Of a stretch of 64,000 nucleotides of DNA, positions 1 through 64,000 are shown one piece after another (the stretch's first letter is position 1; the number at the start of each line of letters is the position of its first letter). The notes under the pieces were generated by a model, which worked only from the letters and a program-made list of their open reading frames with translations, was not told where the DNA came from and ran no database searches. Position numbers and translations under genes: made by a program. Origin of the DNA: Terrihabitans soli. Its GTDB lineage: Bacteria > Pseudomonadota > Alphaproteobacteria > Rhizobiales > Methylopilaceae. Location of the stretch: assembly GCF_014191545.1 (NCBI RefSeq), contig NZ_AP023361.1, forward strand, positions 1,020,501-1,084,500, written 5' to 3'.

Positions 1-1
1 G

Positions 2-598
2 CCGCTCGAGACGCTGCACATCTATGGCGCATCCGATTATGCGGTGACGGCGCAGGGCGGCGACTACACCGTTCATGGCGTCGGCGGCATGGATGCGAAC
101 GGCGATCTTTTTCTGCTCGATCTCTGGCGGCGGCAGAGCGCCGCCGACCGCTGGGTCGAAGCGTTCTGCGATCTCGTGCTGAAATGGAAGCCGCTCGGCT
201 GGGCGGAGGAGAAGGGGCAGATAAGAGCGGGGGTCGGGCCGTTTCTCGAACGCCGGATGCAGGAGCGCGGAGCTTTTGTGGCGCGCGAGGCCTTTGCCGC
301 GCGCGGCGACAAAGCGGTGCGCGCGCAATCGATCCGCGGACGCGCCGCGCTCAGGCCGATCCGTCTGCCGCGCAAGGCGCCCTGGGTCGCAGACTTTCTG
401 GCCGAGCTGATGAGTTTTCCGGCGGGCGTGCACGACGATCAGGTCGATATGCTCGGCCTGCTCGGGCAATTGCTCGATACGATGACGGAAGGCTCGGCCG
501 CATCAAAGCCCGGACCGCGCCCACGCCGCGACTGGTTCGACTTTTCCTATGAAGACGAGCCGGATGAGAACGAGAGCGTGAACTGGCGCCTGGTGTGA
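2..598 (+). CDS. Phage terminase large subunit, C-terminal part (truncated by window edge)
   Basis: The frame is open from base 2, so the gene starts before the window; 198 residues are visible. The family is the ATP-driven motor that packages phage DNA, with a C-terminal RuvC/RNase H-like nuclease. The visible part is that nuclease domain: an early Asp in YGASDYAVT, a middle segment WAEEKGQIRAGVGPF, and the late acidic pair in HDDQVDMLG, which match the metal-binding pattern of this domain. The tail is acidic and ends WRLV. No other phage gene follows it directly; the next phage genes begin about 17 kb downstream in the same orientation, and that cluster lacks its own large terminase. The nuclease assignment is firm, but whether it belongs to the downstream cluster is inference. 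Confidence 0.85.
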   Translation, partial: PLETLHIYGASDYAVTAQGGDYTVHGVGGMDANGDLFLLDLWRRQSAADRWVEAFCDLVLKWKPLGWAEEKGQIRAGVGPFLERRMQERGAFVAREAFAARGDKAVRAQSIRGRAALRPIRLPRKAPWVADFLAELMSFPAGVHDDQVDMLGLLGQLLDTMTEGSAASKPGPRPRRDWFDFSYEDEPDENESVNWRLV

Positions 599-604
599 GC
601 TGAG

Positions 605-877
605 CTAGCGAGCGGCCTTTGCTCTCGAACGTTCGGCCAGCGCGCGCAGCTGAGCGTTGTTGCCCTTAAGGCCATTGATCACGTTCTGAGGATCTTTCGA
701 CCCGATATGGGTCGCGCCGCTCTGGGAAAGCTGCCTGATCGCGCGCTCATTCGCCTCGATCTGCTTTTCGATGCAAGCGGTGAACTCAACCCAAGTATCA
801 TGCGACATGTGTACTGTTTCCCGAACAAACTCAGGGAAGTGCACCCTTTTGTTAGCGCGCGGAAAACGATTCGACAT
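605..877 (-). CDS. Hypothetical small helical protein
   Basis: A 90-residue protein I do not recognise. It is rich in charged residues and Gln/Ala/Asn, with a probable long helix in the second half (KQIEANERAIRQLSQSG and an Ala/Arg-rich end). There is no signal peptide or membrane segment. An internal Met at residue 24 (start at 808) would give a 67-residue protein; the first ATG has a purine-rich stretch but no usable spacer, so the start is unsure. It is convergent with the terminase remnant, only 6 bases beyond its stop, so it could be a phage-edge gene. Confidence 0.5.
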   Translation of the reverse strand: MSNRFPRANKRVHFPEFVRETVHMSHDTWVEFTACIEKQIEANERAIRQLSQSGATHIGSKDPQNVINGLKGNNAQLRALAERSRAKAAR

Positions 878-939
878 CTCCTGTATTGTGCTGTCCCGTG
901 GTTCTCCGCACCCAAAGCGCGGTCTACACTCCCGCCGTT

Positions 940-1761
940 ATGGATGCTTTGCGTCGTGCGATCCGGGACCAGGTGAGGGGCCTTGTCGGCAGCAGGGCCG
1001 GTCTGCCGCCGGTCAAGCCTGAGGACTCGCTCTACCCGCCGGGTTCGGCCTGCCGCAAAGTGCATGGCGATTTCACCTCGATGATGATCGGCGGTGTCTC
1101 GGCGCTTCTGATCCAGATGCTTCACCCGGCGGCGCTGGCGGGTGTGTGGGACCACTCCAATTTCCGCGGCGATATTCTGGGACGCCTCAAGCGGACCGCG
1201 CAGTTCATCTCGACGACGACCTTCGGCTCGGTCGAAAGCGCCTATGAAGCCATCGAGCGCGTCAAGGCGATCCACGATCAGGTGCACGGCACTTTGCCGG
1301 ACGGCACTTCCTACAGCGCCAACGATCCCGATGTTCTGACCTTTGTGCATGTTGCGGGGGCAAGCTCGTTTCTGAAGGCCTACCGCCTCTATCGCAATCC
1401 TGCGTTCGATCACCGGGCGCAGGATCTTTATTACCGGGAAGCGGCGGAAATCGCCTTCAAGCTTGGCGCTGAGCGCGTGCCGCGCTCGGTCTATGAGGTT
1501 GAGGAATATTTCGAAGCGATAAGACCCGGCCTTCGCTCGGACAACCGCACGCGCGAAATCCGCAATGCGATCCTCTGGCAAAGGCCGCCGAGTCTTGCGC
1601 TGGCGCCGTTTCAGAGGATTGTATTGACGGCTGGCGTCGACCTTATGCCGGGCTGGGCGGCGCGATTGCACGGCCTGTCCGTGCCGAAGATCGGCCGCCC
1701 GGCGCTGCGCGCCGGCACCAAAGGTGTGGGCGCGCTGGTGCGCTGGGCGCTCAGTTCTTAA
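940..1761 (+). CDS. MpaB/latex-clearing-type oxygenase (DUF2236)
   Basis: A 273-residue member of the DUF2236 family, now described as the catalytic domain of MpaB and rubber oxygenases, haem-dependent enzymes that oxidise hydrophobic substrates. Family signs are the N-terminal GDFTSMMIGGVSALLIQMLHP stretch, followed by AGVWDHSNF, RLKRTAQFI and the conserved FVHVAGASSFLKAY segment with a His usual in the haem pocket. The Met at 940 (MDALRRAI) is preferred because the upstream extension is not family-like. There is no signal peptide. The substrate cannot be told from sequence. The stop at 1761 lies one base from the end of the convergent exporter gene. Confidence 0.8.
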   Translation: MDALRRAIRDQVRGLVGSRAGLPPVKPEDSLYPPGSACRKVHGDFTSMMIGGVSALLIQMLHPAALAGVWDHSNFRGDILGRLKRTAQFISTTTFGSVESAYEAIERVKAIHDQVHGTLPDGTSYSANDPDVLTFVHVAGASSFLKAYRLYRNPAFDHRAQDLYYREAAEIAFKLGAERVPRSVYEVEEYFEAIRPGLRSDNRTREIRNAILWQRPPSLALAPFQRIVLTAGVDLMPGWAARLHGLSVPKIGRPALRAGTKGVGALVRWALSS

Positions 1762-1762
1762 A

Positions 1763-2533
1763 CTATCCAATCAGCCGGGAGATCTGCTTCAGGCAAATGA
1801 CGGCCCCGGCGATAAAGACCGAAACGCCGAACAGCACTTCAAGCGTGCGCGGCTTTGAGGCCAGATGCCGATCCAGGAAGATACCGAAAGCGGCTCCCAG
1901 ACCCCCGCCGGCGGTCGTTGCCGCGGCGAGGCGGAAATCCACGGAGCCGTGGAGCGTGTAGGTGACGGATGTCGCCAGCGCAAAAACCGATGCGACGGCG
2001 AGCGAGGTTCCGATGGCCGATGACATGGCAATGCGCGCCACGCGGCGAAGCGCCGGAACGATCAGAAATCCCGCGCTGATGCCGAAGAAGCCGGAGACGA
2101 GACCGACCGCGGTGCCGCACAAAGCGAGTTTGGGATGGGAGGTTTTTCCCGCCGCGTGATGCGTTTCGCAGGAACGCGGGATTATCGAGCGGACACCGAT
2201 ATAAAGCATAAGGCCGCCGAGCAGTATCAGGAGTTGATCGCCCGGCACCTGTTGCGCTGCGATTGCACCGGCGCATACGCCGGCAAGGCCGAAGCCGCCG
2301 AACCATTTTGCAAGGTCCCAGCGCACATGACCCGCACGCGCGCGGGCGAAGAAGCTCAGCAGTAAAATCGCCGTGATGGCGGCCGCGCTCGTTCCGATCG
2401 CAAGATGCGTATCGCCAATGCCGACAAAATAGATCAACAATGGAACGCACAAAATAGAACCGCCGCCCCCAAGGGCGGCGGTGATTGTGCCGACGATCAC
2501 GCCGGATAAAATCGCGGCGACAGCTTCAAACAT
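1763..2533 (-). CDS. TauE/SafE family anion exporter
   Basis: A 256-residue inner-membrane protein with about eight hydrophobic segments arranged as two similar halves, the usual plan of TauE/SafE permeases, which export sulfite, sulfoacetate or other organosulfur anions. The first half has the typical GGGGSILCVPLLIYFVG stretch and the second the related FGISAGFLIVPALRR. Each half opens with a glycine-rich re-entrant-like segment, as is normal. The gene stands alone, convergent with the oxygenase gene, so its substrate is not indicated by context. Confidence 0.85.
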   Translation of the reverse strand: MFEAVAAILSGVIVGTITAALGGGGSILCVPLLIYFVGIGDTHLAIGTSAAAITAILLLSFFARARAGHVRWDLAKWFGGFGLAGVCAGAIAAQQVPGDQLLILLGGLMLYIGVRSIIPRSCETHHAAGKTSHPKLALCGTAVGLVSGFFGISAGFLIVPALRRVARIAMSSAIGTSLAVASVFALATSVTYTLHGSVDFRLAAATTAGGGLGAAFGIFLDRHLASKPRTLEVLFGVSVFIAGAVICLKQISRLIG

Positions 2534-2614
2534 CTATAAAATAGCTCGTTTTATTGCTTCGTTCAGAGACTCCTGATTAGTTCGCCGGCGTCGAAAAGTC
2601 CAAACAGACTAAAG

Positions 2615-2644
2615 CCGCCGGACGATTATGTCCGGCGGTTTTCT
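2615..2644. terminator. Hairpin terminator between exporter and Ser/Gly-rich protein gene
   Basis: CCGCCGGAC (2615-2623) pairs with GTCCGGCGG (2630-2638) around a six-base loop, followed on the plus strand by TTTTCTTT. It sits just past the 3' end of the minus-strand gene at 2662-3567. The T-rich side is on the plus strand, so its strength for the minus strand is uncertain. Confidence 0.6.
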
Positions 2645-2661
2645 TTATCCAGATCGCTCGC

Positions 2662-3567
2662 TCAGACGGCGAGGCCCGTAACGACACCGTCGCTGTTGAT
2701 GGCACACGACACGCGGGCCTGACGGCTTCCGGTTGCGCCGGGATAGACCACACGCAGATTGACCGGGGCGACGCCGCCGCCGCTGGCCGTGGGCGAAAAC
2801 CTGCCGCCGCTCGCAGCTTCGACGGAGAGCGCGCCATAAGCCTTCGCCGCGCGGGCGGCAGCAAGCTGGCACGCCGAGACGATGCTGGCCGGAGTTCCGG
2901 CTTTCGGATCCAGTTTCGATCCGGAAGATTCTGTCCGTACAGGACCACTCGCCGAGGCGCGGCCTTCCTGAAGACGAGCCTCGCTGCAGCTTCCTTGCTG
3001 AACGCAACTTCCGCCGCCGCCGGGCTGGAGAGAGGCGGGAAGGGGCAGGAGAAGAAGCGCCGCCGCGGCAGGCGAAGAAACGGCCGCAATCGCCGGCGAC
3101 TGCGCCTCTTGACCGGACGAGGGCTGCGATGTTCCAAGACCGCCGACCGTTGCTGATATGCCCGCGCCGCTGACCGATGTGCCAACGCTCAGGCCACCGA
3201 CGGACGTGCTGGTGGAGACGCCCGAGCGGCTGACCGAAGCGCCGACGCCCGCGGCACTGCCGACCGAGGAACTGACGGATGCGCCGGAGCGGCTGACCGA
3301 TGCGCCGGCGCTGATGCCACCGACGGATGCGCCGGCCGATATGCCGCCGCGCCCGACCGAGGCTCCGGCGGAGATGCCGCCGCTTTTGCTTTTCGAAGAG
3401 CTGCTGCTGCTCGCTGCGCCGCCCGAACTCGAAGAGCCGGATGATGTGCTCTTGCCTTTGCCGCGGCCGCCAAGGCCGCCGCCCAACCCGCCAAGGCCGA
3501 GCGCATCGGCCGGCAGCGCAAGCGCAAATGTGATGGCGACCGCTGTCGCCGCGGTTTTCCTGAACAT
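2662..3567 (-). CDS. Secreted Ser/Gly-rich repeat protein
   Basis: 301 residues, function unknown. An N-terminal signal peptide (MFRKTAATAVAITFALALPADA) leads into a glycine-rich stretch and a long Ser/Gly/Ala low-complexity region with repeats such as GASVGRGGISAGASV and SRSGASVSSSV. The C-terminal third is an ordinary-looking domain with four cysteines (SCVQQGSC, then SACQLA and VSCAIN). The start at 3567 is chosen because AAGGGAGG lies a few bases ahead of the ATG; an upstream ATG at 3615 overlaps the previous stop as ATGA but has no such site and would spoil the signal peptide. It probably follows the gene at 3612-4193 in one transcript. Export is supported; an envelope or surface role is inference. 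Confidence 0.7.
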   Translation of the reverse strand: MFRKTAATAVAITFALALPADALGLGGLGGGLGGRGKGKSTSSGSSSSGGAASSSSSSKSKSGGISAGASVGRGGISAGASVGGISAGASVSRSGASVSSSVGSAAGVGASVSRSGVSTSTSVGGLSVGTSVSGAGISATVGGLGTSQPSSGQEAQSPAIAAVSSPAAAALLLLPLPASLQPGGGGSCVQQGSCSEARLQEGRASASGPVRTESSGSKLDPKAGTPASIVSACQLAAARAAKAYGALSVEAASGGRFSPTASGGGVAPVNLRVVYPGATGSRQARVSCAINSDGVVTGLAV

Positions 3568-3611
3568 TGGATCCTCCCTTCGGTGGCCTCGTTGGCAATT
3601 GCGTTTCGATG

Positions 3612-4193
3612 TCATGGCCGCAGCTCTCCCGGCAGAGTGAGCGCAGGCGGTTTCGCTGCGGCGCGATCCGGGTTTCGCCGCGCCGGTGCGTCTGTGTTTT
3701 TCGCTGGCTTATCGACGAGGGAGGCGCGTCCCGAACGCAGGACCGAATGGGCTTTGCCCGGCTTGCGCTCCGGGCGCGGTTTTTCTACGGGCGTTGGCGA
3801 CACCGGAAGACTGGATGGCGGTTCAACCGTCTCGGGATCGGCGGATGCCGATGCGCCGGTTTGTCCGGTCTTCGGCGTGATACTGCCCGGCAGCCATTCT
3901 CCATCCGCGGTGACGGAGAGGATGTCCGTCGATGGTTGAAACAGATGTGCGGTCAGTTCGGGCGCGGTGACCGAGGCGGGATCGATGTCCCAGTTCTTCG
4001 CCGTGCGCGGATCGAAGGGTGAAGGCATATCAGTCACATATTCCGGCGCGGCGCGGTCCAGTCCTTCACGCAGGGCATCGCGCGCACGCTCCATCTCCTG
4101 CGGCGTTGCAGCGTCCTGCGCACAAGCGGGCTGATATCCGAGGAGGGAGAAGGCAAGGCAAAGGCCTGCCCTCCGCAAGGGAAGGTTTTTCAT
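3612..4193 (-). CDS. Secreted hypothetical protein, Pro-rich C-terminus
   Basis: 193 residues with a signal peptide (positively charged start, hydrophobic LCLAFSLLGYQPACA, cleavage after CAQ). The mature part has a short helical segment (PQEMERARDALREGLDRA), a middle region and a basic Pro/Ala/Lys-rich tail that looks disordered and ends GELRP. I do not recognise the family. Its stop is about 45 bases before the start of the next exported protein on the same strand, so the two are likely co-transcribed periplasmic or surface proteins. Confidence 0.65.
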   Translation of the reverse strand: MKNLPLRRAGLCLAFSLLGYQPACAQDAATPQEMERARDALREGLDRAAPEYVTDMPSPFDPRTAKNWDIDPASVTAPELTAHLFQPSTDILSVTADGEWLPGSITPKTGQTGASASADPETVEPPSSLPVSPTPVEKPRPERKPGKAHSVLRSGRASLVDKPAKNTDAPARRNPDRAAAKPPALTLPGELRP

Positions 4194-4333
4194 GACGCCA
4201 CGAATTTTCGATCATCGCGGCGCCAAGGCCGCTGTGAGATGAGTCGCTTTTTCGGCGAATCGTTCCCGGCGAAGCGCGCAATTTCGGCTTCGCAGCGCGC
4301 CGTATTTTTCAGGATGAGGCACCGGAAAGCGAA

Positions 4334-4362
4334 ACGGCCACGCGGTTCAACCGCGTGGCCGT
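4334..4362 (-). terminator. Hairpin terminator after OmpA-family gene
   Basis: ACGGCCACGCGG (4334-4345) pairs perfectly with CCGCGTGGCCGT (4351-4362) around TTCAA. On the minus strand it is followed by a T-rich stretch (TTTCGCTTTCC). It lies 27 bases past the stop of the minus-strand OmpA-family gene. Confidence 0.7.
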
Positions 4363-4388
4363 TGCAGTCTCAGCAGTTTAGCGAAGCC

Positions 4389-6290
4389 TTACTGCGGCGC
4401 CGCCTGGCTTTGCTGCGTGTTGAGCAGCGAGGTGATGTTGCGGATCGTCACGCGGCGGTTTTCAGGATTGGCCGCGAGCGTGTTCACCTTCAGATAGTCC
4501 TCGCCGTACCCTTGAGTGACCAGGTTCTCGGCGGGGATCTGATAATACTGGGTGAGGATGGCCGCGACTTCTTCGGCGCGGCGATCCGACAGTGAGAGAT
4601 TGTCGACCTGTGAGCCGACGGCGTCGGTATGGCCCTCGACCAGATAGACCTCGGCAGGATCGCGATCGATCACCGCCTTCATGGCGCGCGCCAGATCGTC
4701 GAGCTTGGCAATCTGATCGTCCGGAACGGTCCATTCGCCGGTCGGGAAGGTGAGCGAGTTCAGATCGACCGAGCGCACGCGTTCGCGCAGACGGACATTC
4801 TGGGTGACTTCCTCGAGCGAATAGGGCCGTTCGCTCTCCACCAGCGGCGGCGCATCGAACGCTTCCTCGAAGTCCTCATAGGACGCAGCATCCGCATCGA
4901 CGATGTATTCATCGCGCGGAATGCCGACGCGCACCGGCGCCAGATCGAGATAGAACTCGAAATGCGGACCGCGATTGCGGTCACGGTCGCGCCAGCCGCG
5001 GTCGCGATCCCAGCGGCCGCCGCGCTCCCAGGCGCGTTCGTTGTCGATGATGATGACTTCGCGCCCCTGGAAGCGGCGGACGCGGCGGACGAGATTGCCG
5101 TCATCGTCGCGGATCGTGACGATTTCCGAACCGTCGGGACGCTGAATGACCGTCACCGTCTGATTGCCGCGGCGCTCTTCCCGCACATCGCGGGCGTTGC
5201 GGCGTAGACGTTCGCTTTGATCACTGCGAATGGTCGTGCGGTCGCCGTCGCGGATAATGACGCGGTCATTGCCCTCGCGGATCACCGTGCGGTTGCCCTG
5301 TTCCTCGACGCGGCGGTCGAAGCGCCGGTCGAGCTTCTCATCGCGCTGCTGGAAGTCGCGCTTGGCGCGCTGTTCGGCACGGATGCGCTGTTCGGGCGTG
5401 CGCTGTCCGCCCTTGAGTTCTTCCGGCGGAATGGCGGGCTGCTCGCCGGCGGGCGGCGGAGCGGGCGCTGTGGACGGCGCCTCGGGCGCGGTCTGCACGG
5501 GCGGCGGCGGCGGCAACTGCTTGCCGGCACCTGCGGGCGGCGCACCCGGACCCTGATCGCCCGGGCCGCGGTCGCGCTGGCCACGAGGCGGCGGGGGAGC
5601 TTCCGGCGTAACAGGTGCCGGCGGCGGAGACAGATCCGGAGACACAGGTGCAGCCGGCGTCTCGGTGCGCGGCGGCAGCGGCGGGACCGGAGGTGTGGGA
5701 CCACCGGTCTTTTCCTGCTGACGGTCCTGGCGCCGTTCCTGGCGATCCTGCTGCCGCTCCTCGCGGCGCAGCTTACGGTCGTCCGGCGCTGACGGCGGCG
5801 CTCCGGGCGCAGCGGCAGGCGGAAGCGGTTCGACGGCCGCAGGAGGAAGCTGTTTCTGAACCGGCGGAATCGGGGGAGCGTTCTCGACCGGGGGCGGAGC
5901 CTGTCTTTCGATACGCGGCGGAGGGGCCTGGCGTTCGACCGGGGGCGGCAGCTGCCTTTCGACCGGAGGCGGCAATTGTTTTTCGATCGCGGGCGGCGCC
6001 TGTTCCGGCGGAGCCTGGCGCTGCTGCCGCTGCTCCTGGCGTTGCTGGCGCTGTTCCTGACGCTGCTCCTGGCCCTGCTGGCGCTGTTCCTGACGTTCCT
6101 GCTTCTTCTGCTCGCGGCCTTCGCCCCGCTTTTTCTGTTCTTCGGGCGGCGGAACCACGCCGGGCGGCGGCGGGGGTACTTCCGCCTGCGCCACGACAAG
6201 CGGCGCGCTTTCGGCAAAGGCGAAGGAGCCGAAAGCGACAGCGCCGGACATCATCGTGCCGGCAAGAAGGACGGAGGCGAAGTGTTTCAT
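4389..6290 (-). CDS. OmpA-family protein with long Gln/Arg and Pro-rich region
   Basis: 633 residues. A signal peptide (to about residue 27) is followed by proline runs, a strongly charged Gln/Glu/Arg coiled-coil-like tract (RQEQRQQRQ repeats, residues about 55-90), a Pro-rich linker, a second charged region, and a middle region containing VTVIQRPDGSEIVTIRDDDG. The C-terminal 120 residues are an OmpA peptidoglycan-binding domain: VYLVEGHTDAVGSQVDNLSLSDRR and the downstream YGE...NRRVTI pattern carry the Asp and Arg that hold diaminopimelate. It should sit in the periplasm or outer membrane, tethered to the wall. The long low-complexity spacer could span the periplasm; that part is inference. 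There is no beta-barrel-like region, so it is not a classical OmpA porin. Confidence 0.85.
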   Translation of the reverse strand: MKHFASVLLAGTMMSGAVAFGSFAFAESAPLVVAQAEVPPPPPGVVPPPEEQKKRGEGREQKKQERQEQRQQGQEQRQEQRQQRQEQRQQRQAPPEQAPPAIEKQLPPPVERQLPPPVERQAPPPRIERQAPPPVENAPPIPPVQKQLPPAAVEPLPPAAAPGAPPSAPDDRKLRREERQQDRQERRQDRQQEKTGGPTPPVPPLPPRTETPAAPVSPDLSPPPAPVTPEAPPPPRGQRDRGPGDQGPGAPPAGAGKQLPPPPPVQTAPEAPSTAPAPPPAGEQPAIPPEELKGGQRTPEQRIRAEQRAKRDFQQRDEKLDRRFDRRVEEQGNRTVIREGNDRVIIRDGDRTTIRSDQSERLRRNARDVREERRGNQTVTVIQRPDGSEIVTIRDDDGNLVRRVRRFQGREVIIIDNERAWERGGRWDRDRGWRDRDRNRGPHFEFYLDLAPVRVGIPRDEYIVDADAASYEDFEEAFDAPPLVESERPYSLEEVTQNVRLRERVRSVDLNSLTFPTGEWTVPDDQIAKLDDLARAMKAVIDRDPAEVYLVEGHTDAVGSQVDNLSLSDRRAEEVAAILTQYYQIPAENLVTQGYGEDYLKVNTLAANPENRRVTIRNITSLLNTQQSQAAPQ

Positions 6291-6718
6291 CCCGTAAGCT
6301 GCTTTCTTTTATGTGTAGAGACAGGAGCAAGACGCGAACTTCCGTGCGCCGCGCGGGCTGAAGGCCCGCTTGCAAACGCACGACAATCGGTAAGGTTGCC
6401 GAACATTCGCTCCTCGCTCCCCGATCGGAGAGACGCCTGAGCATTGCGATGCAAGTGTCTGAATTAAGGCGCGATTACACGACTGTTCGATGAACGGGCG
6501 TTCATCTCGGACGACACTCTAGCACCTGTTTTTTGCAGGCCCGGCGCCAAGTTTCCACCGGGCCGTACGCAATGTCCCGGAATGTAAGACGCCGGGCGGC
6601 GTCCTATCTATGTCGCACGCCGAAGCGTGCTCTGCCTTAAACGCGCTTGCGGTTGGGCCGGACCGGATCCTAGGTCCCGGTCCGGTTCCTGATTTTCTGC
6701 GGTCCGCGCGCGGGAATT
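6291..6718. other. 428-base intergenic region
   Basis: No convincing gene. It should hold the promoter of the minus-strand OmpA-family gene. Visible structure: a perfect inverted repeat GATGAAC-GGGC-GTTCATC near 6489-6506, which could be an operator, and a hairpin GGACCGG / CCGGTCC near 6660-6685 just past the end of the zinc-ribbon gene, which may act as its terminator although no T-run follows. Confidence 0.4.
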
Positions 6719-7018
6719 TCAGTCGAAATCGAAAATCTCGCCGAGCAGCGATTTCTTGCGGCGGCGCTTGTCATAGCCATAGCCATCGCGATGGCCGCTG
6801 TCGGGGCGGTAGCCGTGATCGGGCCGAAACTCCTGCGGCCGTTCGCGATAAGGCTGCGCTCGAGCCGGCTGCGGTGCGGCGTCGGACCGTTCGATGATCT
6901 TGTCGAGTTCGCCGCGATCGAGCCACACGCCGCGGCATTTCGGGCAGTAGTCGATTTCGATGCCCTGGCGATCGCTCATCGTAAGATCCGTCCCGTCAAT
7001 CGGACATTTCACCCGCAT
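6719..7018 (-). CDS. TFIIB-type zinc-ribbon protein
   Basis: 99 residues. The N-terminal 45 residues form a zf-TFIIB-like domain: CPIDGTDL supplies the first metal-binding Cys and YCPKCRGVWLDRGELDKII supplies the second pair plus the Trp-Leu-Asp-Arg-Gly-Glu-Leu signature of this family. The rest is a low-complexity Pro/Arg/Tyr/His/Asp-rich region ending in a basic KRRRKK patch and acidic tail. Members are common in bacteria but have no firm function; a nucleic-acid or protein-binding role is only a guess. Confidence 0.8.
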   Translation of the reverse strand: MRVKCPIDGTDLTMSDRQGIEIDYCPKCRGVWLDRGELDKIIERSDAAPQPARAQPYRERPQEFRPDHGYRPDSGHRDGYGYDKRRRKKSLLGEIFDFD

Positions 7019-7235
7019 TTCCTCCTGTCACTGAAGACATCACGAGATGGGTTCAGCCGGAGGGCGCGTCAAGCGCGCTTGTATGGACAGATGCGCACAT
7101 TGGCCGGGCGTCTAAAGTACTTCTACGGTGAGTTTCCGAGAAGAGTTCGTGTGTCGCCCGCGCGGCTGAAACCGCCGGCAAACGTCACCCGGCGCGCCGC
7201 AATCGCACGATGACCTCCGGGCTGAGGTCGTCCGC

Positions 7236-8141
7236 TTAGCGGCCGATCCGCTCATCGAGCGCATCGAGGACGCGAGCCGACGTGGCGGGATGGAATTTGC
7301 GGGCAAACAGCGCCGATGTTTGGACAAGCGCCGGCAGATCTTCGAGTCCAAGTGTTTTCGGGTGCGGCCCGCCGGCGCTCCAGTCGATGTAATGAACACC
7401 ATGCAAGGTCGCGGGCAGGGCATCGCCGCGCGTTGCATCCTGCGAGATGACCGTATTGGCGTCGGCTTTGAGAGCCGTCTGTACGAAATGTTCTCCGCGG
7501 TCGCGGGCGCGCGCGATCCAGCGCATGAAGACGGTATTTTCGTCGGCAAAGCGCAGAACGGTTTCGGCGCCTTTGCGCGACAGAGCCCACCACATCGCGC
7601 CGTGATAGATCACATATCCGCGGGGCGGACGACGCGGGATTTTTGCCGCCAGCTTACGGGCAAAGGCAGCCATTTTTGGGACCGGCGAAAGCCTGTCGTT
7701 GAACAGTTCGATGTCTCCGATGTGAAATTTCAGATTGTGATCTTGCGGCGTGGGGCCGTTCCACACGACTTTGCGACCCACGCGGATAAAATCCGTGTCC
7801 TCATTTGCCAGAAGAAAATCGCGGATGTCGCCGAGCGGCTTGATCGGATAATCGGCGGCCGACAGCATGACGAAGCGGCAGGCTCCGGGATAAGTCTGCA
7901 GCGCGTGGCGAAGGCAGTTCAGCACCGCCAGCATATGACGCGAGCCGCCCCATAAAATCGAAACACGCTTGCCGTCGGGAATGAAGTCTGCGTCCTGGAT
8001 GCGGAAGTCTGCGATGTCGGCTTTCTTGTCGATGTGGACGAGCACCCGCGCCCAGGGCGATGCGAGCCGCGAGACCAGCCGCTTGAGCGCCGCCGGATTG
8101 TCATGTGCGCAGATGATGAAAACGACGGCATCAGCGTTCAT
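7236..8141 (-). CDS. GT14 (core-2/I-branching type) glycosyltransferase
   Basis: 301 residues resembling bacterial members of glycosyltransferase family 14, which includes beta-1,6-N-acetylglucosaminyl and xylosyl transferases. The N-terminus reads VVFIICAHDNPAALKRLV, followed by VLVHIDKKAD, SILWGGSRHMLAVLNCL and the family-typical MLSAADYPIKPL, then HGAMWWALSRKGAETVL and a later HYIDW. There is no membrane segment, so it is probably cytoplasmic. The sugar and acceptor are not predictable. It is monocistronic here, and a role in exopolysaccharide or envelope glycan synthesis is inferred. Confidence 0.8.
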   Translation of the reverse strand: MNADAVVFIICAHDNPAALKRLVSRLASPWARVLVHIDKKADIADFRIQDADFIPDGKRVSILWGGSRHMLAVLNCLRHALQTYPGACRFVMLSAADYPIKPLGDIRDFLLANEDTDFIRVGRKVVWNGPTPQDHNLKFHIGDIELFNDRLSPVPKMAAFARKLAAKIPRRPPRGYVIYHGAMWWALSRKGAETVLRFADENTVFMRWIARARDRGEHFVQTALKADANTVISQDATRGDALPATLHGVHYIDWSAGGPHPKTLGLEDLPALVQTSALFARKFHPATSARVLDALDERIGR

Positions 8142-8326
8142 GTTTGCCCGCTATCGCATCGATTTGTTGCAGCTCCCGCATTCGCAGAGTGCGTGCAAAG
8201 TATGACACGCAAAATCCGCGCCGCTGCATGCGCAATTTGCATGGACGAAATGTTCCCGAAACATCGCATTGCTATCGCGCATGGCCGTGTATGGCGGGGG
8301 AGTGGATATTGAGTGGAGGAAATCCA

Positions 8327-8380
8327 ATGCCGCTTCTGATCGCCGAAATTTTTATCGAAGGAAAATGGCCCCGGCGCTGA
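8327..8380 (+). CDS. Possible 17-residue microprotein or leader ORF
   Basis: A very short reading frame (MPLLIAEIFIEGKWPRR) preceded by a strong ribosome-binding site, GGAGGAAAT, at good spacing, and followed 20 bases later by a strong plus-strand terminator. No larger gene follows before that terminator, so this is either a tiny protein, or part of a small transcript, or chance. Most of the surrounding 450-base gap (8142-8592) shows nothing else coding. Confidence 0.3.
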   Translation: MPLLIAEIFIEGKWPRR

Positions 8381-8400
8381 TCGCGCGCCGTCAAACGAAC

Positions 8401-8430
8401 AAGGCTCCGCCTGTTGGCGGAGCCTTTTTT
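8401..8430 (+). terminator. Strong intrinsic terminator
   Basis: AAGGCTCCGCC (8401-8411) pairs with GGCGGAGCCTT (8416-8426) around TGTT, with six T residues at 8425-8430. It ends a plus-strand transcript of unknown start within the gap before the autotransporter gene. Confidence 0.85.
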
Positions 8431-8592
8431 GTGCGCCGCTTTTCGGCATCGTCCGGAGCGATCCGTCGGCCGGCGGCGGTGAGAAGGTGCCAACGTACCA
8501 CCGGTTGCAAATCGGCGCCCCATTTCCCCTTTGTTAAGCATAAACCCGTGTAATCCGCCCCAGGTCACAACCGGTTGCTCGGGGCGGAGGGG

Positions 8593-11325
8593 ATGGACCG
8601 ATTATACGTCGCCGCTCTCGTGCTTTGTTCGGGCCTTGTGTCGAGCGTGCCCGCAAGGGCGCAGCACTATTACGAGAATTTCGCGCTCCGCGGCGAGACC
8701 GCCGCGCCGTCGTTCGATCTCTCGGTGTTTCGAGGGGTGCCGGACGCAGTTTTCTTGCAGGAAATTCGTCGGCTGCAACATCTGAACCCGGCAGCGGCCT
8801 ATGCGCTGGCCGAGGAGGCGATGCGCCTGAGGCCGCATCTTGCCGACGCCTTTGCCGATCCAAGGCCGGTCCTATCCCATCCGGAGCCGGCGCTCGCCGA
8901 ACCGGTTCAGGATTGGATCGAGCCTAAAGGAAAGTTCGAAGGCGGTCTCGTTATGGCCGGCGGGGCGCTCGTGCTTGCCGGAGGCGCTGCGGCGTTCCTG
9001 GCGACCGCAAGCGGCGAGGGAGATGGCTCGGGCGTCGGCGGCGGCTTTACGCGGAGAGTAACGACAGTACTGCCTCCGGTGCCGCCGGGCTGGGAGGAGG
9101 ACGTCGCCGATTGGGAAGACGCCGAATACGGTGTCGACTATTCCAAAGGCCTCATCAATGCCTCGAGCGCCTATGCGCGCGCCGGTACGGGCGACGGGAT
9201 CAATGTCGGGTTGATCGATGGCGCCGTGGACCCGATGCACGATCAATTCTCCGGAAGGTTCGGCGGATGTTTCGATATCCAGTTCGGCAGTTCGAGCACT
9301 TTGCCCTCGGCCTGCGACGACGACCCCGCCGATCACGGCACGCATGTCGCGGGCTCGATTGCCGCCGCGCGCGACGGCGACACGATGTTCGGCGTTGCCT
9401 TCGAGGCCGAACTTTACAGCATGCGTGCGTTCAACAGCGGAGGCGGCTGGGTCGCATCTTCAGCGCGTTTCGACGACGCGATACGTTGGGCCGCTGCAAA
9501 CGATGTCGCCGTCATCAACAACTCTTTCGGAAGCTATACGCACACCGATCGTCCGGCGGACTATAATCTCGGTCATATCGCCGCCGGTTTCGGAACCGCG
9601 CTGGAAGAGGCGCGCGACAACGACATCATCATGGTCTGGGCGGCAGGAAACGATGGCGGTTTCGAGCCCACCGTCGAAGCCGCCTTTCCCCTCTACGATC
9701 CCAGCATGCGCGATATCTGGATCGCCGTGACGTCCGTCGATCCGGACGGTTCGCTCTCTATTTATTCCGATGCCTGCGGCGCGGCGGCGGAATGGTGTCT
9801 TGCCGCGCCCGGCGGATCGGGGCAGGTTGCCGACGATATCATATCGACAATTCCCAATGACAGTTTCGCTGGAAACTTCGGTACGTCCATGGCGGCGCCG
9901 CAAGTGACCGGCGCCGTTGCGATCATGCTGCAGCTGTTCGGGCCGGGAACACCGTCCAATCTGACGCCGCAGGAGATCGTGAAAATCCTCTTCGTCACTG
10001 CCGACAAAAATCTTCCGGGTTATGTCGCCAATGCCGACGGCGTGTCGGATCTGTACGGGCAGGGCCTTCTCGATCTCGATGCGGCGACGACGCCCGACAC
10101 GCACGATCTTGTGTTCACGACCTCCGGCGGCCAATTCTCGAGCCTGTCGAGTTCCGGCATTTCATACGGGCCTGCCTTTGGCGGCGGGATCAGCGCCGCG
10201 CTGTCCGGCAAGACGCTCGCGGTGTTCGACGAATATAACCGCGCCGTCATCATCGATCTCGAGAGCTTCGCCGCGCAGGCGCCCGAGCCGATCGATCTCG
10301 ACCGGGCGCTTGCCAATTTCGGCCAGGGGAACGGCTTTAAAGATGTCGTGACGGAAGGCGGCTTCAAGCTGGCGCTGCGCGGCTCGTTCGGCGAAGAGGG
10401 CGACGGAGTTTCGCTCGGCGGCGAGACGCAGGCGCGCATGTCGGTCGCGCTGACCGATACAGCGACGCTGGAAAGCGGCTACAATATCGATGCTTCTCAA
10501 ATGCTCGGTCTTTACGCCAGCGGGACGGCGGCCCCGGAACTTCTGATCGATCCCGTCGCACTGTCGAGTTCTTATCTCGCCCTTGCCGAAAGCGCGATGA
10601 CGACGGGAATCCGCCGCTCGGGCGAAGACTCGGATCTTGCGCTTATGGTGTTCGGCGGTACCGATTACCGCCCCGAGGAAACCGAACTCGACGCGCGCCT
10701 TTCCGGCGAGGACGAGAAAAACTGGACCTATGGCGTGGCCGCCGAATGGACGGTGCGGCCGGCCGAAGGCTTCAGCCTTGCGCTCAGAAGCGGCGTCATG
10801 ACCGAGGCGGACGAGCTTTTGGGCGCGGAGATGGAAGGCGGCTTCGAGGTGACCGAGACGCAAACGGCCTTTGCCGGCGCAACGGTGACCTACACGCTTG
10901 CGAGCGGACTGTCCGCCGTCGCCGCCTACGATATCGGCATCTCGGCTGTCGCCGCCGAGGACAGCCTGTTTTCCGATTTCAGCAATGTGCTGTCGGACAG
11001 TTTCAGCCTCGGCCTTCTGGGCAAAGGCGGGTTTCAGGAGCGCGACCGCTACGGGTTGATCGTGTCGCAGCCGCTGCGCGTCTTCTCGTCGGAAGCGGAG
11101 ATGCTGCTGCCGCAGGCGCGCAATGCCGACGGCTCGATGAGCTATTCGAGCGAAGATGTCGATATGGCGCCCGAGGATCGCGAGCTGCGCGTGCAGGGCT
11201 TTTATGCCGCCGAAATGGGCGACGGCACGCTGAGTTTCGGCGGGCTGATGCGCTTCAATCCGGGACATGATGCGGATGCCGAGACCGAATGGGTCGGGCT
11301 TGCGAGCTATCAGGGCGGGTTCTGA
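8593..11325 (+). CDS. Subtilisin-like (S8) autotransporter serine protease
   Basis: About 910 residues. A signal peptide (MDRLYVAALVLCSGLVSSVPARA) is followed by a helical pre-region, a Gly/Ala hydrophobic stretch (LVMAGGALVLAGGAAAFL), then a peptidase S8 domain. The catalytic triad is visible: Asp209 in GLIDGAVD, His251 in DHGTHVAG and Ser432 in FGTSMAAP, with the oxyanion-type Asn in WAAGNDGG. The last 350 residues alternate like a beta-barrel and end in Phe, the normal signal for outer-membrane insertion, so this is a type V secreted protease. The ATG at 8593 gives the clean signal peptide, although GGAGG is very close; a TTG at 8575 in frame is the alternative. It lies upstream of, but probably separate from, an exporter gene. 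Confidence 0.85.
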   Translation: MDRLYVAALVLCSGLVSSVPARAQHYYENFALRGETAAPSFDLSVFRGVPDAVFLQEIRRLQHLNPAAAYALAEEAMRLRPHLADAFADPRPVLSHPEPALAEPVQDWIEPKGKFEGGLVMAGGALVLAGGAAAFLATASGEGDGSGVGGGFTRRVTTVLPPVPPGWEEDVADWEDAEYGVDYSKGLINASSAYARAGTGDGINVGLIDGAVDPMHDQFSGRFGGCFDIQFGSSSTLPSACDDDPADHGTHVAGSIAAARDGDTMFGVAFEAELYSMRAFNSGGGWVASSARFDDAIRWAAANDVAVINNSFGSYTHTDRPADYNLGHIAAGFGTALEEARDNDIIMVWAAGNDGGFEPTVEAAFPLYDPSMRDIWIAVTSVDPDGSLSIYSDACGAAAEWCLAAPGGSGQVADDIISTIPNDSFAGNFGTSMAAPQVTGAVAIMLQLFGPGTPSNLTPQEIVKILFVTADKNLPGYVANADGVSDLYGQGLLDLDAATTPDTHDLVFTTSGGQFSSLSSSGISYGPAFGGGISAALSGKTLAVFDEYNRAVIIDLESFAAQAPEPIDLDRALANFGQGNGFKDVVTEGGFKLALRGSFGEEGDGVSLGGETQARMSVALTDTATLESGYNIDASQMLGLYASGTAAPELLIDPVALSSSYLALAESAMTTGIRRSGEDSDLALMVFGGTDYRPEETELDARLSGEDEKNWTYGVAAEWTVRPAEGFSLALRSGVMTEADELLGAEMEGGFEVTETQTAFAGATVTYTLASGLSAVAAYDIGISAVAAEDSLFSDFSNVLSDSFSLGLLGKGGFQERDRYGLIVSQPLRVFSSEAEMLLPQARNADGSMSYSSEDVDMAPEDRELRVQGFYAAEMGDGTLSFGGLMRFNPGHDADAETEWVGLASYQGGF

Positions 11326-11384
11326 CGGGTTTCGTGCGGAAGTCGCATATCCGCGCCGGGTGCCGCAGCGTACCGTCCGGCGCC

Positions 11385-12272
11385 ATGCATAAAGCCTCCC
11401 TGTCCGCCGCCTTTGCGATTCTCGTTGCGGAAATATCCGTCAATACCGGCGCGGCGCTGGGGAAAGGCCTGTTTCCGCTGGTCGGCCCCGAAGGGGTCGC
11501 TTCGCTCCGCACATCGATTGCGGCCGTCATTCTGCTGGTGCTCATCCGGCCATGGCATGTCACCGCAAGCCGCAGCCAATGGGGCTGGCTTGTTCTTTAC
11601 GGGCTGTCGCTCGGTTCGATGAACCTTCTGATCTACTGGTCCATCGCGCGCATTCCGATGGGCCTTGCCGTCACCATCGAAATCTGCGGGCCGCTTGCCG
11701 TCGTGCTGCTGACCTCGCGCACGCGGCAGGACTTTCTGTGGCTGGCCATGGCCGTCTGCGGCATAATTCTGCTGACGCCCTGGCCGGGTTCTGATGCGAG
11801 CCTCGACCCGCTCGGCGTTCTCTTCGCTGTCTCAGCCGCCGTGTTCTGGGCCATCTATATTCTCTGCGGCAAGCAGGCCTCGCGCATCGGCGGCCGCACG
11901 GCGGTGGCGCTCGGCATGGCGACGGCCTGTGTGGTGACGGTGCCCTTCGGGGTCTCGCATGCGGGCGAAAAACTTCTTCAGCCCGACGTGCTTATGCTCG
12001 GCGCCGTCGTCGCCTTGGCGTCGAGCGCCATCCCGTATTTTCTCGAAATGCTGGCGCTGGAGCGATTGTCGAGCCGGGTGTTCGGCGTCGTGACAAGCTC
12101 GGCCCCGGCGATTGCCGCGCTTGTCGGCGTCATCATGCTCGGCGAACATCTTGCGCTGCATCAATGGGCGGCGATCGCGCTCATCATGTCGGCCAGTGCC
12201 GGATGCTCGCTGACGAGCCGGCCGGAAAAGGTTGCAGAGCCGGAAAGGATCAGCACCGAACTGAGTGCTTAG
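11385..12272 (+). CDS. RhtA/EamA-type exporter (DMT superfamily)
   Basis: 295 residues with about ten hydrophobic segments and the two EamA repeats of drug/metabolite transporters. It most resembles RhtA-type threonine/homoserine exporters: ISVNTGAALGKGLFPLVGPEGV near the N-terminus, MNLLIYWSIARIPMGLAVTIE, and SSAIPYFLEMLALERL in the second half. The Met at 11385 (MHKASLSAAF) is taken as the start because the upstream extension has no membrane-protein character. The substrate is likely an amino acid, by family analogy only. Confidence 0.8.
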   Translation: MHKASLSAAFAILVAEISVNTGAALGKGLFPLVGPEGVASLRTSIAAVILLVLIRPWHVTASRSQWGWLVLYGLSLGSMNLLIYWSIARIPMGLAVTIEICGPLAVVLLTSRTRQDFLWLAMAVCGIILLTPWPGSDASLDPLGVLFAVSAAVFWAIYILCGKQASRIGGRTAVALGMATACVVTVPFGVSHAGEKLLQPDVLMLGAVVALASSAIPYFLEMLALERLSSRVFGVVTSSAPAIAALVGVIMLGEHLALHQWAAIALIMSASAGCSLTSRPEKVAEPERISTELSA

Positions 12273-12300
12273 AATTTCGTCGCATTCGTCACTGGCCGCC

Positions 12301-12729
12301 TTAAGTTTCGGCGCGTGGCCGGCGACGCCGTTTGCGACGCAAAAGCGGTGACGCCGGATCGGGCGGCAGTGACGCAAGGTCGATCTTGATCAGGGTCATG
12401 CGCGCAAAGACGGTGATGAGAAAGGCGCCGAGCGAGCCGGACAGAAGCGCGGGGATCAGCAGGAGCCCCATCGGAAGTGTCTCGGACCTTAAAAGGAACG
12501 GCCCAACGAAGCAGGCTGCCGACAGGGCAACGTACCAGATTGCCGAGAGCGGCGGGTTTACCGACAACGCCGGTCCTACCACGTTCTTCCAAGTGTCGTC
12601 GGCGACCCGGAGAATATTGGCTTCGGTAAAGAGCCGCTGCTTTTCAGACTGCGCAGACCGCAGAGAAGCGTCTGCCGAGGCGTGCGATTTCGCTTTTCCG
12701 GTCATGCGGCTCCCCAAGCGCGGTCGCAA
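12301..12729 (-). CDS. Small membrane protein, two transmembrane segments
   Basis: 142 residues (134 if it starts at the Met at 12705). A polar N-terminal half is followed by two hydrophobic segments, about residues 65-80 (IWYVALSAACFVGPFLL) and 87-108, and a basic tail (LLRRKRRRRPRAE) that should stay in the cytoplasm. No family recognised. It is convergent with the exporter gene. Confidence 0.55.
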   Translation of the reverse strand: MRPRLGSRMTGKAKSHASADASLRSAQSEKQRLFTEANILRVADDTWKNVVGPALSVNPPLSAIWYVALSAACFVGPFLLRSETLPMGLLLIPALLSGSLGAFLITVFARMTLIKIDLASLPPDPASPLLRRKRRRRPRAET

Positions 12730-12768
12730 TCTTAGGATGGATTGCGACGTAACGCCAGAAAGGGTTGT

Positions 12769-14019
12769 TTAGCGCGTGCGCGCCGGTCCGCCCAGTGCAT
12801 AGAGATCGGCATCGGGATCGCGTTTTCCGGTGAGCGCGGCGCGCACGATATCGGCGCCGAGGCGGCTATAGGTGATGCCGTTGCCGCCGAAGCCGAGCAC
12901 GAACCAGCGATGCGGATATTTCGGAATCTGGTCGACGGTCGGCAGGCCCGTGGCCGTCGTGCCGAACGAACCCGTCCAGGCGAATTCGGCTTTGGTGTCG
13001 AGATCGGGCAGAAGTTTTTTCAGTTTGCGTTCGAGCACCGCCGTCTTCCGGTCAAGACGGGCATCGCGTTTCGCTTCGTCTTCAAACTCCTCATCCTCGC
13101 CGCCGCAAATGACGCGGCCTTCGGGGGAGGTGCGGATATAGAGGTAGGGGTCCGACGCTTCCCAGATAAAGCATTCGCCCGGCCATAGATTGTCTCTCTG
13201 TTGGCGCGTGGCGATGGCATAGGTCGAAATGATGGAATGGCCGCGTTTCGGCACATGATCGGGAAGCTCATAGCCCGTGCAGAACACGATATGGCGGCAG
13301 AGAATGCGCGGCCCTTCCTGCGTTTTAACCGTCAGCTGTTTGCCGCTGCCCTTCACATCCATGACGGTGACGGGGCTGAACAGGCGCGCGCCGCGTTTGG
13401 CGGCGACATCGAGATAGCCGACGGCAAGCTGCCGCGGATCGCAGGACAGATCGTCAAAGGAGAGAAGAGCGGCCTGACGCGAAATGCCGAATCTCTCCTT
13501 CACGTCCTTGCGTGACAAAAGCACGGTTTCGATGCCGATGGCGCGGCGCGCGGCCCATTCCCGTTCAAGGCCTTTCGCATCGAGCATGTTGCCCGCAAGA
13601 TAAAGATTGTCGCGGCGCGTCTGCGCGCAATCGATGCCGAGCGCGCGCGTGCGGGCGGCAAGGGAGGTGAGCGCAAGATGGCTGCGCTTCCAGGCGCGCT
13701 CAGCCTTGGCGAGTCCGATCTTCTTGGCAAGCTCGATAATCGGCGTATCGATCTCATATTCGATTAGCGCGGTCGATGCCGTTGTCGCGCCTTCCGCCGG
13801 GCCGCGCCGGTCCACCACCGCAACATCGAGGCCCGCATCCGTCAGAGCCTCGGCCATGAAGGCACCGGAGGTTCCGGCGCCAACGATCAGGACATCGGTC
13901 TTGATGTCTTTGATCAGAGGCTGAACGGGGAGGGACAGAAGAGGGCGCGCTTCCCAGACGGTTTTGCCGGTGCGCAGATCGCGAGCTTCGGTTTCCAAAA
14001 ATACGTCCCCAGCAGACAA
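12769..14019 (-). CDS. FAD-dependent oxidoreductase (DAO/GlpO-like)
   Basis: 416 residues. After a 40-residue lead, VLIVGAGTSGAFMAEAL forms the dinucleotide-binding GxGxxG motif, followed by VVDRRGPAEGATTASTALI. The overall pattern is that of D-amino-acid-oxidase-type flavoproteins, with a C-terminal FAD-contact segment GTTATGLPTVDQI and FVLGFGGNGITYS. No Rieske domain follows the oxidase part, unlike some relatives. It lies 33 bases downstream of the DUF892 gene on the same strand and may be the last gene of the stress operon headed by the promoter near 15060. The substrate is unknown. Confidence 0.8.
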   Translation of the reverse strand: MSAGDVFLETEARDLRTGKTVWEARPLLSLPVQPLIKDIKTDVLIVGAGTSGAFMAEALTDAGLDVAVVDRRGPAEGATTASTALIEYEIDTPIIELAKKIGLAKAERAWKRSHLALTSLAARTRALGIDCAQTRRDNLYLAGNMLDAKGLEREWAARRAIGIETVLLSRKDVKERFGISRQAALLSFDDLSCDPRQLAVGYLDVAAKRGARLFSPVTVMDVKGSGKQLTVKTQEGPRILCRHIVFCTGYELPDHVPKRGHSIISTYAIATRQQRDNLWPGECFIWEASDPYLYIRTSPEGRVICGGEDEEFEDEAKRDARLDRKTAVLERKLKKLLPDLDTKAEFAWTGSFGTTATGLPTVDQIPKYPHRWFVLGFGGNGITYSRLGADIVRAALTGKRDPDADLYALGGPARTR

Positions 14020-14052
14020 GTGAGCCCGGCGCGCGCCGCGCCGGGCCCTTGT

Positions 14053-14556
14053 TCAGGCGGCTTTCTTGTTGAGCTTTGCTTCCGCAAGCTTGGACAGTTT
14101 CTTGTCCGTCGCGTCTTCTTCGTTGAGGTTGAGTTCAAGCGGCTTGACGAGTTTGTTGTAATCCAGCGCCTTCGCCCACGCGATCAGCGTGCCGTAGCGC
14201 GTGATTTCGTAATGCTCGACGGCCTGGGCCAGTGCGATCAATGCAGCGTCGAGAACCTGCTTGTCCTCGATATTGCCCATCACATGCTTGGCTTCCTTCA
14301 GGATACCGTCGATGGCTTCGCAATCGACGCCCTTGGCCGGTTGGCCGTAATCGGCGAAGACCTGTTCGAGGCGCTTGATATGCCCGCGCGTCTCCTCGAG
14401 ATGCTTGGTGAATCCTGCCGAAAGCTCGCGATTGGTGGCTTTTTCGATCATGGTCGGAAGGTTCTTCTCGATCTGCTGTTCGGCGTAATAAAGGTCCTGC
14501 AGCGTGTGCAGGAACAGATCGTCCATCGTCTTGATGTCCTTGGAAAACAGGCCCAT
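14053..14556 (-). CDS. DUF892 (YciE/YciF-like) ferritin-like stress protein
   Basis: 167 residues. The family has a four-helix ferritin-like fold and is induced by stress, often in general stress response regulons. Visible are the family opening MDDLFLHTLQDLYYAEQQI with Glu/Tyr typical of the fold, then ELSAGFTKHLEETRGH and DAALIALAQAVEHYEI with the metal-site Glu and His pairs. The start at 14556 (MGLFSKDI) has AGAGGAAC ahead of it. The tail is Lys/Ala rich. It is in line with the small gene at 14617-14805 and the FAD oxidoreductase gene. Confidence 0.85.
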   Translation of the reverse strand: MGLFSKDIKTMDDLFLHTLQDLYYAEQQIEKNLPTMIEKATNRELSAGFTKHLEETRGHIKRLEQVFADYGQPAKGVDCEAIDGILKEAKHVMGNIEDKQVLDAALIALAQAVEHYEITRYGTLIAWAKALDYNKLVKPLELNLNEEDATDKKLSKLAEAKLNKKAA

Positions 14557-14616
14557 GGGGTGTTCCTCTCTATTTGATGCTTCCCTAAATGGCTTCATAT
14601 CAAGCGTGCAGGGCCG

Positions 14617-14805
14617 TTATTTCGAGTTTCCGCTTGTGTCTTTGGCGCTCTCCGGCACGATTTCTTTCGGGTCGGCGCCGCGGATCGTGAGATCGTCGCG
14701 GCGGCGTACAGCCTCACTGTCGGTGCGATCGGGCGAAAGCTCGTTGGTCACTCCGCCTGCGACCGCTTTGCCGGTTTGAGGCGATTGATCGGGTACCTTC
14801 GACAT
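14617..14805 (-). CDS. Small hydrophilic protein, probable stress gene
   Basis: 62 residues, start MSKVPDQSPQ chosen because AGGAGG sits 7 bases upstream of the ATG at 14805. It is polar, charged and likely disordered, with no Cys and no hydrophobic segment. No family recognised. It lies between a 55-residue protein gene and DUF892 on the same strand, 23 and 60 bases apart, so probably in one transcript. Confidence 0.6.
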   Translation of the reverse strand: MSKVPDQSPQTGKAVAGGVTNELSPDRTDSEAVRRRDDLTIRGADPKEIVPESAKDTSGNSK

Positions 14806-14828
14806 GCGGTCATCCTCCTGCGTAAGTA

Positions 14829-14996
14829 CTATCGGCGTAACGCGATGATCTTCATGGTTTCTAGCCACTCGGCGATTGCAAGACCGGCGGCTTCCTCGCG
14901 GGACGGCTTGGGTTCAGGTTCCTTGCTGATCCAGTGATCAAGCTCGGCGGACACGATCTTGGATAAGAGGAGCGAAAGCGGAATCCGGTCGTCCAC
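14829..14996 (-). CDS. Small conserved-looking helical protein
   Basis: 55 residues from a GTG at 14996, selected because TTGGAGG lies 8 bases ahead (MDDRIPLSLLLSKIVSAELD). A GTG at 15014 would add six residues. It looks like a compact helical protein, with an amphipathic first helix and a second AAGLAIAEWLETMKII. No function known to me. It is the first gene after a near-perfect general stress promoter at 15048-15073. Confidence 0.6.
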   Translation of the reverse strand: MDDRIPLSLLLSKIVSAELDHWISKEPEPKPSREEAAGLAIAEWLETMKIIALRR

Positions 14997-15047
14997 ACGG
15001 CTACCCTCCAACACGGCATGGGGGAACAGAGTGCCGCGCAGGAGACT

Positions 15048-15073
15048 AACGGGTGGCGACCGCCAGACGTTCC
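15048..15073 (-). promoter_or_regulatory. EcfG/RpoE2-type general stress promoter
   Basis: Read on the minus strand: GGAAC (15073-15069), a 17-base spacer, then CGTT (15051-15048). This is an exact match to the alphaproteobacterial EcfG consensus GGAAC-N16/17-CGTT. It is placed about 50 bases ahead of the small gene at 14996 and so should drive the chain of minus-strand genes down to DUF892 and perhaps the FAD oxidoreductase. Confidence 0.7.
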
Positions 15074-15099
15074 ACTGCCGGTCCAGGAGAGGCCGTGCC

Positions 15100-15141
15100 A
15101 GGCAAAAGGAAGGACCCCCGCGACACTGCCGCGAGGGGCCC
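15100..15141 (-). terminator. Probable terminator after secreted repeat protein
   Basis: A C/G-rich hairpin (GGACCCCCGCG with CGCGAGGGGCCC, one mismatch and one bulge) that on the minus strand is followed by TTCCTTTT. It lies 20 bases past the stop of the gene at 15161-15487 and before the stress promoter. Confidence 0.5.
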
Positions 15142-15160
15142 TTAAAGCGATCGGCCAGGC

Positions 15161-15487
15161 TTACTGCTTCAGATTGCCGGAATTCGTATCCGAACCGCCG
15201 GCCTTGGTGGACGGCGTGACCGGAGCGTCCATCGCGCCCGTGGGCTTCGAGGATTCCGCGGCGCCCTTCACGGTGTCGGACTGAGGCTTGAGATTGCCGG
15301 AATTGCTGGTGCTGCCGGGAGCGGCCTTTTCGCCGGTCGACGGCGCGGCCATGCCCGGCTCGGCCGACTTTTCGGCGCCCTTCACCACATCCGATTGCGG
15401 CTTCAGATTGCTGTCGTTCGTCGTCTGAGCCAGCACGGGCGAGGCGGCAAAGCCTGCGATGACGGCGAGTGCGAGAACTGCTTTCAC
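15161..15487 (-). CDS. Secreted small protein with repeated NLKPQSD motif
   Basis: 108 residues from a GTG at 15487, chosen because GGAAGGAAAC precedes it and it gives a clean signal peptide (MKAVLALAVIAGFAASPVLA). The mature protein is polar and probably disordered, with a repeated unit: SNLKPQSDVVKGAEKS, then GNLKPQSDTVKGAAES, then a terminal GNLKQ. I do not recognise a family. An export role is supported, and the repeats point to a structural or binding function that cannot be specified. Confidence 0.65.
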   Translation of the reverse strand: MKAVLALAVIAGFAASPVLAQTTNDSNLKPQSDVVKGAEKSAEPGMAAPSTGEKAAPGSTSNSGNLKPQSDTVKGAAESSKPTGAMDAPVTPSTKAGGSDTNSGNLKQ

Positions 15488-15704
15488 GTCGTTTCCTTCC
15501 AGCGCGGCATGGGAGATGTGCCCGCGTTGCACGTGGACAGACAAGTCACCGGCGATCAAAGCAGTTCCGGTATCTAGACGCCGCTAAAAATATATATCCG
15601 GGTCGCATCCAAACGCCGCTCGCATACGTACAGGGAGCGTACCTATCATAGGTTATCCTCAAATGAGGATGGTTTCGGCCGGTTGTTTGGCGCGGCAGCG
15701 ATAC

Positions 15705-15729
15705 GGAACGAAAGAATCATCCGTGAATT
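15705..15729 (+). promoter_or_regulatory. Possible stress promoter on the plus strand
   Basis: GGAAC (15705-15709), 18 bases, then TT: this fits the looser GGAAC-N18/19-TT form of the RpoE2 consensus but lacks CGTT. No gene follows on the plus strand before the 3' end of YihY; a hairpin (GAAAGCCC / GGGCTTTC) lies about 50 bases later. It could mark a short RNA or be chance. Confidence 0.2.
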
Positions 15730-15807
15730 GTAAAGACATAGGCGCCTGTGACGTGCCCCCACAAGCCGGCGCCGGAGTATGAAAGCCCTGCAGCAATGCG
15801 GGGCTTT

Positions 15808-16980
15808 CTATTTGGTGAAGGCTTTCGCCTTGGCTTCGCCGACCGTATCGGCCATTGCCGCACCGCGGCTGCCCAAGGGACGCGGCTGACCTGTCGTCGA
15901 ATCTTTTGCCGTCTGATGTTCCATTTCGGCGTTCAGCTCGGCGCCGACAAGAACGATGGCCACGGACAGCCAAATCCAGGTCATGAAGCCCACCGCCGCG
16001 CCGAGCGTGCCATAGGTTTCGTTGTAGGACGCAAAGTTCGCCGCATACCATGAGAAGAGCAGCGAAGCTGTGAGCCACAGGCAGGCGGCGATGACGCTGC
16101 CGACCGACAGCCAGCTCCAGCGCGCCTCGGAACGGCTTGGGCCGTAGCGGTAGAGCAAAGACAAAGCGAAGCTCGCGAGCACGAACAGAGCCGGCCAGCG
16201 CAGCGCCGCAATCAGCCTTTCACTAAGGCTTTGCAGGCCAAGCGCCTCGATCAGCGCCGGAACGACGGCGACGGCCGACAGGCCGAGCACCAGAAAGACA
16301 AGAGCGCCGCCTGTAAAGCACAGCGACAGGAGATTGAGCCGGACGAAGGACCGCTTCTCCGTCTCGTCGTAGATGACATTGAGCGCGTCGAAGAAGGCCT
16401 TCGCACCGGCATTGGCGCTCCACAGCGCAATGGCGAGGCTGAAGAGAAAGGCGAAACCGAGCGCGGTATCTTCGCCCGAGGTGAGGCGGACAAGCTGTTC
16501 GCCGATGATCTCGACGCCTCCGGATGGAACCACGCCCGCGAGCAGGGACAGATGTTCGGCTAAGGTCGCCCGGTCGGCGACGAGGCTGTAGAGCGAGACG
16601 AAGGCACTGATGGTCGGGAAGACGGCGAGCAGAACATAGAAGGTGACGCCCGCAGCGACCGCCAAAAGCCGGTCGTCGGATATCTCGCCGAAGGTGCGGT
16701 AGAGAATGTCCTTCCAGCCGAGCAGCGGAATTTGCGCCGGAGTGTCGGCATAGCGGCCGCGTTCAGCGGCGCTGTCGCGGGTAAGCTCCGCTGCGGGATC
16801 GGCATTTTCCTTTTCGGGTCCCGCCTCGAGGCGGCCGGCAAGTTTAGCGCGCGCAGGGCGCGGCGCGGGCGGACGCCGCGACCGCCAGACACTGAGTCCG
16901 GCCAGCGATGCGCCGATGCCGAGGGCAAGCCATCGGGCGGCTTGTGTGTGTCTGTGCTCCGCTTCTGTGTCTGACGGCAT
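15808..16980 (-). CDS. YihY/BrkB family inner-membrane protein
   Basis: 390 residues. After a polar, Arg/Pro-rich N-terminal segment containing one hydrophobic stretch, residues 95-350 carry six hydrophobic segments of the YihY/BrkB (once called RNase BN) family: DRLLAVAAGVTFYVLLAVFPTI, FLFSLAIALWSANAGAKAFFDAL, LNVIYDETEKRSF and YGTLGAAVGFMTWIWLS. The molecular role is unsettled; transport has been suggested for the family. The start at 16980 has GGAGA ahead. It is divergent from the DUF3606 gene across a 108-base spacer that contains a stress-type promoter. Confidence 0.85.
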   Translation of the reverse strand: MPSDTEAEHRHTQAARWLALGIGASLAGLSVWRSRRPPAPRPARAKLAGRLEAGPEKENADPAAELTRDSAAERGRYADTPAQIPLLGWKDILYRTFGEISDDRLLAVAAGVTFYVLLAVFPTISAFVSLYSLVADRATLAEHLSLLAGVVPSGGVEIIGEQLVRLTSGEDTALGFAFLFSLAIALWSANAGAKAFFDALNVIYDETEKRSFVRLNLLSLCFTGGALVFLVLGLSAVAVVPALIEALGLQSLSERLIAALRWPALFVLASFALSLLYRYGPSRSEARWSWLSVGSVIAACLWLTASLLFSWYAANFASYNETYGTLGAAVGFMTWIWLSVAIVLVGAELNAEMEHQTAKDSTTGQPRPLGSRGAAMADTVGEAKAKAFTK

Positions 16981-16998
16981 GACCGATCTCCGCAGGCA

Positions 16999-17024
16999 GG
17001 AACGTTCCGACACACAGTCTGGTT
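16999..17024 (+). promoter_or_regulatory. Probable general stress promoter for DUF3606 gene
   Basis: GGAAC (16999-17003), 17 bases, GGTT (17021-17024): three of four bases of the EcfG -10 element and a full match to GGAAC-N19-TT. The ATG of the DUF3606 gene is 65 bases downstream. Confidence 0.5.
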
Positions 17025-17088
17025 CTCGGCTTCCGGAACCTTCCGGCCGCGCCGAGATTCTGACTGTGAGGATTTCAAGGAGGCCATC

Positions 17089-17265
17089 ATGGCGGACGAC
17101 AAGACGAAAACCGGGCAGGAGGATCGCAGCCGCGTTTCAGGCAGCGAGGATTATGAGGTGGCGTATATCGCCGAAGAGGCCGGGATTTCGGCAGACAAAG
17201 CGCGCGAGCTGATCAAGCAGCACGGGCCGGACCGCCAGAAGGTTCTCGAAGCTGCGAAGCGATAG
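17089..17265 (+). CDS. DUF3606 small stress-type protein
   Basis: 58 residues, start ATG at 17089 with AAGGAGG 6 bases upstream. The C-terminal 40 residues match the DUF3606 pattern: EDYEVAYIAEEAGISADKAR, then ELIKQHGPDRQKVLEAA, a small helical domain common in rhizobia and often under general stress control. The function is unknown. It is followed after 5 bases by another small gene, probably in the same transcript. Confidence 0.75.
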   Translation: MADDKTKTGQEDRSRVSGSEDYEVAYIAEEAGISADKARELIKQHGPDRQKVLEAAKR

Positions 17266-17270
17266 CGGGC

Positions 17271-17534
17271 GTGGGAAAGCAGAAAGAACGCGCGCTGGAA
17301 CTTTCGGAACTGGCACGCAGCATTCTCGTCCATACGGGCGTCGCGACCTATTGCGACGACCACAATTATCTCAGATGGGAAGACGACAAGAGCGCCGAGA
17401 GATACGCCTATTCGCTCGGCGCCCATATCGTGAAGCGCCGCCAGTTCAGATGCGATCCGGCGGATTTGAAGAAGGCGATCAGGACGGAAATAAACGGGCT
17501 GCTTGAGACCTGCCCGGATTGTCCGGACTGTTGA
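17271..17534 (+). CDS. Hypothetical small protein with Cys-rich tail
   Basis: 87 residues from a GTG at 17271, 5 bases after the DUF3606 stop. It is mixed charged and helical, with RWEDDKSAERYAYSLGAHIV in the middle and a tail ending CPDCPDC that could bind metal. No family recognised. The tight spacing supports it being real. Confidence 0.5.
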   Translation: MGKQKERALELSELARSILVHTGVATYCDDHNYLRWEDDKSAERYAYSLGAHIVKRRQFRCDPADLKKAIRTEINGLLETCPDCPDC

Positions 17535-17557
17535 TTTCGGCTGTCTGCCGAACCCGC

Positions 17558-17687
17558 TTGACGCCCCCCACCAAATCACCGCCCATCGCTCATCGGACGA
17601 GCACGCGATCCTGAGGCCACCTTTTTAGGAGAGGCCCGGCATGCCCCAGCCTCCCGGAAACCGGTCGAGGCAAAGTGCGTAGCTATG
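17558..17687. repeat. Direct repeat, copy A (about 130 bp)
   Basis: This segment and 18476-18603 are near copies: both start TTGACGCC, share GGACGAGCACGCGATCCTGA, the stretch GAGGCCACCTTTT, GAGAGGCCCGGC, GCCCCAGCCTCC and end GAGGCAAAGTGCG..AGCTATG. I estimate over 80% identity with a few small gaps. Copy A runs into the small terminase gene. It may be a dispersed genomic repeat or the trace of a duplication. Confidence 0.8.
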
Positions 17688-17702
17688 TTCCGGGGAGATT
17701 CG

Positions 17703-18158
17703 ATGCCAATTTTGAAGAATGCGCGGCATGAGTTGTTCGCGCAAAACCTCGCACGAGGAATGACCCAGCGCGCCGCCTATTACGCCGCCGGTTATCGTGC
17801 GAGCAAGCAGATGGCCTGGCGGACGGCGCAGCAGCCCGAAATCGTCGCCCGCGTTTCCGAACTTCGCGAGAAAGCCGCGCGTCGCTTCGAAGTGACGATG
17901 GACGGTCTTATCGAAAGGGCTGAGGCGGCACGCCTTCTAGCGATGAACACCGAGCAGCCCGCAGCGGCTGTCGGCGCCATCAAAGAGATGGGCGTCCTCA
18001 CGGGCCTGCGTGTCGAAAAGCGCGACAACACTATTCGTCCGGTCAGGCAGTTGACCGATGATGAGCTGACTCTGATTGCGCTGTCCGGGACGCCGCCGTT
18101 GATTGAGGATTTAGTCGCCGAAGAGGATGAAGAAGAGGAAGAGCTTCTTCCGAACTAG
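17703..18158 (+). CDS. Phage terminase small subunit
   Basis: 151 residues, start ATG at 17703 with GGGGAGA ahead (an in-frame ATG at 17685 lies inside the repeat). The N-terminal half has the DNA-recognition helix pattern of terminase small subunits: NARHELFAQNLARGMTQRAA, YYAAGYRASKQMAWRTAQQP, then EIVARVSELREKAARRFEVT. The C-terminus is acidic (AEEDEEEEELLPN), also usual in this family. In phages the large subunit normally follows directly; here a minus-strand zinc-ribbon gene and a repeat follow instead, then the portal. Confidence 0.8.
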   Translation: MPILKNARHELFAQNLARGMTQRAAYYAAGYRASKQMAWRTAQQPEIVARVSELREKAARRFEVTMDGLIERAEAARLLAMNTEQPAAAVGAIKEMGVLTGLRVEKRDNTIRPVRQLTDDELTLIALSGTPPLIEDLVAEEDEEEEELLPN

Positions 18159-18403
18159 CTTTGATGAATGCTCTTATGGGCTTTCGAGTAGCCGAGCCGA
18201 AGGCCGACACGCTTGGAGCCGCACTTCGAGCAAACGAGTTTGGGTGCCAGATCGTTATGCTTCGCGCCGTGCCTGCGCCCGAGCTTTCGGGCCAAGGCTT
18301 TCAGATCCAGTTCGCGGCCGTGATTGCAGCCCCGCGCGTAGCAGTAGGCGCTAAGGTCCGTCTCGCTGTCGATGAGTTGGCCGATGGTGTCGTAAACGCC
18401 CAT
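18155..18403 (-). CDS. Small zinc-ribbon-like conserved protein
   Basis: 82 residues. It has two Cys pairs spaced as a zinc-binding unit: AYCYARGCNHG and LVCSKCGSKRV, separated by a helical DLKALARKLG segment. Similar small proteins are widespread in rhizobia and their prophages, with no known role. It is convergent with the small terminase gene, overlapping its stop by 4 bases, and is enclosed with it between the two direct repeats. Confidence 0.7.
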   Translation of the reverse strand: MGVYDTIGQLIDSETDLSAYCYARGCNHGRELDLKALARKLGRRHGAKHNDLAPKLVCSKCGSKRVGLRLGYSKAHKSIHQS

Positions 18404-18475
18404 CGCGGAAGAATTCCGCGAGTCGTTTCGGACCTCTACGCATCGGGAGTTGACGACAGATTGTGTGTGGAGCCG
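18404..18475. other. Spacer before repeat copy B
   Basis: Upstream of the minus-strand zinc-ribbon gene; it should contain its promoter. I see no distinct element. Confidence 0.3.
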
Positions 18476-18603
18476 TTGACGCCCTCCACCAAATCATCGC
18501 CTCTCCATTCCCGGACGAGCACGCGATCCTGAGGCCACCTTTTGGAGAGGCCCGGCGTGCCCCAGCCTCCGCAAAATGCGCCGAGGCAAAGTGCGAAGCT
18601 ATG
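18476..18603. repeat. Direct repeat, copy B (about 128 bp)
   Basis: Second copy of the repeat at 17558-17687, same orientation. Together they bracket the small terminase and zinc-ribbon genes. It is followed at once by the hairpin array at 18608-18806. Confidence 0.8.
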
Positions 18604-18607
18604 AGGT

Positions 18608-18806
18608 GTCCCGGACAAGCTGCACGTAGTGCAGCGCCAATCCGGGACCCAGACATAAGCGCGAAGCGCATAATGAACGGCGTTCGAACTCGGATGTTTC
18701 CGAGTTCGATTCCAACATGCTCAAGTCGGGAACACCCGACTTGAGTGCCGTTCTCATATCTGGACCCCGGATCACGCGACACGGCTTCGCCGTGCGCGGT
18801 CCGGGG
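18608..18806. repeat. Array of four hairpins upstream of portal gene
   Basis: First a nested structure: GTCCCGGA (18608-18615) with TCCGGGAC (18641-18648), enclosing GCTGCAC-GTA-GTGCAGC. Second, CGAACTCGGA-TGTT-TCCGAGTTCG (18685-18708). Third, CTCAAGTCGGG-AACA-CCCGACTTGAG (18720-18745). Fourth, a long arm CCCCGGA...TCCGGGG (18765-18806) with an inner CACGG-CTTCG-CCGTG. The second and third have related partners at 26775-26840. No reading frame crosses it with protein-like content. It may be a dispersed palindromic repeat or a structured RNA. Confidence 0.75.
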
Positions 18807-18852
18807 AACACTTCCCACAATCGTTAGAGCATCGATCGAGGGCCGCGTCTTT

Positions 18853-20574
18853 ATGGACGACAAAACCACTCATTCACGGCTGATCGACATGTTCGAGGAG
18901 GCGGAGGAGGCGAGCGCGCAGAGCCGCGACCGCGCCGGGCGCGACCTCGATTATTACGACGGCAAGCAATGGACCGCCGACGAAGCGCGGCTTCTGAAAA
19001 AGCGCGGCCAGCCCGTCATCGCCTGGAACCGCATCCGCGAGAAGGTGGATTATCTGCAGGGCGATGAGCGCAACCGCCGCACCAAACCGCAAGCCCTGCC
19101 GAACACGCCGAGCCACGAACAGGACAGCCATTCGGCAACGGACGCGCTGCAATTCATCTGCCGCCAGAACCGCTATGACGAGACGCGCTCGCGCGTCTGG
19201 GCGGACCTGCTCAAGGCCGGCTGGGGCGGGGTGGAGATCAGCGTCGAGCCGAAGACCAATATGCTGGGCGCGAGTGCGCTGACGGGGCCGGAATTCCGCG
19301 TCATTGTCCGCCGCTGCCAATGGGACCGCATGTTCTGGGACCCGCACTCTTCCGAAGAAGATTTTTCCGACGCCGCCTATAAAGGCATGGTCGTCTGGAT
19401 GGACCGCGAAGAGGCGGTGCGTCATTACGGCGAAGACGCCGCCGAGGTGTTCGACGACACGGTGCAGGCGGTCAATGCAGGCACGAGTTTCGACGACCGG
19501 CCGAAAGGCAGCTGGGCCCGCGCCGGCAAAAGGCAGCGCATCCGTGTCGTGCTGATCTATTTACGCAACTCTGATGGCGGCTGGGATTTCTGCGAATTCA
19601 CCAAAGGCGGCATTCTGCGCGACGGGCCTTCGCCCTTTCTGGACGAAGACGGCAATACCGAGGACCCGTTTGTCTGGCGCTCGGCCTATGTGGACCGCGA
19701 GAACAACCGCTACGGCGTTGTGCGCGACATGATCGATCTGCAGGACGAGATCAACAAACGGCGCTCGAAAGCGCTGCACCATTTCACGGCGCGGCAGACC
19801 TTCGGCAATCAGAAATTCAAGGCCGGCTCGGCCGAAAACAAGAAGCAGCTGGCGCGCCCCGATGGGCATATCGAACTGGCGGGCACCGCGCAGTTCGGCA
19901 CCGATTTCGGCATCATCCCGACCGGCGACCAGGCGGCGGGGCATTTCGAACTGTTACAGCAGGCGACCGCGGCTTTCGAGACCATCGGGCCGAACGCCGC
20001 CATGGTCGGCAAGAAAGGCCGCGCCGAGAGCGGGCGCGCGCTGCTGGCGCAGCAGCAGGGCGGGCAGGTGCAGATGGGGCCGCTGACCGATGCGCTGCGG
20101 CAGCTCGATTATGACGCCTACCGCAAAATCTGGAACCGCGTGCGCCAATACTGGACAAGCGAGACCTGGATCCGCGTGACGGACGATGACCGCACTCTGC
20201 GCTTTGTCGGCCTCAACGAACCGCTCACCGACGCGTTGGGCAATGTGGTGGGGCTGAAAAACGACATCGCGCGCATGGATGTCGATATCGTCATCGAGGA
20301 GGCGCCGGCGGGCGCGACGCTTCTGGACGAGCAATTCGAAATGCTGGTGAACCTCAAACGCATGGATGCGGGCAATGAAATCCCGTTCAAGGCGATTATC
20401 GCAGCAGCGCCGAATCTGCGCGCCAAACAGGACATGCTGCGCATGATCGACGAGAGGGAAGCGCAGCCGCCGAACCCGCTGCAGACCGCGGGCGCCGAGG
20501 CCGAGCTTGAGGGCCTCCGCGCCGAGGCGCGGCTGAAGCATGCGAAAGCGATGCGGGAGGAGGCGGGCTTTTAG
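18853..20574 (+). CDS. Phage portal protein (P22-type)
   Basis: 573 residues, within the usual range for podovirus portals. The ring of this protein forms the DNA entry gate of the capsid. Visible family features: RDLDYYDGKQWTADEARLLKKRGQPVIAWNRI near the N-terminus, then VDYLQGDERNRRTKPQA, YGVVRDMIDLQDEINKRRSKALHH and a C-terminal helical region (EAELEGLRAEARLKHAKAMR). The Met at 18853 is used because upstream residues are encoded by the hairpin array and are not family-like. The following genes are not phage genes, so the normal portal-scaffold-capsid order is broken by about 3.9 kb. Confidence 0.9.
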   Translation: MDDKTTHSRLIDMFEEAEEASAQSRDRAGRDLDYYDGKQWTADEARLLKKRGQPVIAWNRIREKVDYLQGDERNRRTKPQALPNTPSHEQDSHSATDALQFICRQNRYDETRSRVWADLLKAGWGGVEISVEPKTNMLGASALTGPEFRVIVRRCQWDRMFWDPHSSEEDFSDAAYKGMVVWMDREEAVRHYGEDAAEVFDDTVQAVNAGTSFDDRPKGSWARAGKRQRIRVVLIYLRNSDGGWDFCEFTKGGILRDGPSPFLDEDGNTEDPFVWRSAYVDRENNRYGVVRDMIDLQDEINKRRSKALHHFTARQTFGNQKFKAGSAENKKQLARPDGHIELAGTAQFGTDFGIIPTGDQAAGHFELLQQATAAFETIGPNAAMVGKKGRAESGRALLAQQQGGQVQMGPLTDALRQLDYDAYRKIWNRVRQYWTSETWIRVTDDDRTLRFVGLNEPLTDALGNVVGLKNDIARMDVDIVIEEAPAGATLLDEQFEMLVNLKRMDAGNEIPFKAIIAAAPNLRAKQDMLRMIDEREAQPPNPLQTAGAEAELEGLRAEARLKHAKAMREEAGF

Positions 20575-20657
20575 AAGATCAGATCGATGACGCCGAAGAC
20601 GACCAGAAGGCCGATGACGAAGATGATGCCGACGGCCCACAGCAGAAGTTTGATCAT
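20571..20657 (-). CDS. 28-residue single-pass membrane protein
   Basis: A tiny protein, MIKLLLWAVGIIFVIGLLVV plus eight residues, entirely hydrophobic. AAGGAG lies 6 bases ahead of the ATG, a good ribosome site. It overlaps the portal gene's stop by 4 bases on the opposite strand and is divergent from the SDR gene. Tiny membrane proteins of this sort are common in rhizobia; the role is unknown. Confidence 0.55.
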   Translation of the reverse strand: MIKLLLWAVGIIFVIGLLVVFGVIDLIF

Positions 20658-20731
20658 GGGGTGCTCCTTGACGTCCTCAGTAACGTCCGAGGACGGCGTT
20701 TGGCTCCGCTGAGCCTTTCTCCGGACGGCAA

Positions 20732-20756
20732 GGAACCATGTTTTCCGGGAGGTGTT
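20732..20756 (+). promoter_or_regulatory. Probable general stress promoter for SDR-cupin pair
   Basis: GGAAC (20732-20736), 16 bases, TGTT (20753-20756): close to EcfG GGAAC-N16/17-CGTT and a full match to GGAAC-N18-TT. The SDR start is 34 bases further on. Confidence 0.5.
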
Positions 20757-20790
20757 CGTTTTTCGAGCATCAATCCGAAGGACATGACCC

Positions 20791-21696
20791 ATGGCCGAGA
20801 CCCTGACCGCCGCCCCGACCACCAAACTGGCCGAGAACTATCCCGCGCCGCCGTTCAAGGAGCAGCGCCAGCCCTGGCCGGGCCTTGCCTCGAAAATGGA
20901 GCCGCGGCCGGACCATGGCGAGACAAGCTATAAAGGCTCGGGAAAGCTGAAGGGCAAACGCGCGCTGATCACCGGCGGTGATAGCGGCCTTGGCCGGGCT
21001 GTTGCAATTGCTTACGCGCGAGAGGGCGCGTCCGTCGTGATCAATCATCTTGCCGCCGAGGAGGAAGACGCGAAGGAAGTTATCGACCTTCTGACCCGCG
21101 AGGGCCTTGAGATTTCCTCCATAGCCGGCGATCTGCGCGACGAAGCCTTCTGCCGGGAACTTGTGAGAGAGGCGGCGAAGGAACTCGGCGGGCTCGACAT
21201 TCTGATCAACAACGCCGCGCGCCAGCAGACGCGGCCGTCGATCGCCGATATCACAAGCGATGATTTCGACGCGACGATGAAGACCAATGTCTATGCGCCG
21301 TTCTTCCTGACCAAAGCGGCTGTGGAGCTGATGACGGAAGGCGCCGTCATCATCAATACATCCTCCGAACAGGCGGCCGATCCTTCGGAAGATCTCGTGG
21401 ACTACGCCATCACGCGCGCCGCCATGCTGAACTTCACAAAGTCCATGGCCAAACAGCTCGGGCCGAAAGGCATCCGCGTCAATGCGGTGGCGCCCGGACC
21501 GTTCTGGACGCCGCTGCAGGTTTCGGGCGGGGCGACGATGGAGAAGCTGAAGAAGTTCGGCTCGAAAAGCGTGCTCGGGCGTCCCGGCCAACCGGCGGAA
21601 ATTGCGGCTTTGTATGTCGCCGCCGCCGATCCGACGCTCGGCTTTTCGAGCGGGCAGATTTTCGCGGCGACCGGCGGCGGGCCGCAGCCTTCGTGA
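20791..21696 (+). CDS. SDR-family oxidoreductase (YghA-like)
   Basis: 301 residues of the extended-N-terminus SDR group that includes E. coli YghA, NAD(P)-dependent reductases often linked to stress. The leader PAPPFKEQRQPWPGLASKM is typical. The Rossmann motif is GGDSGLGRAVA; NNAARQQ is the NNAG-like element. The catalytic region reads SSEQAADPSEDLVDYAITRAA: Ser and Tyr are present but the expected Lys of YxxxK is Arg. A conserved VAPGPFWTPLQ follows. It forms a two-gene unit with the cupin gene (4-base overlap) and sits inside the phage gene cluster. Confidence 0.85.
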   Translation: MAETLTAAPTTKLAENYPAPPFKEQRQPWPGLASKMEPRPDHGETSYKGSGKLKGKRALITGGDSGLGRAVAIAYAREGASVVINHLAAEEEDAKEVIDLLTREGLEISSIAGDLRDEAFCRELVREAAKELGGLDILINNAARQQTRPSIADITSDDFDATMKTNVYAPFFLTKAAVELMTEGAVIINTSSEQAADPSEDLVDYAITRAAMLNFTKSMAKQLGPKGIRVNAVAPGPFWTPLQVSGGATMEKLKKFGSKSVLGRPGQPAEIAALYVAAADPTLGFSSGQIFAATGGGPQPS

Positions 21697-22055
21697 CCAA
21701 AGCCATGAAGGTGCGAAAATTTTCCATCGCCGATGCGGCGCTGCAAAGATCGCCGGGACAGGACGCCGAGATTTTCGCCGGCAATCTTGTCGATGAAAGG
21801 GACGGTGCGGCTGTCACCATCGGCTATGGGCGCTATGCGCCCGAGCAGAGTCTTTCGGAGACCATGGCGGTCGACGACATCATGATCGTTCTCGAAGGCC
21901 GGATCTCGGTGTCGTCGGACGGTCCAACGGTGACGGCGGGGCCGGGCGAGATCGTACATATGCCCAAGGGCAGCGAGGTGATTATCCGTTCGCACGAAGA
22001 GGGTGCGCTCACGGCCTATGTGACCTATCCTCATTGGCGGACCGCACGCGCTTAA
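21693..22055 (+). CDS. Cupin-domain protein (EutQ-like)
   Basis: 120 residues if it begins at the GTG overlapping the SDR stop (GTGA), or 116 from the ATG at 21705. It has a single small beta-barrel cupin pattern: GYGRYAPEQSLSETMAVDDIMIVLEGRI and GPGEIVHMPKGSEVIIRSHE. The usual metal-binding His residues of the first motif are not evident. It resembles the C-terminal cupin of EutQ-type proteins. Coupled translation with the SDR suggests they act together; the reaction is unknown. Confidence 0.75.
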   Translation: MTKAMKVRKFSIADAALQRSPGQDAEIFAGNLVDERDGAAVTIGYGRYAPEQSLSETMAVDDIMIVLEGRISVSSDGPTVTAGPGEIVHMPKGSEVIIRSHEEGALTAYVTYPHWRTARA

Positions 22056-22128
22056 CGAGTGGTAAACTTCTGGGGCCGCATTGTAGCGGTGAGGGACGCC
22101 GGGGGGCGTCTGCCAGAAGGCACACGTG

Positions 22129-22440
22129 ATGAACCTCCCTAATGAAGAAATCTGTCCCGTTCCGCTGTCATTTCTCTCCGATCTGATGCGCACGCAGGGC
22201 GTTGCCGCCGGCGCGCTGATCAACACGCTCGATCATCCGCTGCGCGCGCAGCTTGCTCTGTTCTGTTACCGGCGGGGCCATCTGCGCCAGCTCGCACAGG
22301 CGATCGCCGCGCAATGCACGCGCGGGGAATTGCGCGAAGTCGGCCTGATTGCCGGCGATGCGCTGTTTGTCGCTTCGCGCGACACGACGGCTTCAACGAG
22401 TGGCTCGAAAATCAGCCTGGCGCGGATCCAGGCGGCTTGA
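22129..22440 (+). CDS. Hypothetical protein
   Basis: 103 residues, start ATG at 22129 (a GTG precedes directly). A hydrophobic helix pair (LSDLMRTQGVAAGALINTL; LRAQLALFCYRRGHLRQLAQ) and a later AGDALFVASRD. No family recognised. It lies 73 bases after the cupin gene and is convergent with the low-GC TIGR04141 gene. Confidence 0.5.
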   Translation: MNLPNEEICPVPLSFLSDLMRTQGVAAGALINTLDHPLRAQLALFCYRRGHLRQLAQAIAAQCTRGELREVGLIAGDALFVASRDTTASTSGSKISLARIQAA

Positions 22441-22489
22441 GATTTGGCCAGCCTTGGCGAGCGCATCGGCGCTGATTGACATTCAGAAG

Positions 22490-24241
22490 TTAGTTGGCCT
22501 TCCGAGGTGCTTTCGCTCTCTTGAACGACATCTGAGAGACTGGAATGAAACGCAAAACGATATCTTTAAACTTGCAGACGTGTTGAAGATGCTCACTCAT
22601 CAGCTTCAATTCAAACTGTGCAATTAGAGGGAGGTCGTGCTTCGACGGCAGGGCTTTCCGATTATCGCAGAGAAGCCACACACAGACCCGATAGTCCGAG
22701 CCTAGTACGTCTTTTAGGTCCGGTTTGATGTGGTTCAGATACTTATCTCTTGTAGCGCTTGTTGAAGCGGCGATTCGTTCTCGGATATCGCGCAGAAATG
22801 TTTCGTCTCTTAAAAATCCTTCGCAATAAAATCGTGTTTGCGCAAAGAGATATGTGACCGCTGAAGATCCCTTAAGTGGCTTGCAATTAATAATCCTCAT
22901 CGTTCCATCGTCGGTCAGATCGAGGATATCGCAAAATTCTTTGTCCTTACGTCCAGTTCCGACTCTAAGTTTCGCTTGATCAAAAAGTATCGCCGTGGGA
23001 CGACGTTTGCAGACCTCTTGGTTGAACAGCTCCTCTTTGTTCTTCATTTCGGCTACGTTGCCTATCGCGATATTCTTGTATTCCTGCTCACATGCTTCTT
23101 CGCGAACATGCGTCTTAACAAAAGTCTCTATCGCCTGCCTGAAATCTCTGCTGACGATCTTCCATTCGCCGTCTGACAAAACATAATACTCGTCGTCGAG
23201 CGCCGACTCAAAAATCAAGCAATCGTACAGGTACCACCATTTCTGGGAGATGACGCGCTCTTCTGAATGTGAGTATGCAAAGATGCGACGTTTCCTGAGA
23301 CCTTCTAGTGTCAGATTATTCAGGCCAACTTCATCAGCTAGCTGCTCCGTATCCAAATACGCGTAGATATTATTGTCGTTCTTGGCGTTGTCTGAATAAC
23401 TGAAGCTGTACTCATCGTTTGGAATGAACTCAGGCACCCACAGCTGCACGTCGTCAAACCTCCTTTCCTTGAGAGTGGCGAGCAGAATTTTATCAAGAAG
23501 CAAACTTTTCTCTTCGGGCGCTGGCTGGAAGTTACGATAGTTTGGGAACAGGTCGACGTAGTCGTTACGATCATATGCGTCCAAAAACGCCCTACAGCGT
23601 TTGACCAGACCAACCCAAGAAAGCTTTTCCCTGCCAAGAATTTTAATTGTCAAATGATCTCGGCCCTGAAGCGTTACGCCTTGTTCGCCTTTGATATGAG
23701 CGGAAATGAATTTGAGATCTTCGCCGTCGCTCAGTGCAAAGGAGAATGCATCCGAGGGGCGACTGACCTGTCTTGCGATGCTTGTAGGTACCAATGAGTT
23801 GCTGTGGGTGTGGGTTTGACGAATTTCCTCGTTCCCGCACATATTCATCGCGGTCTTTATGCCGAAGTCTCTTTCTATCGATTTGCGATTTAACGCTGTT
23901 CCAGCGCTTCGACCGAAAACTGAAAGTACCCAACGTCCGGCTATCTCGATGCCGAGAATACCGTTGGCGTTCGGGCTTTTTATAGCTGCGAGTGACTTCT
24001 GTTCGTCGTCAGCCAACTGAGCGTTTATGAACTCAAGCCACGCAGGTGTTTTCTTCGTGGTGATAGATTCGAAGTACAAAAATCGACAGGCGTGATCTTC
24101 CACTCGAAACGAGTGGTTCGAATAAGCGTTGCGCTCTCTAAGGTCGCTTTCCCAGTCGATAACCTCGTCGAAGGTCAGAGCTGGTTTGGCCAAGTAGAAC
24201 GAAATTTGTCCGATCTCGGCGTCTTCTAAAGGCGCTTCCAA
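22490..24241 (-). CDS. TIGR04141/DUF6119 family sporadically distributed protein
   Basis: 583 residues from a TTG at 24241, preferred because GGGAGG lies 5 bases ahead; a GTG at 24286 would add 15 residues. The sequence follows this family throughout: an early FLYFESITTKKTPAW, then WVLSVFGRS...SIERDFGIKTAMNM, QVSRPSDAFSF, and a C-terminal segment KEFCDILDLTDDGTMRIINC-KPLKGSSAVTYLFAQ that resembles a PD-(D/E)xK-like core (inference). The family is scattered among bacteria, often on mobile DNA, without an established function. Base composition is clearly lower in GC than the neighbours and codon use differs, pointing to recent transfer. It lies between portal and scaffold genes on the opposite strand, like phage cargo; a defence role is plausible but unproven. 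Confidence 0.75.
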   Translation of the reverse strand: MEAPLEDAEIGQISFYLAKPALTFDEVIDWESDLRERNAYSNHSFRVEDHACRFLYFESITTKKTPAWLEFINAQLADDEQKSLAAIKSPNANGILGIEIAGRWVLSVFGRSAGTALNRKSIERDFGIKTAMNMCGNEEIRQTHTHSNSLVPTSIARQVSRPSDAFSFALSDGEDLKFISAHIKGEQGVTLQGRDHLTIKILGREKLSWVGLVKRCRAFLDAYDRNDYVDLFPNYRNFQPAPEEKSLLLDKILLATLKERRFDDVQLWVPEFIPNDEYSFSYSDNAKNDNNIYAYLDTEQLADEVGLNNLTLEGLRKRRIFAYSHSEERVISQKWWYLYDCLIFESALDDEYYVLSDGEWKIVSRDFRQAIETFVKTHVREEACEQEYKNIAIGNVAEMKNKEELFNQEVCKRRPTAILFDQAKLRVGTGRKDKEFCDILDLTDDGTMRIINCKPLKGSSAVTYLFAQTRFYCEGFLRDETFLRDIRERIAASTSATRDKYLNHIKPDLKDVLGSDYRVCVWLLCDNRKALPSKHDLPLIAQFELKLMSEHLQHVCKFKDIVLRFIPVSQMSFKRAKAPRKAN

Positions 24242-24498
24242 GTCAGCCTCCCGACCACCAATATTACCGGGGGTTGAGCGGCGCACAAGGTGGGTTGTGT
24301 ATTTCGTCGGGTAAAAATCCCGCCGCCGGGGTTACGGGCGATCGCGCCGCCTGCGCGTAAAAATGAGGGCAGGGTGGTGCCGACCTTCTGAACGGGCAAT
24401 CACCGCCGCCGGGTGCTGATTTCGCCGAAACCGGAAACATCCGGCTTCGGTGCCGGGCGTACGTGCATTCCTTCCACGCATAGAGGAACCCGACTGAC

Positions 24499-25209
24499 AT
24501 GAAAGATCTGGACGCCATCATGGCGGACCGGGACGGCGAAGCCGTGCCGGATGCGCCGGCAGAGTTTAACCCCGAGACCGCCGAGCCTGTTGCTTCTCCC
24601 GAAGACACAGGCGAAGCGCGGCACGGCACCGTTCCGCATCAGGCGCTTCACGCCGAGAGGCAGAAAGCCCGACGGCTGGAAGAGGAAAATGCGGAGCTGC
24701 GCCAGCATCTCGACGGCATTGCGACAAAGCTTTCGCAGCGAGAGCGCACGCCCGAACTCTGGGACGACCCCGATCTTTACCTCGACCACCGCATGGCGCC
24801 GCTGGCCAGCGAGATCGGCGAAATGAAGGAATTCGTCTCCGAAACGCTCGCGGTCCAGACCTATGGCTCCGATGCGGTGGAGGCTGCGAAACGAAACGCC
24901 GAAGACCTGGCACGGTCGGGGGCGCCTGAGTTTCAGGGCCTGTGGGCGCGGCTTTCCCGCTCGCGCCACCCGATGGACGAACTTGTCAGATGGGACCGGG
25001 AGCAGAGCGCGCTCAGAAAGTACGGCGCAGATCCGGACGCCTATATCGCGTCCGAGATCGAGAACCGGCTGTATGGGCGCGCTTCTCCTCACGCAGCGCC
25101 TGCCGCGCGGCAACAGCTTCCTTCCTCTTTCGCCGCCGCCCGCTCCAGCGGGCCGCGCGGCAGCGGAGGCGGCGGGCCGCGCTCGCTTTCCGAAATCATG
25201 AACAGATGA
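24499..25209 (+). CDS. Phage scaffolding-type protein
   Basis: 236 residues placed directly before the capsid gene, the normal position for a scaffold. It is acidic at the N-terminus (ADRDGEAVPDAPAEFNPETA), has a coiled-coil region (QALHAERQKARRLEEENAEL...LRQHLDGIATKLSQ, residues about 50-85), and ends in a Gly/Ser/Arg stretch and SLSEIMNR. Such scaffolds guide capsid assembly and then leave. The assignment rests on position and coiled coil more than on a shared motif. Confidence 0.7.
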   Translation: MKDLDAIMADRDGEAVPDAPAEFNPETAEPVASPEDTGEARHGTVPHQALHAERQKARRLEEENAELRQHLDGIATKLSQRERTPELWDDPDLYLDHRMAPLASEIGEMKEFVSETLAVQTYGSDAVEAAKRNAEDLARSGAPEFQGLWARLSRSRHPMDELVRWDREQSALRKYGADPDAYIASEIENRLYGRASPHAAPAARQQLPSSFAAARSSGPRGSGGGGPRSLSEIMNR

Positions 25210-25220
25210 GGTAACAGGAC

Positions 25221-26315
25221 ATGGCCGAGACACGCGCCACTCCCGCTTTGTCGCCCACGATCTGGGACGACGATTTTTCAACCGAGTTTTACCAGACCAA
25301 TCCGTTCGCCGCCTATTCCGGGACCGGCACCAACAACCCGATCGTGATGAAGGAAGATTTTGCCGCCCGGCGCGGCAATGGCATCACCTTCGAATTCATC
25401 ACCAATCTCAAGCGCGGCACGATCTTCGACCGCCAGCCTTTGCGCGGCCATGAAGACAAGCTCGGCGAGTATGGCGACAAGGTTTCGTGGCGCTTCCGCA
25501 AGAAGGGCATTTCGATCCATGAACTGGATGGCGACAATGCCGCCATCGACCTGCGCGAAGCTTCGCGCGGTGCGCTTCGAATTTGGGCCGACGAAGACGT
25601 CAAATGGGAGACCATCGACCGGCTCGGCGATGTCGGCGAGAATTGCGACGTGCCGTTCGAGATCGCAACGCCGACGCAGAAAAGCGCCTGGGTGGAGAAC
25701 AATCAGGACCGCGTTCTCTTCGGCGCGGCGCGCGCGAACTACTCGACCAATTTCGCCACCGCCGCCGGCAATGTCGATGCGACAAACGACAAGCTCACGC
25801 GGCGTTCGCTGTCCCTCCTGAAGCGGCTGGCGCTCTCCGCCTCGCCGCGCATCACGCCGATCCGCGTGCAGGAGAAGAACAATCGCCGCTATTTCGTGGC
25901 CTTCGCGCATCCCTTCGTGTTCCGCGATTTCGTCGCGGACGCCGAAGAGGTGACGTCCAATGTCGCGGTGATCGAGCGCAATGAGGGCATTTTCCTCGGC
26001 GGCGACCGCGAATGGGACGGCGTCATCCTGCACGAAGTCGACGACATGCCGGTCTATACGGGCATCGGCAATGGCGGCATCGATATCTCGCCGGTGCACC
26101 TGCTGGGCCAGGAGGCGCTCGGCTTCGCCATCAAGCAGCGCTACAAATCGCGCACCCAGGAAGACGATTACGGCCAGGTTCAGGGCCTCGGCATGATCGG
26201 CAAATGGGGCATGAAAAAGCTCTGCTACAATGCCGGCTATGGCGGCGACGATGCGAGCGTGCACGGCAAGCATCGCGGCGTCGTGACCGGCTTTTTCTCC
26301 GCCGTCGGCGACTGA
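25221..26315 (+). CDS. Major capsid protein (N4-gp56 family)
   Basis: 364 residues matching the N4-gp56-type major capsid family, the shell subunit of N4-like and related short-tailed phages. Family-like features: the N-terminal SPTIWDDDFSTEFYQTNPFAAY, GNGITFEFITNLKRG, then HELDGDNAAIDL, KRLALSASPRITPIR, and WDGVILHEVDDMP with the C-terminal QALGFAIKQRY-like segment (here EALGFAIKQRYKSR). It starts 11 bases after the scaffold stop, likely one operon. No protease gene was seen, consistent with this capsid type. Confidence 0.88.
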   Translation: MAETRATPALSPTIWDDDFSTEFYQTNPFAAYSGTGTNNPIVMKEDFAARRGNGITFEFITNLKRGTIFDRQPLRGHEDKLGEYGDKVSWRFRKKGISIHELDGDNAAIDLREASRGALRIWADEDVKWETIDRLGDVGENCDVPFEIATPTQKSAWVENNQDRVLFGAARANYSTNFATAAGNVDATNDKLTRRSLSLLKRLALSASPRITPIRVQEKNNRRYFVAFAHPFVFRDFVADAEEVTSNVAVIERNEGIFLGGDREWDGVILHEVDDMPVYTGIGNGGIDISPVHLLGQEALGFAIKQRYKSRTQEDDYGQVQGLGMIGKWGMKKLCYNAGYGGDDASVHGKHRGVVTGFFSAVGD

Positions 26316-26354
26316 CCCCTCGCACCACTTCTGACTTTTTGAAAGGAGCCCATC

Positions 26355-26768
26355 ATGGGTAACTACTGGACAAACTCTGTCCGGCATCCGGAAGATGTGG
26401 GTGTCGGGCATATCCGCCGCACGGTCACGTTCGATCAGAAAAGCGTCGATACGGGCATTCCGGTCGGCGCGCTCGAAGCGGGCACTGTTCCGCTTCGGGC
26501 CTATGCCGTCATCGAGACGGCGTTCAATGCCGCAACGACCAATGTGCTCGTGCTCGGCTCGGCGGCGGACGATGACGGTCTTGTCACGTCCGCCAATGCG
26601 GTGGCCGGATCACTCGGCCTGAAAGCCGGGACCGGCGCTCTGCTCGGCACGCCGCTTGCGGCCGACACCGTGTTTTTCGCGAAGTACACGCAGACGGGCA
26701 CGCCGGCCACCACCGGCAAGGCGACCTTTGTCGTCGAGTTCGTCAACGCGCGCGAAACCGCAGCCTGA
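26355..26768 (+). CDS. Probable phage head-associated protein
   Basis: 137 residues, start ATG with AAAGGAG ahead. Beta-rich, Ala/Thr/Gly-rich, with repeats of short strands (VPLRAYAVIETAFNAATTNV, VLVLGSAADDDGLV). Its position straight after the capsid gene and its composition fit a minor capsid or decoration protein. Family not recognised. Confidence 0.55.
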   Translation: MGNYWTNSVRHPEDVGVGHIRRTVTFDQKSVDTGIPVGALEAGTVPLRAYAVIETAFNAATTNVLVLGSAADDDGLVTSANAVAGSLGLKAGTGALLGTPLAADTVFFAKYTQTGTPATTGKATFVVEFVNARETAA

Positions 26769-26774
26769 GCCGGA

Positions 26775-26861
26775 CGCCGGACTCGGATGCTTCCGAGTCC
26801 GGCGATCTTTTTGCTCAAGCCCGGCAACAGCCGGGTTGAGTGGGAGAGCGATGAGCTCTCC
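26775..26861 (+). terminator. Terminator-like hairpin followed by two more hairpins
   Basis: CGCCGGACTCGGA-TGCT-TCCGAGTCCGGCG (26775-26804) is followed by ATCTTTTTG, a terminator form. Next is CTCAAGCCCGGC-AACA-GCCGGGTTGAG (26814-26840, one bulge), then GGAGAGC-GATGA-GCTCTCC (26843-26861). The first two keep the loops and order of the pair at 18685-18745 while stem bases change in matched pairs. It sits between the gene at 26355 and that at 26888. Confidence 0.7.
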
Positions 26862-26887
26862 CCGTTGTTCTTCTTAAGGGAGACATC

Positions 26888-27208
26888 ATGACCAAGCGCA
26901 TTCTGACCTATACGCCGACAGACGAGACGGACGCATCCGTCACCACCTATGGCCATGTGTTTTCCGCGGGCGTGCCGCTCGATCTCGGCGAGGACGAAGC
27001 GGCGTATGCGCGGCTGAAGGGCAATCCGGAATTTTCCGCCGACGGCAAAGAGAAAAGGACGAAGGCGAAAGCGGATGTGGAGCCTCAGCTGCCGGCCGAT
27101 CCCTCCGCCGATGAAAGCAATGACGGCAAGGACGCAAAGACGCGTGCGGCGCTGCAGGCGCGCGCTCTGAAGACCGCGAAGGCCGAGGCCGGCAAAGAGA
27201 GCGTGTGA
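26888..27208 (+). CDS. Hypothetical phage structural-region protein
   Basis: 106 residues. The N-terminal half (ILTYTPTDETDASVTTYGHVF, then GVPLDLGEDEAAYARLKGNP) looks folded; the C-terminal half is Lys/Ala/Asp/Glu-rich and probably disordered. Its stop overlaps the start of the next gene as TGATG, so the two are coupled. The position between capsid and head-tail proteins suggests a head accessory role. Confidence 0.5.
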   Translation: MTKRILTYTPTDETDASVTTYGHVFSAGVPLDLGEDEAAYARLKGNPEFSADGKEKRTKAKADVEPQLPADPSADESNDGKDAKTRAALQARALKTAKAEAGKESV

Positions 27209-27543
27209 TGCCGAAAACGCGGACCGATCTCATCAACGAGGCGCTCGATATGCTCGGCGTCACCGGCACGGGGCAGACCCCGTCGGCCGAAGACCGCGCC
27301 GTGATCGACGGCAAGATCGAACCGAAACTCGCCGAGCTGTCGCGCCGCGAGATTGTTTATGTGCCCGATCCCGATGCGGTTGACGACGAAATCTTCGATG
27401 CGCTGGCAACTCTTCTGGCGGAAGAAGCGGGGCCGAAATTCGGAAGGCCGCGCGATCTCGGCGTCCGGCTTGAGGCAGAGGGACGACTGATCGAAATGCT
27501 GGGCGGCTCCAGACCCGAGACGGTTGCCGCGGAGTATTTCTGA
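27208..27543 (+). CDS. P22 gp4-like head-tail accessory factor
   Basis: 111 residues, start ATG at 27208 (a GTG 3 bases earlier is an alternative). Helical, with DLINEALDMLGVTGTGQTP, EDRAVIDGKIEPKLAELSRR and DEIFDALATLLAEEAGPKFG, the usual size and makeup of P22 gp4-type connector proteins that seal the portal after packaging. It overlaps the next gene by one base (TGATG), and that gene is gp10-like, which supports the call. Confidence 0.65.
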   Translation: MPKTRTDLINEALDMLGVTGTGQTPSAEDRAVIDGKIEPKLAELSRREIVYVPDPDAVDDEIFDALATLLAEEAGPKFGRPRDLGVRLEAEGRLIEMLGGSRPETVAAEYF

Positions 27544-28961
27544 TGCCGGATATTCCGCTGCCGCTCTCATCTTCGCCCGGCGCGACACCGCTCGAAGCGC
27601 AGGGGCGGCTGATCAATGCCTATGTCGAGCCGCTCGAAGGCGGCGAGGGCAGCTATGTGCGCCGCCGCGTGCCGGGCCTGATCGAAGCGGCTCCGGACAA
27701 TGAGGCGCTCGGGCCGGTGCGCGGATTTCATTTCGTGTCGAACACGCTGCTCATCGCGCAGGGCGGCAAGCTGTGCAAGATCGTTGCGGACGGGACACGC
27801 AGCGTTCTCGGCGATCTGCCGGGCACGGGAGCGGTGACGATCGCCTCCAACAACAAGGCGCCGATCCCCGATATTCTCTGTGTCACCTCGGCGGGAATCT
27901 ACGCGCTGACGATTTCCGGTGCGCCGGTTTCCTTCACGGATCCCGATCTGCCGCAGCCGAACTCGGTGTGTTTCATCGACGGCTATTTCATCATGACGCT
28001 GCGCGACGGGCGCGTCTTCGCGTCGGGTCTCAACTCTACGACCTTCTCAGGCGTCGATTTTGCAAAGGCGGAAGCCAAGGCCGGCGGGCTTTATCGCGGC
28101 GTCGTCTTCGGGCAGCAGCTCTATCTGATGGGGCCGAACGCGACCGAGGTCTGGTACAACGCGGCGAACCCCACCGGCTTTCCTTTTACCCGCGCCAGCG
28201 TCATTCCGGTCGGCCTCGTTGCACCGACGGCGGTTGCCGGCATGGAGGATGGGTTCAATCTTGCGCTGATCTGGGTGGGTTCGGACCGCCGCGTGTGGCA
28301 GCTGACCGGCGGATATACTCCGCAGCCGATCGCAACGCCCGATGTGGCGCGCGCTCTGAGCGAAATCGCCGCCGCCGATATCTCAACTTTGATCTTTACC
28401 GCCGGCGAGCACGCCTGTTGCGCCATTACAGGCCCGGACTTCACATGGGTCTACGATCTGTCGACCAATTGCTGGCATGAGCGCGCAAGCTATCGGACGC
28501 CGAACTGGCGGGCCTCGATGTCGGCGCGCGCTTTCGATGCCTGGTTCACGGGAGACCGCAAGAACGCGCAGGTGCATAAGATCAGCGAGAGTGCGCAGGA
28601 GGAATCCGGTGAGCCGCTGATCTTCTGTCTCAGAACAAAACCTGCCGCAGCCTTTCCGAACCGTGTGCGGATCCACCGAGCCGATTTCGGTTTTGTGATG
28701 GGGCGGGGCCTCGTCGACGGCCGCGAGCCGATCGAGACAGATCCTGTCGTTCGCATCCGTTACTCCGACGACGGCGGCAATAGCTTCTCGCAACCGATTG
28801 AGCGTTCGCTCGGGCGGCATGCAAAATTCGACACGCGCATCACCGTCAACCGCCTTGGTCTGACCGGGCCGTTCGGACGTGTATACGAGCTCGAAGTGTC
28901 GGATCCTGTTTATGTCGGCCTTCTGACGGCGAGCCACGAAGCCGAAGCGCGAATGAATTGA
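27543..28961 (+). CDS. P22 gp10-like packaged-DNA stabilisation protein
   Basis: 472 residues, the normal size for P22 gp10-type tail hub proteins, which stack below gp4 and hold the tail needle or spikes. It opens PLPLSSSPGATPLEAQGRLINAY, a family-like start, and has successive beta-propeller-like blades (YALTISGAPVSF, GRVFASGLN, QLYLMGPNATEVW, RRVWQLTGGYTP, TWVYDLSTNCWHE). The order portal, scaffold, capsid, gp4, gp10 agrees with P22-like phages. Confidence 0.75.
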   Translation: MPDIPLPLSSSPGATPLEAQGRLINAYVEPLEGGEGSYVRRRVPGLIEAAPDNEALGPVRGFHFVSNTLLIAQGGKLCKIVADGTRSVLGDLPGTGAVTIASNNKAPIPDILCVTSAGIYALTISGAPVSFTDPDLPQPNSVCFIDGYFIMTLRDGRVFASGLNSTTFSGVDFAKAEAKAGGLYRGVVFGQQLYLMGPNATEVWYNAANPTGFPFTRASVIPVGLVAPTAVAGMEDGFNLALIWVGSDRRVWQLTGGYTPQPIATPDVARALSEIAAADISTLIFTAGEHACCAITGPDFTWVYDLSTNCWHERASYRTPNWRASMSARAFDAWFTGDRKNAQVHKISESAQEESGEPLIFCLRTKPAAAFPNRVRIHRADFGFVMGRGLVDGREPIETDPVVRIRYSDDGGNSFSQPIERSLGRHAKFDTRITVNRLGLTGPFGRVYELEVSDPVYVGLLTASHEAEARMN

Positions 28962-28975
28962 CGGCCGCTTGATCC

Positions 28976-29335
28976 CTAACGGCGCAGCGTACAGCGCACC
29001 GGTATCGTATTGGGGTCGTCGAAGTCTCCGTCGGGCCTGATAACCCCGGACATCGTCCATGGGCGCTTTTCGTGAATCTTGTCGATGGCAATCGGAATGT
29101 CGAACAGGATGTACTTACCCTGCGGGTCATCGAAACCGAAGACAATGCCCTCCTTCAGATCCACAGTCTTGCCGGCATATGTCGCGGTGTGATCGGTGAA
29201 GTTAAGGCGGGCTTTTTCCGAGCCCCATTTGCAATCGTAAACGACCGGCGCCGCCTGCGCGGCTTGGGCAAGACCGAACACGAAAGCAGCGGACATCATA
29301 ATTTTTCGACGGCTCGGCACAGCATTTTCCCACAT
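28976..29335 (-). CDS. Secreted small protein, possible phage moron
   Basis: 119 residues, minus strand among plus-strand tail genes. The N-terminus is a signal peptide (KIMMSAAFVFGLAQAAQA; the start might be the Met near residue 13). The mature domain is beta-rich, with one Cys near each end (VVYDCKWGSEKARLNF and VRCTLRR) that could form a disulfide. A lone exported protein on the opposite strand within a phage cluster is the usual picture of a lysogenic-conversion gene. No family is recognised. Confidence 0.55.
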   Translation of the reverse strand: MWENAVPSRRKIMMSAAFVFGLAQAAQAAPVVYDCKWGSEKARLNFTDHTATYAGKTVDLKEGIVFGFDDPQGKYILFDIPIAIDKIHEKRPWTMSGVIRPDGDFDDPNTIPVRCTLRR

Positions 29336-29353
29336 TTCGTAATTTGAGGGCGC

Positions 29354-30295
29354 ATGTCTGATTATCAGAATTTAAGCCACCTTTCTACTTACGACTCAAA
29401 AGGCCGTAAAGTTCAGCCTGAGGGAATTGTATTCCATCACACCGGCGGACGGCGCGACAATCCGGGTACCATCCAGGTCCTTAATGAGCGTGGTTTCTCA
29501 TCCAATTTCGTCACGGATCGTGACGGGAATATCGCTTACAGTGTTACTCCGGGAGCCTATGCTTCGCATATGCGGCCAGGCGGCTTTCGAATGAAGAATC
29601 CGCCCGATGCAATCCGCCGGTTCAACAACAGTAACATGCTGGGTATGGAAGTGTCGGCGGCGGACGATGGCGACATTCTGCCTGAGGAGATTGCCGCGAA
29701 CCTGAAATGGGCCGCCGATATGGGGATGACTTACGGGTTCGACCCCGGCAAGACTGCCTATGGGCATGGAGAACTGAACGGCCACAAACGTCCCGATGAG
29801 GGATACACGATCACCAACGCGGTTCGGCAGCACCACCCGCAGTCTCAGCAAGAAGCGCTGATGTCTCCTGCGCGAATGGCTAATCAGTATGCGCCTGATT
29901 TTGGTATGTGGGCGGCGCCGTCCACTCAGGGTGTAACCCCGCGGTCCGTCCGGGCAGCTCGCGAGCGGGGACTGTCCGTATCGCCGACCATGCCCGGAGC
30001 AATCAGTCCTGCGCGCGGCAGCTTCGCGACCGCCGGCGAAAATCGCTGGCCGGACGACGTACATACTTTTCCGGAAAGCGGGGGTGACCTTTCGCGCGCG
30101 GAAATGTTTGCGCTCGGACGCGATCCGAAGTTCCGGCAGCTTGCCATCGAAATGCTGACGGGCCGGGTGACGCCCAATCAGAAGGTCGATCAGGCGCATG
30201 CCCGCCTTCAGTCCTTTGCTCCGACGCGGATGGCAATGGATGTGGACTATCAGCCGCTGCCGCGCGATCGATCCTACCTCGGATTATGGCGATAG
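29354..30295 (+). CDS. N-acetylmuramoyl-L-alanine amidase fused to a tail module
   Basis: 313 residues. Residues 1-165 form an amidase_2/PGRP-like fold: GIVFHHTGG (first zinc His), SSNFVTDRDGNIAYSV, NNSNMLGMEVSA and YGHGELNGHKRPDEG (second His and the Lys). It would cut the stem peptide from the wall during infection or release. The last 75 residues are a separate module (DLSRAEMFALGRDPKFRQLA, IEMLTGRVTP, TRMAMDVDYQPLP) that recurs at the end of the gene at 31148-31552. No signal peptide. Virion-borne cell-wall opening is inferred from the fusion and from its place among tail genes. Confidence 0.8.
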   Translation: MSDYQNLSHLSTYDSKGRKVQPEGIVFHHTGGRRDNPGTIQVLNERGFSSNFVTDRDGNIAYSVTPGAYASHMRPGGFRMKNPPDAIRRFNNSNMLGMEVSAADDGDILPEEIAANLKWAADMGMTYGFDPGKTAYGHGELNGHKRPDEGYTITNAVRQHHPQSQQEALMSPARMANQYAPDFGMWAAPSTQGVTPRSVRAARERGLSVSPTMPGAISPARGSFATAGENRWPDDVHTFPESGGDLSRAEMFALGRDPKFRQLAIEMLTGRVTPNQKVDQAHARLQSFAPTRMAMDVDYQPLPRDRSYLGLWR

Positions 30296-30304
30296 CGCGA
30301 TCCG

Positions 30305-30457
30305 ATGGCCGATCTTCCGCCGCCGCCGCCGCCGCAGGCCGATTTCGTCAATCCTAACACCGGCCGTCCGACCGAGATTTTCTATCTCTGGCTCGTCAAA
30401 GAACTCGTCACAAAGATCCGTGAGCTCGAAGCGCGGATTGCAGCACTGGAGCCTTGA
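30305..30457 (+). CDS. 50-residue phage protein with proline run and coiled coil
   Basis: MADLPPPPPPQADFVNPNTG opens the protein, followed by EIFYLWLVKELVTKIRELEA, a probable coiled coil, ending RIAALEP. It fits tightly between the amidase and DNA-transfer genes (9 and 6 bases away), which supports it being real. Short proteins of this type with a proline run occur in phage tail regions. Function unknown. Confidence 0.55.
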   Translation: MADLPPPPPPQADFVNPNTGRPTEIFYLWLVKELVTKIRELEARIAALEP

Positions 30458-30463
30458 ACACAT

Positions 30464-31138
30464 ATGGGCTTTTTATCCGGACTTTTAGGCCTCGATGCCG
30501 GCAAAGCAAAAATGAAGGCCGCAAAGCAAAACCGCGCCGAGATCGACGCGCTCGGTAATCGCGGCTTCGGTTATATCAACGAGGGCGAGGACCGATCGCA
30601 GGCCGCGCTGAACGAAGCGGCGCGACTCTACGATCCCTATGCGAATACCGGCACGCAGGCGGGCAATATGTACGCCAATGCGACGGGGCTGAACGGTGCC
30701 GCTGGGTCCGATGCCGCCCGCGCCGCCTTCCGCGCCGGGCCTGGTTATGACTTCCAAGTCGATGAAGCCATGCGTGGCGCCGAGCGTGCGGCCTCGGCCG
30801 GCGGCATGCTGGCCTCCGGCAATCTGATGGCGGAGATGCTGGCGCGCGGTCAGAACCTTGCCAATCAGGAATATGGAGGATGGCTCGACCGGCTTTCCAA
30901 CCAAGCCGGACAAGGGCTGCAGGCCGCGCAAGGAAAAAGCGGCATGCTGAACAATCTCGCCAATATCTATCAGCAGACGACGGGTCAGCGGCTTGGCCTC
31001 GACACTTCGATTGTTGCGGGCCGTATGGGCGCGGCAAATCAATATGCCGAAGGCAAGGAAACGAACAAGGGTGCCTGGGCCAATCTCGGCTCGGCGCTCG
31101 GCAATATGACTGGCAAAGCCGCGTTCGGCGGAATGTGA
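30464..31138 (+). CDS. Phage DNA-transfer/ejection-type protein
   Basis: 224 residues, Ala/Gly/Asn/Gln-rich and helical, with a hydrophobic start (MGFLSGLLGLDAGKAKMKAA). The pattern (YDPYANTGTQAGNMYANATG, FRAGPGYDFQVDEAMRGAER, AASAGGMLASGNLMAEMLAR) is that of ejection or DNA-transfer proteins common in podoviruses of alphaproteobacteria, expelled from the head to build the channel in the cell envelope. Position after the tail hub agrees. Confidence 0.7.
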   Translation: MGFLSGLLGLDAGKAKMKAAKQNRAEIDALGNRGFGYINEGEDRSQAALNEAARLYDPYANTGTQAGNMYANATGLNGAAGSDAARAAFRAGPGYDFQVDEAMRGAERAASAGGMLASGNLMAEMLARGQNLANQEYGGWLDRLSNQAGQGLQAAQGKSGMLNNLANIYQQTTGQRLGLDTSIVAGRMGAANQYAEGKETNKGAWANLGSALGNMTGKAAFGGM

Positions 31139-31147
31139 GGAGGTGCG

Positions 31148-31552
31148 ATGAGCTATTTTTACGATCTGACGCCTCAGGCCGTTTCCGTCCCGGTGGCGGG
31201 GCAAGGCCTTGTGCAGGGGTTTGCGGAAAGCCTCGGGCCGCGGCTCGACGCGTATCGGGCGGAAAAAGCCGACGAAAATCAGTGGCGCGATACGCTGAAT
31301 GCTTTCCCTGAAAATCCGGGCGGCTTCTCGCGTGCGCAGATGTTTGCGCTCGGCCGTGACCCGAAATACCGCGATATTGCTATCGAAATGCTCACCGGGC
31401 GGATGAAACCCCAGCAATTTATGGGGCCGGCGCAGCCGGCATACGGCGCTCGACCTTTCGGCCCCTCGCGCATGGCGGCGGATGTGGACTACCACGAGGC
31501 GGAAAGCGGCGGTGCGTACTTCAATCCGTACAGTGCGGGTTGGATGCGATGA
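31148..31552 (+). CDS. Phage protein sharing the amidase C-terminal module
   Basis: 134 residues. The first 50 are unique (FYDLTPQAVSVPVAGQGLVQ, helical after that); the rest, from FPENPGGFSRAQMFALGRD to MAADVDYHE, repeats the C-terminal module of the amidase with about half the residues identical. This suggests both proteins dock to the same partner, probably the virion or tail. It is the last plus-strand gene before the first minus-strand glycosyltransferase. Confidence 0.65.
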   Translation: MSYFYDLTPQAVSVPVAGQGLVQGFAESLGPRLDAYRAEKADENQWRDTLNAFPENPGGFSRAQMFALGRDPKYRDIAIEMLTGRMKPQQFMGPAQPAYGARPFGPSRMAADVDYHEAESGGAYFNPYSAGWMR

Positions 31553-31587
31553 GCTTGTGAATGAGCTATTGCTTGGGACGGCGGCTT

Positions 31588-32496
31588 CTATAGTTGGATA
31601 TCGTTCTCGTCGATAAAATCGATGATCTGCCGGTCCTCGACAACATCCGAGTCGATGCTTTCCAAAGCCGTCCGCAGGCGGTGCTGATGGGCGTCGCGAG
31701 TTGCGGGAGAGACAGGCCCCCTGCGGATCTTCTCTTCAAACTCTTCGAGCGATTTTGTGTAATAGTGGTTGAGCTGTAGATTTTGTGACGCGTAGAAATC
31801 GGGAGTTTTTCGCTGCTTGCGCGTGAACACCTTTCCAACGTCGTTGCAGGTCATCTCACCGTATTGCCGCGTTTCGAACTGGTGAACGCTGACTTCCGTG
31901 ACCTCGCAGGGGTCGACAACGCATTTGAAATTCGTCGCATTTTTTTTTCGACTGATCGGATCGGTCGCACGTTGGACGAAGTTTCTGAGAATACCACCAT
32001 CGGGTTTAGCTTTGTGACCACTGGTCCCGAACATGTGCCAGGGGAGGGAGACATTCGGAAATCCGCCTGTACCTTTGAGGGCCTCTTCGACAGTGTTTCC
32101 CAATTTCGGCAGCAGGAACTCGTCGACGTCAATCAGCGCCATCCATCGGAAGGCGGCGCCGAAGTTTAGAATTGCATGAGCGAAAGCGACCACCTGGCTA
32201 TTGAACTGCTGGCCGTCCGACATGTCGATCATGCGCCCGGCCCAAGGCACCAGCGTCAATTCCGCGTCGGACAATCTTGCTTTGATTATGCTCGCTGTCC
32301 CATCGGTTGAGCCGTCATCGTAAATGATGAAATGGCGGATTCCGACGGCCTGATGAAAGGCAAGCCACTCGTCGATGTAGCTCTCTTCATCCTTCAGCAT
32401 TGTCACGATGGCGACCCCGTGGCGGTTGGGTCGAGGCGCGGGAGGATCGATGCGAAGATGTTTGGAGAAGGGCAGGCGCTTTTTAAACAGTCTCAT
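31588..32496 (-). CDS. Glycosyltransferase (GT92/GT2-like) in phage tail region
   Basis: 302 residues. GVAIVTMLKDEESYIDEWLAF is the usual opening of GT92-type (DUF23) and related GT-A enzymes, then IIYDDGSTDGT, and the metal-binding WMALIDVDEFLLP with a DxD-type centre. VSLPWHMFGTSGH and NHYYTKSLEEFEEK are also family-like. It is on the minus strand, in contrast to the structural genes, with lower GC. Likely role: adding a sugar to a cell-surface glycan, as in phage serotype conversion; this is inference. Confidence 0.75.
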   Translation of the reverse strand: MRLFKKRLPFSKHLRIDPPAPRPNRHGVAIVTMLKDEESYIDEWLAFHQAVGIRHFIIYDDGSTDGTASIIKARLSDAELTLVPWAGRMIDMSDGQQFNSQVVAFAHAILNFGAAFRWMALIDVDEFLLPKLGNTVEEALKGTGGFPNVSLPWHMFGTSGHKAKPDGGILRNFVQRATDPISRKKNATNFKCVVDPCEVTEVSVHQFETRQYGEMTCNDVGKVFTRKQRKTPDFYASQNLQLNHYYTKSLEEFEEKIRRGPVSPATRDAHQHRLRTALESIDSDVVEDRQIIDFIDENDIQL

Positions 32497-32524
32497 TACG
32501 TGATTGGCACCTAAACCGAGAGCG

Positions 32525-32548
32525 TTCGGGCCAATAGATTGGCCCGAA
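32525..32548. repeat. Perfect inverted repeat between two glycosyltransferase genes
   Basis: TTCGGGCCAAT (32525-32535) pairs with ATTGGCCCGAA (32538-32548) with AG between: an 11-bp palindrome with almost no loop. Neither strand has a clear T-run after it, so a protein-binding site is as likely as a terminator. Confidence 0.5.
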
Positions 32549-32619
32549 AAAGCTAAAAGGCCATAGGATACACGAGAGCTAGGGTCAACCTTGAGACCTA
32601 GTTTTGGAGCCGCAAACCA

Positions 32620-33258
32620 CTAATCCTCAGCGGCCCAGGCCTGTAGATCGCGGTGGCTGGTCATCTTCGTAATGAGTCTTTCTCCGGCGCGCCGCAGGCG
32701 GTGGAGCCTGAGCGACGCCCTTTCAAGAAACGTTATTTCTGAGGCTACGTGGCGGACAACGCGTCCCTCCGAGATCCACTTGTCGAAGAGCGCACGTTCT
32801 GCAGTCCAGTCGTGACCATACTCACCGGCATGGCCAAAACCGAACAGGTGAAGAATGGCGTCGGGATAAAGTTCCATCAGATGAAATGCGCCGGCTAAAC
32901 CGGTGCTTGGTTTCATTCCTTCTTCGGACTTTAGCCGCCGCAACTGCTCGACACAGGCAGGAGCGTATCCGACAACCTTCAAGGGCTTATCGATAACGCC
33001 GGTCGCCTCACTCTTAAGGGCGTCTACGTCTTTCCGCTTGTAATTGACGATCCATATTTGCTTGGCCGAGCGATAGGCTCCTGTATGGAAGCCGTCGGTG
33101 AACGCAAGCCGCCAAGTGTGCATGACAAGTACGTCTGTACGTCTTCCCGCCAGGCCGAAAGTCTTGGCACGGTTAAAGCGCATTACGAGATCGTACTGGT
33201 CAATGACGCGAGAGAATTCGCGGCCGACTCTTCCATTTCCAACAACTGCGATACGCAT
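32620..33258 (-). CDS. Sialyltransferase-like (GT29-type) protein
   Basis: 212 residues from the Met at 33258 (MRIAVVGNGRVGREF). The pattern VVGNGRVGREFSRVIDQYDL followed by VMRFNRAKTFGLAGRRTDVL parallels the large sialylmotif of GT29, and GMKPSTGLAGAFHL with LHLFGFGHAG parallels the small motif; a later His-rich HDWTAER fits the end. Similar phage and bacterial proteins are annotated as GT29-like, though the sugar may not be sialic acid. It sits on the minus strand ahead of the tail collar gene (divergent). Confidence 0.65.
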   Translation of the reverse strand: MRIAVVGNGRVGREFSRVIDQYDLVMRFNRAKTFGLAGRRTDVLVMHTWRLAFTDGFHTGAYRSAKQIWIVNYKRKDVDALKSEATGVIDKPLKVVGYAPACVEQLRRLKSEEGMKPSTGLAGAFHLMELYPDAILHLFGFGHAGEYGHDWTAERALFDKWISEGRVVRHVASEITFLERASLRLHRLRRAGERLITKMTSHRDLQAWAAED

Positions 33259-33330
33259 AAAGCGGTTTGTATTCCAAATAAAAGCCGCCGTGCAAGCATT
33301 TTGCCAATTCAATCAATTTCTGGAGCATCC

Positions 33331-34380
33331 GTGATACGATACCTCTCTAGCGCTGTGATCGTTCTCCTGCTTACTGCAGCACCTCCGGCCGATGCGGCGG
33401 GGTTATGGCCACTCTCCTATTCGCAGCGCCACGATGCGAACGGCAGACCTTATCCAGGTGCCAAAGCGTATTTCTATGATGCCTCGACTGGCGATCCGAT
33501 CATCGTTTATCGCGAATATTCTTTGGCGACGCCGCACACAAATCCAGTAGAGGCTGACGCCAACGGCGTATTTCCTGGAGTTTATATTGATGGCAGCGAA
33601 GACTTTTACCGGTTCCGTGTAACAACCGCGTTTGGGTCTGTACTATCCGACGACGCTGTCATTCCGAATATCGGACCATCTGAAGGCGAGGGCGGTGGGC
33701 CACCGGAGCCGGTCGAAGCGACGGCCCTCGCCAAGACCGGCGATATCAAAGCCCGTTATGGCGTGGGCACCCATATTGGATGGCTGCCGTGCAACGGTTT
33801 GACCATTGGATCGTCGGTTTCGGGGGCAAACTATGCATCGTCAGATAACGAAGCTCTCTTTCTGTTCCTATGGCAGGCGGATGAAACCTTAAGTGTCGTC
33901 GGAGGTAGAGGTGTGACTGCGGCTGCAGATTGGGGGGCGAATAAACGGCTAAGTTTACCCGATATGCGGGGGCGTGTGCTCGCTGGCCTCGATACCATGG
34001 GCAACGGAGTTGCCGGTATTCTGCCCGGCCTGGACGCAGTCGGAGAGATCACCGGAGACGATTCCGTTTTGCTTACTGGTGGCCAGATTCCTCAAATCGA
34101 CGGCTTTACCAGCTCAGACGGTTTGCACGGCCATTCGTATCGCTTGAATCTACAGGGCGGAGAGAGTTCAGCCGATGGCGGCGGTTTTATGGTCGATCGG
34201 GTCGATGGGGGACCTCAACTCAACTACCCAGCTTATACCGGAACGCCGGATGAAAGCCTCGGTCACCTCATCGGTGGATCCGGAGTTCACAGCCATACGG
34301 TCACCGTGGGCTCAGCGGTGCCAAGTGCGGTTTCTCGAGTTCAACCGACCTTCGGTATTTCATTTTACATCAAACTATAA
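33331..34380 (+). CDS. Phage tail-collar protein with N-terminal signal-like segment
   Basis: 349 residues from a GTG at 33331, with TGGAG 5 bases upstream; upstream frame is antisense to the glycosyltransferase. It opens with a basic residue and hydrophobic stretch IRYLSSAVIVLLLTAAPPADA that looks like a cleavable signal peptide, unusual for a tail protein. A beta region follows (RPYPGAKAYFYDASTGDPII, then DFYRFRVTTAFGSVLSD), then a tail-collar domain (IGWLPCNGL, LSLPDMRGRVLAGLDTMG) and a His-bearing HSHTVTVG end. The final YIKL fits a trimeric fibre tip. Confidence 0.7.
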   Translation: MIRYLSSAVIVLLLTAAPPADAAGLWPLSYSQRHDANGRPYPGAKAYFYDASTGDPIIVYREYSLATPHTNPVEADANGVFPGVYIDGSEDFYRFRVTTAFGSVLSDDAVIPNIGPSEGEGGGPPEPVEATALAKTGDIKARYGVGTHIGWLPCNGLTIGSSVSGANYASSDNEALFLFLWQADETLSVVGGRGVTAAADWGANKRLSLPDMRGRVLAGLDTMGNGVAGILPGLDAVGEITGDDSVLLTGGQIPQIDGFTSSDGLHGHSYRLNLQGGESSADGGGFMVDRVDGGPQLNYPAYTGTPDESLGHLIGGSGVHSHTVTVGSAVPSAVSRVQPTFGISFYIKL

Positions 34381-34389
34381 GGCGCTGAT

Positions 34390-34725
34390 ATGTACACGGG
34401 AACTTTTGGCCCCGCTTCGAATCGCGCGGATTATCGCGAAACTATTCAACTTCGAACAGCGGATGATGCGAATTTTCTCGAGATCGAAGAAATCGAAATC
34501 GTTGTGGGCAATCCAAACCGTTGTGCCGCGCTGCGCAAACTCCTTTCGCAGGAGCAGATAAGTTACGATGAAGAACTCGGGGAGTTTACTTTTATTCTGA
34601 AGGCGGAAGAGCTTCGCGGCTTTTCTGCTGGAACCTACGATATGGGCATCGTTCTGACGATTGAAGGAGCTCGTGAACAGCTCTTTACAGGAGAGATCGT
34701 GATCTTGGATGGAGTCGTTTCATGA
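34390..34725 (+). CDS. Hypothetical phage tail-region protein
   Basis: 111 residues, acidic, beta-rich (TIQLRTADDANFLEIEEIEI, EFTFILKAEELRGFSAGTYD, MGIVLTIEGAREQLF). The stop overlaps the start of the fibre gene by 4 bases (ATGA), so the two are coupled. It resembles small baseplate or fibre-chaperone-type proteins in size and place only. Confidence 0.5.
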   Translation: MYTGTFGPASNRADYRETIQLRTADDANFLEIEEIEIVVGNPNRCAALRKLLSQEQISYDEELGEFTFILKAEELRGFSAGTYDMGIVLTIEGAREQLFTGEIVILDGVVS

Positions 34726-36458
34726 CGACAGTGCTACTGATCGATGCTCAGCCTAAGATCAGGTCCTCACGTCTGGCAAGACCAAAAATCAAGATGGTGC
34801 CTAACCCAGCCCGGCAGATTCGCCTAGCAGTCCTACCGGGCTCGGTGGCGGCGCAACGCTCTGCAGAGCGCGCCGAGGCCGCCGCCGTAGCAGCGCACGC
34901 GAGCGAAGAAGCGCTCGGATTGTCGGTATCTTCTGAGTTTGTGGTACGCGCGGTTCCGACAACCTTACCCGCGGCCCGCGCGTTGAATGATAGTCCGACG
35001 ATCGTGTGGGACTGGAATTCGGGGAATGCCGTCTCTGCGAATGTACCCGATCACGCCGTTGACTATACAAAGCTTCAACTTGTTGCAGCGGACAGCCTGC
35101 TCGGTTCGGTCGGAGGCGGAGAGGTGGAGGAAATCCCGGTGACAGCCGCCGGCAGAGCGCTGCTGGCCGATCCGGACGCGACGGCTCAACGGGGAACGCT
35201 GGCACTCGATCAAGTGGACAATACCTCGGATGCGGACAAACCTGTTTCAACTGCGCAGGCAGTCGCCGACAGCTTGCGTCAGTTGCACTCTGAAAAAGGT
35301 CAGGCAAACGGCTATCCCCCGCTCGATGCAAGCGCGCTGATTCCAGCGGCCTTTCTTCCATCCTATGTCGACGACGTTTTGGAGTATGCGAACACAGGTG
35401 CATTTCCGCTGGCGGGAGAAACAGGAAAAATCTATCTGGCGCTGGACACCGCGAATATCTACCGGTGGTCGGGCAGCATCTATGTCGAGATCGCGGCGAG
35501 CCCCGGTTCGGCGGATGCTGTGCCAGAGGGGTCTACGAATGTATATTTTACGGCCGCGCGTGTCCGCTCGACGCTTCTTACGGGATTTTCGGCTGTTGCG
35601 GGGGCCGCCATATCGGCGACCGATACGGTGATCGGTGCACTGCAGAAGGTCCAGGCTCAGTTAAGCGATCACGGGACGACGCTGGCCACACACGCCGCCA
35701 GCCTTCTTCTGAAAGCAAATGTAGCGTCGCCCGTACTGACGGGACTAGTCGAAGTTCAGGGCGCAGAAATCTTTAGTGGAGATATTTCACCGTCTCCGTT
35801 ATCGTCCAGTACGGACGACTACAATCCTTCGGGCCTTGCTGCGGCTTCGCGCGTGCGTCTCTCGGCGTCTGGAGCCGTCAATCTCACTGGCCTCGCGACA
35901 GGGTCGGACGGCCGACGGGTCGTCCTGCATAACATTTCGGCCTTTGCGATTACTCTAAAAGACGACGTTACGAGCACCTTCACGAACCGCTTCGCGCTTA
36001 ATGGCGATATCGTTCTTTCGCAGGATCAGAGCATTCAAATCGAATATGACGGCACGACGCAGCGGTGGCGTGCGATCGGAGGGATTGGCGGCACCGGCGC
36101 CGGCATCACCGACGGTGACAAGGGCGACATTGTAGTATCGGGCGGAGGAACGGTATGGGCACTGGACACGCCGGTGAGACCGCTGGGGTATCAACATACT
36201 TGGCAAAACTTTGCTGCAACGCGACTTCAAGGAACATCATATCAAAATATTACTGGAAGGCCGATCGAGGTTTTGACGCGACCCAGCAGTTCGGGTGGAA
36301 GCGTGCAAGTATCCGAAGATAATGTGACTTGGCATACGCTACTCACGGGCACGGGTGGGTCGCACCAAGCGTTTGGTTCCTTCACAGTTCCAGCCGGTTG
36401 GTACTATCGAATCGCTAATCTCAGTGGCGCAGCGACCATCTGGATGGAACTCCGATGA
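34722..36458 (+). CDS. Phage tail fibre protein
   Basis: 578 residues. An N-terminal Ala-rich helical segment (SVAAQRSAERAEAAAVAAHA) is followed by the fibre-type element LALDQVDNTSDADKPVS, a repeated marker of phage fibres, then SEKGQANGYPPLDASALIPA, VYFTAARVRSTLLTGF, a middle beta region and a globular end (TWQNFAATRLQGTSYQNITG to IWMELR). It should bind the host surface. Its last 38 bases overlap a convergent minus-strand gene. Confidence 0.75.
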   Translation: MTTVLLIDAQPKIRSSRLARPKIKMVPNPARQIRLAVLPGSVAAQRSAERAEAAAVAAHASEEALGLSVSSEFVVRAVPTTLPAARALNDSPTIVWDWNSGNAVSANVPDHAVDYTKLQLVAADSLLGSVGGGEVEEIPVTAAGRALLADPDATAQRGTLALDQVDNTSDADKPVSTAQAVADSLRQLHSEKGQANGYPPLDASALIPAAFLPSYVDDVLEYANTGAFPLAGETGKIYLALDTANIYRWSGSIYVEIAASPGSADAVPEGSTNVYFTAARVRSTLLTGFSAVAGAAISATDTVIGALQKVQAQLSDHGTTLATHAASLLLKANVASPVLTGLVEVQGAEIFSGDISPSPLSSSTDDYNPSGLAAASRVRLSASGAVNLTGLATGSDGRRVVLHNISAFAITLKDDVTSTFTNRFALNGDIVLSQDQSIQIEYDGTTQRWRAIGGIGGTGAGITDGDKGDIVVSGGGTVWALDTPVRPLGYQHTWQNFAATRLQGTSYQNITGRPIEVLTRPSSSGGSVQVSEDNVTWHTLLTGTGGSHQAFGSFTVPAGWYYRIANLSGAATIWMELR

Positions 36459-37179
36459 GATCGCGCCAGCTTGGCGTCCCGGAATAGAGCGGTAGACCGG
36501 ACTCTGCTGCGAAAGCCGGATCATTTGTGAAGATCGGCAGGCCGCGATCAATGGCGCGGGAGAGAATGTGGCGGTCCTCGTCGATATGGCGTCTCGTAAG
36601 GCCTTTGTCGTTATAAGCATGGCCGGCGTTTGAGAATGAAAAGCCGCTCATCACAACCTTTTGCGCACCGAATTTGAGACACAGAAATGGAAGGATAATG
36701 CCGTTCGATGGACGCGCGCGATCCGGGATTTCCTCTCCGATGAAATCCCGGACGATCGCGAGGTTCTCAGAGCGCGTGTAGTAGTAACGACGTGAATATG
36801 TGTAACCGAGCCTTGCAAGCCTGAAGGGAGCCAAATTCACGAGACCGTTGCTCTTGGGCAGGATCAGAATGCCGGTTCCGCCTCCGGCAAGGACTTTTTT
36901 GGCATCGCGATTTGCGGGGGTGTTTTTTAGAACCGTACCGAAAAGCGTTAGGTTCGGAGACGCTCCGAGACGGTCGGCAACGACTTCGGACGCATTCACA
37001 GAAGCGACGGACCAATTGGCGTCCAGATCTGCGGGAATTGCGGCGCCCGGGCCGGAGCCGACTACCCAGACCGGGCCGCGGATGCTGGGAGGAGCGCGAA
37101 GAGGTTTGGAAAGAAGGCTGTCTAGAATGTCGCGTGGGCGGTTGCGTTTTGTGGCGCCGAGGAGCGAGCGAAGGCCCAT
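36421..37179 (-). CDS. Sialyltransferase-like or related GT protein
   Basis: 252 residues. PVWVVGSGPGAAIPADLDAN and LTLFGTVLKNTPANR recall sialyltransferase-type nucleotide-sugar binding, followed by VVMSGFSFSNAGHAYND near the C-terminus, where the related enzyme at 32620 has LFGFGHAG. It begins MGLRSLLGATKRNRPRD, very close to the start of the gene at 37760. It overlaps the fibre gene 3' end. Likely a surface-glycan enzyme, but the family call is tentative. Confidence 0.5.
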   Translation of the reverse strand: MGLRSLLGATKRNRPRDILDSLLSKPLRAPPSIRGPVWVVGSGPGAAIPADLDANWSVASVNASEVVADRLGASPNLTLFGTVLKNTPANRDAKKVLAGGGTGILILPKSNGLVNLAPFRLARLGYTYSRRYYYTRSENLAIVRDFIGEEIPDRARPSNGIILPFLCLKFGAQKVVMSGFSFSNAGHAYNDKGLTRRHIDEDRHILSRAIDRGLPIFTNDPAFAAESGLPLYSGTPSWRDLIGVPSRWSLRH

Positions 37180-37182
37180 GCC

Positions 37183-37758
37183 TCAATCCCGTCGCACAGG
37201 TTTTACAAGATAGCGACCGAGGCTTACGAGAGCATGGGTCGTAAACCCGCTTCGCCACGTCTTGAGGTAAACATTACTGTGCCGCATGCCGACCATTTCG
37301 GCGTAAGGAAATACTCCGCGGATTTTTGTTAGCCACCAATCCGGTGGCCTTACCGTAGCATGCGCGTTTTCGCCGTTCGGCAGAATTGCGTTGGCGGTTC
37401 GGGTATCTATGCAGAAGATGACATCGTTCGCGAGCCTTGCGATGTCGCTGAGGACCGCCGGGACTTCCTCCGTGTCGAGATGCTCAAATACATCTGTACA
37501 TATCACTAAGTCGTAGCGTTCGCGAGGGATAGCGGAAATTGCCGGGATTGCTGGGTCGTAGCGGTCGCGAACAGTCAGGCTGGCACAATTGATTTCGTTG
37601 ATCAGGCGGCTTTGCCCAGCACCATAATCCAGTACCGAAGCCGGCTTGCGTTCTTTAACCCAAGGCTGGATGACCCGGAGCTTGTGAACGCCGGTGTCGC
37701 CGTATCGGCGTACTCGATGAATTTCCGCGTACTGTGCGAGGTTTCGAGTCTGAACCAT
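37183..37758 (-). CDS. Class I SAM-dependent methyltransferase
   Basis: 191 residues from the ATG at 37758, which follows the previous gene's stop by one base. VLDYGAGQSRLI is the SAM-binding motif I; YDLVICTDVFEHLDTEEVP is the usual motif II-III region of type-11-like enzymes. It is the middle gene of a three-gene minus-strand run. Its place suggests methylation of a sugar or glycan head-group that caps or masks a receptor. Confidence 0.75.
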   Translation of the reverse strand: MVQTRNLAQYAEIHRVRRYGDTGVHKLRVIQPWVKERKPASVLDYGAGQSRLINEINCASLTVRDRYDPAIPAISAIPRERYDLVICTDVFEHLDTEEVPAVLSDIARLANDVIFCIDTRTANAILPNGENAHATVRPPDWWLTKIRGVFPYAEMVGMRHSNVYLKTWRSGFTTHALVSLGRYLVKPVRRD

Positions 37759-37759
37759 T

Positions 37760-38422
37760 TTACGGGGTCTTATCCTGACGGCTTTTGAAGGCGAGCCAGC
37801 TCGGGCTTTTCGACATGGAATTGGCGCGGCTTTGAGGCTCAATCAGCATCAGCGACAGGTCGTGTTCGGCCGCGAATACATCGACCTCCTGCATCACTTT
37901 CGGCCAGCGCGGAGAGTAGTCGTCGCCCGCAAATAGACCGCCGGCCTTTAGCTTCGGCCACCAGTCGCGCAACGTCCGACCCTCATCCTCACCTGTGTGT
38001 GCATAGCCGTCAACGTAGATAAAATCGAAAAAATTGTCAGGGAAGCGCGGCAGCGCTTCGTCGAACCGAAGCTTCAGGACGATGCTGCGCCCACCAAATT
38101 TCAGTAGACGTAGGCGAGCGCCCAAATATTCCCAGAGGTCATGCCCACGATCGCCGGCCCACATATCGACGCTCCAGAGTTTTTTGAGAGGGGCGTTAGC
38201 AAGCAGGGCTTCTGAAAATTCGCCACGTGCGACGCCGAGTTCGATGCCGACCCAGCCCGGGCGGATCAGTTTGGCTATGTCGATGCGGCGCTCGAAGGAG
38301 CCACCCAGAACGGAAGCCACGTTCGGAGGCCGGGTACCTTCAAATTTTGCTGGCTGCCATTCAGTCGGAGCTTGCAGCTCTTCGCGCCTCTTCCGAAGTC
38401 CCAAAGAGCTACGCAAACCCAT
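37760..38422 (-). CDS. Class I methyltransferase (Methyltransf_24-like)
   Basis: 220 residues. WVGIELGVARGEFSEALL is the SAM-binding segment, LKKLWSVDMWAG and DFIYVDGYAHTGEDEGRTLRDWWPKLKAGG are typical of Methyltransf_24 enzymes, many of which act on sugars. The N-terminus MGLRSSLGLRKRREE is shared with the gene at 36421. It is the first gene of the run down to 36421, with stop-to-start gaps of 1-3 bases. Confidence 0.75.
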   Translation of the reverse strand: MGLRSSLGLRKRREELQAPTEWQPAKFEGTRPPNVASVLGGSFERRIDIAKLIRPGWVGIELGVARGEFSEALLANAPLKKLWSVDMWAGDRGHDLWEYLGARLRLLKFGGRSIVLKLRFDEALPRFPDNFFDFIYVDGYAHTGEDEGRTLRDWWPKLKAGGLFAGDDYSPRWPKVMQEVDVFAAEHDLSLMLIEPQSRANSMSKSPSWLAFKSRQDKTP

Positions 38423-38525
38423 GTGCCGCCTCCACCGCTCGAATTTTTTAGCGGCTGATCGGCTTAAGCGTCAACTGAACAAAGGCCGCGTGTCAGTCTG
38501 AGTGAGCAAAGCCGGAGTTCCTCGC

Positions 38526-39032
38526 ATGCCAAAGCCTCTCTGGTATCTGGAAGTCGAGCGCCGTAAAGGACTTCACGAAGTCAAGAACAGATCCTTGCTT
38601 TCGGCGTTTCTGAAGTCCGATGGCCGCACGCTTGGCGATCCGTCGAGGCTTCCCTGGTGCGGCGACCTTGTGGAGACGGCGATCCGGACGGCGCTGCCGC
38701 AGGAAAAGGTCCCGGCAAATCCCTATCTCGCGCGCAACTGGCTGAGCTTCGGCAAGCTCGTGAAGCCCTGCCTCGGCGCCATTATGGTCTTTGACGGCGG
38801 GAAGCGGCCGCCGCCCTCCGGCCATGTCTGCTTCTATGCCGGCGAAGATGCGACGCATTTCCATGTTCTCGGCGGCAATCAGTCGAATGCGATTTCCATC
38901 ATGCGCATCGACAGGAGGCGCCTTCTGAAGAACGGCACGCGCTGGCCGCTGACGGCACCGCCACCGGCGCCGCAAACGGGCGAGGTTGCCGCGCAAAGCT
39001 CCGCACTCGCTGTTTCCGACAGCGAGGCCTGA
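38526..39032 (+). CDS. TIGR02594-type NlpC/P60-like endolysin
   Basis: 168 residues, start ATG at 38526 (MPKPLWYLEVERRKGL). It has the Cys-His cell-wall peptidase pattern: RLPWCGDLVETAIRTALP with the nucleophile Cys, then PPPSGHVCFYAGED with the His and HFHVLGGNQSNAISI, the ending usual in the TIGR02594 group. It is the first gene of the lysis unit with holin and spanins downstream. No signal peptide, so it needs the holin to reach the wall. Confidence 0.8.
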   Translation: MPKPLWYLEVERRKGLHEVKNRSLLSAFLKSDGRTLGDPSRLPWCGDLVETAIRTALPQEKVPANPYLARNWLSFGKLVKPCLGAIMVFDGGKRPPPSGHVCFYAGEDATHFHVLGGNQSNAISIMRIDRRRLLKNGTRWPLTAPPPAPQTGEVAAQSSALAVSDSEA

Positions 39033-39086
39033 TCCCGCCGCGCGGCCGGGTTTGTCGCGCATTCCTTGAAAATCTGGAGAATTCTG

Positions 39087-39362
39087 ATGTTCGGAATAAC
39101 CGTTCCGGCGCTGACCAGCGCCGCGCGCACGCTTGCCGGCTATCTCACGGTCTGGCTTGTCGCCAAGGGTTTTATCGTCGAGGCAGAAAGCGAGCTCGTC
39201 GTCACAGCGATCGTGACGCTGACGGGTCTTGCGGGCTCGATCTATTTCCGCCGCCGCAGCGCGCTGGTGGAACAGGCGGCATCGCTCGCCGAAGTCGGCA
39301 AGATCATTGCCGCGCCTGAACTTGCCGGGAGCGTGCCGAGCGCCAAAGTCGTTTCGCGCTGA
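39087..39362 (+). CDS. Putative phage holin
   Basis: 91 residues, start ATG at 39087 with GGAG upstream. It has two hydrophobic segments (LTSAARTLAGYLTVWLVAKG and LVVTAIVTLTGLAGSIYF) and a short polar tail, the size and shape of a class II-type holin. It lies between the endolysin and spanin genes and overlaps the next start by one base (TGATG). Family not identified by motif. Confidence 0.65.
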   Translation: MFGITVPALTSAARTLAGYLTVWLVAKGFIVEAESELVVTAIVTLTGLAGSIYFRRRSALVEQAASLAEVGKIIAAPELAGSVPSAKVVSR

Positions 39363-39589
39363 TGGACTGGCTGAAGCTCGCCCTTGGTCTTCTCAAGGCC
39401 TGGAACGGGCTGATCGCGCTTATGCGCCAGTGGCGCGACCGGGAAGCCGGCCGCGCCGAGGTCATCATCGAGATCAAGGACAAAAGCCATGACGCGCTTG
39501 CGGAAGCTGACAACGCTCGCGCTGTTCAGCACGGGATTGACGCTGATGATCGCGAGCTGCGCCGGGACGATGGCCATCGACGCGATTGA
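39362..39589 (+). CDS. Putative inner-membrane spanin (Rz-like)
   Basis: 75 residues. A single hydrophobic N-terminal helix (WLKLALGLLKAWNGLIALM) is followed by a charged coiled-coil-like part (QWRDREAGRAEVIIEIKDKS). This is the layout of an i-spanin, though shorter than the usual 130-170 residues. A lipoprotein gene is embedded in its 3' part in another frame, as in classical Rz/Rz1 pairs. Confidence 0.6.
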   Translation: MDWLKLALGLLKAWNGLIALMRQWRDREAGRAEVIIEIKDKSHDALAEADNARAVQHGIDADDRELRRDDGHRRD

Positions 39590-39707
39590 ACGGCGCGCCA
39601 TCTGCGCCGCCTTCGTTCCGATCTCCTGGTCAGCCCGCGACACCGATGAAACCATCCGCGCGGTGAAAGCCCATAACGCCGTTCACAAAAGGATATGCCG
39701 GACATGA
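39489..39707 (+). CDS. Putative outer-membrane spanin lipoprotein (Rz1-like)
   Basis: 72 residues with a lipoprotein signal: basic MTRLRKLTT, hydrophobic LALFSTGLTLMIASC with the lipidation Cys. It starts inside the i-spanin gene in a different frame and extends past it; its stop overlaps the next ATG. The mature part is short, as expected for o-spanins, but not Pro-rich. Together the pair would fuse inner and outer membrane at lysis. Confidence 0.6.
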   Translation: MTRLRKLTTLALFSTGLTLMIASCAGTMAIDAIERRAICAAFVPISWSARDTDETIRAVKAHNAVHKRICRT

Positions 39708-40084
39708 ATTCCGAAACCGGGATCTTCGTCGCGGTGCTCGCTTTCCTGTTCGGCGTGCTCGGCGCTTTTGCGCGTTTCGTCCAGCGCCTGTCGCGGCTCG
39801 AAAGCCGGGTGGAGACCTGCGAGGCCGACGGCGCAAAGACGGAAATCGTTCTGGCGCAGCTTGTCGGGCAGATGCAGGCGGTGTCGGAGACGCTCGGGGC
39901 TGTGCGGCTCTATGCGGCCGAAAACTATGTGCCGCTGGAGCGCATGGCGATCGTCGAAAACAAGATCGACGGGCTCGGCCAGCGCTCCGGCGCAATCGAA
40001 GCCAAGCAGGCCGAGCAGGGCGCAACCCTTGAGGCGATCAAGGATATGGTGACGGATATCAGGACGTCGCTGGCGCGGCGCTGA
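39704..40084 (+). CDS. Membrane-anchored coiled-coil phage protein
   Basis: 126 residues from the ATG at 39704 overlapping the previous stop (ATGA); an ATG at 39695 is nearly as good. A short N-terminus is followed by one hydrophobic helix (GIFVAVLAFLFGVLGAFARF) and then a long coiled coil (RLSRLESRVETCEADGAK, GQMQAVSETLGAV, IVENKIDGLGQRSGAIEAK). This could be a second i-spanin-like or holin-accessory protein. It is the last gene before the strong terminator. Confidence 0.6.
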   Translation: MNSETGIFVAVLAFLFGVLGAFARFVQRLSRLESRVETCEADGAKTEIVLAQLVGQMQAVSETLGAVRLYAAENYVPLERMAIVENKIDGLGQRSGAIEAKQAEQGATLEAIKDMVTDIRTSLARR

Positions 40085-40106
40085 TCGGGACCAGCGTTGC
40101 AAATTT

Positions 40107-40149
40107 AAAGCCCGCCGCGGAAGTCTCCGCGGCGGGCTTTTTTGTTTTT
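40107..40149 (+). terminator. Strong terminator at the end of the phage cluster
   Basis: A 15-bp perfect stem (40107-40121 with 40126-40140; core GCCCGCCGCGGA) around AGTC, then T-rich TTTTGTTTTT. It closes the plus-strand lysis genes and marks the right boundary of phage-like content. Confidence 0.9.
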
Positions 40150-40173
40150 CCTTGGGACGTTTCCTGAAAGCCG

Positions 40174-41001
40174 TCAGTTCTTCGTGACGACCGCTTCGAG
40201 ATATTCGGCCGGCGCGGTGAAGCTGCCATTTTTGGCGATGTTGCAGCTGTTGAAAAGCGCAAGAATGTCCTTTTCCAGCGCCGCCTGTTTATCGGCATCG
40301 AGCGCCGCAAACGCCTTGTGCACCGGGCCGTAATAGGTGCGGAACACATCGAGGCAGTGCTGCGCCGAGCGATAGCGGAAATTGAACTTCCGCTCCGTCG
40401 CCGAGACCTTTGCGTCCGCGCCGAACAGAAGATTGAGATGGGCGGTCGTGCCCCAGAGCGAGGGCGGACGGATGCCGGCCGGCGGCGCGATATAGCCGCC
40501 AAGCACTTTGAACAAGCGGCCGATCATGCTGTCGGGCGTCCAGTTCGCAAGGCCGATCTTGCCGCCCGAGCGGCAGACACGCAGAAGCTCGGACGCGGCG
40601 CGTTCCTGGTTCGGCGTGAACATGACGCCGAAGGTCGACAGAACGGCATCGAACTTTGCGTCAGTGAAAGGCAGGTTTTCGGCGTCGGCTTCCTGGAAGG
40701 CGACACCAAGGCCTTCGGCCTCGGCACGGATGCGGCCGCGCGCGAGCAGGGAGCCGACATAATCGGTCGAGGTGACATCGGCCCAGCGGCGCGCAGCGGC
40801 AAGGGTCGCATTGCCGTTGCCGGCGGCGACATCGAGCACCTTCTGGCCGCCGCCGATATCGGCGGCTTCGCACAGGAGTTCGCCGACGATCTGCAGGGTC
40901 GTGCCGACCACGGCGTAATCCCCGGAGGCCCAGGCCGTCTGCTGGCGAGTTTTGATGGCGGAAAAGTCGGGCGCGGCAACGGGCGCGGTCTGGATGTTCA
41001 T
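40174..41001 (-). CDS. Class I SAM-dependent methyltransferase (UbiE/type-11)
   Basis: 275 residues. KVLDVAAGNGNATLAAARRW is SAM motif I; FQEADAENLPFTDAKFDAVL is motif II; RVCRSGGKIGLANWTPDSMI is motif III of type-11 enzymes. A similar architecture occurs in many free-standing methyltransferases of unknown substrate. It is divergent from an AraC-type regulator (137-base gap), which may control it. Confidence 0.8.
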   Translation of the reverse strand: MNIQTAPVAAPDFSAIKTRQQTAWASGDYAVVGTTLQIVGELLCEAADIGGGQKVLDVAAGNGNATLAAARRWADVTSTDYVGSLLARGRIRAEAEGLGVAFQEADAENLPFTDAKFDAVLSTFGVMFTPNQERAASELLRVCRSGGKIGLANWTPDSMIGRLFKVLGGYIAPPAGIRPPSLWGTTAHLNLLFGADAKVSATERKFNFRYRSAQHCLDVFRTYYGPVHKAFAALDADKQAALEKDILALFNSCNIAKNGSFTAPAEYLEAVVTKN

Positions 41002-41138
41002 AGGGGGCTCCTATTCGAGGTGAAACCGCCGGGCGGGGCGATTTGATCGCCTCCACAGCCGTCGGCTATTCTCCCCCCCTGCGAGCAGGACCCGTTTCCC
41101 TTGGCCGGGGAGATACAGGCCGGAGACCGCTTTTCTCA

Positions 41139-42176
41139 ATGACCGCAACGCCGCCTTCATTTGCCAAAACGCCGGATGGGGCGGGACAGGCGCGGGACCT
41201 GCTGGCCGATATGCTCCGGGCCGTCCGGCTGACGGGCTCCGTCTATATGAACGCCCGCCTGACCGAGCCTTTCGGGGTCGTCACCCCGCCGCAATTCGAC
41301 GAGACCAAACCCCTCGCGCATTTGCGCCATATCAGCATTTTTCATCTCATCGCGAGCGGCAGATGTACGGTCGAACTGCCGGGAGAAGAACCGCGGGCGG
41401 TAGCGGCGGGCGATGTTCTGCTCGTGCCGTTCGCCGGCCCGCACAAAATCTGGAACGGCGAGGTCTTTGAAGAGGTCTCAGCCGCCGGACTGGTCAAGCC
41501 CGGACCGATCGACGGTATGTGGAAGATCAATCATGGCGGCGGCGGCGAGACGACCCGCATTGTCTGCGGCTTTATCGAATCCTCCGAATTTCTGTTCGCG
41601 CCGGTCTTCCGGTCATTGCCCGCGCTGATGATCTATCGCTCGCATAACGAGCCGGTCGGCGCCGTCATTACATCGACCGTGAACCAGATCCTCGATCTTG
41701 CCGATCAGGCGGCGCCGGGCGCCGACCTGATGCTGAGCCATCTGATGCAGCTTCTGTTCGTTGAAGTTCTGCGCCGTCATGCAAGCGATGAGTCGGACAA
41801 GGGACAGGGCCTGTTCTCGGCGCTCGGCGATCCGCTCATCAGCCGGGCGCTGCAGAGCGTGCACCAGGATCCGTCGCGGCGCTGGACGGTCGATGATCTC
41901 GCGCGCGAGGCCGGAACATCGCGCACCGTTCTTGCCGATCGCTTCCGCGCGATGATGGGGCAGACGCCGATGGATTATGTCGCGAGCTGGCGCATGCAGA
42001 TCGCCTCCGGCCGTCTTCGCGACGGTCAAGAAAGCATCGGCGCGATTGCGGCGGATGTCGGCTATGAATCCGAAGCGGCATTCAACCGCGCCTTCAAGCG
42101 TGTGACGGGCACGACACCGGGCCGATGGCGCTCGGAGTCGAAAGACATGTCCGGGAAAATCATGCTTCCCGCTTAA
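41139..42176 (+). CDS. AraC-family regulator with N-terminal cupin sensor
   Basis: 345 residues from the Met at 41139. Residues 25-200 form a cupin-like sensing domain (SVYMNARLTEPFGVV, HISIFHLIASGRCTVELPGE, AAGDVLLVPFAGPHKI). The C-terminal 100 residues hold two helix-turn-helix units of AraC proteins: WTVDDLAREAGTSRTVLADRF and ESIGAIAADVGYESEAAFNRAF, ending TPGRWRSES. It probably controls the divergent methyltransferase gene; ligand unknown. Confidence 0.85.
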   Translation: MTATPPSFAKTPDGAGQARDLLADMLRAVRLTGSVYMNARLTEPFGVVTPPQFDETKPLAHLRHISIFHLIASGRCTVELPGEEPRAVAAGDVLLVPFAGPHKIWNGEVFEEVSAAGLVKPGPIDGMWKINHGGGGETTRIVCGFIESSEFLFAPVFRSLPALMIYRSHNEPVGAVITSTVNQILDLADQAAPGADLMLSHLMQLLFVEVLRRHASDESDKGQGLFSALGDPLISRALQSVHQDPSRRWTVDDLAREAGTSRTVLADRFRAMMGQTPMDYVASWRMQIASGRLRDGQESIGAIAADVGYESEAAFNRAFKRVTGTTPGRWRSESKDMSGKIMLPA

Positions 42177-42223
42177 GCGCAGCTGTCGCGGAGTTAAGCG
42201 TAGCTGTTGCGAAAAGAGAGGCA

Positions 42224-42269
42224 CAAAAAAGGAAACCTCGCTGGAGCATAAGCCCGCAGCGAGGTTTCC
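42224..42269 (-). terminator. Terminator on the minus strand
   Basis: GGAAACCTCGCTG (42231-42243) and CAGCGAGGTTTCC (42257-42269) form a 13-bp stem with a 13-base loop; on the minus strand TTTTTT follows (42230-42225). It probably ends the PilZ-gene transcript, about 200 bases from the PilZ stop. Confidence 0.75.
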
Positions 42270-42468
42270 GACGGCGCTTGGGGGACCATTTGCCGTAGGC
42301 GTGCAGTATCGTTCCCAACTTCTTACCGCAATCTGAACGCGTGCCTCATCCAAAGGTCTATAAGTACATACGCAGATTCTGATAGCGATGTGCGCCGAAA
42401 GTCGATGCCGGTGCGGCGCGTGTCTTTACGGCAAAAGAAATTATCGATGCAGCGCCGGGACTTGCGCA

Positions 42469-42759
42469 TCAGACCGCGGGCACGGCGCGCGGGCGCTTTT
42501 TGGGATGAACGAAGCGCATGCCCACCCATTCGCCGTCGCGCCAGGCCAGCACGCAGCGCCGGCGGATTTCGAGATTGCCCGGAATCTGCAGAATGAAGGC
42601 TTTGGGAAGCTCCCGATCAGTCTCGACGGAGACGAGGGCGCCTCCCGCCGAAATATTATGGAGCGTGCAGTCGATGACCGCTTGCGGGTGCAAGAGGCGG
42701 CCCTGCGCGAACAGGTTTCTTCGGACGTGAACGCGGCGATCCTGACTCATACGCCTCAA
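42469..42759 (-). CDS. PilZ-domain cyclic-di-GMP receptor
   Basis: 96 residues, a single PilZ domain. The N-terminal RRVHVRR is the Arg-rich switch that grips cyclic-di-GMP, and CTLHNISAGGALV carries the NxSxxG motif. No output domain, so it would work by binding a partner, for example in exopolysaccharide or motility control. Standing alone on the minus strand. Confidence 0.85.
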   Translation of the reverse strand: MRRMSQDRRVHVRRNLFAQGRLLHPQAVIDCTLHNISAGGALVSVETDRELPKAFILQIPGNLEIRRRCVLAWRDGEWVGMRFVHPKKRPRAVPAV

Positions 42760-43046
42760 CCGAGATGTGATATATCAAGTGCAATCTCAGTGAGTTACGC
42801 GCCGTTCAACCGCATTGATGCGGCATCGACCTGCGATAGTTTCCGCAAGGTGACCAAGGAGCGGGCAATTTGCGCGGCGATCGGGCAAGCGGTCCGGGTG
42901 TCGTGACCGAGCCGCCACACCCCGTGGCCAACCGGCATCAGTTGGGCTGTTTTCCCAAGCCTTCCATTGAAAAATGTGGCGGGCTTGGGAATAAGCGATG
43001 ACAGAATTTCCACCGGCCTTCGCCGGGAATGCATCGAGGCTCGTCT
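42760..43046. other. Intergenic region before L,D-transpeptidase gene
   Basis: About 287 bases with no gene. It has a long-spaced inverted pair CCCAAGCC / GGCTTGGG near 42955-42990, otherwise nothing distinct; it should contain promoters for the divergent PilZ and L,D-transpeptidase genes. Confidence 0.3.
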
Positions 43047-43631
43047 ATGCGCCGTTTCGCTCTCTTCTCCATCGCCGCACTCGTGGCCGCCGCCATCCCG
43101 GTCGCCGCGACTTCCGGCTTCATGATCGATCCCAAGACCAAGAAGCCGCTGGTCAATTCGTATAGCTCGACCGGCGGCATGGCTAAATCGCCGATCAAGA
43201 AGACGGTCGTCCCCAATCCGGGCAATTATTCCGTCGGAACGATCGTCGTGAATACCGCCGAGCGCCGCCTTTATCTCATCCAGCCCGATGGCTCGGCTCT
43301 GAAATACGGCATTGGCGTCGGCCGTGAAGGCTTCCAGTGGGGCGGCACGCATTCGATCACGATGAAGCGCGAATGGCCGGATTGGCGTCCGCCGGAGGCC
43401 ATGCTGAAGCGCCGTCCCGATCTGCCGCGCTTTATGCCCGGCGGTCCGCAGAATCCGCTTGGTGCCCGCGCGATGTATATCGGCTCGACCATCTTCCGCA
43501 TCCACGGCTCGAACGAGCCGCAGACGATCGGCCAGGCGGTTTCATCCGGCTGCTTCCGGATGTCGAACCCGGACGTCGTCGATCTCTATGATCGCGTGAA
43601 GATCGGTACGCGGGTGGTCATCCTGCGCTGA
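43047..43631 (+). CDS. L,D-transpeptidase (YkuD domain)
   Basis: 194 residues with a signal peptide (MRRFALFSIAALVAAAIPVA). The YkuD domain covers the second half: RRLYLIQPDGSALKYGIGVG, IHGSNEPQTIGQAVSSGCFR with the catalytic Cys, and DVVDLYDRVKIGTRVVI. In the active-site motif the usual HGC is SGC, common in rhizobial members. It makes 3-3 peptidoglycan cross-links or attaches proteins to the wall. A strong terminator follows. Confidence 0.85.
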   Translation: MRRFALFSIAALVAAAIPVAATSGFMIDPKTKKPLVNSYSSTGGMAKSPIKKTVVPNPGNYSVGTIVVNTAERRLYLIQPDGSALKYGIGVGREGFQWGGTHSITMKREWPDWRPPEAMLKRRPDLPRFMPGGPQNPLGARAMYIGSTIFRIHGSNEPQTIGQAVSSGCFRMSNPDVVDLYDRVKIGTRVVILR

Positions 43632-43685
43632 TCGAATAAGAGGGTTTAGCGCCGATCCAAGGCGGGGGCTTGAGGATCGGTGGGA

Positions 43686-43717
43686 AGGGCCGGCGCTTGC
43701 GCCGGCCCTCTTCTTTT
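43686..43717 (+). terminator. Terminator after L,D-transpeptidase gene
   Basis: AGGGCCGGCGC (43686-43696) pairs with GCGCCGGCCCT (43699-43709) with TT in the loop, then CTTCTTTT. It separates this gene from the convergent gph. Confidence 0.85.
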
Positions 43718-43750
43718 GAGGCCGGCCTTGGGCGCGGGCTTTCTTTTTCT

Positions 43751-44431
43751 TCAGGAGCCGCTTGCGGGAAGAAGCCCTGCTGCCGCTTTCGGCACATCGG
43801 CAAACCGCGCGATCAGCGCTTCGGCGCCGAGTTCACGCGCCGGCACATCGCTATAGCCGTATTCGAGGAGAATGCAGGGGATGCCGGCATTCTTCGCGGT
43901 TTCGCGGTCGGTTCTTGAATCGCCGATCATCACCGCATTCCGAACATCGCCGCCGGCCAAAGCGATCGTGCCCGTCAGATGGGCGGGATCTGGCTTTCTG
44001 ACCGGAAACGTGTCGGCGCCGCAGACGGCGGCAAAGCGCGGCAGAAGCCCCATTTTCTCCAGCAGCAGCAGAGAGAGCTTTTCGGGCTTGTTGGTGCAGA
44101 CGGCCAGAACATGGCCGGCATCGGCAAGCATATCGAGAACCGCTTCGACGTCCGGATAAAGCCCCGATTCATCGGCAATGTGCAGTTCGTAATGAGCGAG
44201 AAAGGCGCGGACGAGATCCTCGAACCGCGCATCCGAGACGGCCCGGCCGCGGGAAGCTAGTCCTTTTTGGATAAGCGCCCGCGCGCCGTGGCCGACCATA
44301 TGGCGCAATTCGTCCGTCGTGACCGGTTTCAGCTCTTCGAGCGAAAGCACGAGATTGAGCGCACCCACGAGATCGGGCGCCGTGTCGACGAGCGTGCCGT
44401 CGAGGTCGAACACGAAGGTCGCTGGCATCAT
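43751..44431 (-). CDS. gph: Phosphoglycolate phosphatase
   Basis: 226 residues of the HAD superfamily. Motif I is FDLDGTLVDTAPDL (nucleophile and acid Asp), motif II around LAVCTNKP, motif III KPDPAHL, and motif IV VMIGDSRTDRETAKNAG. The cap domain inserts after the first motif. It removes phosphate from 2-phosphoglycolate, formed by DNA repair or by Rubisco. It is next to rpiA, as in many rhizobia. Confidence 0.8.
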   Translation of the reverse strand: MMPATFVFDLDGTLVDTAPDLVGALNLVLSLEELKPVTTDELRHMVGHGARALIQKGLASRGRAVSDARFEDLVRAFLAHYELHIADESGLYPDVEAVLDMLADAGHVLAVCTNKPEKLSLLLLEKMGLLPRFAAVCGADTFPVRKPDPAHLTGTIALAGGDVRNAVMIGDSRTDRETAKNAGIPCILLEYGYSDVPARELGAEALIARFADVPKAAAGLLPASGS

Positions 44432-44525
44432 ATCCTGTTTGCGAAGCTCTCAGCCTGTGGGAAGGGCGTAGCGAGAGCGGGTAGTATCACGTCGCGCAAA
44501 GCGAGTCGCCAGGATCCGCGCTTTC

Positions 44526-44903
44526 ATGAAGCTCTCACGCATTACTTCCGGACTTTTTTCCATCGCCCTGATTTCGCTCGGTTATGCTGCCGAGGCGGCT
44601 GCCGAGGAATATCGCTTCCTGCCAGCACCGCAGATCGATCTCAACCGCATCTATCGCGTCAATCGCCTCACCGGCGAGATGGGCGCCTGCCAATATGCCG
44701 TGAAGCCGGACACCGTCGGCATCGCTTTGTGCCATCCGGCGGGCGAAGGGGCGGGCCCGCAGGCCGTTCCGGGCGATTATGATCTCGTCCGCTCGAACCA
44801 TGAGCGGGAGGGCGGAATCTTCCGGATCAACACCCGCACCGGCGAGGTGTCGGTCTGTTACGTCCAGACCGATAAGGTCGTGTGCACGCCCCAGGCCAAG
44901 TGA
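44526..44903 (+). CDS. Secreted protein with two similar halves
   Basis: 125 residues with a signal peptide (SGLFSIALISLGYAAEAAA). The mature part holds two copies of one short motif: IYRVNRLTGEMGACQYAV and IFRINTRTGEVSVCYVQ, each with a Cys; total Cys four. Family unnamed to me, but such proteins often lie between gph and rpiA in this order. Periplasmic role unknown. Confidence 0.65.
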   Translation: MKLSRITSGLFSIALISLGYAAEAAAEEYRFLPAPQIDLNRIYRVNRLTGEMGACQYAVKPDTVGIALCHPAGEGAGPQAVPGDYDLVRSNHEREGGIFRINTRTGEVSVCYVQTDKVVCTPQAK

Positions 44904-45053
44904 GAAACAGTGAGGCCTGACGACCACGTCCCGGCGTGGTAGACCGCCTGACGATGAACCTGAAAACAAAGCTCTTCTCGGCCGCGAAGGCCGGCGTCAC
45001 GGTGTCGAGGAATGCGCCGTGCTCAAACATGCATTGCTGGGAGGGCGCGGGGC

Positions 45054-45755
45054 TTGAGCGATAATCCGAAACGTGCGGCCGCGGCGGCCGCGCTCGAACT
45101 TGTGCGTCCGGGCATGAAGCTTGGGCTTGGGACCGGCTCGACGGCCGCCCATTTCGTCGAGCTTCTCGGCGTGAAGGTGAAAGCGGGGCTCAATGTCGTC
45201 GGCGTGCCGACCTCCGAAGCGACGCGTGGTCTCGCCAAACATGCCGGCATTCCGCTCACGACGCTCGAAGAGGCGCCGGAACTCGATCTGACCGTCGACG
45301 GCGCGGATGAGATCGACAGCCGACTGCGCCTCATCAAAGGCGGCGGGGCCGCGCTGCTGCGCGAAAAGATCGTCGCCAATGCCTCAAAGCGCATGGTGGT
45401 GATTGCCGATAGTGGCAAGAAGGTCGCCATGCTCGGTGCGTTTCCGCTGCCGATCGAGGTCATTCAGTTCGGGCTCGAGGCGACCAAAAGGGCGGTCGTC
45501 AAGGCCATCGAACGGGCCGGCTGCCAGGGCGAAATCAGGCTCCGTTTGCGCCCGGACGGCCATGGTTTGGTCACGGATTCGGGGCACTTCATCCTCGATG
45601 CCTCGTTGGGCCGGATTCCCGACCCGGAGGCCCTGGCCGATGGACTGGCCGCTGTTCCTGGGGTAGTGGAGCACGGGCTGTTCATTGGCCTAGCCAGTGA
45701 GGCGTTCATTGCCGGGCCGTCCGGCGTTGAGCACATCGCACGGTCATCGTTCTGA
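45054..45755 (+). CDS. rpiA: Ribose-5-phosphate isomerase A
   Basis: 233 residues. A TTG at 45054 is the likely start (GGGAGGG 8 bases upstream; an ATG frame further upstream is not family-like). [58 protein letters not shown] and [11 protein letters not shown] are all hallmarks of RpiA, with the catalytic Glu in LREKI. It interconverts ribose-5-phosphate and ribulose-5-phosphate in the pentose phosphate path. Confidence 0.93.
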
Positions 45756-45774
45756 TTTTCCGGAGATATTTTCG

Positions 45775-46287
45775 ATGCGTTTCGTCCCGGTCCGCCGCTT
45801 CGGCTCCGCTGTCCTGATCCTGTGCGCCCTTTCGATGCCCGCCTTCGCGCAGGCTCCGGCCAAGCAGCCGACACCTGAACATGTGGCGCTGGCGCGTGCC
45901 GTGCTCGATTTCACGGGCGCCCGTTCGAGCTTCGACGGGGTGCTGCTCAAGCTTCTCAGCGATGCCCGCAACACGATCCTGCGCACGCGTCCGACCCTGC
46001 AGCCGGATCTCGAGACGGCGCTTTTGTCAATCGGCGACAAGATGAAGAATTCCGATGAGGCTCTCGTCAACGAGATCGCGCTCGTCTACGCGCAGAAATT
46101 CACCGAGGCCGAGCTGAAAGACATCGCGGCGTTCTATCAGTCGCCGGCCGGCAAGAAGCTCGTTTCGGAAATGCCCGGCGTGCTGAAGGAAAGCTATGAG
46201 CTGATGCAGGAATATTCGCGCAGGATGAGCGTCGACATCATGTCTCAGCTGCGCGTCGAGATGAAGAAGAAGGGCCACGACCTCTAA
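45775..46287 (+). CDS. DUF2059 secreted protein
   Basis: 170 residues with a signal peptide (RRFGSAVLILCALSMPAFAQ). The C-terminal part is the DUF2059 domain, helical (EIALVYAQKFTEAELKDIAAFY, QSPAGKKLVSEMPGVL). In rhizobia this gene commonly lies between rpiA and gor. Here its start is 20 bases after rpiA, so probably the same transcript. Function unknown. Confidence 0.8.
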   Translation: MRFVPVRRFGSAVLILCALSMPAFAQAPAKQPTPEHVALARAVLDFTGARSSFDGVLLKLLSDARNTILRTRPTLQPDLETALLSIGDKMKNSDEALVNEIALVYAQKFTEAELKDIAAFYQSPAGKKLVSEMPGVLKESYELMQEYSRRMSVDIMSQLRVEMKKKGHDL

Positions 46288-46321
46288 CGGTCTCGCTCTT
46301 CTCTCGGTCGAAGAATTTTGG

Positions 46322-46358
46322 AAATCCCGGCAGCCGCAAGCTGCCGGGATTTTTTTAT
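46322..46358 (+). terminator. Terminator between rpiA-DUF2059 and tct operon
   Basis: AAATCCCGGCAGC (46322-46334) pairs with GCTGCCGGGATTT (46340-46352) with a five-base loop, and a T-run reaches to 46356. It abuts the tctA stop and can serve both directions. Confidence 0.85.
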
Positions 46359-47845
46359 GCCTTTTTGCCGCCGGACCAGCGCAACAGGATCGGCAGGATC
46401 AGCGCCAGCGCGCAGATCGCATAGATCACGACGGCAAGCGTCGAACTCACCAGCGCCGACGGATCGCCCTGGCTGATCGCCAGCGCGCGCCTGAGCTGCT
46501 GCTCGGCAAGCGGTCCGAGGATCAGGCCGATAATGACGGGCGCGACCGGATAATCGAAATAGCGCATCGCAAAACCAAGCAGCCCGAGCACGGTGAGCAT
46601 GCCGAGTTCGAATTGCGACGGGTTGGCGCCGAGCGTTCCGAGCGTCGCGAAGACGAGAATGCCGCCATAGAGCCAGGGACGCGGCACGGCGAGGAGGCGC
46701 ACCCACAGCCCGATCAGCGGCAGGTTCAGAACGAGCAGCATGAAATTGGCGATCAGGAGCGAGGCGACGAGGCCCCAGACGAGATCGGGATTGCTGGAGA
46801 ACAGCAGCGGGCCGGGATTGAGGCCGTATTGCTGGAAACCTGCCAGCATCATCGCGGCGGTTGCCGATGTCGGAAGACCGAGCGTCAGGAGCGGCACGAG
46901 CGTGCCGGCGGCCGATGCGTTGTTCGCAGCTTCCGGACCGGCGACGCCTTCGATCGCGCCGTGACCGAATTCTTCCTTCTTCGTCGAGAGCGCCTTTTCC
47001 AGCGAATAGGACAGGAAGGTCGGAATCTCGGCGCCGCCGGCGGGCAGGGCGCCGATGGGAAAGCCGAGCGCGGTGCCGCGCAGCCAGGATTTCCAAGAAC
47101 GTGCCCAATCCTGCGCCGTCATCCAGAGCGAGCCGCGCACCGGCTCGATCGTTTCATTCACGCGCGAGCCGAGCGCGGCGATATAGAGCGTCTCGCCGAG
47201 CGCAAACATCGCAACGGCGGCCGTCGTCACTTCGACACCGTCCAGAAGATCGGGAATGCCGAAAGCAAGGCGCGCCTGGCCGGTCTGCAGATCGATACCG
47301 ATAAGGCCGAGCGACAGGCCGATGAAGAGGCTGGTGAGGCCGCGCAGTGCCGAACCGCCGAAAGCGGCTGAGACGGTGGTGAAGGCCAGAACCATCAGCG
47401 CAAAATATTCAGCAGGGCCGAAGGTCAGCGCGATATCGACGACATAAGGCGCGAGAAACGCCAGCAAGAGCGTCGCGATCAGGCCGGCGACGAAGGAGCC
47501 GATGGCGGCGGTGGCGAGCGCAGGTCCCCCGCGGCCCGCGCGCGCCATGCGGTTGCCTTCGAGCGCGGTAATCATCGAGGAGCTTTCGCCCGGCGTATTC
47601 AGCAGGATCGAGGAGGTCGATCCGCCGTACATACCGCCATAATAGATGCCGGCGAACATGATGAGCGAGCCGGCCGGATCGAGCTTGAACGTGACCGGCA
47701 GAAGCAGCGCGACGGTCAGCGCCGGGCCGATGCCGGGCAGGACGCCGACAGCGGTGCCGAGTGTTACGCCGATCAGGGCGTAAAGCAGGTTCATCGGCTC
47801 TGATGCGATGGCAAGACCTGAGAGCAGGGCGTTGAAACTGTCCAT
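46355..47845 (-). CDS. tctA: Tripartite tricarboxylate transporter large permease
   Basis: 496 residues with about eleven hydrophobic segments. [21 protein letters not shown] and [20 protein letters not shown] are TctA signatures, with the second repeat near [20 protein letters not shown] and [17 protein letters not shown]. It works with the small permease and binding protein just upstream (stop-to-start gap 3 bases) to take up citrate-like acids in a gradient-driven way. Confidence 0.9.
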
Positions 47846-47848
47846 GTG

Positions 47849-48334
47849 TCAGACGAGACGCTCGAGCGGGCCTTGCGGCAGGCTGAGCTGAAGCCCTTTG
47901 TGGAAGAGGAGGTAGAGCAGGAAGGACAGGACGATGCCGATGGGTATCGTCAGCCACAGCGGCTTGCCGCCGAAGCCGCGTGCGGCGAGCGCAAAGAGAA
48001 CGCCGGTCGCAATGGAAAAGCCGGCAAAGCCGAGAAGAACAATCTGGGCGACGAGGCCGCCGAGAATCCAGGCGAGGCGCGAAAACTCAAGCGGTTCGCG
48101 ATCCGGAAATTCGCCTTTCGCTGCGGCAGCAACGGTGCCGAGCGCTGCCGCAAACAGGAGGCCCGCAATCGCATAAGGGAAAGCGGCGGCGCCGATGCGC
48201 GAATAGGCTGCGACATTGGCGTTGAGATGCGCGGCATTCCAGGCAATGAGCGCACCGAGCGCGGCCAGGAAGACCGCAACGACGAACGCAGCCTTGTCGG
48301 GCTGCGCTCGCCGCTGGACGGGTTCTTTCGTCAT
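47849..48334 (-). CDS. tctB: Tripartite tricarboxylate transporter small permease
   Basis: 161 residues with four hydrophobic segments ([60 protein letters not shown], ending in [18 protein letters not shown], a typical TctB close). It overlaps the binding-protein gene by 4 bases. Confidence 0.85.
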
Positions 48335-49284
48335 TTAACGAGGCCAATATCCTTCAGGACAGCGCCGGTCTTGGCGATTTCGGTCTTGAGGACTTCACCG
48401 AAAGCATCGCCGGCAAGGAAGGTGTTGGCCCAGCCTTTGGTGGCGAGCGTGTCAGTCCAGGTCTTGGACGCGTTCACCTTCTCGATGGTCGAGATGATGG
48501 CGGCCTTCTGCTCCGGCGTGATGCCGGGCGCAGCCCACACACCGCGCCAGTTCTGGACTTCCACATCGACGCCGCTTTCCTTCAGCGTCGGCGCATCGAT
48601 ATTGGCGACCTTGGACGGCGCCGAGACGGCGAGGACGCGGAGCTTGCCGGCCTTCACCTGCTGTTCGAACTCGCCATAGCCGGAAATGCCGGCCGTGACT
48701 TTACCACCGACAATGGCGGCCAGCGCTTCGCCGCCGCCGGAGAACGGAATGTAGTTGATCTTCGTCGGATCGACGCCCGCCGCCTTGGCGATCAGGCCGA
48801 CCGTGATGTGGTCGGTGCCGCCGGCCGAACCGCCGCCCCAGCTCACGGTGCCGGGATCGGCTTTGAGCTGCGCGACGAGATCGCCGATGGTTTTGATCGG
48901 CGATGAGGTCGGAACGACGATCGCTTCATATTCGCCGGTCAGGCGCGCAATCGGCGTGACCTGATCGAGCGTCACCGGCGAGGCGTTGGTGAGGATCGCG
49001 CCGACCATCACATAGCCGCCGACAATCAGAGCGTCGGGTTTGCCTTTGTTCTGGCTGACGAACTGCGCAAGGCCGATCGTGCCGCCGGCGCCCGGGACGT
49101 TCGTCACCTGGACATTACCGCCGAGCTTTTCGGTCTGCAGCGCCGCCTGAAGCGCGCGCGCCGTCTGGTCCCAGCCGCCGCCGGGGCCCGCAGGAGCCAT
49201 GATGGAAAAGTCCTGGGCGAATGCCGGGACGGTCAGAACCGCCGCCACAAATACGCCGCCCGCCAGCCTTGACCACAAGCCCAT
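48331..49284 (-). CDS. tctC: Tripartite tricarboxylate transporter binding protein (Bug family)
   Basis: 317 residues, start ATG at 49284 with AGGGAGG ahead. A signal peptide ([24 protein letters not shown]) is followed by a Bug-type fold: [36 protein letters not shown], and [14 protein letters not shown] that holds the ligand carboxylates. It captures an organic acid in the periplasm for TctAB. It is the first gene of the operon tctC-tctB-tctA. Confidence 0.85.
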
Positions 49285-49387
49285 TGAATCCTCCCTAGAT
49301 TTGGCGTTTGACGCCGTTGTGCGCATATCTTGGTGCCCCGCCCCCAAGAAGTCGAGGGGGCTCAGTTACGTCTTTCCGGTGAAATTC

Positions 49388-50776
49388 ATGAGCGATTTTG
49401 ATCTCGACCTCTTTGTCCTGGGCGCCGGCTCGGGGGGCGTGCGCGCCGCCCGGATTGCAGCCGGGCATGGTGCCAAGGTCGCGATCGCCGAGGAATTCCG
49501 GACGGGCGGCACCTGCGTCATAAGGGGGTGCGTTCCCAAGAAGATCATGGTGCTGGCGAGCCGGTTCCACGACGCTTTTGACGATGCCGCCGGCTATGGC
49601 TGGACCCTGTCGACCAAGCCGCAATTTTCCTGGCCGGCCCTGATCGCCGCCAAGGATAAGGAGATCGGACGGCTCTCGGCCCTCTATCGGCAAAATCTCG
49701 AGCGCTCGGGCGTCACTCAGTATCAGAGCCGGGCGGTGCTCGAAGATGCGCATACGGTAAAGCTTCTGGCCGACGGCAAGACGCTTCGCGCCAAGAACAT
49801 ATTGATCGCGACCGGCGGGCATCCGGTCATCCCGCATATCCCCGGCGCCGAACTCGCCATTTCCTCGAACGAGGCCTTCGATCTGAAGGAGCTCCCCAAG
49901 CGCATCCTGATCGTCGGCGGTGGCTATATCGCTCTCGAATTCGCCTGCCTGTTTCATCGCCTCGGCAGCGAAGTCACGCTCATCCATCGCGGCGAGAAAA
50001 TCCTGCGCGGCTTCGACGAGGATTTGCGCGACGAGCTGATGCTGGCCATGGCCGGTGAAGGCATCACGCTGAAGATGAACAACACCGTCGCCAAAATCGA
50101 AGAGGCGCCGAAAGGTTGCCGCAAGGTGCATTACATCAGCGGTGACGATGATGAGTTCGATGTCGTGTTTTTCGCGACCGGCCGTGCGCCGAATACATCC
50201 GGCATCGGCCTCGACAATGCCGGCGTTACTCTGAAGGAGAACGGCGCGGTGAAGGTCGACGATAAATCGTGCACAAATGTTGGGCACATTTTCGCGGTCG
50301 GCGATGTCACCGATCGTGTGAACCTCACGCCCGTCGCCATTCGTGAAGGCCATGCGCTCGCCGACACGCTGTTCGGCAACAATGCATGGACGCCCGATCA
50401 TTCTCTTGTGGCGACGGCGGTTTTCTCGACGCCCGAGCTCGGTGCGATCGGCATGACCGAACAGGATGCGCGCGAAAAGCTCATTCCTGTCGATATTTAC
50501 AGAGCGAAGTTCCGCAGCCTCAAACACACGATGACGCGGCGCCAGGAACGGACCTTCATGAAACTCGTGGTAGAGTCAAAAACGGACAAGGTACTAGGCG
50601 TACATATTATGGGCGAGGATGCCGGCGAGATTATCCAGCTCGCGGCCGTCGCTATCGGTATGGGGGCGACGAAAAAGGATTTCGACCGCACCGTCGCGGT
50701 TCATCCGACGGCTGCGGAGGAACTTGTGACCATGCGCGAGAAGGTCAATGTGCCGAACCCCGGCGGCGCCATCTGA
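49388..50776 (+). CDS. gor: Glutathione-disulfide reductase
   Basis: 462 residues. FVLGAGSGGVRAARIAAGHG binds FAD; GGTCVIRGCVPKKIMV bears the redox-active Cys pair (CxxxxC); IVGGGYIALEFACLFHRLG binds NADPH; HPTAAEELVTMRE contains the catalytic His-Glu pair at the dimer interface. It keeps glutathione reduced. In related genomes it follows rpiA-DUF2059; here the tct operon lies between them on the opposite strand. Confidence 0.93.
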   Translation: MSDFDLDLFVLGAGSGGVRAARIAAGHGAKVAIAEEFRTGGTCVIRGCVPKKIMVLASRFHDAFDDAAGYGWTLSTKPQFSWPALIAAKDKEIGRLSALYRQNLERSGVTQYQSRAVLEDAHTVKLLADGKTLRAKNILIATGGHPVIPHIPGAELAISSNEAFDLKELPKRILIVGGGYIALEFACLFHRLGSEVTLIHRGEKILRGFDEDLRDELMLAMAGEGITLKMNNTVAKIEEAPKGCRKVHYISGDDDEFDVVFFATGRAPNTSGIGLDNAGVTLKENGAVKVDDKSCTNVGHIFAVGDVTDRVNLTPVAIREGHALADTLFGNNAWTPDHSLVATAVFSTPELGAIGMTEQDAREKLIPVDIYRAKFRSLKHTMTRRQERTFMKLVVESKTDKVLGVHIMGEDAGEIIQLAAVAIGMGATKKDFDRTVAVHPTAAEELVTMREKVNVPNPGGAI

Positions 50777-50842
50777 AATTTAAGGCCAATATTAACCAAA
50801 CGCAGGTAGTCAGTAAGGGTTCATGCCATTGGGGGCATTGGC

Positions 50843-51898
50843 GTGCTTGCAACAAACCCTGCTGCTGACGAGACCGTTTCGCTCGCTGATATGGCGGGGC
50901 TGACGAGCCGCGTAAATACGCTCACCAATCAGAAGATCAAAGAAATCCAGAAGATCACCGGCCGGATGCGCATGCTTGCGCTGAACGCGATGATCGAATC
51001 GGCGCGGGCAGGCGAGTTCGGCGCCGGTTTCTCCATTGTCGCGCAGGAAGTGCGCGGTGTCGGCGGTGAAGTCGAGCAGGTCGCGACGACGCTCGAGCAG
51101 GAACTCGTCGGTCAGGTTTCCGAACTTGAGCGCCTGATGCAGATCATGGCGGCCCAAGCGCGCGGCACGCGTCTTGTCGATCTCGCGCTCAACGCCATCG
51201 AGATCATGGACCGCAATCTTTATGAGCGTACCTGCGATGTGCGCTGGTGGGCGACCGATAGCGCGGCCGTCGCTTGCGCTGCCGCACCCGAAGACGATGC
51301 CGCGCGTCAATACGCAAGCGAGCGTCTTGCGGTTATTCTCGGCGCTTACACCGTCTATCTCGATATCTGGCTGACCGATCTGTCCGGCCGTATTATCGCC
51401 AATGGACGTCCCGGCACCTATGATGTCGTCGGCAGGGATGCGAGCCGCGAAAGCTGGTTCCGTGATGCGATGGCGTTGAATTCCGGCGACGATTACGCGG
51501 TGGCCGATGTCACCGCTCAGCCGTTTCTCGGCAATGCCATGACGGCGACCTATTCCACCAAAGTCTGCGAGGGCGGGCGCGCCGATGGGCAGCCGCTTGG
51601 CGTTATCGCCGTGCATTTCGATTGGGCGCCGCAGGCCAAAGCAATTGTCGAGGGCGTGCGTCTTACAAAGAGCGAACGTCAGCGTACGCGCGTGATGCTG
51701 GTCGATGCCGATCATCGCGTCATCGCATCCTCCGACGGGCAGGGCATTCTCAGCGAAAAGCTCCCGCTGCGCGCCAACGGGCAGGCCAGCGGCTATTATG
51801 TCGATGGCAATCGCAGTCTCGTGGCTTTTCACGCAACGCCCGGCTATGAGACCTATCGCGGGCTCGGCTGGTATGGCGTGATCGTCCAGAAGGATTAG
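50843..51898 (+). CDS. Chemoreceptor-like protein with N-terminal signalling tip and C-terminal Cache-like sensor
   Basis: 351 residues, starting at a GTG. Near residues 35-75 is IQKITGRMRMLALNAMIESARAGEFG-GFSIVAQEVRGVG, which matches the signalling tip of methyl-accepting chemotaxis proteins. Residues 100-345 look like a Cache/PAS-like sensor (LTDLSGRIIANGRPGTYDVV, ASRESWFRDAMALNSGDDYA, VMLVDADHRVIASSDGQGIL). There is no membrane segment, so it should be cytoplasmic. The order, tip before sensor, is the reverse of ordinary chemoreceptors, and the flanking helices are short. A small number of rhizobial proteins share this form; what it signals to is unknown. Confidence 0.7.
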   Translation: MLATNPAADETVSLADMAGLTSRVNTLTNQKIKEIQKITGRMRMLALNAMIESARAGEFGAGFSIVAQEVRGVGGEVEQVATTLEQELVGQVSELERLMQIMAAQARGTRLVDLALNAIEIMDRNLYERTCDVRWWATDSAAVACAAAPEDDAARQYASERLAVILGAYTVYLDIWLTDLSGRIIANGRPGTYDVVGRDASRESWFRDAMALNSGDDYAVADVTAQPFLGNAMTATYSTKVCEGGRADGQPLGVIAVHFDWAPQAKAIVEGVRLTKSERQRTRVMLVDADHRVIASSDGQGILSEKLPLRANGQASGYYVDGNRSLVAFHATPGYETYRGLGWYGVIVQKD

Positions 51899-51935
51899 AG
51901 GCCGCGCATCCTCGTTTCGGATATGCGCTGACCTC

Positions 51936-52889
51936 ATGTTTGCCGGCATTGTTGCAGGTCTTGCAGCCGGGGCCCTTTGGGGCCTGATCTTCATCGCGCC
52001 TCTCGGCGTCGCGCCCTATGCGGGTGTCGATCTCGCCATCGGCCGTTATCTCGTCTTTGCGCTGACTTCGCTTCTCGTTTTCGCGCTGATCCGCGCGAGC
52101 CGCGCCAAGCTGACGCTGAACGAACTCGGCACGGGCATTTTCCTCGGAATGCTCGGTTACGGCGCCTTTTACGGCTTCCTCGTCATCGCGGTGGCGCATG
52201 CCGGCCCGCAGATCTCGGCGCTCGTCATTGGCTTGCTTCCGATCCTCCTTGCCATCGCCGGCAATATCGATGGCGGCAAGCAATTGCCGTGGAAGTCCCT
52301 GTTTGCGCCGATCCTGATGATCGGGGCGGGGCTTGCGCTCGTGCACGGCTTTGCGCTGCTTGAGGCCGAAACCCCGCAGGCGCGCGGCGAGATCGCGCTC
52401 GGCATCCTGGCGGCTTTGGGCTCGGTCGCCAGCTGGGTCGGCTTCGGCATCATCAATGCCCGGGCGCTGGCCAAGCGGCCGGACATGAACACCCTGACCT
52501 GGACGGGCCTTCACGGGGTCGGGGCGGGGATCGGCATCCTCCTCTTCGGGGCGGCCGCCATGCCCTTCGGCCTTGTCCGCCTCCATGAGCTCGGCTTCCT
52601 GTGGCCGGAGGCCAAGCCGCTCCTCATCTGGTCGCTGGTGGTCGGGTTCTTCGGGGCCTGGGTGGCCTCCTATCTCTGGGTCGTCGCCACCAAGCGCCTG
52701 CCGCTGGTCCTCTCCGGCCAGCTTTTCGTGGCCGAGCCGGGCTTTGGCGTCATTTACGGCTTCATCTGGCAGCAACGCCTGCCGAACTTTGCAGAAGCTA
52801 TTGGTATTGTTGCTGTTTTCGGCGGGGTTCTGATCGGTATCCGGGCCTTCGGCCGGGCCCGCAGGGCCGTACCCATTACCCAGCCGTAG
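51936..52889 (+). CDS. EamA-type drug/metabolite transporter
   Basis: 317 residues with ten hydrophobic segments and two EamA repeats. VAGLAAGALWGLIFIAPLGV opens it, GPQISALVIGLLPILLAIAG ends repeat one, and VLSGQLFVAEPGFGVIYGFI is the usual region of repeat two. Substrate unknown. It is downstream of the chemoreceptor-like gene and upstream of DAHP synthase. Confidence 0.8.
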   Translation: MFAGIVAGLAAGALWGLIFIAPLGVAPYAGVDLAIGRYLVFALTSLLVFALIRASRAKLTLNELGTGIFLGMLGYGAFYGFLVIAVAHAGPQISALVIGLLPILLAIAGNIDGGKQLPWKSLFAPILMIGAGLALVHGFALLEAETPQARGEIALGILAALGSVASWVGFGIINARALAKRPDMNTLTWTGLHGVGAGIGILLFGAAAMPFGLVRLHELGFLWPEAKPLLIWSLVVGFFGAWVASYLWVVATKRLPLVLSGQLFVAEPGFGVIYGFIWQQRLPNFAEAIGIVAVFGGVLIGIRAFGRARRAVPITQP

Positions 52890-52890
52890 C

Positions 52891-52940
52891 CGAGCCGGGT
52901 GGCTCATCAGCCCCTGAACTCCCGGAACACCGGAGTTCAG
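52891..52940 (+). repeat. Two hairpins after the transporter gene
   Basis: GAGCC-GGGT-GGCTC and then CTGAACTCCCGG-AACA-CCGGAGTTCAG (52914-52940, one bulge). The second keeps the AACA loop of the hairpins at 18720 and 26814. It may serve as a terminator of sorts, though there is no T-run, and may belong to a dispersed repeat family. Confidence 0.5.
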
Positions 52941-53055
52941 CTATGCTTTGCGTGAGCGGGGTGCCGGGGCTATATACCGCGCCTATCAATATCAGTGATC
53001 TCGGAAGTGCCCGGGTTCAGGGCGGCTCAGGCCGTTCAGCAGGAGTTTTGCAGTC

Positions 53056-54438
53056 ATGACGGAGCGTTGGTCGCCGGACAGCTGGAGGTCGAAGCCGATC
53101 GTCCAGGTTCCGGGCTATCCCGACGAGGCGGCCCTCAAAGCCGTCGAAGAGCAGCTTGGCACCTTCCCGCCGCTCGTCTTTGCGGGCGAAGCGCGGAAGC
53201 TGAAGCGCGCCCTTGCCAAGGTTTCGGCCGGCGAGGCTTTTCTGCTCCAGGGCGGGGACTGCGCCGAGAGCTTTGCCGAGCACCGGGCCGACAATATCCG
53301 CGACTTCTTCCGCGTCGTTCTGCAGATGGCGGTGGTTCTGACCTTTGCGGCGTCATCGCCGGTGGTGAAGGTCGGCCGCGTCGCCGGCCAGTTCGCAAAG
53401 CCGCGTTCGTCAGATGTCGAAACGATCAATGGCGTGACGCTGCCGAGCTATCGCGGCGACATCATCAATGACAGCGCCTTCACGGCGGAATCCCGTATCC
53501 CGGATCCGCAGCGGCTTCTGCGCGCCTACCGCCAATCGGCGGCGACGCTGAACCTCATCCGTGCGTTTGCGACGGGCGGTTACGCCAATCTCGAAAACGC
53601 GCATCAATGGATGCTGGGCTTCATCAAGGACAGCCCGCAATCGGGCCGTTATCAGGAGATCGCCGAGCGTATTTCCGAATCTCTGGATTTCATGCGCGCC
53701 TGCGGCATTGATCCGGAAGTTCATCCGGAGCTGCGCACCACTGATTTCTACACCTCGCATGAGGCGCTGCTGCTCGGTTTCGAGCAGGCGATGACGCGCG
53801 TCGACTCGACGTCGGGCGATTGGTACGCGACCTCGGGGCATATGCTCTGGATCGGCGACCGCACGCGCCAGAAGGATCACGCGCATATCGAATTCGCGCG
53901 CGGCGTAAAAAACCCGCTCGGCCTGAAATGCGGCCCGTCGCTGAAGCCGGACAATCTTATCGAGCTCATCGATCTCCTCAATCCGGAGAACGAGGCCGGC
54001 CGTCTGACGCTGATCGTTCGCGCCGGTTCCGATAAAGTCGCTGAAGTTCTGCCGGGCTTCATTCGTGCGGTGCAGAAGGAAGGCAAAAATGTCGTGTGGT
54101 CGTGCGATCCGATGCACGGCAATACGATCACGGCCAACGGCTACAAGACGCGTCCGTTCGACCGCATCCTCAAAGAAGTCACCGACTTCTTCGCGGTGCA
54201 TCGCGCGGAAGGCACCTATGCCGGTGGCATCCATATCGAGATGACCGGCCAGAACGTGACCGAATGCACGGGCGGCGCCCGCGCGATTTCGGATACGGAT
54301 CTGTCGGACCGCTATCACACCTTCTGCGACCCGCGCCTCAACGCCGAACAGGCGATCGAGCTCGCCTTCCTTCTCGCCGAGCAGCTCAAGAAAGAGCGCG
54401 CCGGGAAGGAACGGCCGCGCATCGTCGCGGCTGAGTGA
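53056..54438 (+). CDS. Class II 3-deoxy-7-phosphoheptulonate synthase
   Basis: 460 residues, the size of plant-like (class II) DAHP synthases. [61 protein letters not shown] and [20 protein letters not shown] are class signatures, including the Cys and metal-binding His/Glu/Asp. It joins phosphoenolpyruvate and erythrose-4-phosphate to start aromatic amino acid synthesis. I saw no regulator-binding leader in the 160 bases before it. Confidence 0.93.
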
Positions 54439-54785
54439 TGCGCGATCGGCCATTCGGCCGGGTTGGGGAGGGCGCAGCCCTCCCTAACTTCATCCGTGGC
54501 GAGCGTTATCTAAAGATTCTACAGGACTACCTGTACGACCGGATCGGCGTCGCCGAACTCCAGTCGCGCTATCGCGATCAGTTCCTGCATGGCGGCGACA
54601 AGCTCGATCTCGAAGAAGAGCTCGGGCGCATTCTCAACGATATGTTCGCGGTGCTTGAGCGCTTCACGACCGATAAGAAGGTCATCGCCGCCGATCCGGA
54701 ATTCTTCGTGTCCGAAAAGACGGTGCGCGAGCAGGCGGTGCTGACGCTGCAACGGCTGCGTATCCTTAACAGATCGCCGTCCTGA
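54438..54785 (+). CDS. Small helical protein, possibly colicin-immunity-like
   Basis: 115 residues, start ATG overlapping the DAHP synthase stop (TGATG). The part after residue 20, with FIRGERYLKILQDYLYDRIG, VAELQSRYRDQFLHGG and EELGRILNDMFAVLERFTTD, is helical and acidic. It recalls the pattern of colicin-D-type immunity proteins, but I cannot confirm that and there is no toxin gene next to it. Translational coupling to DAHP synthase suggests a steady housekeeping expression. Confidence 0.5.
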   Translation: MRDRPFGRVGEGAALPNFIRGERYLKILQDYLYDRIGVAELQSRYRDQFLHGGDKLDLEEELGRILNDMFAVLERFTTDKKVIAADPEFFVSEKTVREQAVLTLQRLRILNRSPS

Positions 54786-54861
54786 GCCTGATTTGCCGCG
54801 CCGAACAGGCGATAAAGATCAGCGATTTGCTGAAATCAGCGCCTCGCGCTACATCGCTGTC

Positions 54862-56532
54862 ATGACTGCTGCGCCCGCCGAGCTCTCCATCGCCATTGCC
54901 CAGTTGAACCCGGTCGTCGGCGATATCGCCGGCAATCTGAAGAAGGCGCGGGCTGCGCGGGCGGAAGCCAAGGGGCAGGGCGCGGATCTTATCGTCTTCA
55001 CAGAAATCTTCATCGGCGGCTATCCGCCGGAAGACCTCGTGCTGAAGCCGAGCTTTGTTGCCGCCTGCGAGGCGGCGGTGAAAAGCCTTGCCGAAGATAC
55101 CGAAGACGGCGGGCCGGGTGTTCTCATCGGCACGCCTTGGCGCGGCAAAGAGGGCGTCCATAATGCGGTGGCGCTGCTCGACGGCGGCAAAGTCTCAGGT
55201 CTGCGCTTCAAGGTCGAACTGCCCAATTACGGCGTCTTCGACGAAAAGCGCGTCTTCGTGCCGGGGCCGCTGATGGGGCCGCTTGAATTTCGCGGCGTGC
55301 ATATCGGCGTGCCGATCTGTGAAGATATGTGGCAGCCGGAAGTCACCGAGACTCTGTGCGATACCGGCGCCGAACTCCTGATCGTTCCGAACGGCTCTCC
55401 CTATTGGCGCGGCAAGCCGGACGAGCGCATCCAGGTCGCTGCTGCGCGCGTCGCCGAATGCGGCCTTGCGCTCATCTACACCAATCAGAATTGCGGTCAG
55501 GACGATCTGATTTTCGATGGCGGCTCGTTTGCGCTGAACGGCGACTCGTCTCTGGCCTTCCAGCTTCCGACATTTGCCGAAGGCGTCACGCTGACAAAAT
55601 GGGTGCGCCATGGCCGGACATGGACCTGCGGCACGGGGCCGAAGGCGAAGCTGATCGAGGGCGATGAAGCAGATTATGCGGCCTGCGTTCTGGGCCTGCG
55701 CGATTATGTGACGAAGAACGGCTTTCCCGGCGTCGTGCTCGGCCTGTCGGGTGGCATTGATAGTGCGCTGTGCGCGGCGCTCGCGGTGGATGCGCTCGGC
55801 GCCGATAAAGTCCACTGCATCATGCTGCCCTACAAATTCACATCCGAAGAGAGTCTCGGCGATGCCGCCAGATGCGCCAAGGCGCTGGGCGTGCGTTACG
55901 ATGTCGTGCCGATCAAGGACCCGGTCGAAGGGTTTGAGGCGACGCTTTCGGATCTCTTCAAGGGGACCAATCGCGGCATTACCGAAGAGAACCTTCAGTC
56001 GCGTGTGCGCGGCACGATATTGATGTCGGTGTCGAACAAGTTCGGGCCGATGGTCGTGACGACCGGCAACAAGTCGGAAATGTCGGTGGGTTACGCCACG
56101 CTCTACGGCGATATGAACGGCGGCTACAATCCGATCAAGGATCTGTACAAGACCGAAGTCTTCCGCCTTTCCGAATTGCGCAATCGCTGGAAGCCGCACT
56201 GTGCGCTCGGGCCGGACGGCGAGGTCATCCCGAAAAACATCATCGTCAAACCGCCAAGCGCGGAATTGCGGGAAAACCAGAAGGATCAGGATTCGCTGCC
56301 GCCTTACGATATTCTCGACGCGATTCTGGAGCGGCTGGTCGAAGGCGAGGACAGCGTTTCCGAAATCATCGCGTCGGGCTTCGACGCCGAGACGGTGAAG
56401 AAGGTCGAGCGGCTGCTTTATCTCGCCGAATATAAGCGCCGTCAGGCGGCGCCGGGCGTGAAGGTCACGCGCAAGAATTTCGGCCGCGACCGGCGCTATC
56501 CGATCACCAACCGTTTCCGCGACGGCGGCTAA
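54862..56532 (+). CDS. nadE: Glutamine-dependent NAD+ synthase
   Basis: 556 residues from the ATG at 54862. The N-terminal half is a nitrilase-like glutaminase: LIVFTEIFIGGYPPEDLV (Glu), GLRFKVELPNYGVFDEKR (Lys) and HIGVPICEDMWQP (Cys). The C-terminal half is the synthase: VVLGLSGGIDSALCAALAVD is the ATP pyrophosphatase loop, and GNKSEMSVGYATLYGDMNG is typical. It makes NAD from deamido-NAD. Confidence 0.93.
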   Translation: MTAAPAELSIAIAQLNPVVGDIAGNLKKARAARAEAKGQGADLIVFTEIFIGGYPPEDLVLKPSFVAACEAAVKSLAEDTEDGGPGVLIGTPWRGKEGVHNAVALLDGGKVSGLRFKVELPNYGVFDEKRVFVPGPLMGPLEFRGVHIGVPICEDMWQPEVTETLCDTGAELLIVPNGSPYWRGKPDERIQVAAARVAECGLALIYTNQNCGQDDLIFDGGSFALNGDSSLAFQLPTFAEGVTLTKWVRHGRTWTCGTGPKAKLIEGDEADYAACVLGLRDYVTKNGFPGVVLGLSGGIDSALCAALAVDALGADKVHCIMLPYKFTSEESLGDAARCAKALGVRYDVVPIKDPVEGFEATLSDLFKGTNRGITEENLQSRVRGTILMSVSNKFGPMVVTTGNKSEMSVGYATLYGDMNGGYNPIKDLYKTEVFRLSELRNRWKPHCALGPDGEVIPKNIIVKPPSAELRENQKDQDSLPPYDILDAILERLVEGEDSVSEIIASGFDAETVKKVERLLYLAEYKRRQAAPGVKVTRKNFGRDRRYPITNRFRDGG

Positions 56533-56549
56533 ATCGGGCCGCTGCGCTC

Positions 56550-56589
56550 AAAAAAATACGCGGGCGGTTTGGCCGCCCGCGCATTTTGA
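56550..56589. terminator. Bidirectional terminator
   Basis: CGCGGGCGG (56559-56567) pairs with CCGCCCGCG (56573-56581); an A-run precedes and CATTTTGAG follows. It separates the convergent nadE and the repeat-protein gene. Confidence 0.75.
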
Positions 56590-56610
56590 GGTCGTGAGAC
56601 AGGTCAGAGG

Positions 56611-57507
56611 TTAGCGACCGCCGCCCTTGCCAGAGCCGCCCTTGTCGCCGCCCTTGTCAGAGCCGCCTTTGTCGCCGCCCTTGTCAGAGCCGCCTTTGTC
56701 GCCGCCCTTGTCAGAGCCGCCTTTGTCGCCGCCCTTGTCAGAGCCGCCTTTGTCGCCGCCCTTGTCAGAGCCGCCTTTGTCGCCGCCCTTGTCAGAGCCG
56801 CCTTTGTCGCCGCCCTTGTCAGAGCCGCCTTTGTCGCCGCCCTTATCAGAGTCGCCTTTGTCGCCGCCCTTGTCAGAGCCGCCTTTGTCGCCGCCCTTAT
56901 CAGAGCCGCCTTTGTCGCCGCCTTTGTCAGAGCCGCCACGGTCGCCGCCCTTATCAGAGCCACCCTTGTCGTCGCCCTTATGGTCGCCGCCACGGTCGTC
57001 GCCGCCCTTGTTCGGGCCACCCTTGTCGCCGCCCTTGTGGTCGTCGCCGCCCTTGTTCGGGCCGCCGCGATCGTCACCCTTGTTCGGGCCACCACGGTCG
57101 TCGCCCTTGTTAGGGCCGCCCTTATTGGGGCCGTCGTTATCCTTGCCCTTGTGATCGTGATCGCGGCCGTCCTTACCCTTGTGGCGATCCTTGTGATCTT
57201 TGTCCTTACGATCCTTCTTGTCGTGCTTTTTATGCTTCTTGTGCTTGCGGTCCTTCGGGCCGCAATGCGGATCGTGATCCGGCTCGCTCGGCTTCGACGT
57301 GCGCGGGGTGTTGCTGTCGCGATTGGCGTGATCGCAGTTTCCATCGTACTTACCGGTGCCTTTGATGCAGGGCCAGCTGACACGTGCGGTTGTAACGGCG
57401 GATTCGATGGAAGCGGTTGCTTCGGTCGCATCTGCGGCCTGAGAAGCAGTGAACGGAACGGCGGCGAAAAGCGCACCGAAAAGGAAAATCTTGATACGCG
57501 TGCTCAT
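56611..57507 (-). CDS. Secreted Gly/Asp/Lys-repeat protein
   Basis: 298 residues with a signal peptide (IKIFLFGALFAAVPFTASQA). A small N-terminal region has two Cys pairs (VSWPCIKGTGKYDGNCDHA, HCGPKDRK), then a highly basic KHKKHKKHDKKDRKDKDHKD stretch, then a transition zone (GGPNKGDDR repeats) and about 12-13 copies of the nonapeptide GGSDKGGDK down to the C-terminus, ending GKGGGR. All of this is polar and probably disordered. It should be outside the cytoplasm; a role in binding ions, polymers or surfaces is a guess. Other frames are open over the repeats because of the 27-bp period. Confidence 0.7.
   Translation of the reverse strand: MSTRIKIFLFGALFAAVPFTASQAADATEATASIESAVTTARVSWPCIKGTGKYDGNCDHANRDSNTPRTSKPSEPDHDPHCGPKDRKHKKHKKHDKKDRKDKDHKDRHKGKDGRDHDHKGKDNDGPNKGGPNKGDDRGGPNKGDDRGGPNKGGDDHKGGDKGGPNKGGDDRGGDHKGDDKGGSDKGGDRGGSDKGGDKGGSDKGGDKGGSDKGGDKGDSDKGGDKGGSDKGGDKGGSDKGGDKGGSDKGGDKGGSDKGGDKGGSDKGGDKGGSDKGGDKGGSDKGGDKGGSGKGGGR
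56627..56965. repeat. 27-bp tandem repeat within the secreted protein gene
   Basis: About 12-13 near-identical 27-bp units, each encoding GGSDKGGDK on the minus strand, with scattered third-base changes and a few amino acid changes (GDSDKGGDK, GGSDKGGDR). Length is likely to vary between strains through slippage. Confidence 0.85.
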
Positions 57508-57730
57508 GGCACAACCTCACTCAAAGGCGTGCCGCATCTGTCCGCATCTACGCAGATCGTTAGAATTCGATCAAACTTCGACGCAATGTTTTAGAAGTTT
57601 TGACTAATATGGAAGGTTGCTCGGAATCGCCTTGAAAATAAGGGAAAAACGCACACGACAGCGCGCGGCCTGAGGACCGCGGCTCTCTTTAATGTGAGAG
57701 TTTGTTGCGTGTTAAAGTTAAGGCGAATAG

Positions 57731-58999
57731 TTACCGCATCACGGGCGGAGAATAGACCGGCTGACGCTGTTGCTGCGGTTGCGGCACGTAATAGGGGACA
57801 GCCGTCCGCTCATTCGGATTGTTCTGTGCCGGATTGTTCTGCGTGCCCGGATTTTGCGCTTGCGCCGGATCGGGATAGCCGATCGGCGGATCTGTATTTG
57901 CAGGCCCTTCGACGACGCCTTCATTGATCACTTGCGTTGCGCTGTCCTGCGCGGCGCGCGCCGCCTGATCGGGTGTTGCGACCGCTTCGCCGCCCTTCCG
58001 TAAACCCGGCTGCGACATTGCGCGTGCGCTTTCTTCGTCGACGACGATATCGCCGCTCTGCAGCGTATCGTCTTCCGCGCCGGACAAAGCCTGTTCCCAG
58101 GTCTGGCCTGCGGGCTTGCACGAACAGTCCTTCACGAACTCGGTCTGATATTTGAACGCGTTCGGCAGCGAGGTGTAAGCCTGACCGGATGTCGAGGTCG
58201 CCTGTTCGATCGTACCGCCCGGATTGGGATAGGAGAACAGGATCGCTTCGGCGCCGGGGCAGGTGCGGCGGCAGATATTGTCGTCCTGGCCGAAACGCGC
58301 CGGAACCGTCGTAAAGCTGACCGGGAAGAAGAAGCCGTCGCAGGTACGTACGCAAACGGTACGGAAGGTCGAGGTCTGCGGAACCTGCGCCGGATAGTCC
58401 TGCTGATAGCCACCGCCACCGCCGCCGCCGCGATTGCCGAACAGAAGGCCGAACAGGCCGCCACGTTCCTGCTGCTGCGGAACCGCCGCCTGATATTGCG
58501 CGCCGCACTGGTTGCGGGCGAGGGCGGCGATCAGCCCGCGGCGCTGGCCTTCGCGCGCATTGGCACCGCCGCGGCCGCGGTTGAGCTGGCTTTCCAGCCG
58601 CTTCACCTGGTCCCTGATCCGGTCGATCTGGTCTTCAAGCCCGCGGCAGGTCGGGTCGCGGGGGCCGAACAGGAAGTTGCGGCCGCAGCCCGCGGCGCGC
58701 GAGCGGGCGGTCATCTGGTCCATCTGGGCGCGCTGCTGGCTATAGGCGGCTTCGAGCTGGGCCTGCTGGGGGTCGGCCCCTTGGGCGTCGAACTGGGCCA
58801 GCTGCGCCTCGAGCTGGAGGCAGGCCGGATTGCTCTGGGGCTGCGGCGCGGGCGGGGCGCCGTATTGGGGCGGGGGCGAATACTGGGACGGCGGCGGGCT
58901 GTAGGGCGGCGGCGCGTCGTACTGGGCCGCAGCGCCAGATGCCGACAGGGCAAGCGCGCCGAGCGCGAGGGCCAGAATCGAGTTGTTCATAAGGTCCAT
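57731..58999 (-). CDS. DUF2865 secreted protein
   Basis: 422 residues with a signal peptide (NNSILALALGALALSASGAAA). A Pro/Gln/Tyr-rich part is followed by a coiled-coil region with paired Cys (GLEDQIDRIRDQVKRLESQL), a Gly-rich linker, and the DUF2865 domain: STFRTVCVRTCDGFFFPVSF, ICRRTCPGAEAILFSYPNPG, YTSLPNAFKYQTEFVKDCSC. The tail is Pro/Asn/Gln-rich. The family is mostly found in Hyphomicrobiales, with no known function. The 223 bases upstream of 57508 and the region to 57730 show no gene. Confidence 0.85.
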   Translation of the reverse strand: MDLMNNSILALALGALALSASGAAAQYDAPPPYSPPPSQYSPPPQYGAPPAPQPQSNPACLQLEAQLAQFDAQGADPQQAQLEAAYSQQRAQMDQMTARSRAAGCGRNFLFGPRDPTCRGLEDQIDRIRDQVKRLESQLNRGRGGANAREGQRRGLIAALARNQCGAQYQAAVPQQQERGGLFGLLFGNRGGGGGGGYQQDYPAQVPQTSTFRTVCVRTCDGFFFPVSFTTVPARFGQDDNICRRTCPGAEAILFSYPNPGGTIEQATSTSGQAYTSLPNAFKYQTEFVKDCSCKPAGQTWEQALSGAEDDTLQSGDIVVDEESARAMSQPGLRKGGEAVATPDQAARAAQDSATQVINEGVVEGPANTDPPIGYPDPAQAQNPGTQNNPAQNNPNERTAVPYYVPQPQQQRQPVYSPPVMR

Positions 59000-59263
59000 C
59001 TAAAGCGGGCGGCCCGGCCGTCCAACCCCCGGATAGACCGGTAAATTCGGGCGCAAGTGTGAAGGACAGACCTTCCCCCGGAGGACAAATACCTTGACGC
59101 ACCCCATGGCTTCCACCTATCTCCGGGCCGTTATGGCCCACACGATCGCCCTTAGCCGGATCGTTATTATTTGCGGTTAGCTACCAGCTGGCCGTGGCCG
59201 TATCTGTCTGACCTGATCTAGAGAGACGCGACTGCCGGGGCCGGCGCAAGGCACGGATCATTC

Positions 59264-60601
59264 ATGTCGCTCGTTCTTCACAACACGCTCACCCGCTCGA
59301 AGGCGCCTTTTGCGCCGATCGATGCCAAGAACGTGCGCCTCTATGCCTGCGGGCCGACGGTCTATGACCGCGCCCATATCGGCAATGCGCGGCCGATCAT
59401 CGTCTTTGACGTGCTGTTCCGCCTCCTGCGCCACCTCTACGGGCCGCGCCATGTCACCTATGTCCGCAACATCACCGACGTCGATGACAAGATCAACGCG
59501 CGCGCCAAGGAGCGCGGCATCTCGATCCGCGAACTGACCGAGGAAACGGCGGCGGCGTTCCATAAGGATGTCGATGCGCTCGGCACGCTGCGCCCGACCG
59601 TCGAGCCGCGGGCCACCGAACACATTGCTGAGATGATCGCGCTGATCGAGAAGCTGATCGCCAACGGCCACGCTTATGCGGCGGAGGGTCATGCGCTCTT
59701 CAACGTTCCGTCGATGAAGGATTACGGCAAGCTTGCCAACCGCACGCTCGACGAGATGGAAGCGGGCGCGCGGGTGGAAGTTGCGCCCTATAAGCGCGAT
59801 CCGATGGATTTCGTTTTGTGGAAGCCGTCGGAGCCCGATCTTCCGGGCTGGGACAGCCCCTGGGGCCGCGGCCGTCCGGGCTGGCATATCGAATGCTCGG
59901 CCATGTCGTGGAAACATCTCGGCGAGATGTTCGACATCCATGCCGGCGGCATCGATCTCGTCTTTCCGCATCATGAAAACGAAATCGCCCAGACCTGCTG
60001 CGCCTTCGGCAACAAGGTCATGGCCAATGTCTGGCTGCACAACGGCTTCCTGCAGGTCGAGGGCGAGAAGATGTCGAAATCGCTCGGCAACTTCACGACC
60101 ATCGGCGAACTCCTTGCCGACTGGCCGGGCGATGTTATCCGCCTTGCGATGCTGTCGACGCATTACCGCCAGCCGATCAACTGGACGGTGAAGAATCTCC
60201 AGGACGCCGAAAAGGCGCTGGCGGTGTGGTTCGAGGCGGCCGGCGGCAATGCCGAGTCGCGTCCGGCGCCTGGCGTGCTCGAAGCTTTGCTCGACGATCT
60301 CAACACGCCGAAAATGATCGCCGAAATGCATCAGCTGCGCGGCGCGGCGGGACGCAAATCGCTCGCCGGCACGCTCGATTTTCTCGGCTTCCGCCCGGAG
60401 GCGTTTGCCGAGTGGCGCAAGGCCACGGCGCCAGAGCCGTCGATCCCGGTTGCCGAAATTGAATCTCTGCTCGCCCAGCGTCTTCATGCGCGCAAGGCGA
60501 AGAATTTCGCCGAGGCCGACCGCATCCGCGACAAGCTCTCGGCGCAGGGCATTCTGATCAAGGACAGCGCCGAAGGCTCGACCTGGGAGGTTGAACGATG
60601 A
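59264..60601 (+). CDS. cysS: Cysteinyl-tRNA synthetase
   Basis: 445 residues. [20 protein letters not shown] contains the HIGN form of the class I HIGH motif and zinc-binding Cys; [20 protein letters not shown] and [16 protein letters not shown] carry the other zinc ligands; [11 protein letters not shown] is the KMSKS loop. It charges tRNA(Cys). It is followed with a 4-base overlap by the GFA gene. Confidence 0.95.
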
Positions 60602-61071
60602 GCGGCTTCATGTCGGGCGGCTGCCAATGCGGCGCGGTGCGTTTCCGCGCAGCGATCCCGCTCGGCCGCGCCTCGCTGTGCCATTGCCGGATGTGCCAGA
60701 AAGCGTTCGGCGGATTTTACGCACCTCTTGTGAGCGTAGGCGAGGGCGGGCTCGCGTGGACGCGCGGTCAGCCGTCCTGGTTCCAGAGTTCAAACCATGT
60801 GCGGCGCGGCTTCTGTTCCGCCTGCGGTACGCCTTTGGCCTATGACGCGCCGGTCGGGCTGAACATCGCCATCGGCGCCTTCGACGAGCCGGAGAAGCTC
60901 GCGCCGGAAATCGAGTTCGGCACCGAGGGCAAACTCTCTTACACTGATCGCCTTCATCTTCTGCCGACGCGGCAAACGCCGGGCGGCGCGGTCGGTTATC
61001 TCGCAACCATCGTCAGCAATCAGCACCCGGATCATGACACGCAGTCCTGGCCGCAGGAGCGCGAACAATGA
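60598..61071 (+). CDS. GFA/CENP-V domain protein
   Basis: 157 residues. The Cys pattern of the glutathione-dependent formaldehyde-activating (GFA) family is present: [23 protein letters not shown], and [13 protein letters not shown], the ligands of its zinc sites. No substrate can be assigned; many relatives are not formaldehyde enzymes. Overlaps both cysS and cimA by 4 bases, so it is translated as part of one operon. Confidence 0.85.
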
Positions 61072-62669
61072 GCCGCGAACGTCTTTATCTCTTCGACACG
61101 ACCTTGCGCGACGGCCAGCAGACGGCCGGCGTCGATTTCGCGCTTGAGGAAAAGCTCATCATCGCGCGCGAACTCGGCGCGATGGGCATGGATTATATCG
61201 AGGGCGGGTTCCCCGGCGCCTCGACCACCGACACCGCCTTCTTTGCGGAAGAGCGCGATTTCGGCAAAGCGCGTGTCACCGCCTTCGGCATGACGAAACG
61301 CGCCGGCCGCTCGGCGTCGAACGATCCGGGTCTGCAGACCGTGCTCGCTGCAAAATCCGATGCGTTCTGCTTTGTCGGCAAGAGCTGGGACTACCACGTC
61401 GAAGTCGCGCTCGGCGTAACGCTTGATGAGAATCTCGCCGCCATCCGCGATACGATCAAAGCCGCGGTCTCGACCGGCCGCGAGACCATGATCGATTGCG
61501 AGCATTTCTTCGACGGCTATAAGGCCAATCCCGATTACGCTTTGTCCTGCGCCAAAGCCGCTTTTGAAGAAGGCGCGCGCTGGATCGTGCTGTGCGATAC
61601 GAATGGCGGCACGCTTCCGCATGAAGTCTTCGCCATCGTCTCGGAAGTAAAGAAGCATATCCCGGGCGAAAGACTCGGCATCCATGCGCATGACGATGCG
61701 GGCTGCGCGGTCGCGAATTCTCTCGCCGCGGTGTCGGCGGGCGTCCGCCAGATCCAGGGCACGCTGAATGGCCTCGGAGAGCGTTGCGGCAACGCCAATC
61801 TGATTTCGCTGATCCCGACGCTGAAGCTGAAACCGGAATTTGCGGACAAGTTCGAGATCGGCATTTCGGACGACGGGCTGAAAAACCTCACCCATATCTC
61901 GCGTCAGCTCGATGAGATGCTGAACCGCAATCCGAACCGCCATGCGCCCTATGTCGGCGCCAATGCGTTCGTGACCAAAGCCGGCATCCATGCCTCGGCG
62001 ATCCTGAAGGATCCGCGCACCTATGAGCACATCCCTCCGGAAGCGGTGGGCAATCGCCGCCGTGTGATGGTGTCCGATCAGGGTGGACGCTCCAGCCTTC
62101 TGGCCGAACTCGAGCGTATCGGCCTTCAGGTCAACAAGGACGATCCGCGTATCGCGCGCCTGCTCGACACCGTGCGTGAGCGTGAAAATGCCGGCTATGC
62201 CTATGACGGCGCGGAAGCCAGCTTTGAGCTTCTCGCCCGCCGCGCGCTCGGCTCGGTGCCGGATTACTTCGATGTGGACAGTTTCCGCACCTCGGTCGAG
62301 CGCCGCCACAATGCGATGGGCGAACTCGTCACCGTCTGCGAAGCGGTGGTGAAGGTGACGGTGAAGGGCGAGGCCCGCATGTCGGTCGCGGAAGGCAACG
62401 GCCCGGTCAATGCGCTCGACGTTGCGCTGCGCAAGGATCTCGGCATCTATCAGCCTTTCATCAACGATCTGAAGCTGACCGATTTTAAGGTCCGCATTCT
62501 AAACGGCGGCACGGAAGCGGTGACGCGCGTCACCATAGAAAGCGCAGACGACAGCGGCGATGTGTGGACGACGGTCGGCGTGTCGCCGAACATCATAGAT
62601 GCGTCCTTCCAGGCGCTGGTCGACTCGATCACCTACAAGCTCGTCAAAAGCGGCGCGCCGGCTCCTTAG
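61068..62669 (+). CDS. cimA: Citramalate synthase
   Basis: 533 residues, the size of TIGR00977-type citramalate synthases. LFDTTLRDGQQTAGVDFALE is the HMGL-like active-site motif, WIVLCDTNGGTLPHEVF and GIHAHDDAGCAVANSL carry metal ligands, and QGTLNGLGERCGNANLISLI is the signature. The C-terminal 130 residues form the LeuA-type allosteric domain. It makes citramalate from pyruvate and acetyl-CoA for isoleucine synthesis without threonine. It could be mistaken for isopropylmalate synthase, but the motif set fits CimA better. Confidence 0.88.
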   Translation: MSRERLYLFDTTLRDGQQTAGVDFALEEKLIIARELGAMGMDYIEGGFPGASTTDTAFFAEERDFGKARVTAFGMTKRAGRSASNDPGLQTVLAAKSDAFCFVGKSWDYHVEVALGVTLDENLAAIRDTIKAAVSTGRETMIDCEHFFDGYKANPDYALSCAKAAFEEGARWIVLCDTNGGTLPHEVFAIVSEVKKHIPGERLGIHAHDDAGCAVANSLAAVSAGVRQIQGTLNGLGERCGNANLISLIPTLKLKPEFADKFEIGISDDGLKNLTHISRQLDEMLNRNPNRHAPYVGANAFVTKAGIHASAILKDPRTYEHIPPEAVGNRRRVMVSDQGGRSSLLAELERIGLQVNKDDPRIARLLDTVRERENAGYAYDGAEASFELLARRALGSVPDYFDVDSFRTSVERRHNAMGELVTVCEAVVKVTVKGEARMSVAEGNGPVNALDVALRKDLGIYQPFINDLKLTDFKVRILNGGTEAVTRVTIESADDSGDVWTTVGVSPNIIDASFQALVDSITYKLVKSGAPAP

Positions 62670-63388
62670 AGCGCAGCGAGTTCCAGCCAGCGCGTCATCA
62701 CGGTCTCGGCGAAAGAGACTTGGCTGTCCTGCAGGGTGCGAAGGTCCTCGCGCACTTTCGGCCGGTCACGCGCGACGAGCGGCGTGATGCGGTCTCCGGT
62801 GCCGGAATGGCGGCTGCTCCATTCTTCGACAATGTCGGGCGTGACCTCGAAATGGCACTGAAAGCCATAGGTCGCATTCCCCATTCGGAAAATCTGATGT
62901 GGCACCGCCGCGCCGCGCGCCAGAAGAACGGCATCCTGCGGCAGGTCGAACGTATCGCCATGCATTTCGAACAGATCGAGCTCGTTATTGAGCCCCGAGA
63001 GCAGGGCGTCCTCTTTGCCGTCTTCCGTCAGCGTCAAACGGGCAAAACCGTATTCGACGGGCCCCTGATAAACTTTGCTGCCGAAAGCGTGCGCCAGAAT
63101 CTGCGCACCGAGGCATGAGCCGAGAACCGGCCGGTTCGCTTCATGGAACGCATGGACGAGCGCGGCGACCGCATCGAAATAATCGCGATAGACGGGATCG
63201 TGCACCGACATCTCCCCGCCGAACAGGATCAGCGCCGCATAGCCTTCCGCCTCAGGCAGCGGGCCGGAGCCGCGATTCCACCAGTCGAGCACCGCGCCTT
63301 TCTCTTCCGCCACGCGCGCGATCGTCCCGGCTTCGGCATAGGTCATGTGCGCGCTGCTGTTGATCGCCAGAATTTTCACCCGCGCCAT
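62666..63388 (-). CDS. Class I glutamine amidotransferase-like protein
   Basis: 240 residues of the GMP-synthase-like GATase1 group. RPVLGSCLGAQILAHAFGSK has the nucleophile Cys, and ATYGFQCHFEVTPDIVEEW the His-x-Glu pair. It is a free-standing glutaminase-type domain and may hydrolyse a gamma-glutamyl compound. Its 5' end overlaps the 3' end of the upstream kinase gene, which reads on the same strand, and it is convergent with cimA. Confidence 0.8.
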   Translation of the reverse strand: MARVKILAINSSAHMTYAEAGTIARVAEEKGAVLDWWNRGSGPLPEAEGYAALILFGGEMSVHDPVYRDYFDAVAALVHAFHEANRPVLGSCLGAQILAHAFGSKVYQGPVEYGFARLTLTEDGKEDALLSGLNNELDLFEMHGDTFDLPQDAVLLARGAAVPHQIFRMGNATYGFQCHFEVTPDIVEEWSSRHSGTGDRITPLVARDRPKVREDLRTLQDSQVSFAETVMTRWLELAAL

Positions 63389-64000
63389 CCTCCGCTGCGC
63401 TGAACGGCTTCGCTGAAACGCCGCGCGCGCAACTCCGCCGCCTGGCGATCTGCGGAAGGCGCGTATTCGGTGATCTTGTCCTCAATCACGATAGTCTCTC
63501 CGAAGGCCGATGCGGCAAGCCCGGCCGCCCCGAACGCGGTGCGTTCAGCGAAATTGCTGCGCGCCACGGTGCGTCCCAGTACATCGGCCAGAAACTGCAT
63601 GAAATAGGAGCTTTGGCTGAGCCCGCCATCGACGGCGATCGTATCGCCGATCGGCTCAAGCATATTTATCGCGGCGACGACCTCCGCGGTGCGGAGCGCA
63701 ATCCCCTCGATCATGGCCTGCTGGAGATCTGACCGCGTGGTCGCGCCGCTCATGCCGAGCCAGAGTGCGCCGGCCGAGCGGTCCCAATGCGGGCAGGCAA
63801 GGCCGGAGAGAGCCGGCACGAAAACGAGATCGCGGTCGATGGCGGCCGGAGCGTCGAATGTGTCGAGATCGGCGACGTCGTTGATCAATCCGATGCGCAT
63901 CCCCCAATCGACCGCAGCTCCCGCATCGTAGACGCCGCCATCGACCGCATAGATTACAGCGCCCGCCTTTGCCCAGGCCACGGTCGGCACAAGCCCCTTA
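63376..64000 (-). CDS. FGGY carbohydrate kinase, C-terminal part (glycerol-kinase-like, truncated by window edge)
   Basis: The frame is open to the end of the window, so only the last 207 residues are seen. PTVAWAKAGAVIYAVDGGVY resembles the AVEG-like segment of glycerol kinases, followed by VFVPALSGLACPHWDRSAGA, LQQAMIEGIALRTAEVV and IAVDGGLSQSSYFMQFLADV, the ATP-binding C-terminal region. It phosphorylates a polyol or sugar, probably glycerol. The stop overlaps the start of the amidotransferase gene by 13 bases, suggesting one transcript. Confidence 0.8.
   Translation of the reverse strand, partial: KGLVPTVAWAKAGAVIYAVDGGVYDAGAAVDWGMRIGLINDVADLDTFDAPAAIDRDLVFVPALSGLACPHWDRSAGALWLGMSGATTRSDLQQAMIEGIALRTAEVVAAINMLEPIGDTIAVDGGLSQSSYFMQFLADVLGRTVARSNFAERTAFGAAGLAASAFGETIVIEDKITEYAPSADRQAAELRARRFSEAVQRSGGWRG

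What the first reader, a model, noticed from the sequence alone, without database searches (positions are those of the whole stretch)
22129..24286. Low-GC TIGR04141/DUF6119 gene carried as cargo between portal and scaffold
The 583-residue minus-strand gene differs in composition from its surroundings, belongs to a family known for sporadic distribution, and sits at a break in the phage operon. Its C-terminal segment has an acidic/Lys pattern that could be a nuclease-like core. Position and transfer signs fit an anti-phage or exclusion gene, but the family's activity is not established.
Basis: partly seen in the sequence, partly recalled or inferred. Interest (0 to 1): 0.7.

Follow-up and report, generated by a model that had tools for sequence, protein, structure and literature searches.

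The report
Prophage-borne DNA-clamp-like nuclease gene
A gene of unknown function tucked into a leftover virus in a bacterial chromosome is predicted to make a DNA-gripping, DNA-cutting protein, and distant relatives of it are often found inside bacterial anti-virus systems, which suggests that it is itself an anti-virus weapon.

Summary
A low-GC minus-strand DUF6119/TIGR04141 gene (0.479 against a window mean of 0.613) lies in a roughly 3.8-kb insertion between the portal and the scaffold-position gene of a P22-type prophage remnant. Two related prophages lack the insertion. The likely start is TTG at 24241 (583 aa). The family is rare: 9 of 289 genomes of the class, 1 of 50,697 phage records, 21 of 72,556 plasmids. 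AlphaFold2 (pLDDT 87) predicts an N-terminal module whose best PDB matches are RdgC, then Iml3 and CENP-L, with lambda RexA weaker. The C-terminal domain matches PD-(D/E)xK nucleases (HamA, EndoMS, CdiA-CT, Card1, McrBC). All Z-scores are below 8. E418, D436, E450, D453, K469 and Q483 are kept in 40 of 40 sequences, but the usual acid two residues before the lysine is H, Q or N. Distant members lie in type I restriction operons (10 of 45 genome loci, about 0.2 expected, not independent; 6 of 13 annotated plasmid loci). The window's own clade shows no such link (0 of 13). Best reading: a self-contained DNA-binding nuclease acting against phages or other invading DNA. I found no paper on the family. 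Activity and trigger are untested.

The parts
22490..24241 (-). DUF6119/TIGR04141 gene, 583 aa from TTG (or 598 aa from GTG at 24286; residue numbers in this report count from the GTG)
   Evidence: PF19614 275 bits, TIGR04141 230 bits, GGGAGG before the TTG
23516..24223 (-). N-terminal module, residues 22-257, RdgC/Iml3/CENP-L-like by predicted fold
   Evidence: AlphaFold2 pLDDT 90.4 for this part alone; first nine VIA rows are RdgC, Iml3 and CENP-L, Z 7.7 to 5.0
23099..23515 (-). Middle region, residues 258-396, fold not identified (barely tested)
   Evidence: Model; conserved L282, P285, C356, E360, W375
22529..23098 (-). C-terminal PD-(D/E)xK-like nuclease domain, residues 397-586
   Evidence: HamA Z 7.5, EndoMS 7.1, CdiA-CT 6.6, Card1 5.7, McrBC 4.8
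22838..23035 (-). Stretch with the candidate catalytic residues E418, D436, E450, D453, N467, K469, Q483
   Evidence: All but N467 identical in 40 of 40 sequences that reach this part
20575..24372 (.). Insertion between portal and scaffold-position genes, relative to the prophage in L069
   Evidence: DNA similarity to L069 resumes at 24373 (46 bp, 87%)
20791..21696 (+). SDR oxidoreductase gene in the same insertion (host-type gene)
   Evidence: PF13561 172 bits; SDR matches in 21 of 21 genomes searched
21693..22055 (+). Cupin (EutQ-like) gene in the same insertion
   Evidence: PF06249 41 bits
18745..20574 (+). P22-type portal gene, left flank
   Evidence: PF16510 333 bits, phrog_156
24499..25209 (+). 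ORF in scaffold position, right flank
   Evidence: No Pfam hit; position before the capsid gene
25221..26315 (+). Major capsid gene
   Evidence: PF13252 84 bits, phrog_334

Best explanation
The gene encodes a self-contained DNA-targeting nuclease carried as cargo by a prophage remnant and used against other phages or invading DNA. Shown by prediction: a two-part protein with an N-terminal RdgC/Iml3/CENP-L-like module and a C-terminal PD-(D/E)xK-like domain whose candidate catalytic residues are kept in every sequence examined. Shown by comparison: rare, low in GC, absent from sister prophages, and in other branches of the family placed in type I restriction operons and beside other defence genes. 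Inferred: the N-terminal module grips DNA, perhaps as a dimer as described for RdgC and RexA; some feature of infection (replicating, unmodified or damaged DNA) licenses it; the C-terminal domain then cuts DNA, destroying the invader or the infected cell. In restriction operons it would be an extra effector beside HsdR.
For: Fold: model pLDDT 87.1, pTM 0.81; all 13 rows among the first 20 that cover the C-terminal part are nucleases I know as PD-(D/E)xK type, and all 7 covering the N-terminal part are RdgC, Iml3 or CENP-L; the N-domain alone gives the same top nine rows. Residues: E418, D436, E450, C452, D453, K469, Q483 identical in 40 of 40. Context: hsdM and hsdR in 10 of 45 genome loci against about 0.2 expected from 52 HsdM_N matches in 44 genomes of about 199 Mb; RM genes in 6 of 13 annotated plasmid loci, NACHT, TIR, Shedu/TIR or methylase in 4 more. 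Mobility: insertion absent from two related prophages; gene poorer in GC than its locus in 11 of 11 homologues; prophage terminase or integrase within 3 kb of L016, L017, L018, L022.
Against: All VIA scores are below 8, where only a common arrangement may be shared; Foldseek gave no PDB match at E 0.001 or better. No sequence relation to RdgC or RexA (hhalign probability 0.3% and 0.2%). The acid two before the lysine is H, Q or N in 40 of 40. 35 of 45 genome loci show no hsdM, and the RM-linked ones are related to each other. The window's clade has no RM genes nearby (0 of 13). Two of 13 annotated plasmid loci are metabolic and one is ambiguous. No PADLOC match. No activity data.
Confidence: 0.62

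Rival explanations
1. A helper subunit of type I restriction systems (for instance a targeting or end-processing factor) that is orphaned in the window and may do little there.
For: In several loci the gene lies between hsdS and hsdR with overlapping ends; RM linkage occurs in two separate places of the tree.
Against: 0 of 13 loci of the window's clade and 35 of 45 genome loci in all carry no hsdM, yet the catalytic set is kept in them.
Confidence: 0.13
2. A RexA-like exclusion or lysogeny-control protein that works by binding DNA, with the C-terminal domain inactive or structural.
For: N-terminal fold list includes RdgC, Iml3, CENP-L and, weakly, RexA; the ExK acid is missing; prophage location.
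Against: Seven C-terminal residues are invariant in 40 of 40, which is unusual for a dead domain; RexA matched only at Z 3.8 with rmsd 13.2.
Confidence: 0.1
3. A DNA repair or recombination nuclease with no role in conflict.
For: EndoMS and a Pyrococcus repair nuclease are among the best C-terminal matches, and RdgC is a recombination protein.
Against: Sporadic and mobile: 9 of 289 class genomes, cargo in a prophage, RM and other defence neighbours.
Confidence: 0.08
4. A relic without function in a decaying prophage.
For: The prophage looks rearranged: a terminase-like gene lies 18 kb upstream of the portal.
Against: The frame is intact and all residues that are invariant elsewhere are kept.
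Confidence: 0.05

Closest known systems
DUF6119 (PF19614) / TIGR04141 'sporadically distributed protein'
   Same: Full-length match, well over both cut-offs
   Different: Nothing; the family itself has no assigned function in these libraries
HamA of Hachiman (DUF1837, nuclease)
   Same: Best PDB match of the C-terminal domain, Z 7.5 and 7.3
   Different: No DUF1837 match in Pfam; HamA has a D-E(X)K motif (PMC12278908, passages), here H/Q/N-x-K; extra N-terminal module; a HamB-type helicase partner was not searched for
RdgC, Iml3/CENP-L and lambda RexA fold group
   Same: Best PDB matches of the N-terminal module (RdgC Z 7.7, 197 residues aligned); RexA, RdgC, IML3 and CHL4 are reported as one fold group (PMC11077077, passages)
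   Different: No sequence relation detected; RexA match weak (Z 3.8, rmsd 13.2); fused here to a nuclease-like domain
Type I restriction-modification operons
   Same: Distant relatives are encoded inside or just beside them
   Different: The window gene and the 13 loci of its clade are not linked to one

Membership tests
DUF6119 / TIGR04141 | Score over the curated cut-off, across the model | tested here: met
   275.4 bits against 27; 229.7 against 35
PD-(D/E)xK nuclease superfamily | Core fold (helix, strands, helix, strand) of the C-terminal domain | tested here: inconclusive
   All 13 C-terminal rows among the first 20 are nucleases known to me as PD-(D/E)xK type, but Z is 7.5 or less
PD-(D/E)xK nuclease superfamily | D...(D/E)xK motif with an acid two residues before the lysine | tested here: not met
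   D453 and K469 in 40 of 40, but position 467 is H 30, Q 6, N 4; variants of this kind are recalled for Mrr-like enzymes, not tested
PD-(D/E)xK nuclease superfamily | Metal-dependent DNA cleavage | not testable with these tools
   Needs purified protein
RdgC / RexA | Two-domain fold shared by RdgC, RexA, Iml3 and CENP-L | tested here: inconclusive
   First nine rows of the N-domain search, Z 7.7 to 5.0; RexA 3.8
RdgC / RexA | Sequence homology | tested here: not met
   hhalign probability 0.3% against ten RdgC sequences and 0.2% against lambda RexA
Hachiman HamA | DUF1837 match | tested here: not met
   PF19614 was the only Pfam family at E 0.1 or better
Hachiman | HamB helicase encoded next to it | not tested
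   No search for HamB was made
Type I RM accessory gene | Linkage to hsdM, hsdS, hsdR | tested here: not met
   True of 10 of 45 genome loci but of 0 of 13 in the window's clade; none of the window ORFs given to Pfam near the gene is an Hsd subunit
Known defence systems of PADLOC-DB 2.0.0 | HMM match | tested here: not met
   0 families at E 1 or better

The most novel reading that the evidence does not exclude
A family not described in the papers searched: a DNA clamp of the RdgC/RexA/CENP-L fold joined to a nuclease, forming a one-protein phage-exclusion enzyme that works alone in prophages and plasmids and has been taken up at least twice as an extra effector by type I restriction operons.
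Probability: 0.36. Interest if true: 0.75.

Novelty: new variant of a known kind. Interest (0 to 1): 0.6.

Why it matters
DUF6119/TIGR04141 is named only for its patchy distribution. A predicted two-module anatomy, with placement of some branches in restriction operons and beside other defence genes, turns it into a directly testable one-gene defence candidate. If the N-terminal module really has the RdgC/RexA fold, the protein would combine DNA clamping, as in Rex-type exclusion, with DNA cutting in one chain. It would also be a candidate addition to defence-gene catalogues; PADLOC-DB 2.0.0 gives no match.

Tried and rejected
Sequence search of the PDB gave one match at E 1, ignored. Foldseek gave no PDB match at E 0.001 or better for the whole model or the N-domain. 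For the whole model its first rows were bacteriophytochromes with probability 0.18 or less and TM-scores near 0.1, judged spurious; HamA came at rank 18 (E 0.023, probability 0.84). For the N-domain Iml3 came first (E 0.021, probability 0.47). Against viral models one hit passed E 0.001 (a beta clamp, probability 0.20), rejected; a HamA-type phage protein appeared at E 0.13. Profile comparison with RdgC and RexA failed, so the N-domain claim rests on predicted fold only. The viral-contig scan with the single protein found nothing; the later scans of viral and genome contigs with a six-sequence alignment each used one short motif and are not exhaustive. No convincing direct repeat marks the insertion. 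Promoter-like sites were 4 against 1.5 expected and terminator-like 8 against 5.3, not interpreted. The SDR gene is of a common host type, so I did not tie it to the finding.

Rows dropped: of the 49 loci L012-L060, 40 went into alignment A2 with the window; left out were L030, L031, L034, L041, L045, L047, L049, L058 and L059, as fragments, oversized frames or apparent near-duplicates (judged and the hit lists, not tested one by one). The plasmid survey opened 17 of 21 records; H13, H17, H19 and H21 were not opened because their hit rows resembled H12, H16, H18 and H20; 4 of the 17 have no gene table there. The flanks opened differ (8 to 15 kb). In one search the query that I labelled HsdS_c is a 446-aa protein without a Pfam match; hits to it in L043, L045 and L083 are not counted as restriction genes, and neither is a 25% HsdR-like hit 8 kb away in L027. 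The HsdM hits in L053-L055 are only 31% identical, but an HsdR-type protein lies beside them. The GC comparison covers 11 homologues (L005 plus ten of the 13 clade loci; L017, L022 and L023 not measured). I did not classify the neighbours of all 45 genome loci for other defence genes. 'Not in print' rests only; the library lacks most subscription journals.

Full report
OBSERVATION. The gene is real and as described. An open frame of 598 codons (GTG) runs from 24286 to 22490 on the minus strand; a TTG at 24241 with GGGAGG just upstream is the likelier start and gives 583 residues. It matches DUF6119 (275 bits) and TIGR04141 (230 bits) nearly end to end, and phrog_18579 of unknown function. Its GC is 0.479 against 0.613 (sd 0.031) for blocks of the same length in the window. 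It is the only match in its 3.11-Mb genome. The 17 other genomes of its genus and family that were searched have none (G001-G017); 3 of 101 relatives have one, itself included, and 9 of 289 genomes drawn from the class, itself included.

THE SITE. The flanks are a P22-type portal gene and, after an ORF in the scaffold position, a major capsid gene. Two related prophages were found by their portal genes (66% and 64% identity). In the 19.5 kb examined of each, neither gives a match to the SDR, cupin or DUF6119 protein. In L069 portal stop and next ORF are about 140 bp apart, and a 46-bp stretch of that spacer is 87% identical to window 24373-24418, some 80 bp before the window's scaffold-position ORF. 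So about 3.8 kb (20575-24372) is extra in the window; its right edge is sharp, its left edge is set only by the end of the portal gene. The prophage looks rearranged: a terminase-like gene (61% identical over 196 residues to the ORF before the portal of L068; named by eye) lies at -994 to 598, 18 kb upstream of the portal.

RELATIVES. Relatives are in 1 of 50,697 phage records, 21 of 72,556 plasmids, 45 genome loci and 4 viral-contig loci; the last two scans used one short motif and are not exhaustive. The best matches are about 50% identical, in Rhizobium, Mesorhizobium, Ensifer, Novosphingobium and an alphaproteobacterial MAG. A FastTree tree of 41 sequences, midpoint-rooted, puts the window in a clade of 14 (support 0.987) and within it with L012, L013, L014, L015 and L022 (support 1.0). 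In 11 of 11 close homologues measured (L005 and ten of the 13 clade loci) the gene is poorer in GC than its own locus, by 0.05 to 0.25.

ANATOMY. AlphaFold2 on a 41-sequence alignment gave a confident model (pLDDT 87.1, pTM 0.81). The second-look aligner found two sets of matches. For the C-terminal part: HamA of Hachiman (Z 7.5, 7.3), EndoMS (7.1, 6.7), a Pyrococcus repair nuclease (6.9), CdiA-CT toxins (6.6, 5.5), Card1 (5.7, 5.3), OkrAI (5.1), McrBC (4.8) and EcoO109I (4.8, 4.5). That these are PD-(D/E)xK-type nucleases is partly recalled. For residues 25-243: RdgC (7.5, 6.8), Iml3 and CENP-L (5.7 to 5.2) and, lower, lambda RexA (3.8). Predicting residues 22-257 alone (pLDDT 90.4) reproduced this: nine top rows of RdgC, Iml3 and CENP-L (7.7 to 5.0), then tunnel metalloenzymes at 4.3, with RexA at 3.8 and an rmsd of 13.2. 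All these scores are below 8, where the tool warns that only a common arrangement may be shared, and profile comparison finds no sequence relation to RdgC or RexA. The RexA paper (PMC11077077; passages read) describes RexA, RdgC, IML3 and CHL4 as one fold group, with a RexA to RdgC DALI Z of 4.4, and non-specific DNA binding by RexA and RdgC. The match list here is therefore coherent, but it stays a fold inference. The middle region (258-396) was barely tested.

ACTIVE SITE. E418, D436, E450, C452, D453, K469 and Q483 are the same in 40 of 40 sequences that reach this part; one of the 41 rows is truncated. E418 opens a helix, D453 precedes a strand, K469 lies in the next strand, Q483 in the following helix, an order like that of PD-(D/E)xK enzymes. 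The usual acid at 467 is H (30), Q (6) or N (4); the window has N. This departs from the defining motif; HamA, by contrast, has D-E(X)K (PMC12278908, passages). Mrr-like enzymes with Q there are known to me only from memory. Invariance of the rest speaks for retained catalysis but does not prove it.

NEIGHBOURS. In 10 of 45 genome loci hsdM and hsdR lie in the fetched stretch (L026, L044, L046, L048, L049, L050, L052, L053, L054, L055). The 44 of these genomes that are held contain 52 HsdM_N matches in about 199 Mb, so about 0.2 would be expected in 44 stretches of at most 22 kb. The linked loci are related to each other, so independent events are fewer: on the tree RM linkage occurs in two separate places. 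Pfam and PADLOC confirm HsdM, HsdS and HsdR in L010 and L026, and Pfam a YgjP-like metallopeptidase after them. DUF6119 sits between hsdS and hsdR with overlapping or touching ends in L008, L076, L078 and L079; in L026 and L081 it follows the peptidase; in L080 it stands divergently beside hsdR. Of 17 plasmid neighbourhoods opened (of 21), 13 have gene tables. Type I RM genes are in 6; a NACHT gene is adjacent in one, TIR in one, Shedu and TIR in one, an N-6 DNA methylase with AAA and patatin genes in one. One is ambiguous and two are metabolic, C-P lyase and hydrogenase. The four without tables show no Hsd genes by tblastn.

THE WINDOW'S CLADE. None of its 13 fetched loci has an Hsd gene, and no fixed partner was seen. 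L018 carries the gene 2.8 kb before a terminase large-subunit gene, with a ParB/methyltransferase gene between; L022 directly after an integrase gene; L016 and L017 within 3 kb of integrase genes. L012 lies near a protein with weak, sub-threshold STAND/NACHT matches. An exo/endonuclease-phosphatase gene precedes it in L005 and L015.

INTERPRETATION. The most economical account is a mobile, self-contained DNA-binding nuclease used in conflicts between genomes. Shown: family, rarity, cargo position, predicted two-module fold, invariant candidate catalytic residues, association of other branches with defence genes. Inferred: DNA binding and dimerisation of the N-terminal module, cleavage by the C-terminal one, the trigger, and whether the host is spared. 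I put 0.62 on an anti-phage or anti-invader DNA nuclease; rivals are an RM helper (0.13), a non-cutting RexA-like excluder (0.10), a repair nuclease (0.08) and a relic (0.05).

PRIOR ART. Full-text searches for DUF6119, TIGR04141 and 'sporadically distributed protein' returned one paper, on wheat MADS-box genes, in which the term occurs once (listing only). DefensePredictor (PMC13092281; one passage) lists five newly implicated DUFs, not this one. A BREX survey (PMC12839542) gave no hit for RdgC, RexA, DUF61 or TIGR04 (find only). A search joining RdgC, RexA and restriction-fold terms listed five papers, none opened. PMC12799240 was seen in passages only. Absence from this library does not show absence from print.

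Noticed in passing
L099, L100, L102, L104; L041 9458-11917: Long DUF6119 proteins (about 770 to 885 aa) whose N-termini look like signal peptides by eye, with several copies in one small genome (G391); L041 is from a Candidatus Paracaedibacteraceae MAG. They may be secreted versions in intracellular bacteria.
   Followed up: partly
window -994 to 598 (L070 9006-10598) and 17685-18745: The terminase-like gene of the prophage lies 18 kb upstream of the portal, with host-type genes between; a small-terminase gene at 17685 is not followed by a large one.
   Followed up: partly
L043 8517-9860, L045 8478-9863, L046 8523-9863, L048 6914-8254, L049 8520-9860, L083 5719-7059: A 446-aa protein without a Pfam match directly precedes DUF6119 in six loci, with hsd genes in L046, L048 and L049 but not in L043, L045 or L083: a possible two-gene unit.
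   Followed up: partly
L014 5042-5512 and L029 11592-12068: A similar 156-158 aa protein with a CPCG motif follows DUF6119 in two distant branches; no Pfam match for the L014 copy.
   Followed up: partly
L004 (BK061476.1) 5636-10676: In the Pseudomonas phage record DUF6119 lies between two annotated integrase genes near the record's end, so it may belong to a neighbouring island rather than to the phage.
   Followed up: no
window 31588-33312: Two minus-strand genes in the phage region with lower GC (0.54) than their surroundings, glycosyltransferase-like by eye; no PADLOC match.
   Followed up: no
window 18745-18882 and G000:C1:2105265-2105402: The first 46 codons of the portal ORF match a second place in the genome at 50%; they may be an upstream extension and not part of the portal protein.
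   Followed up: no
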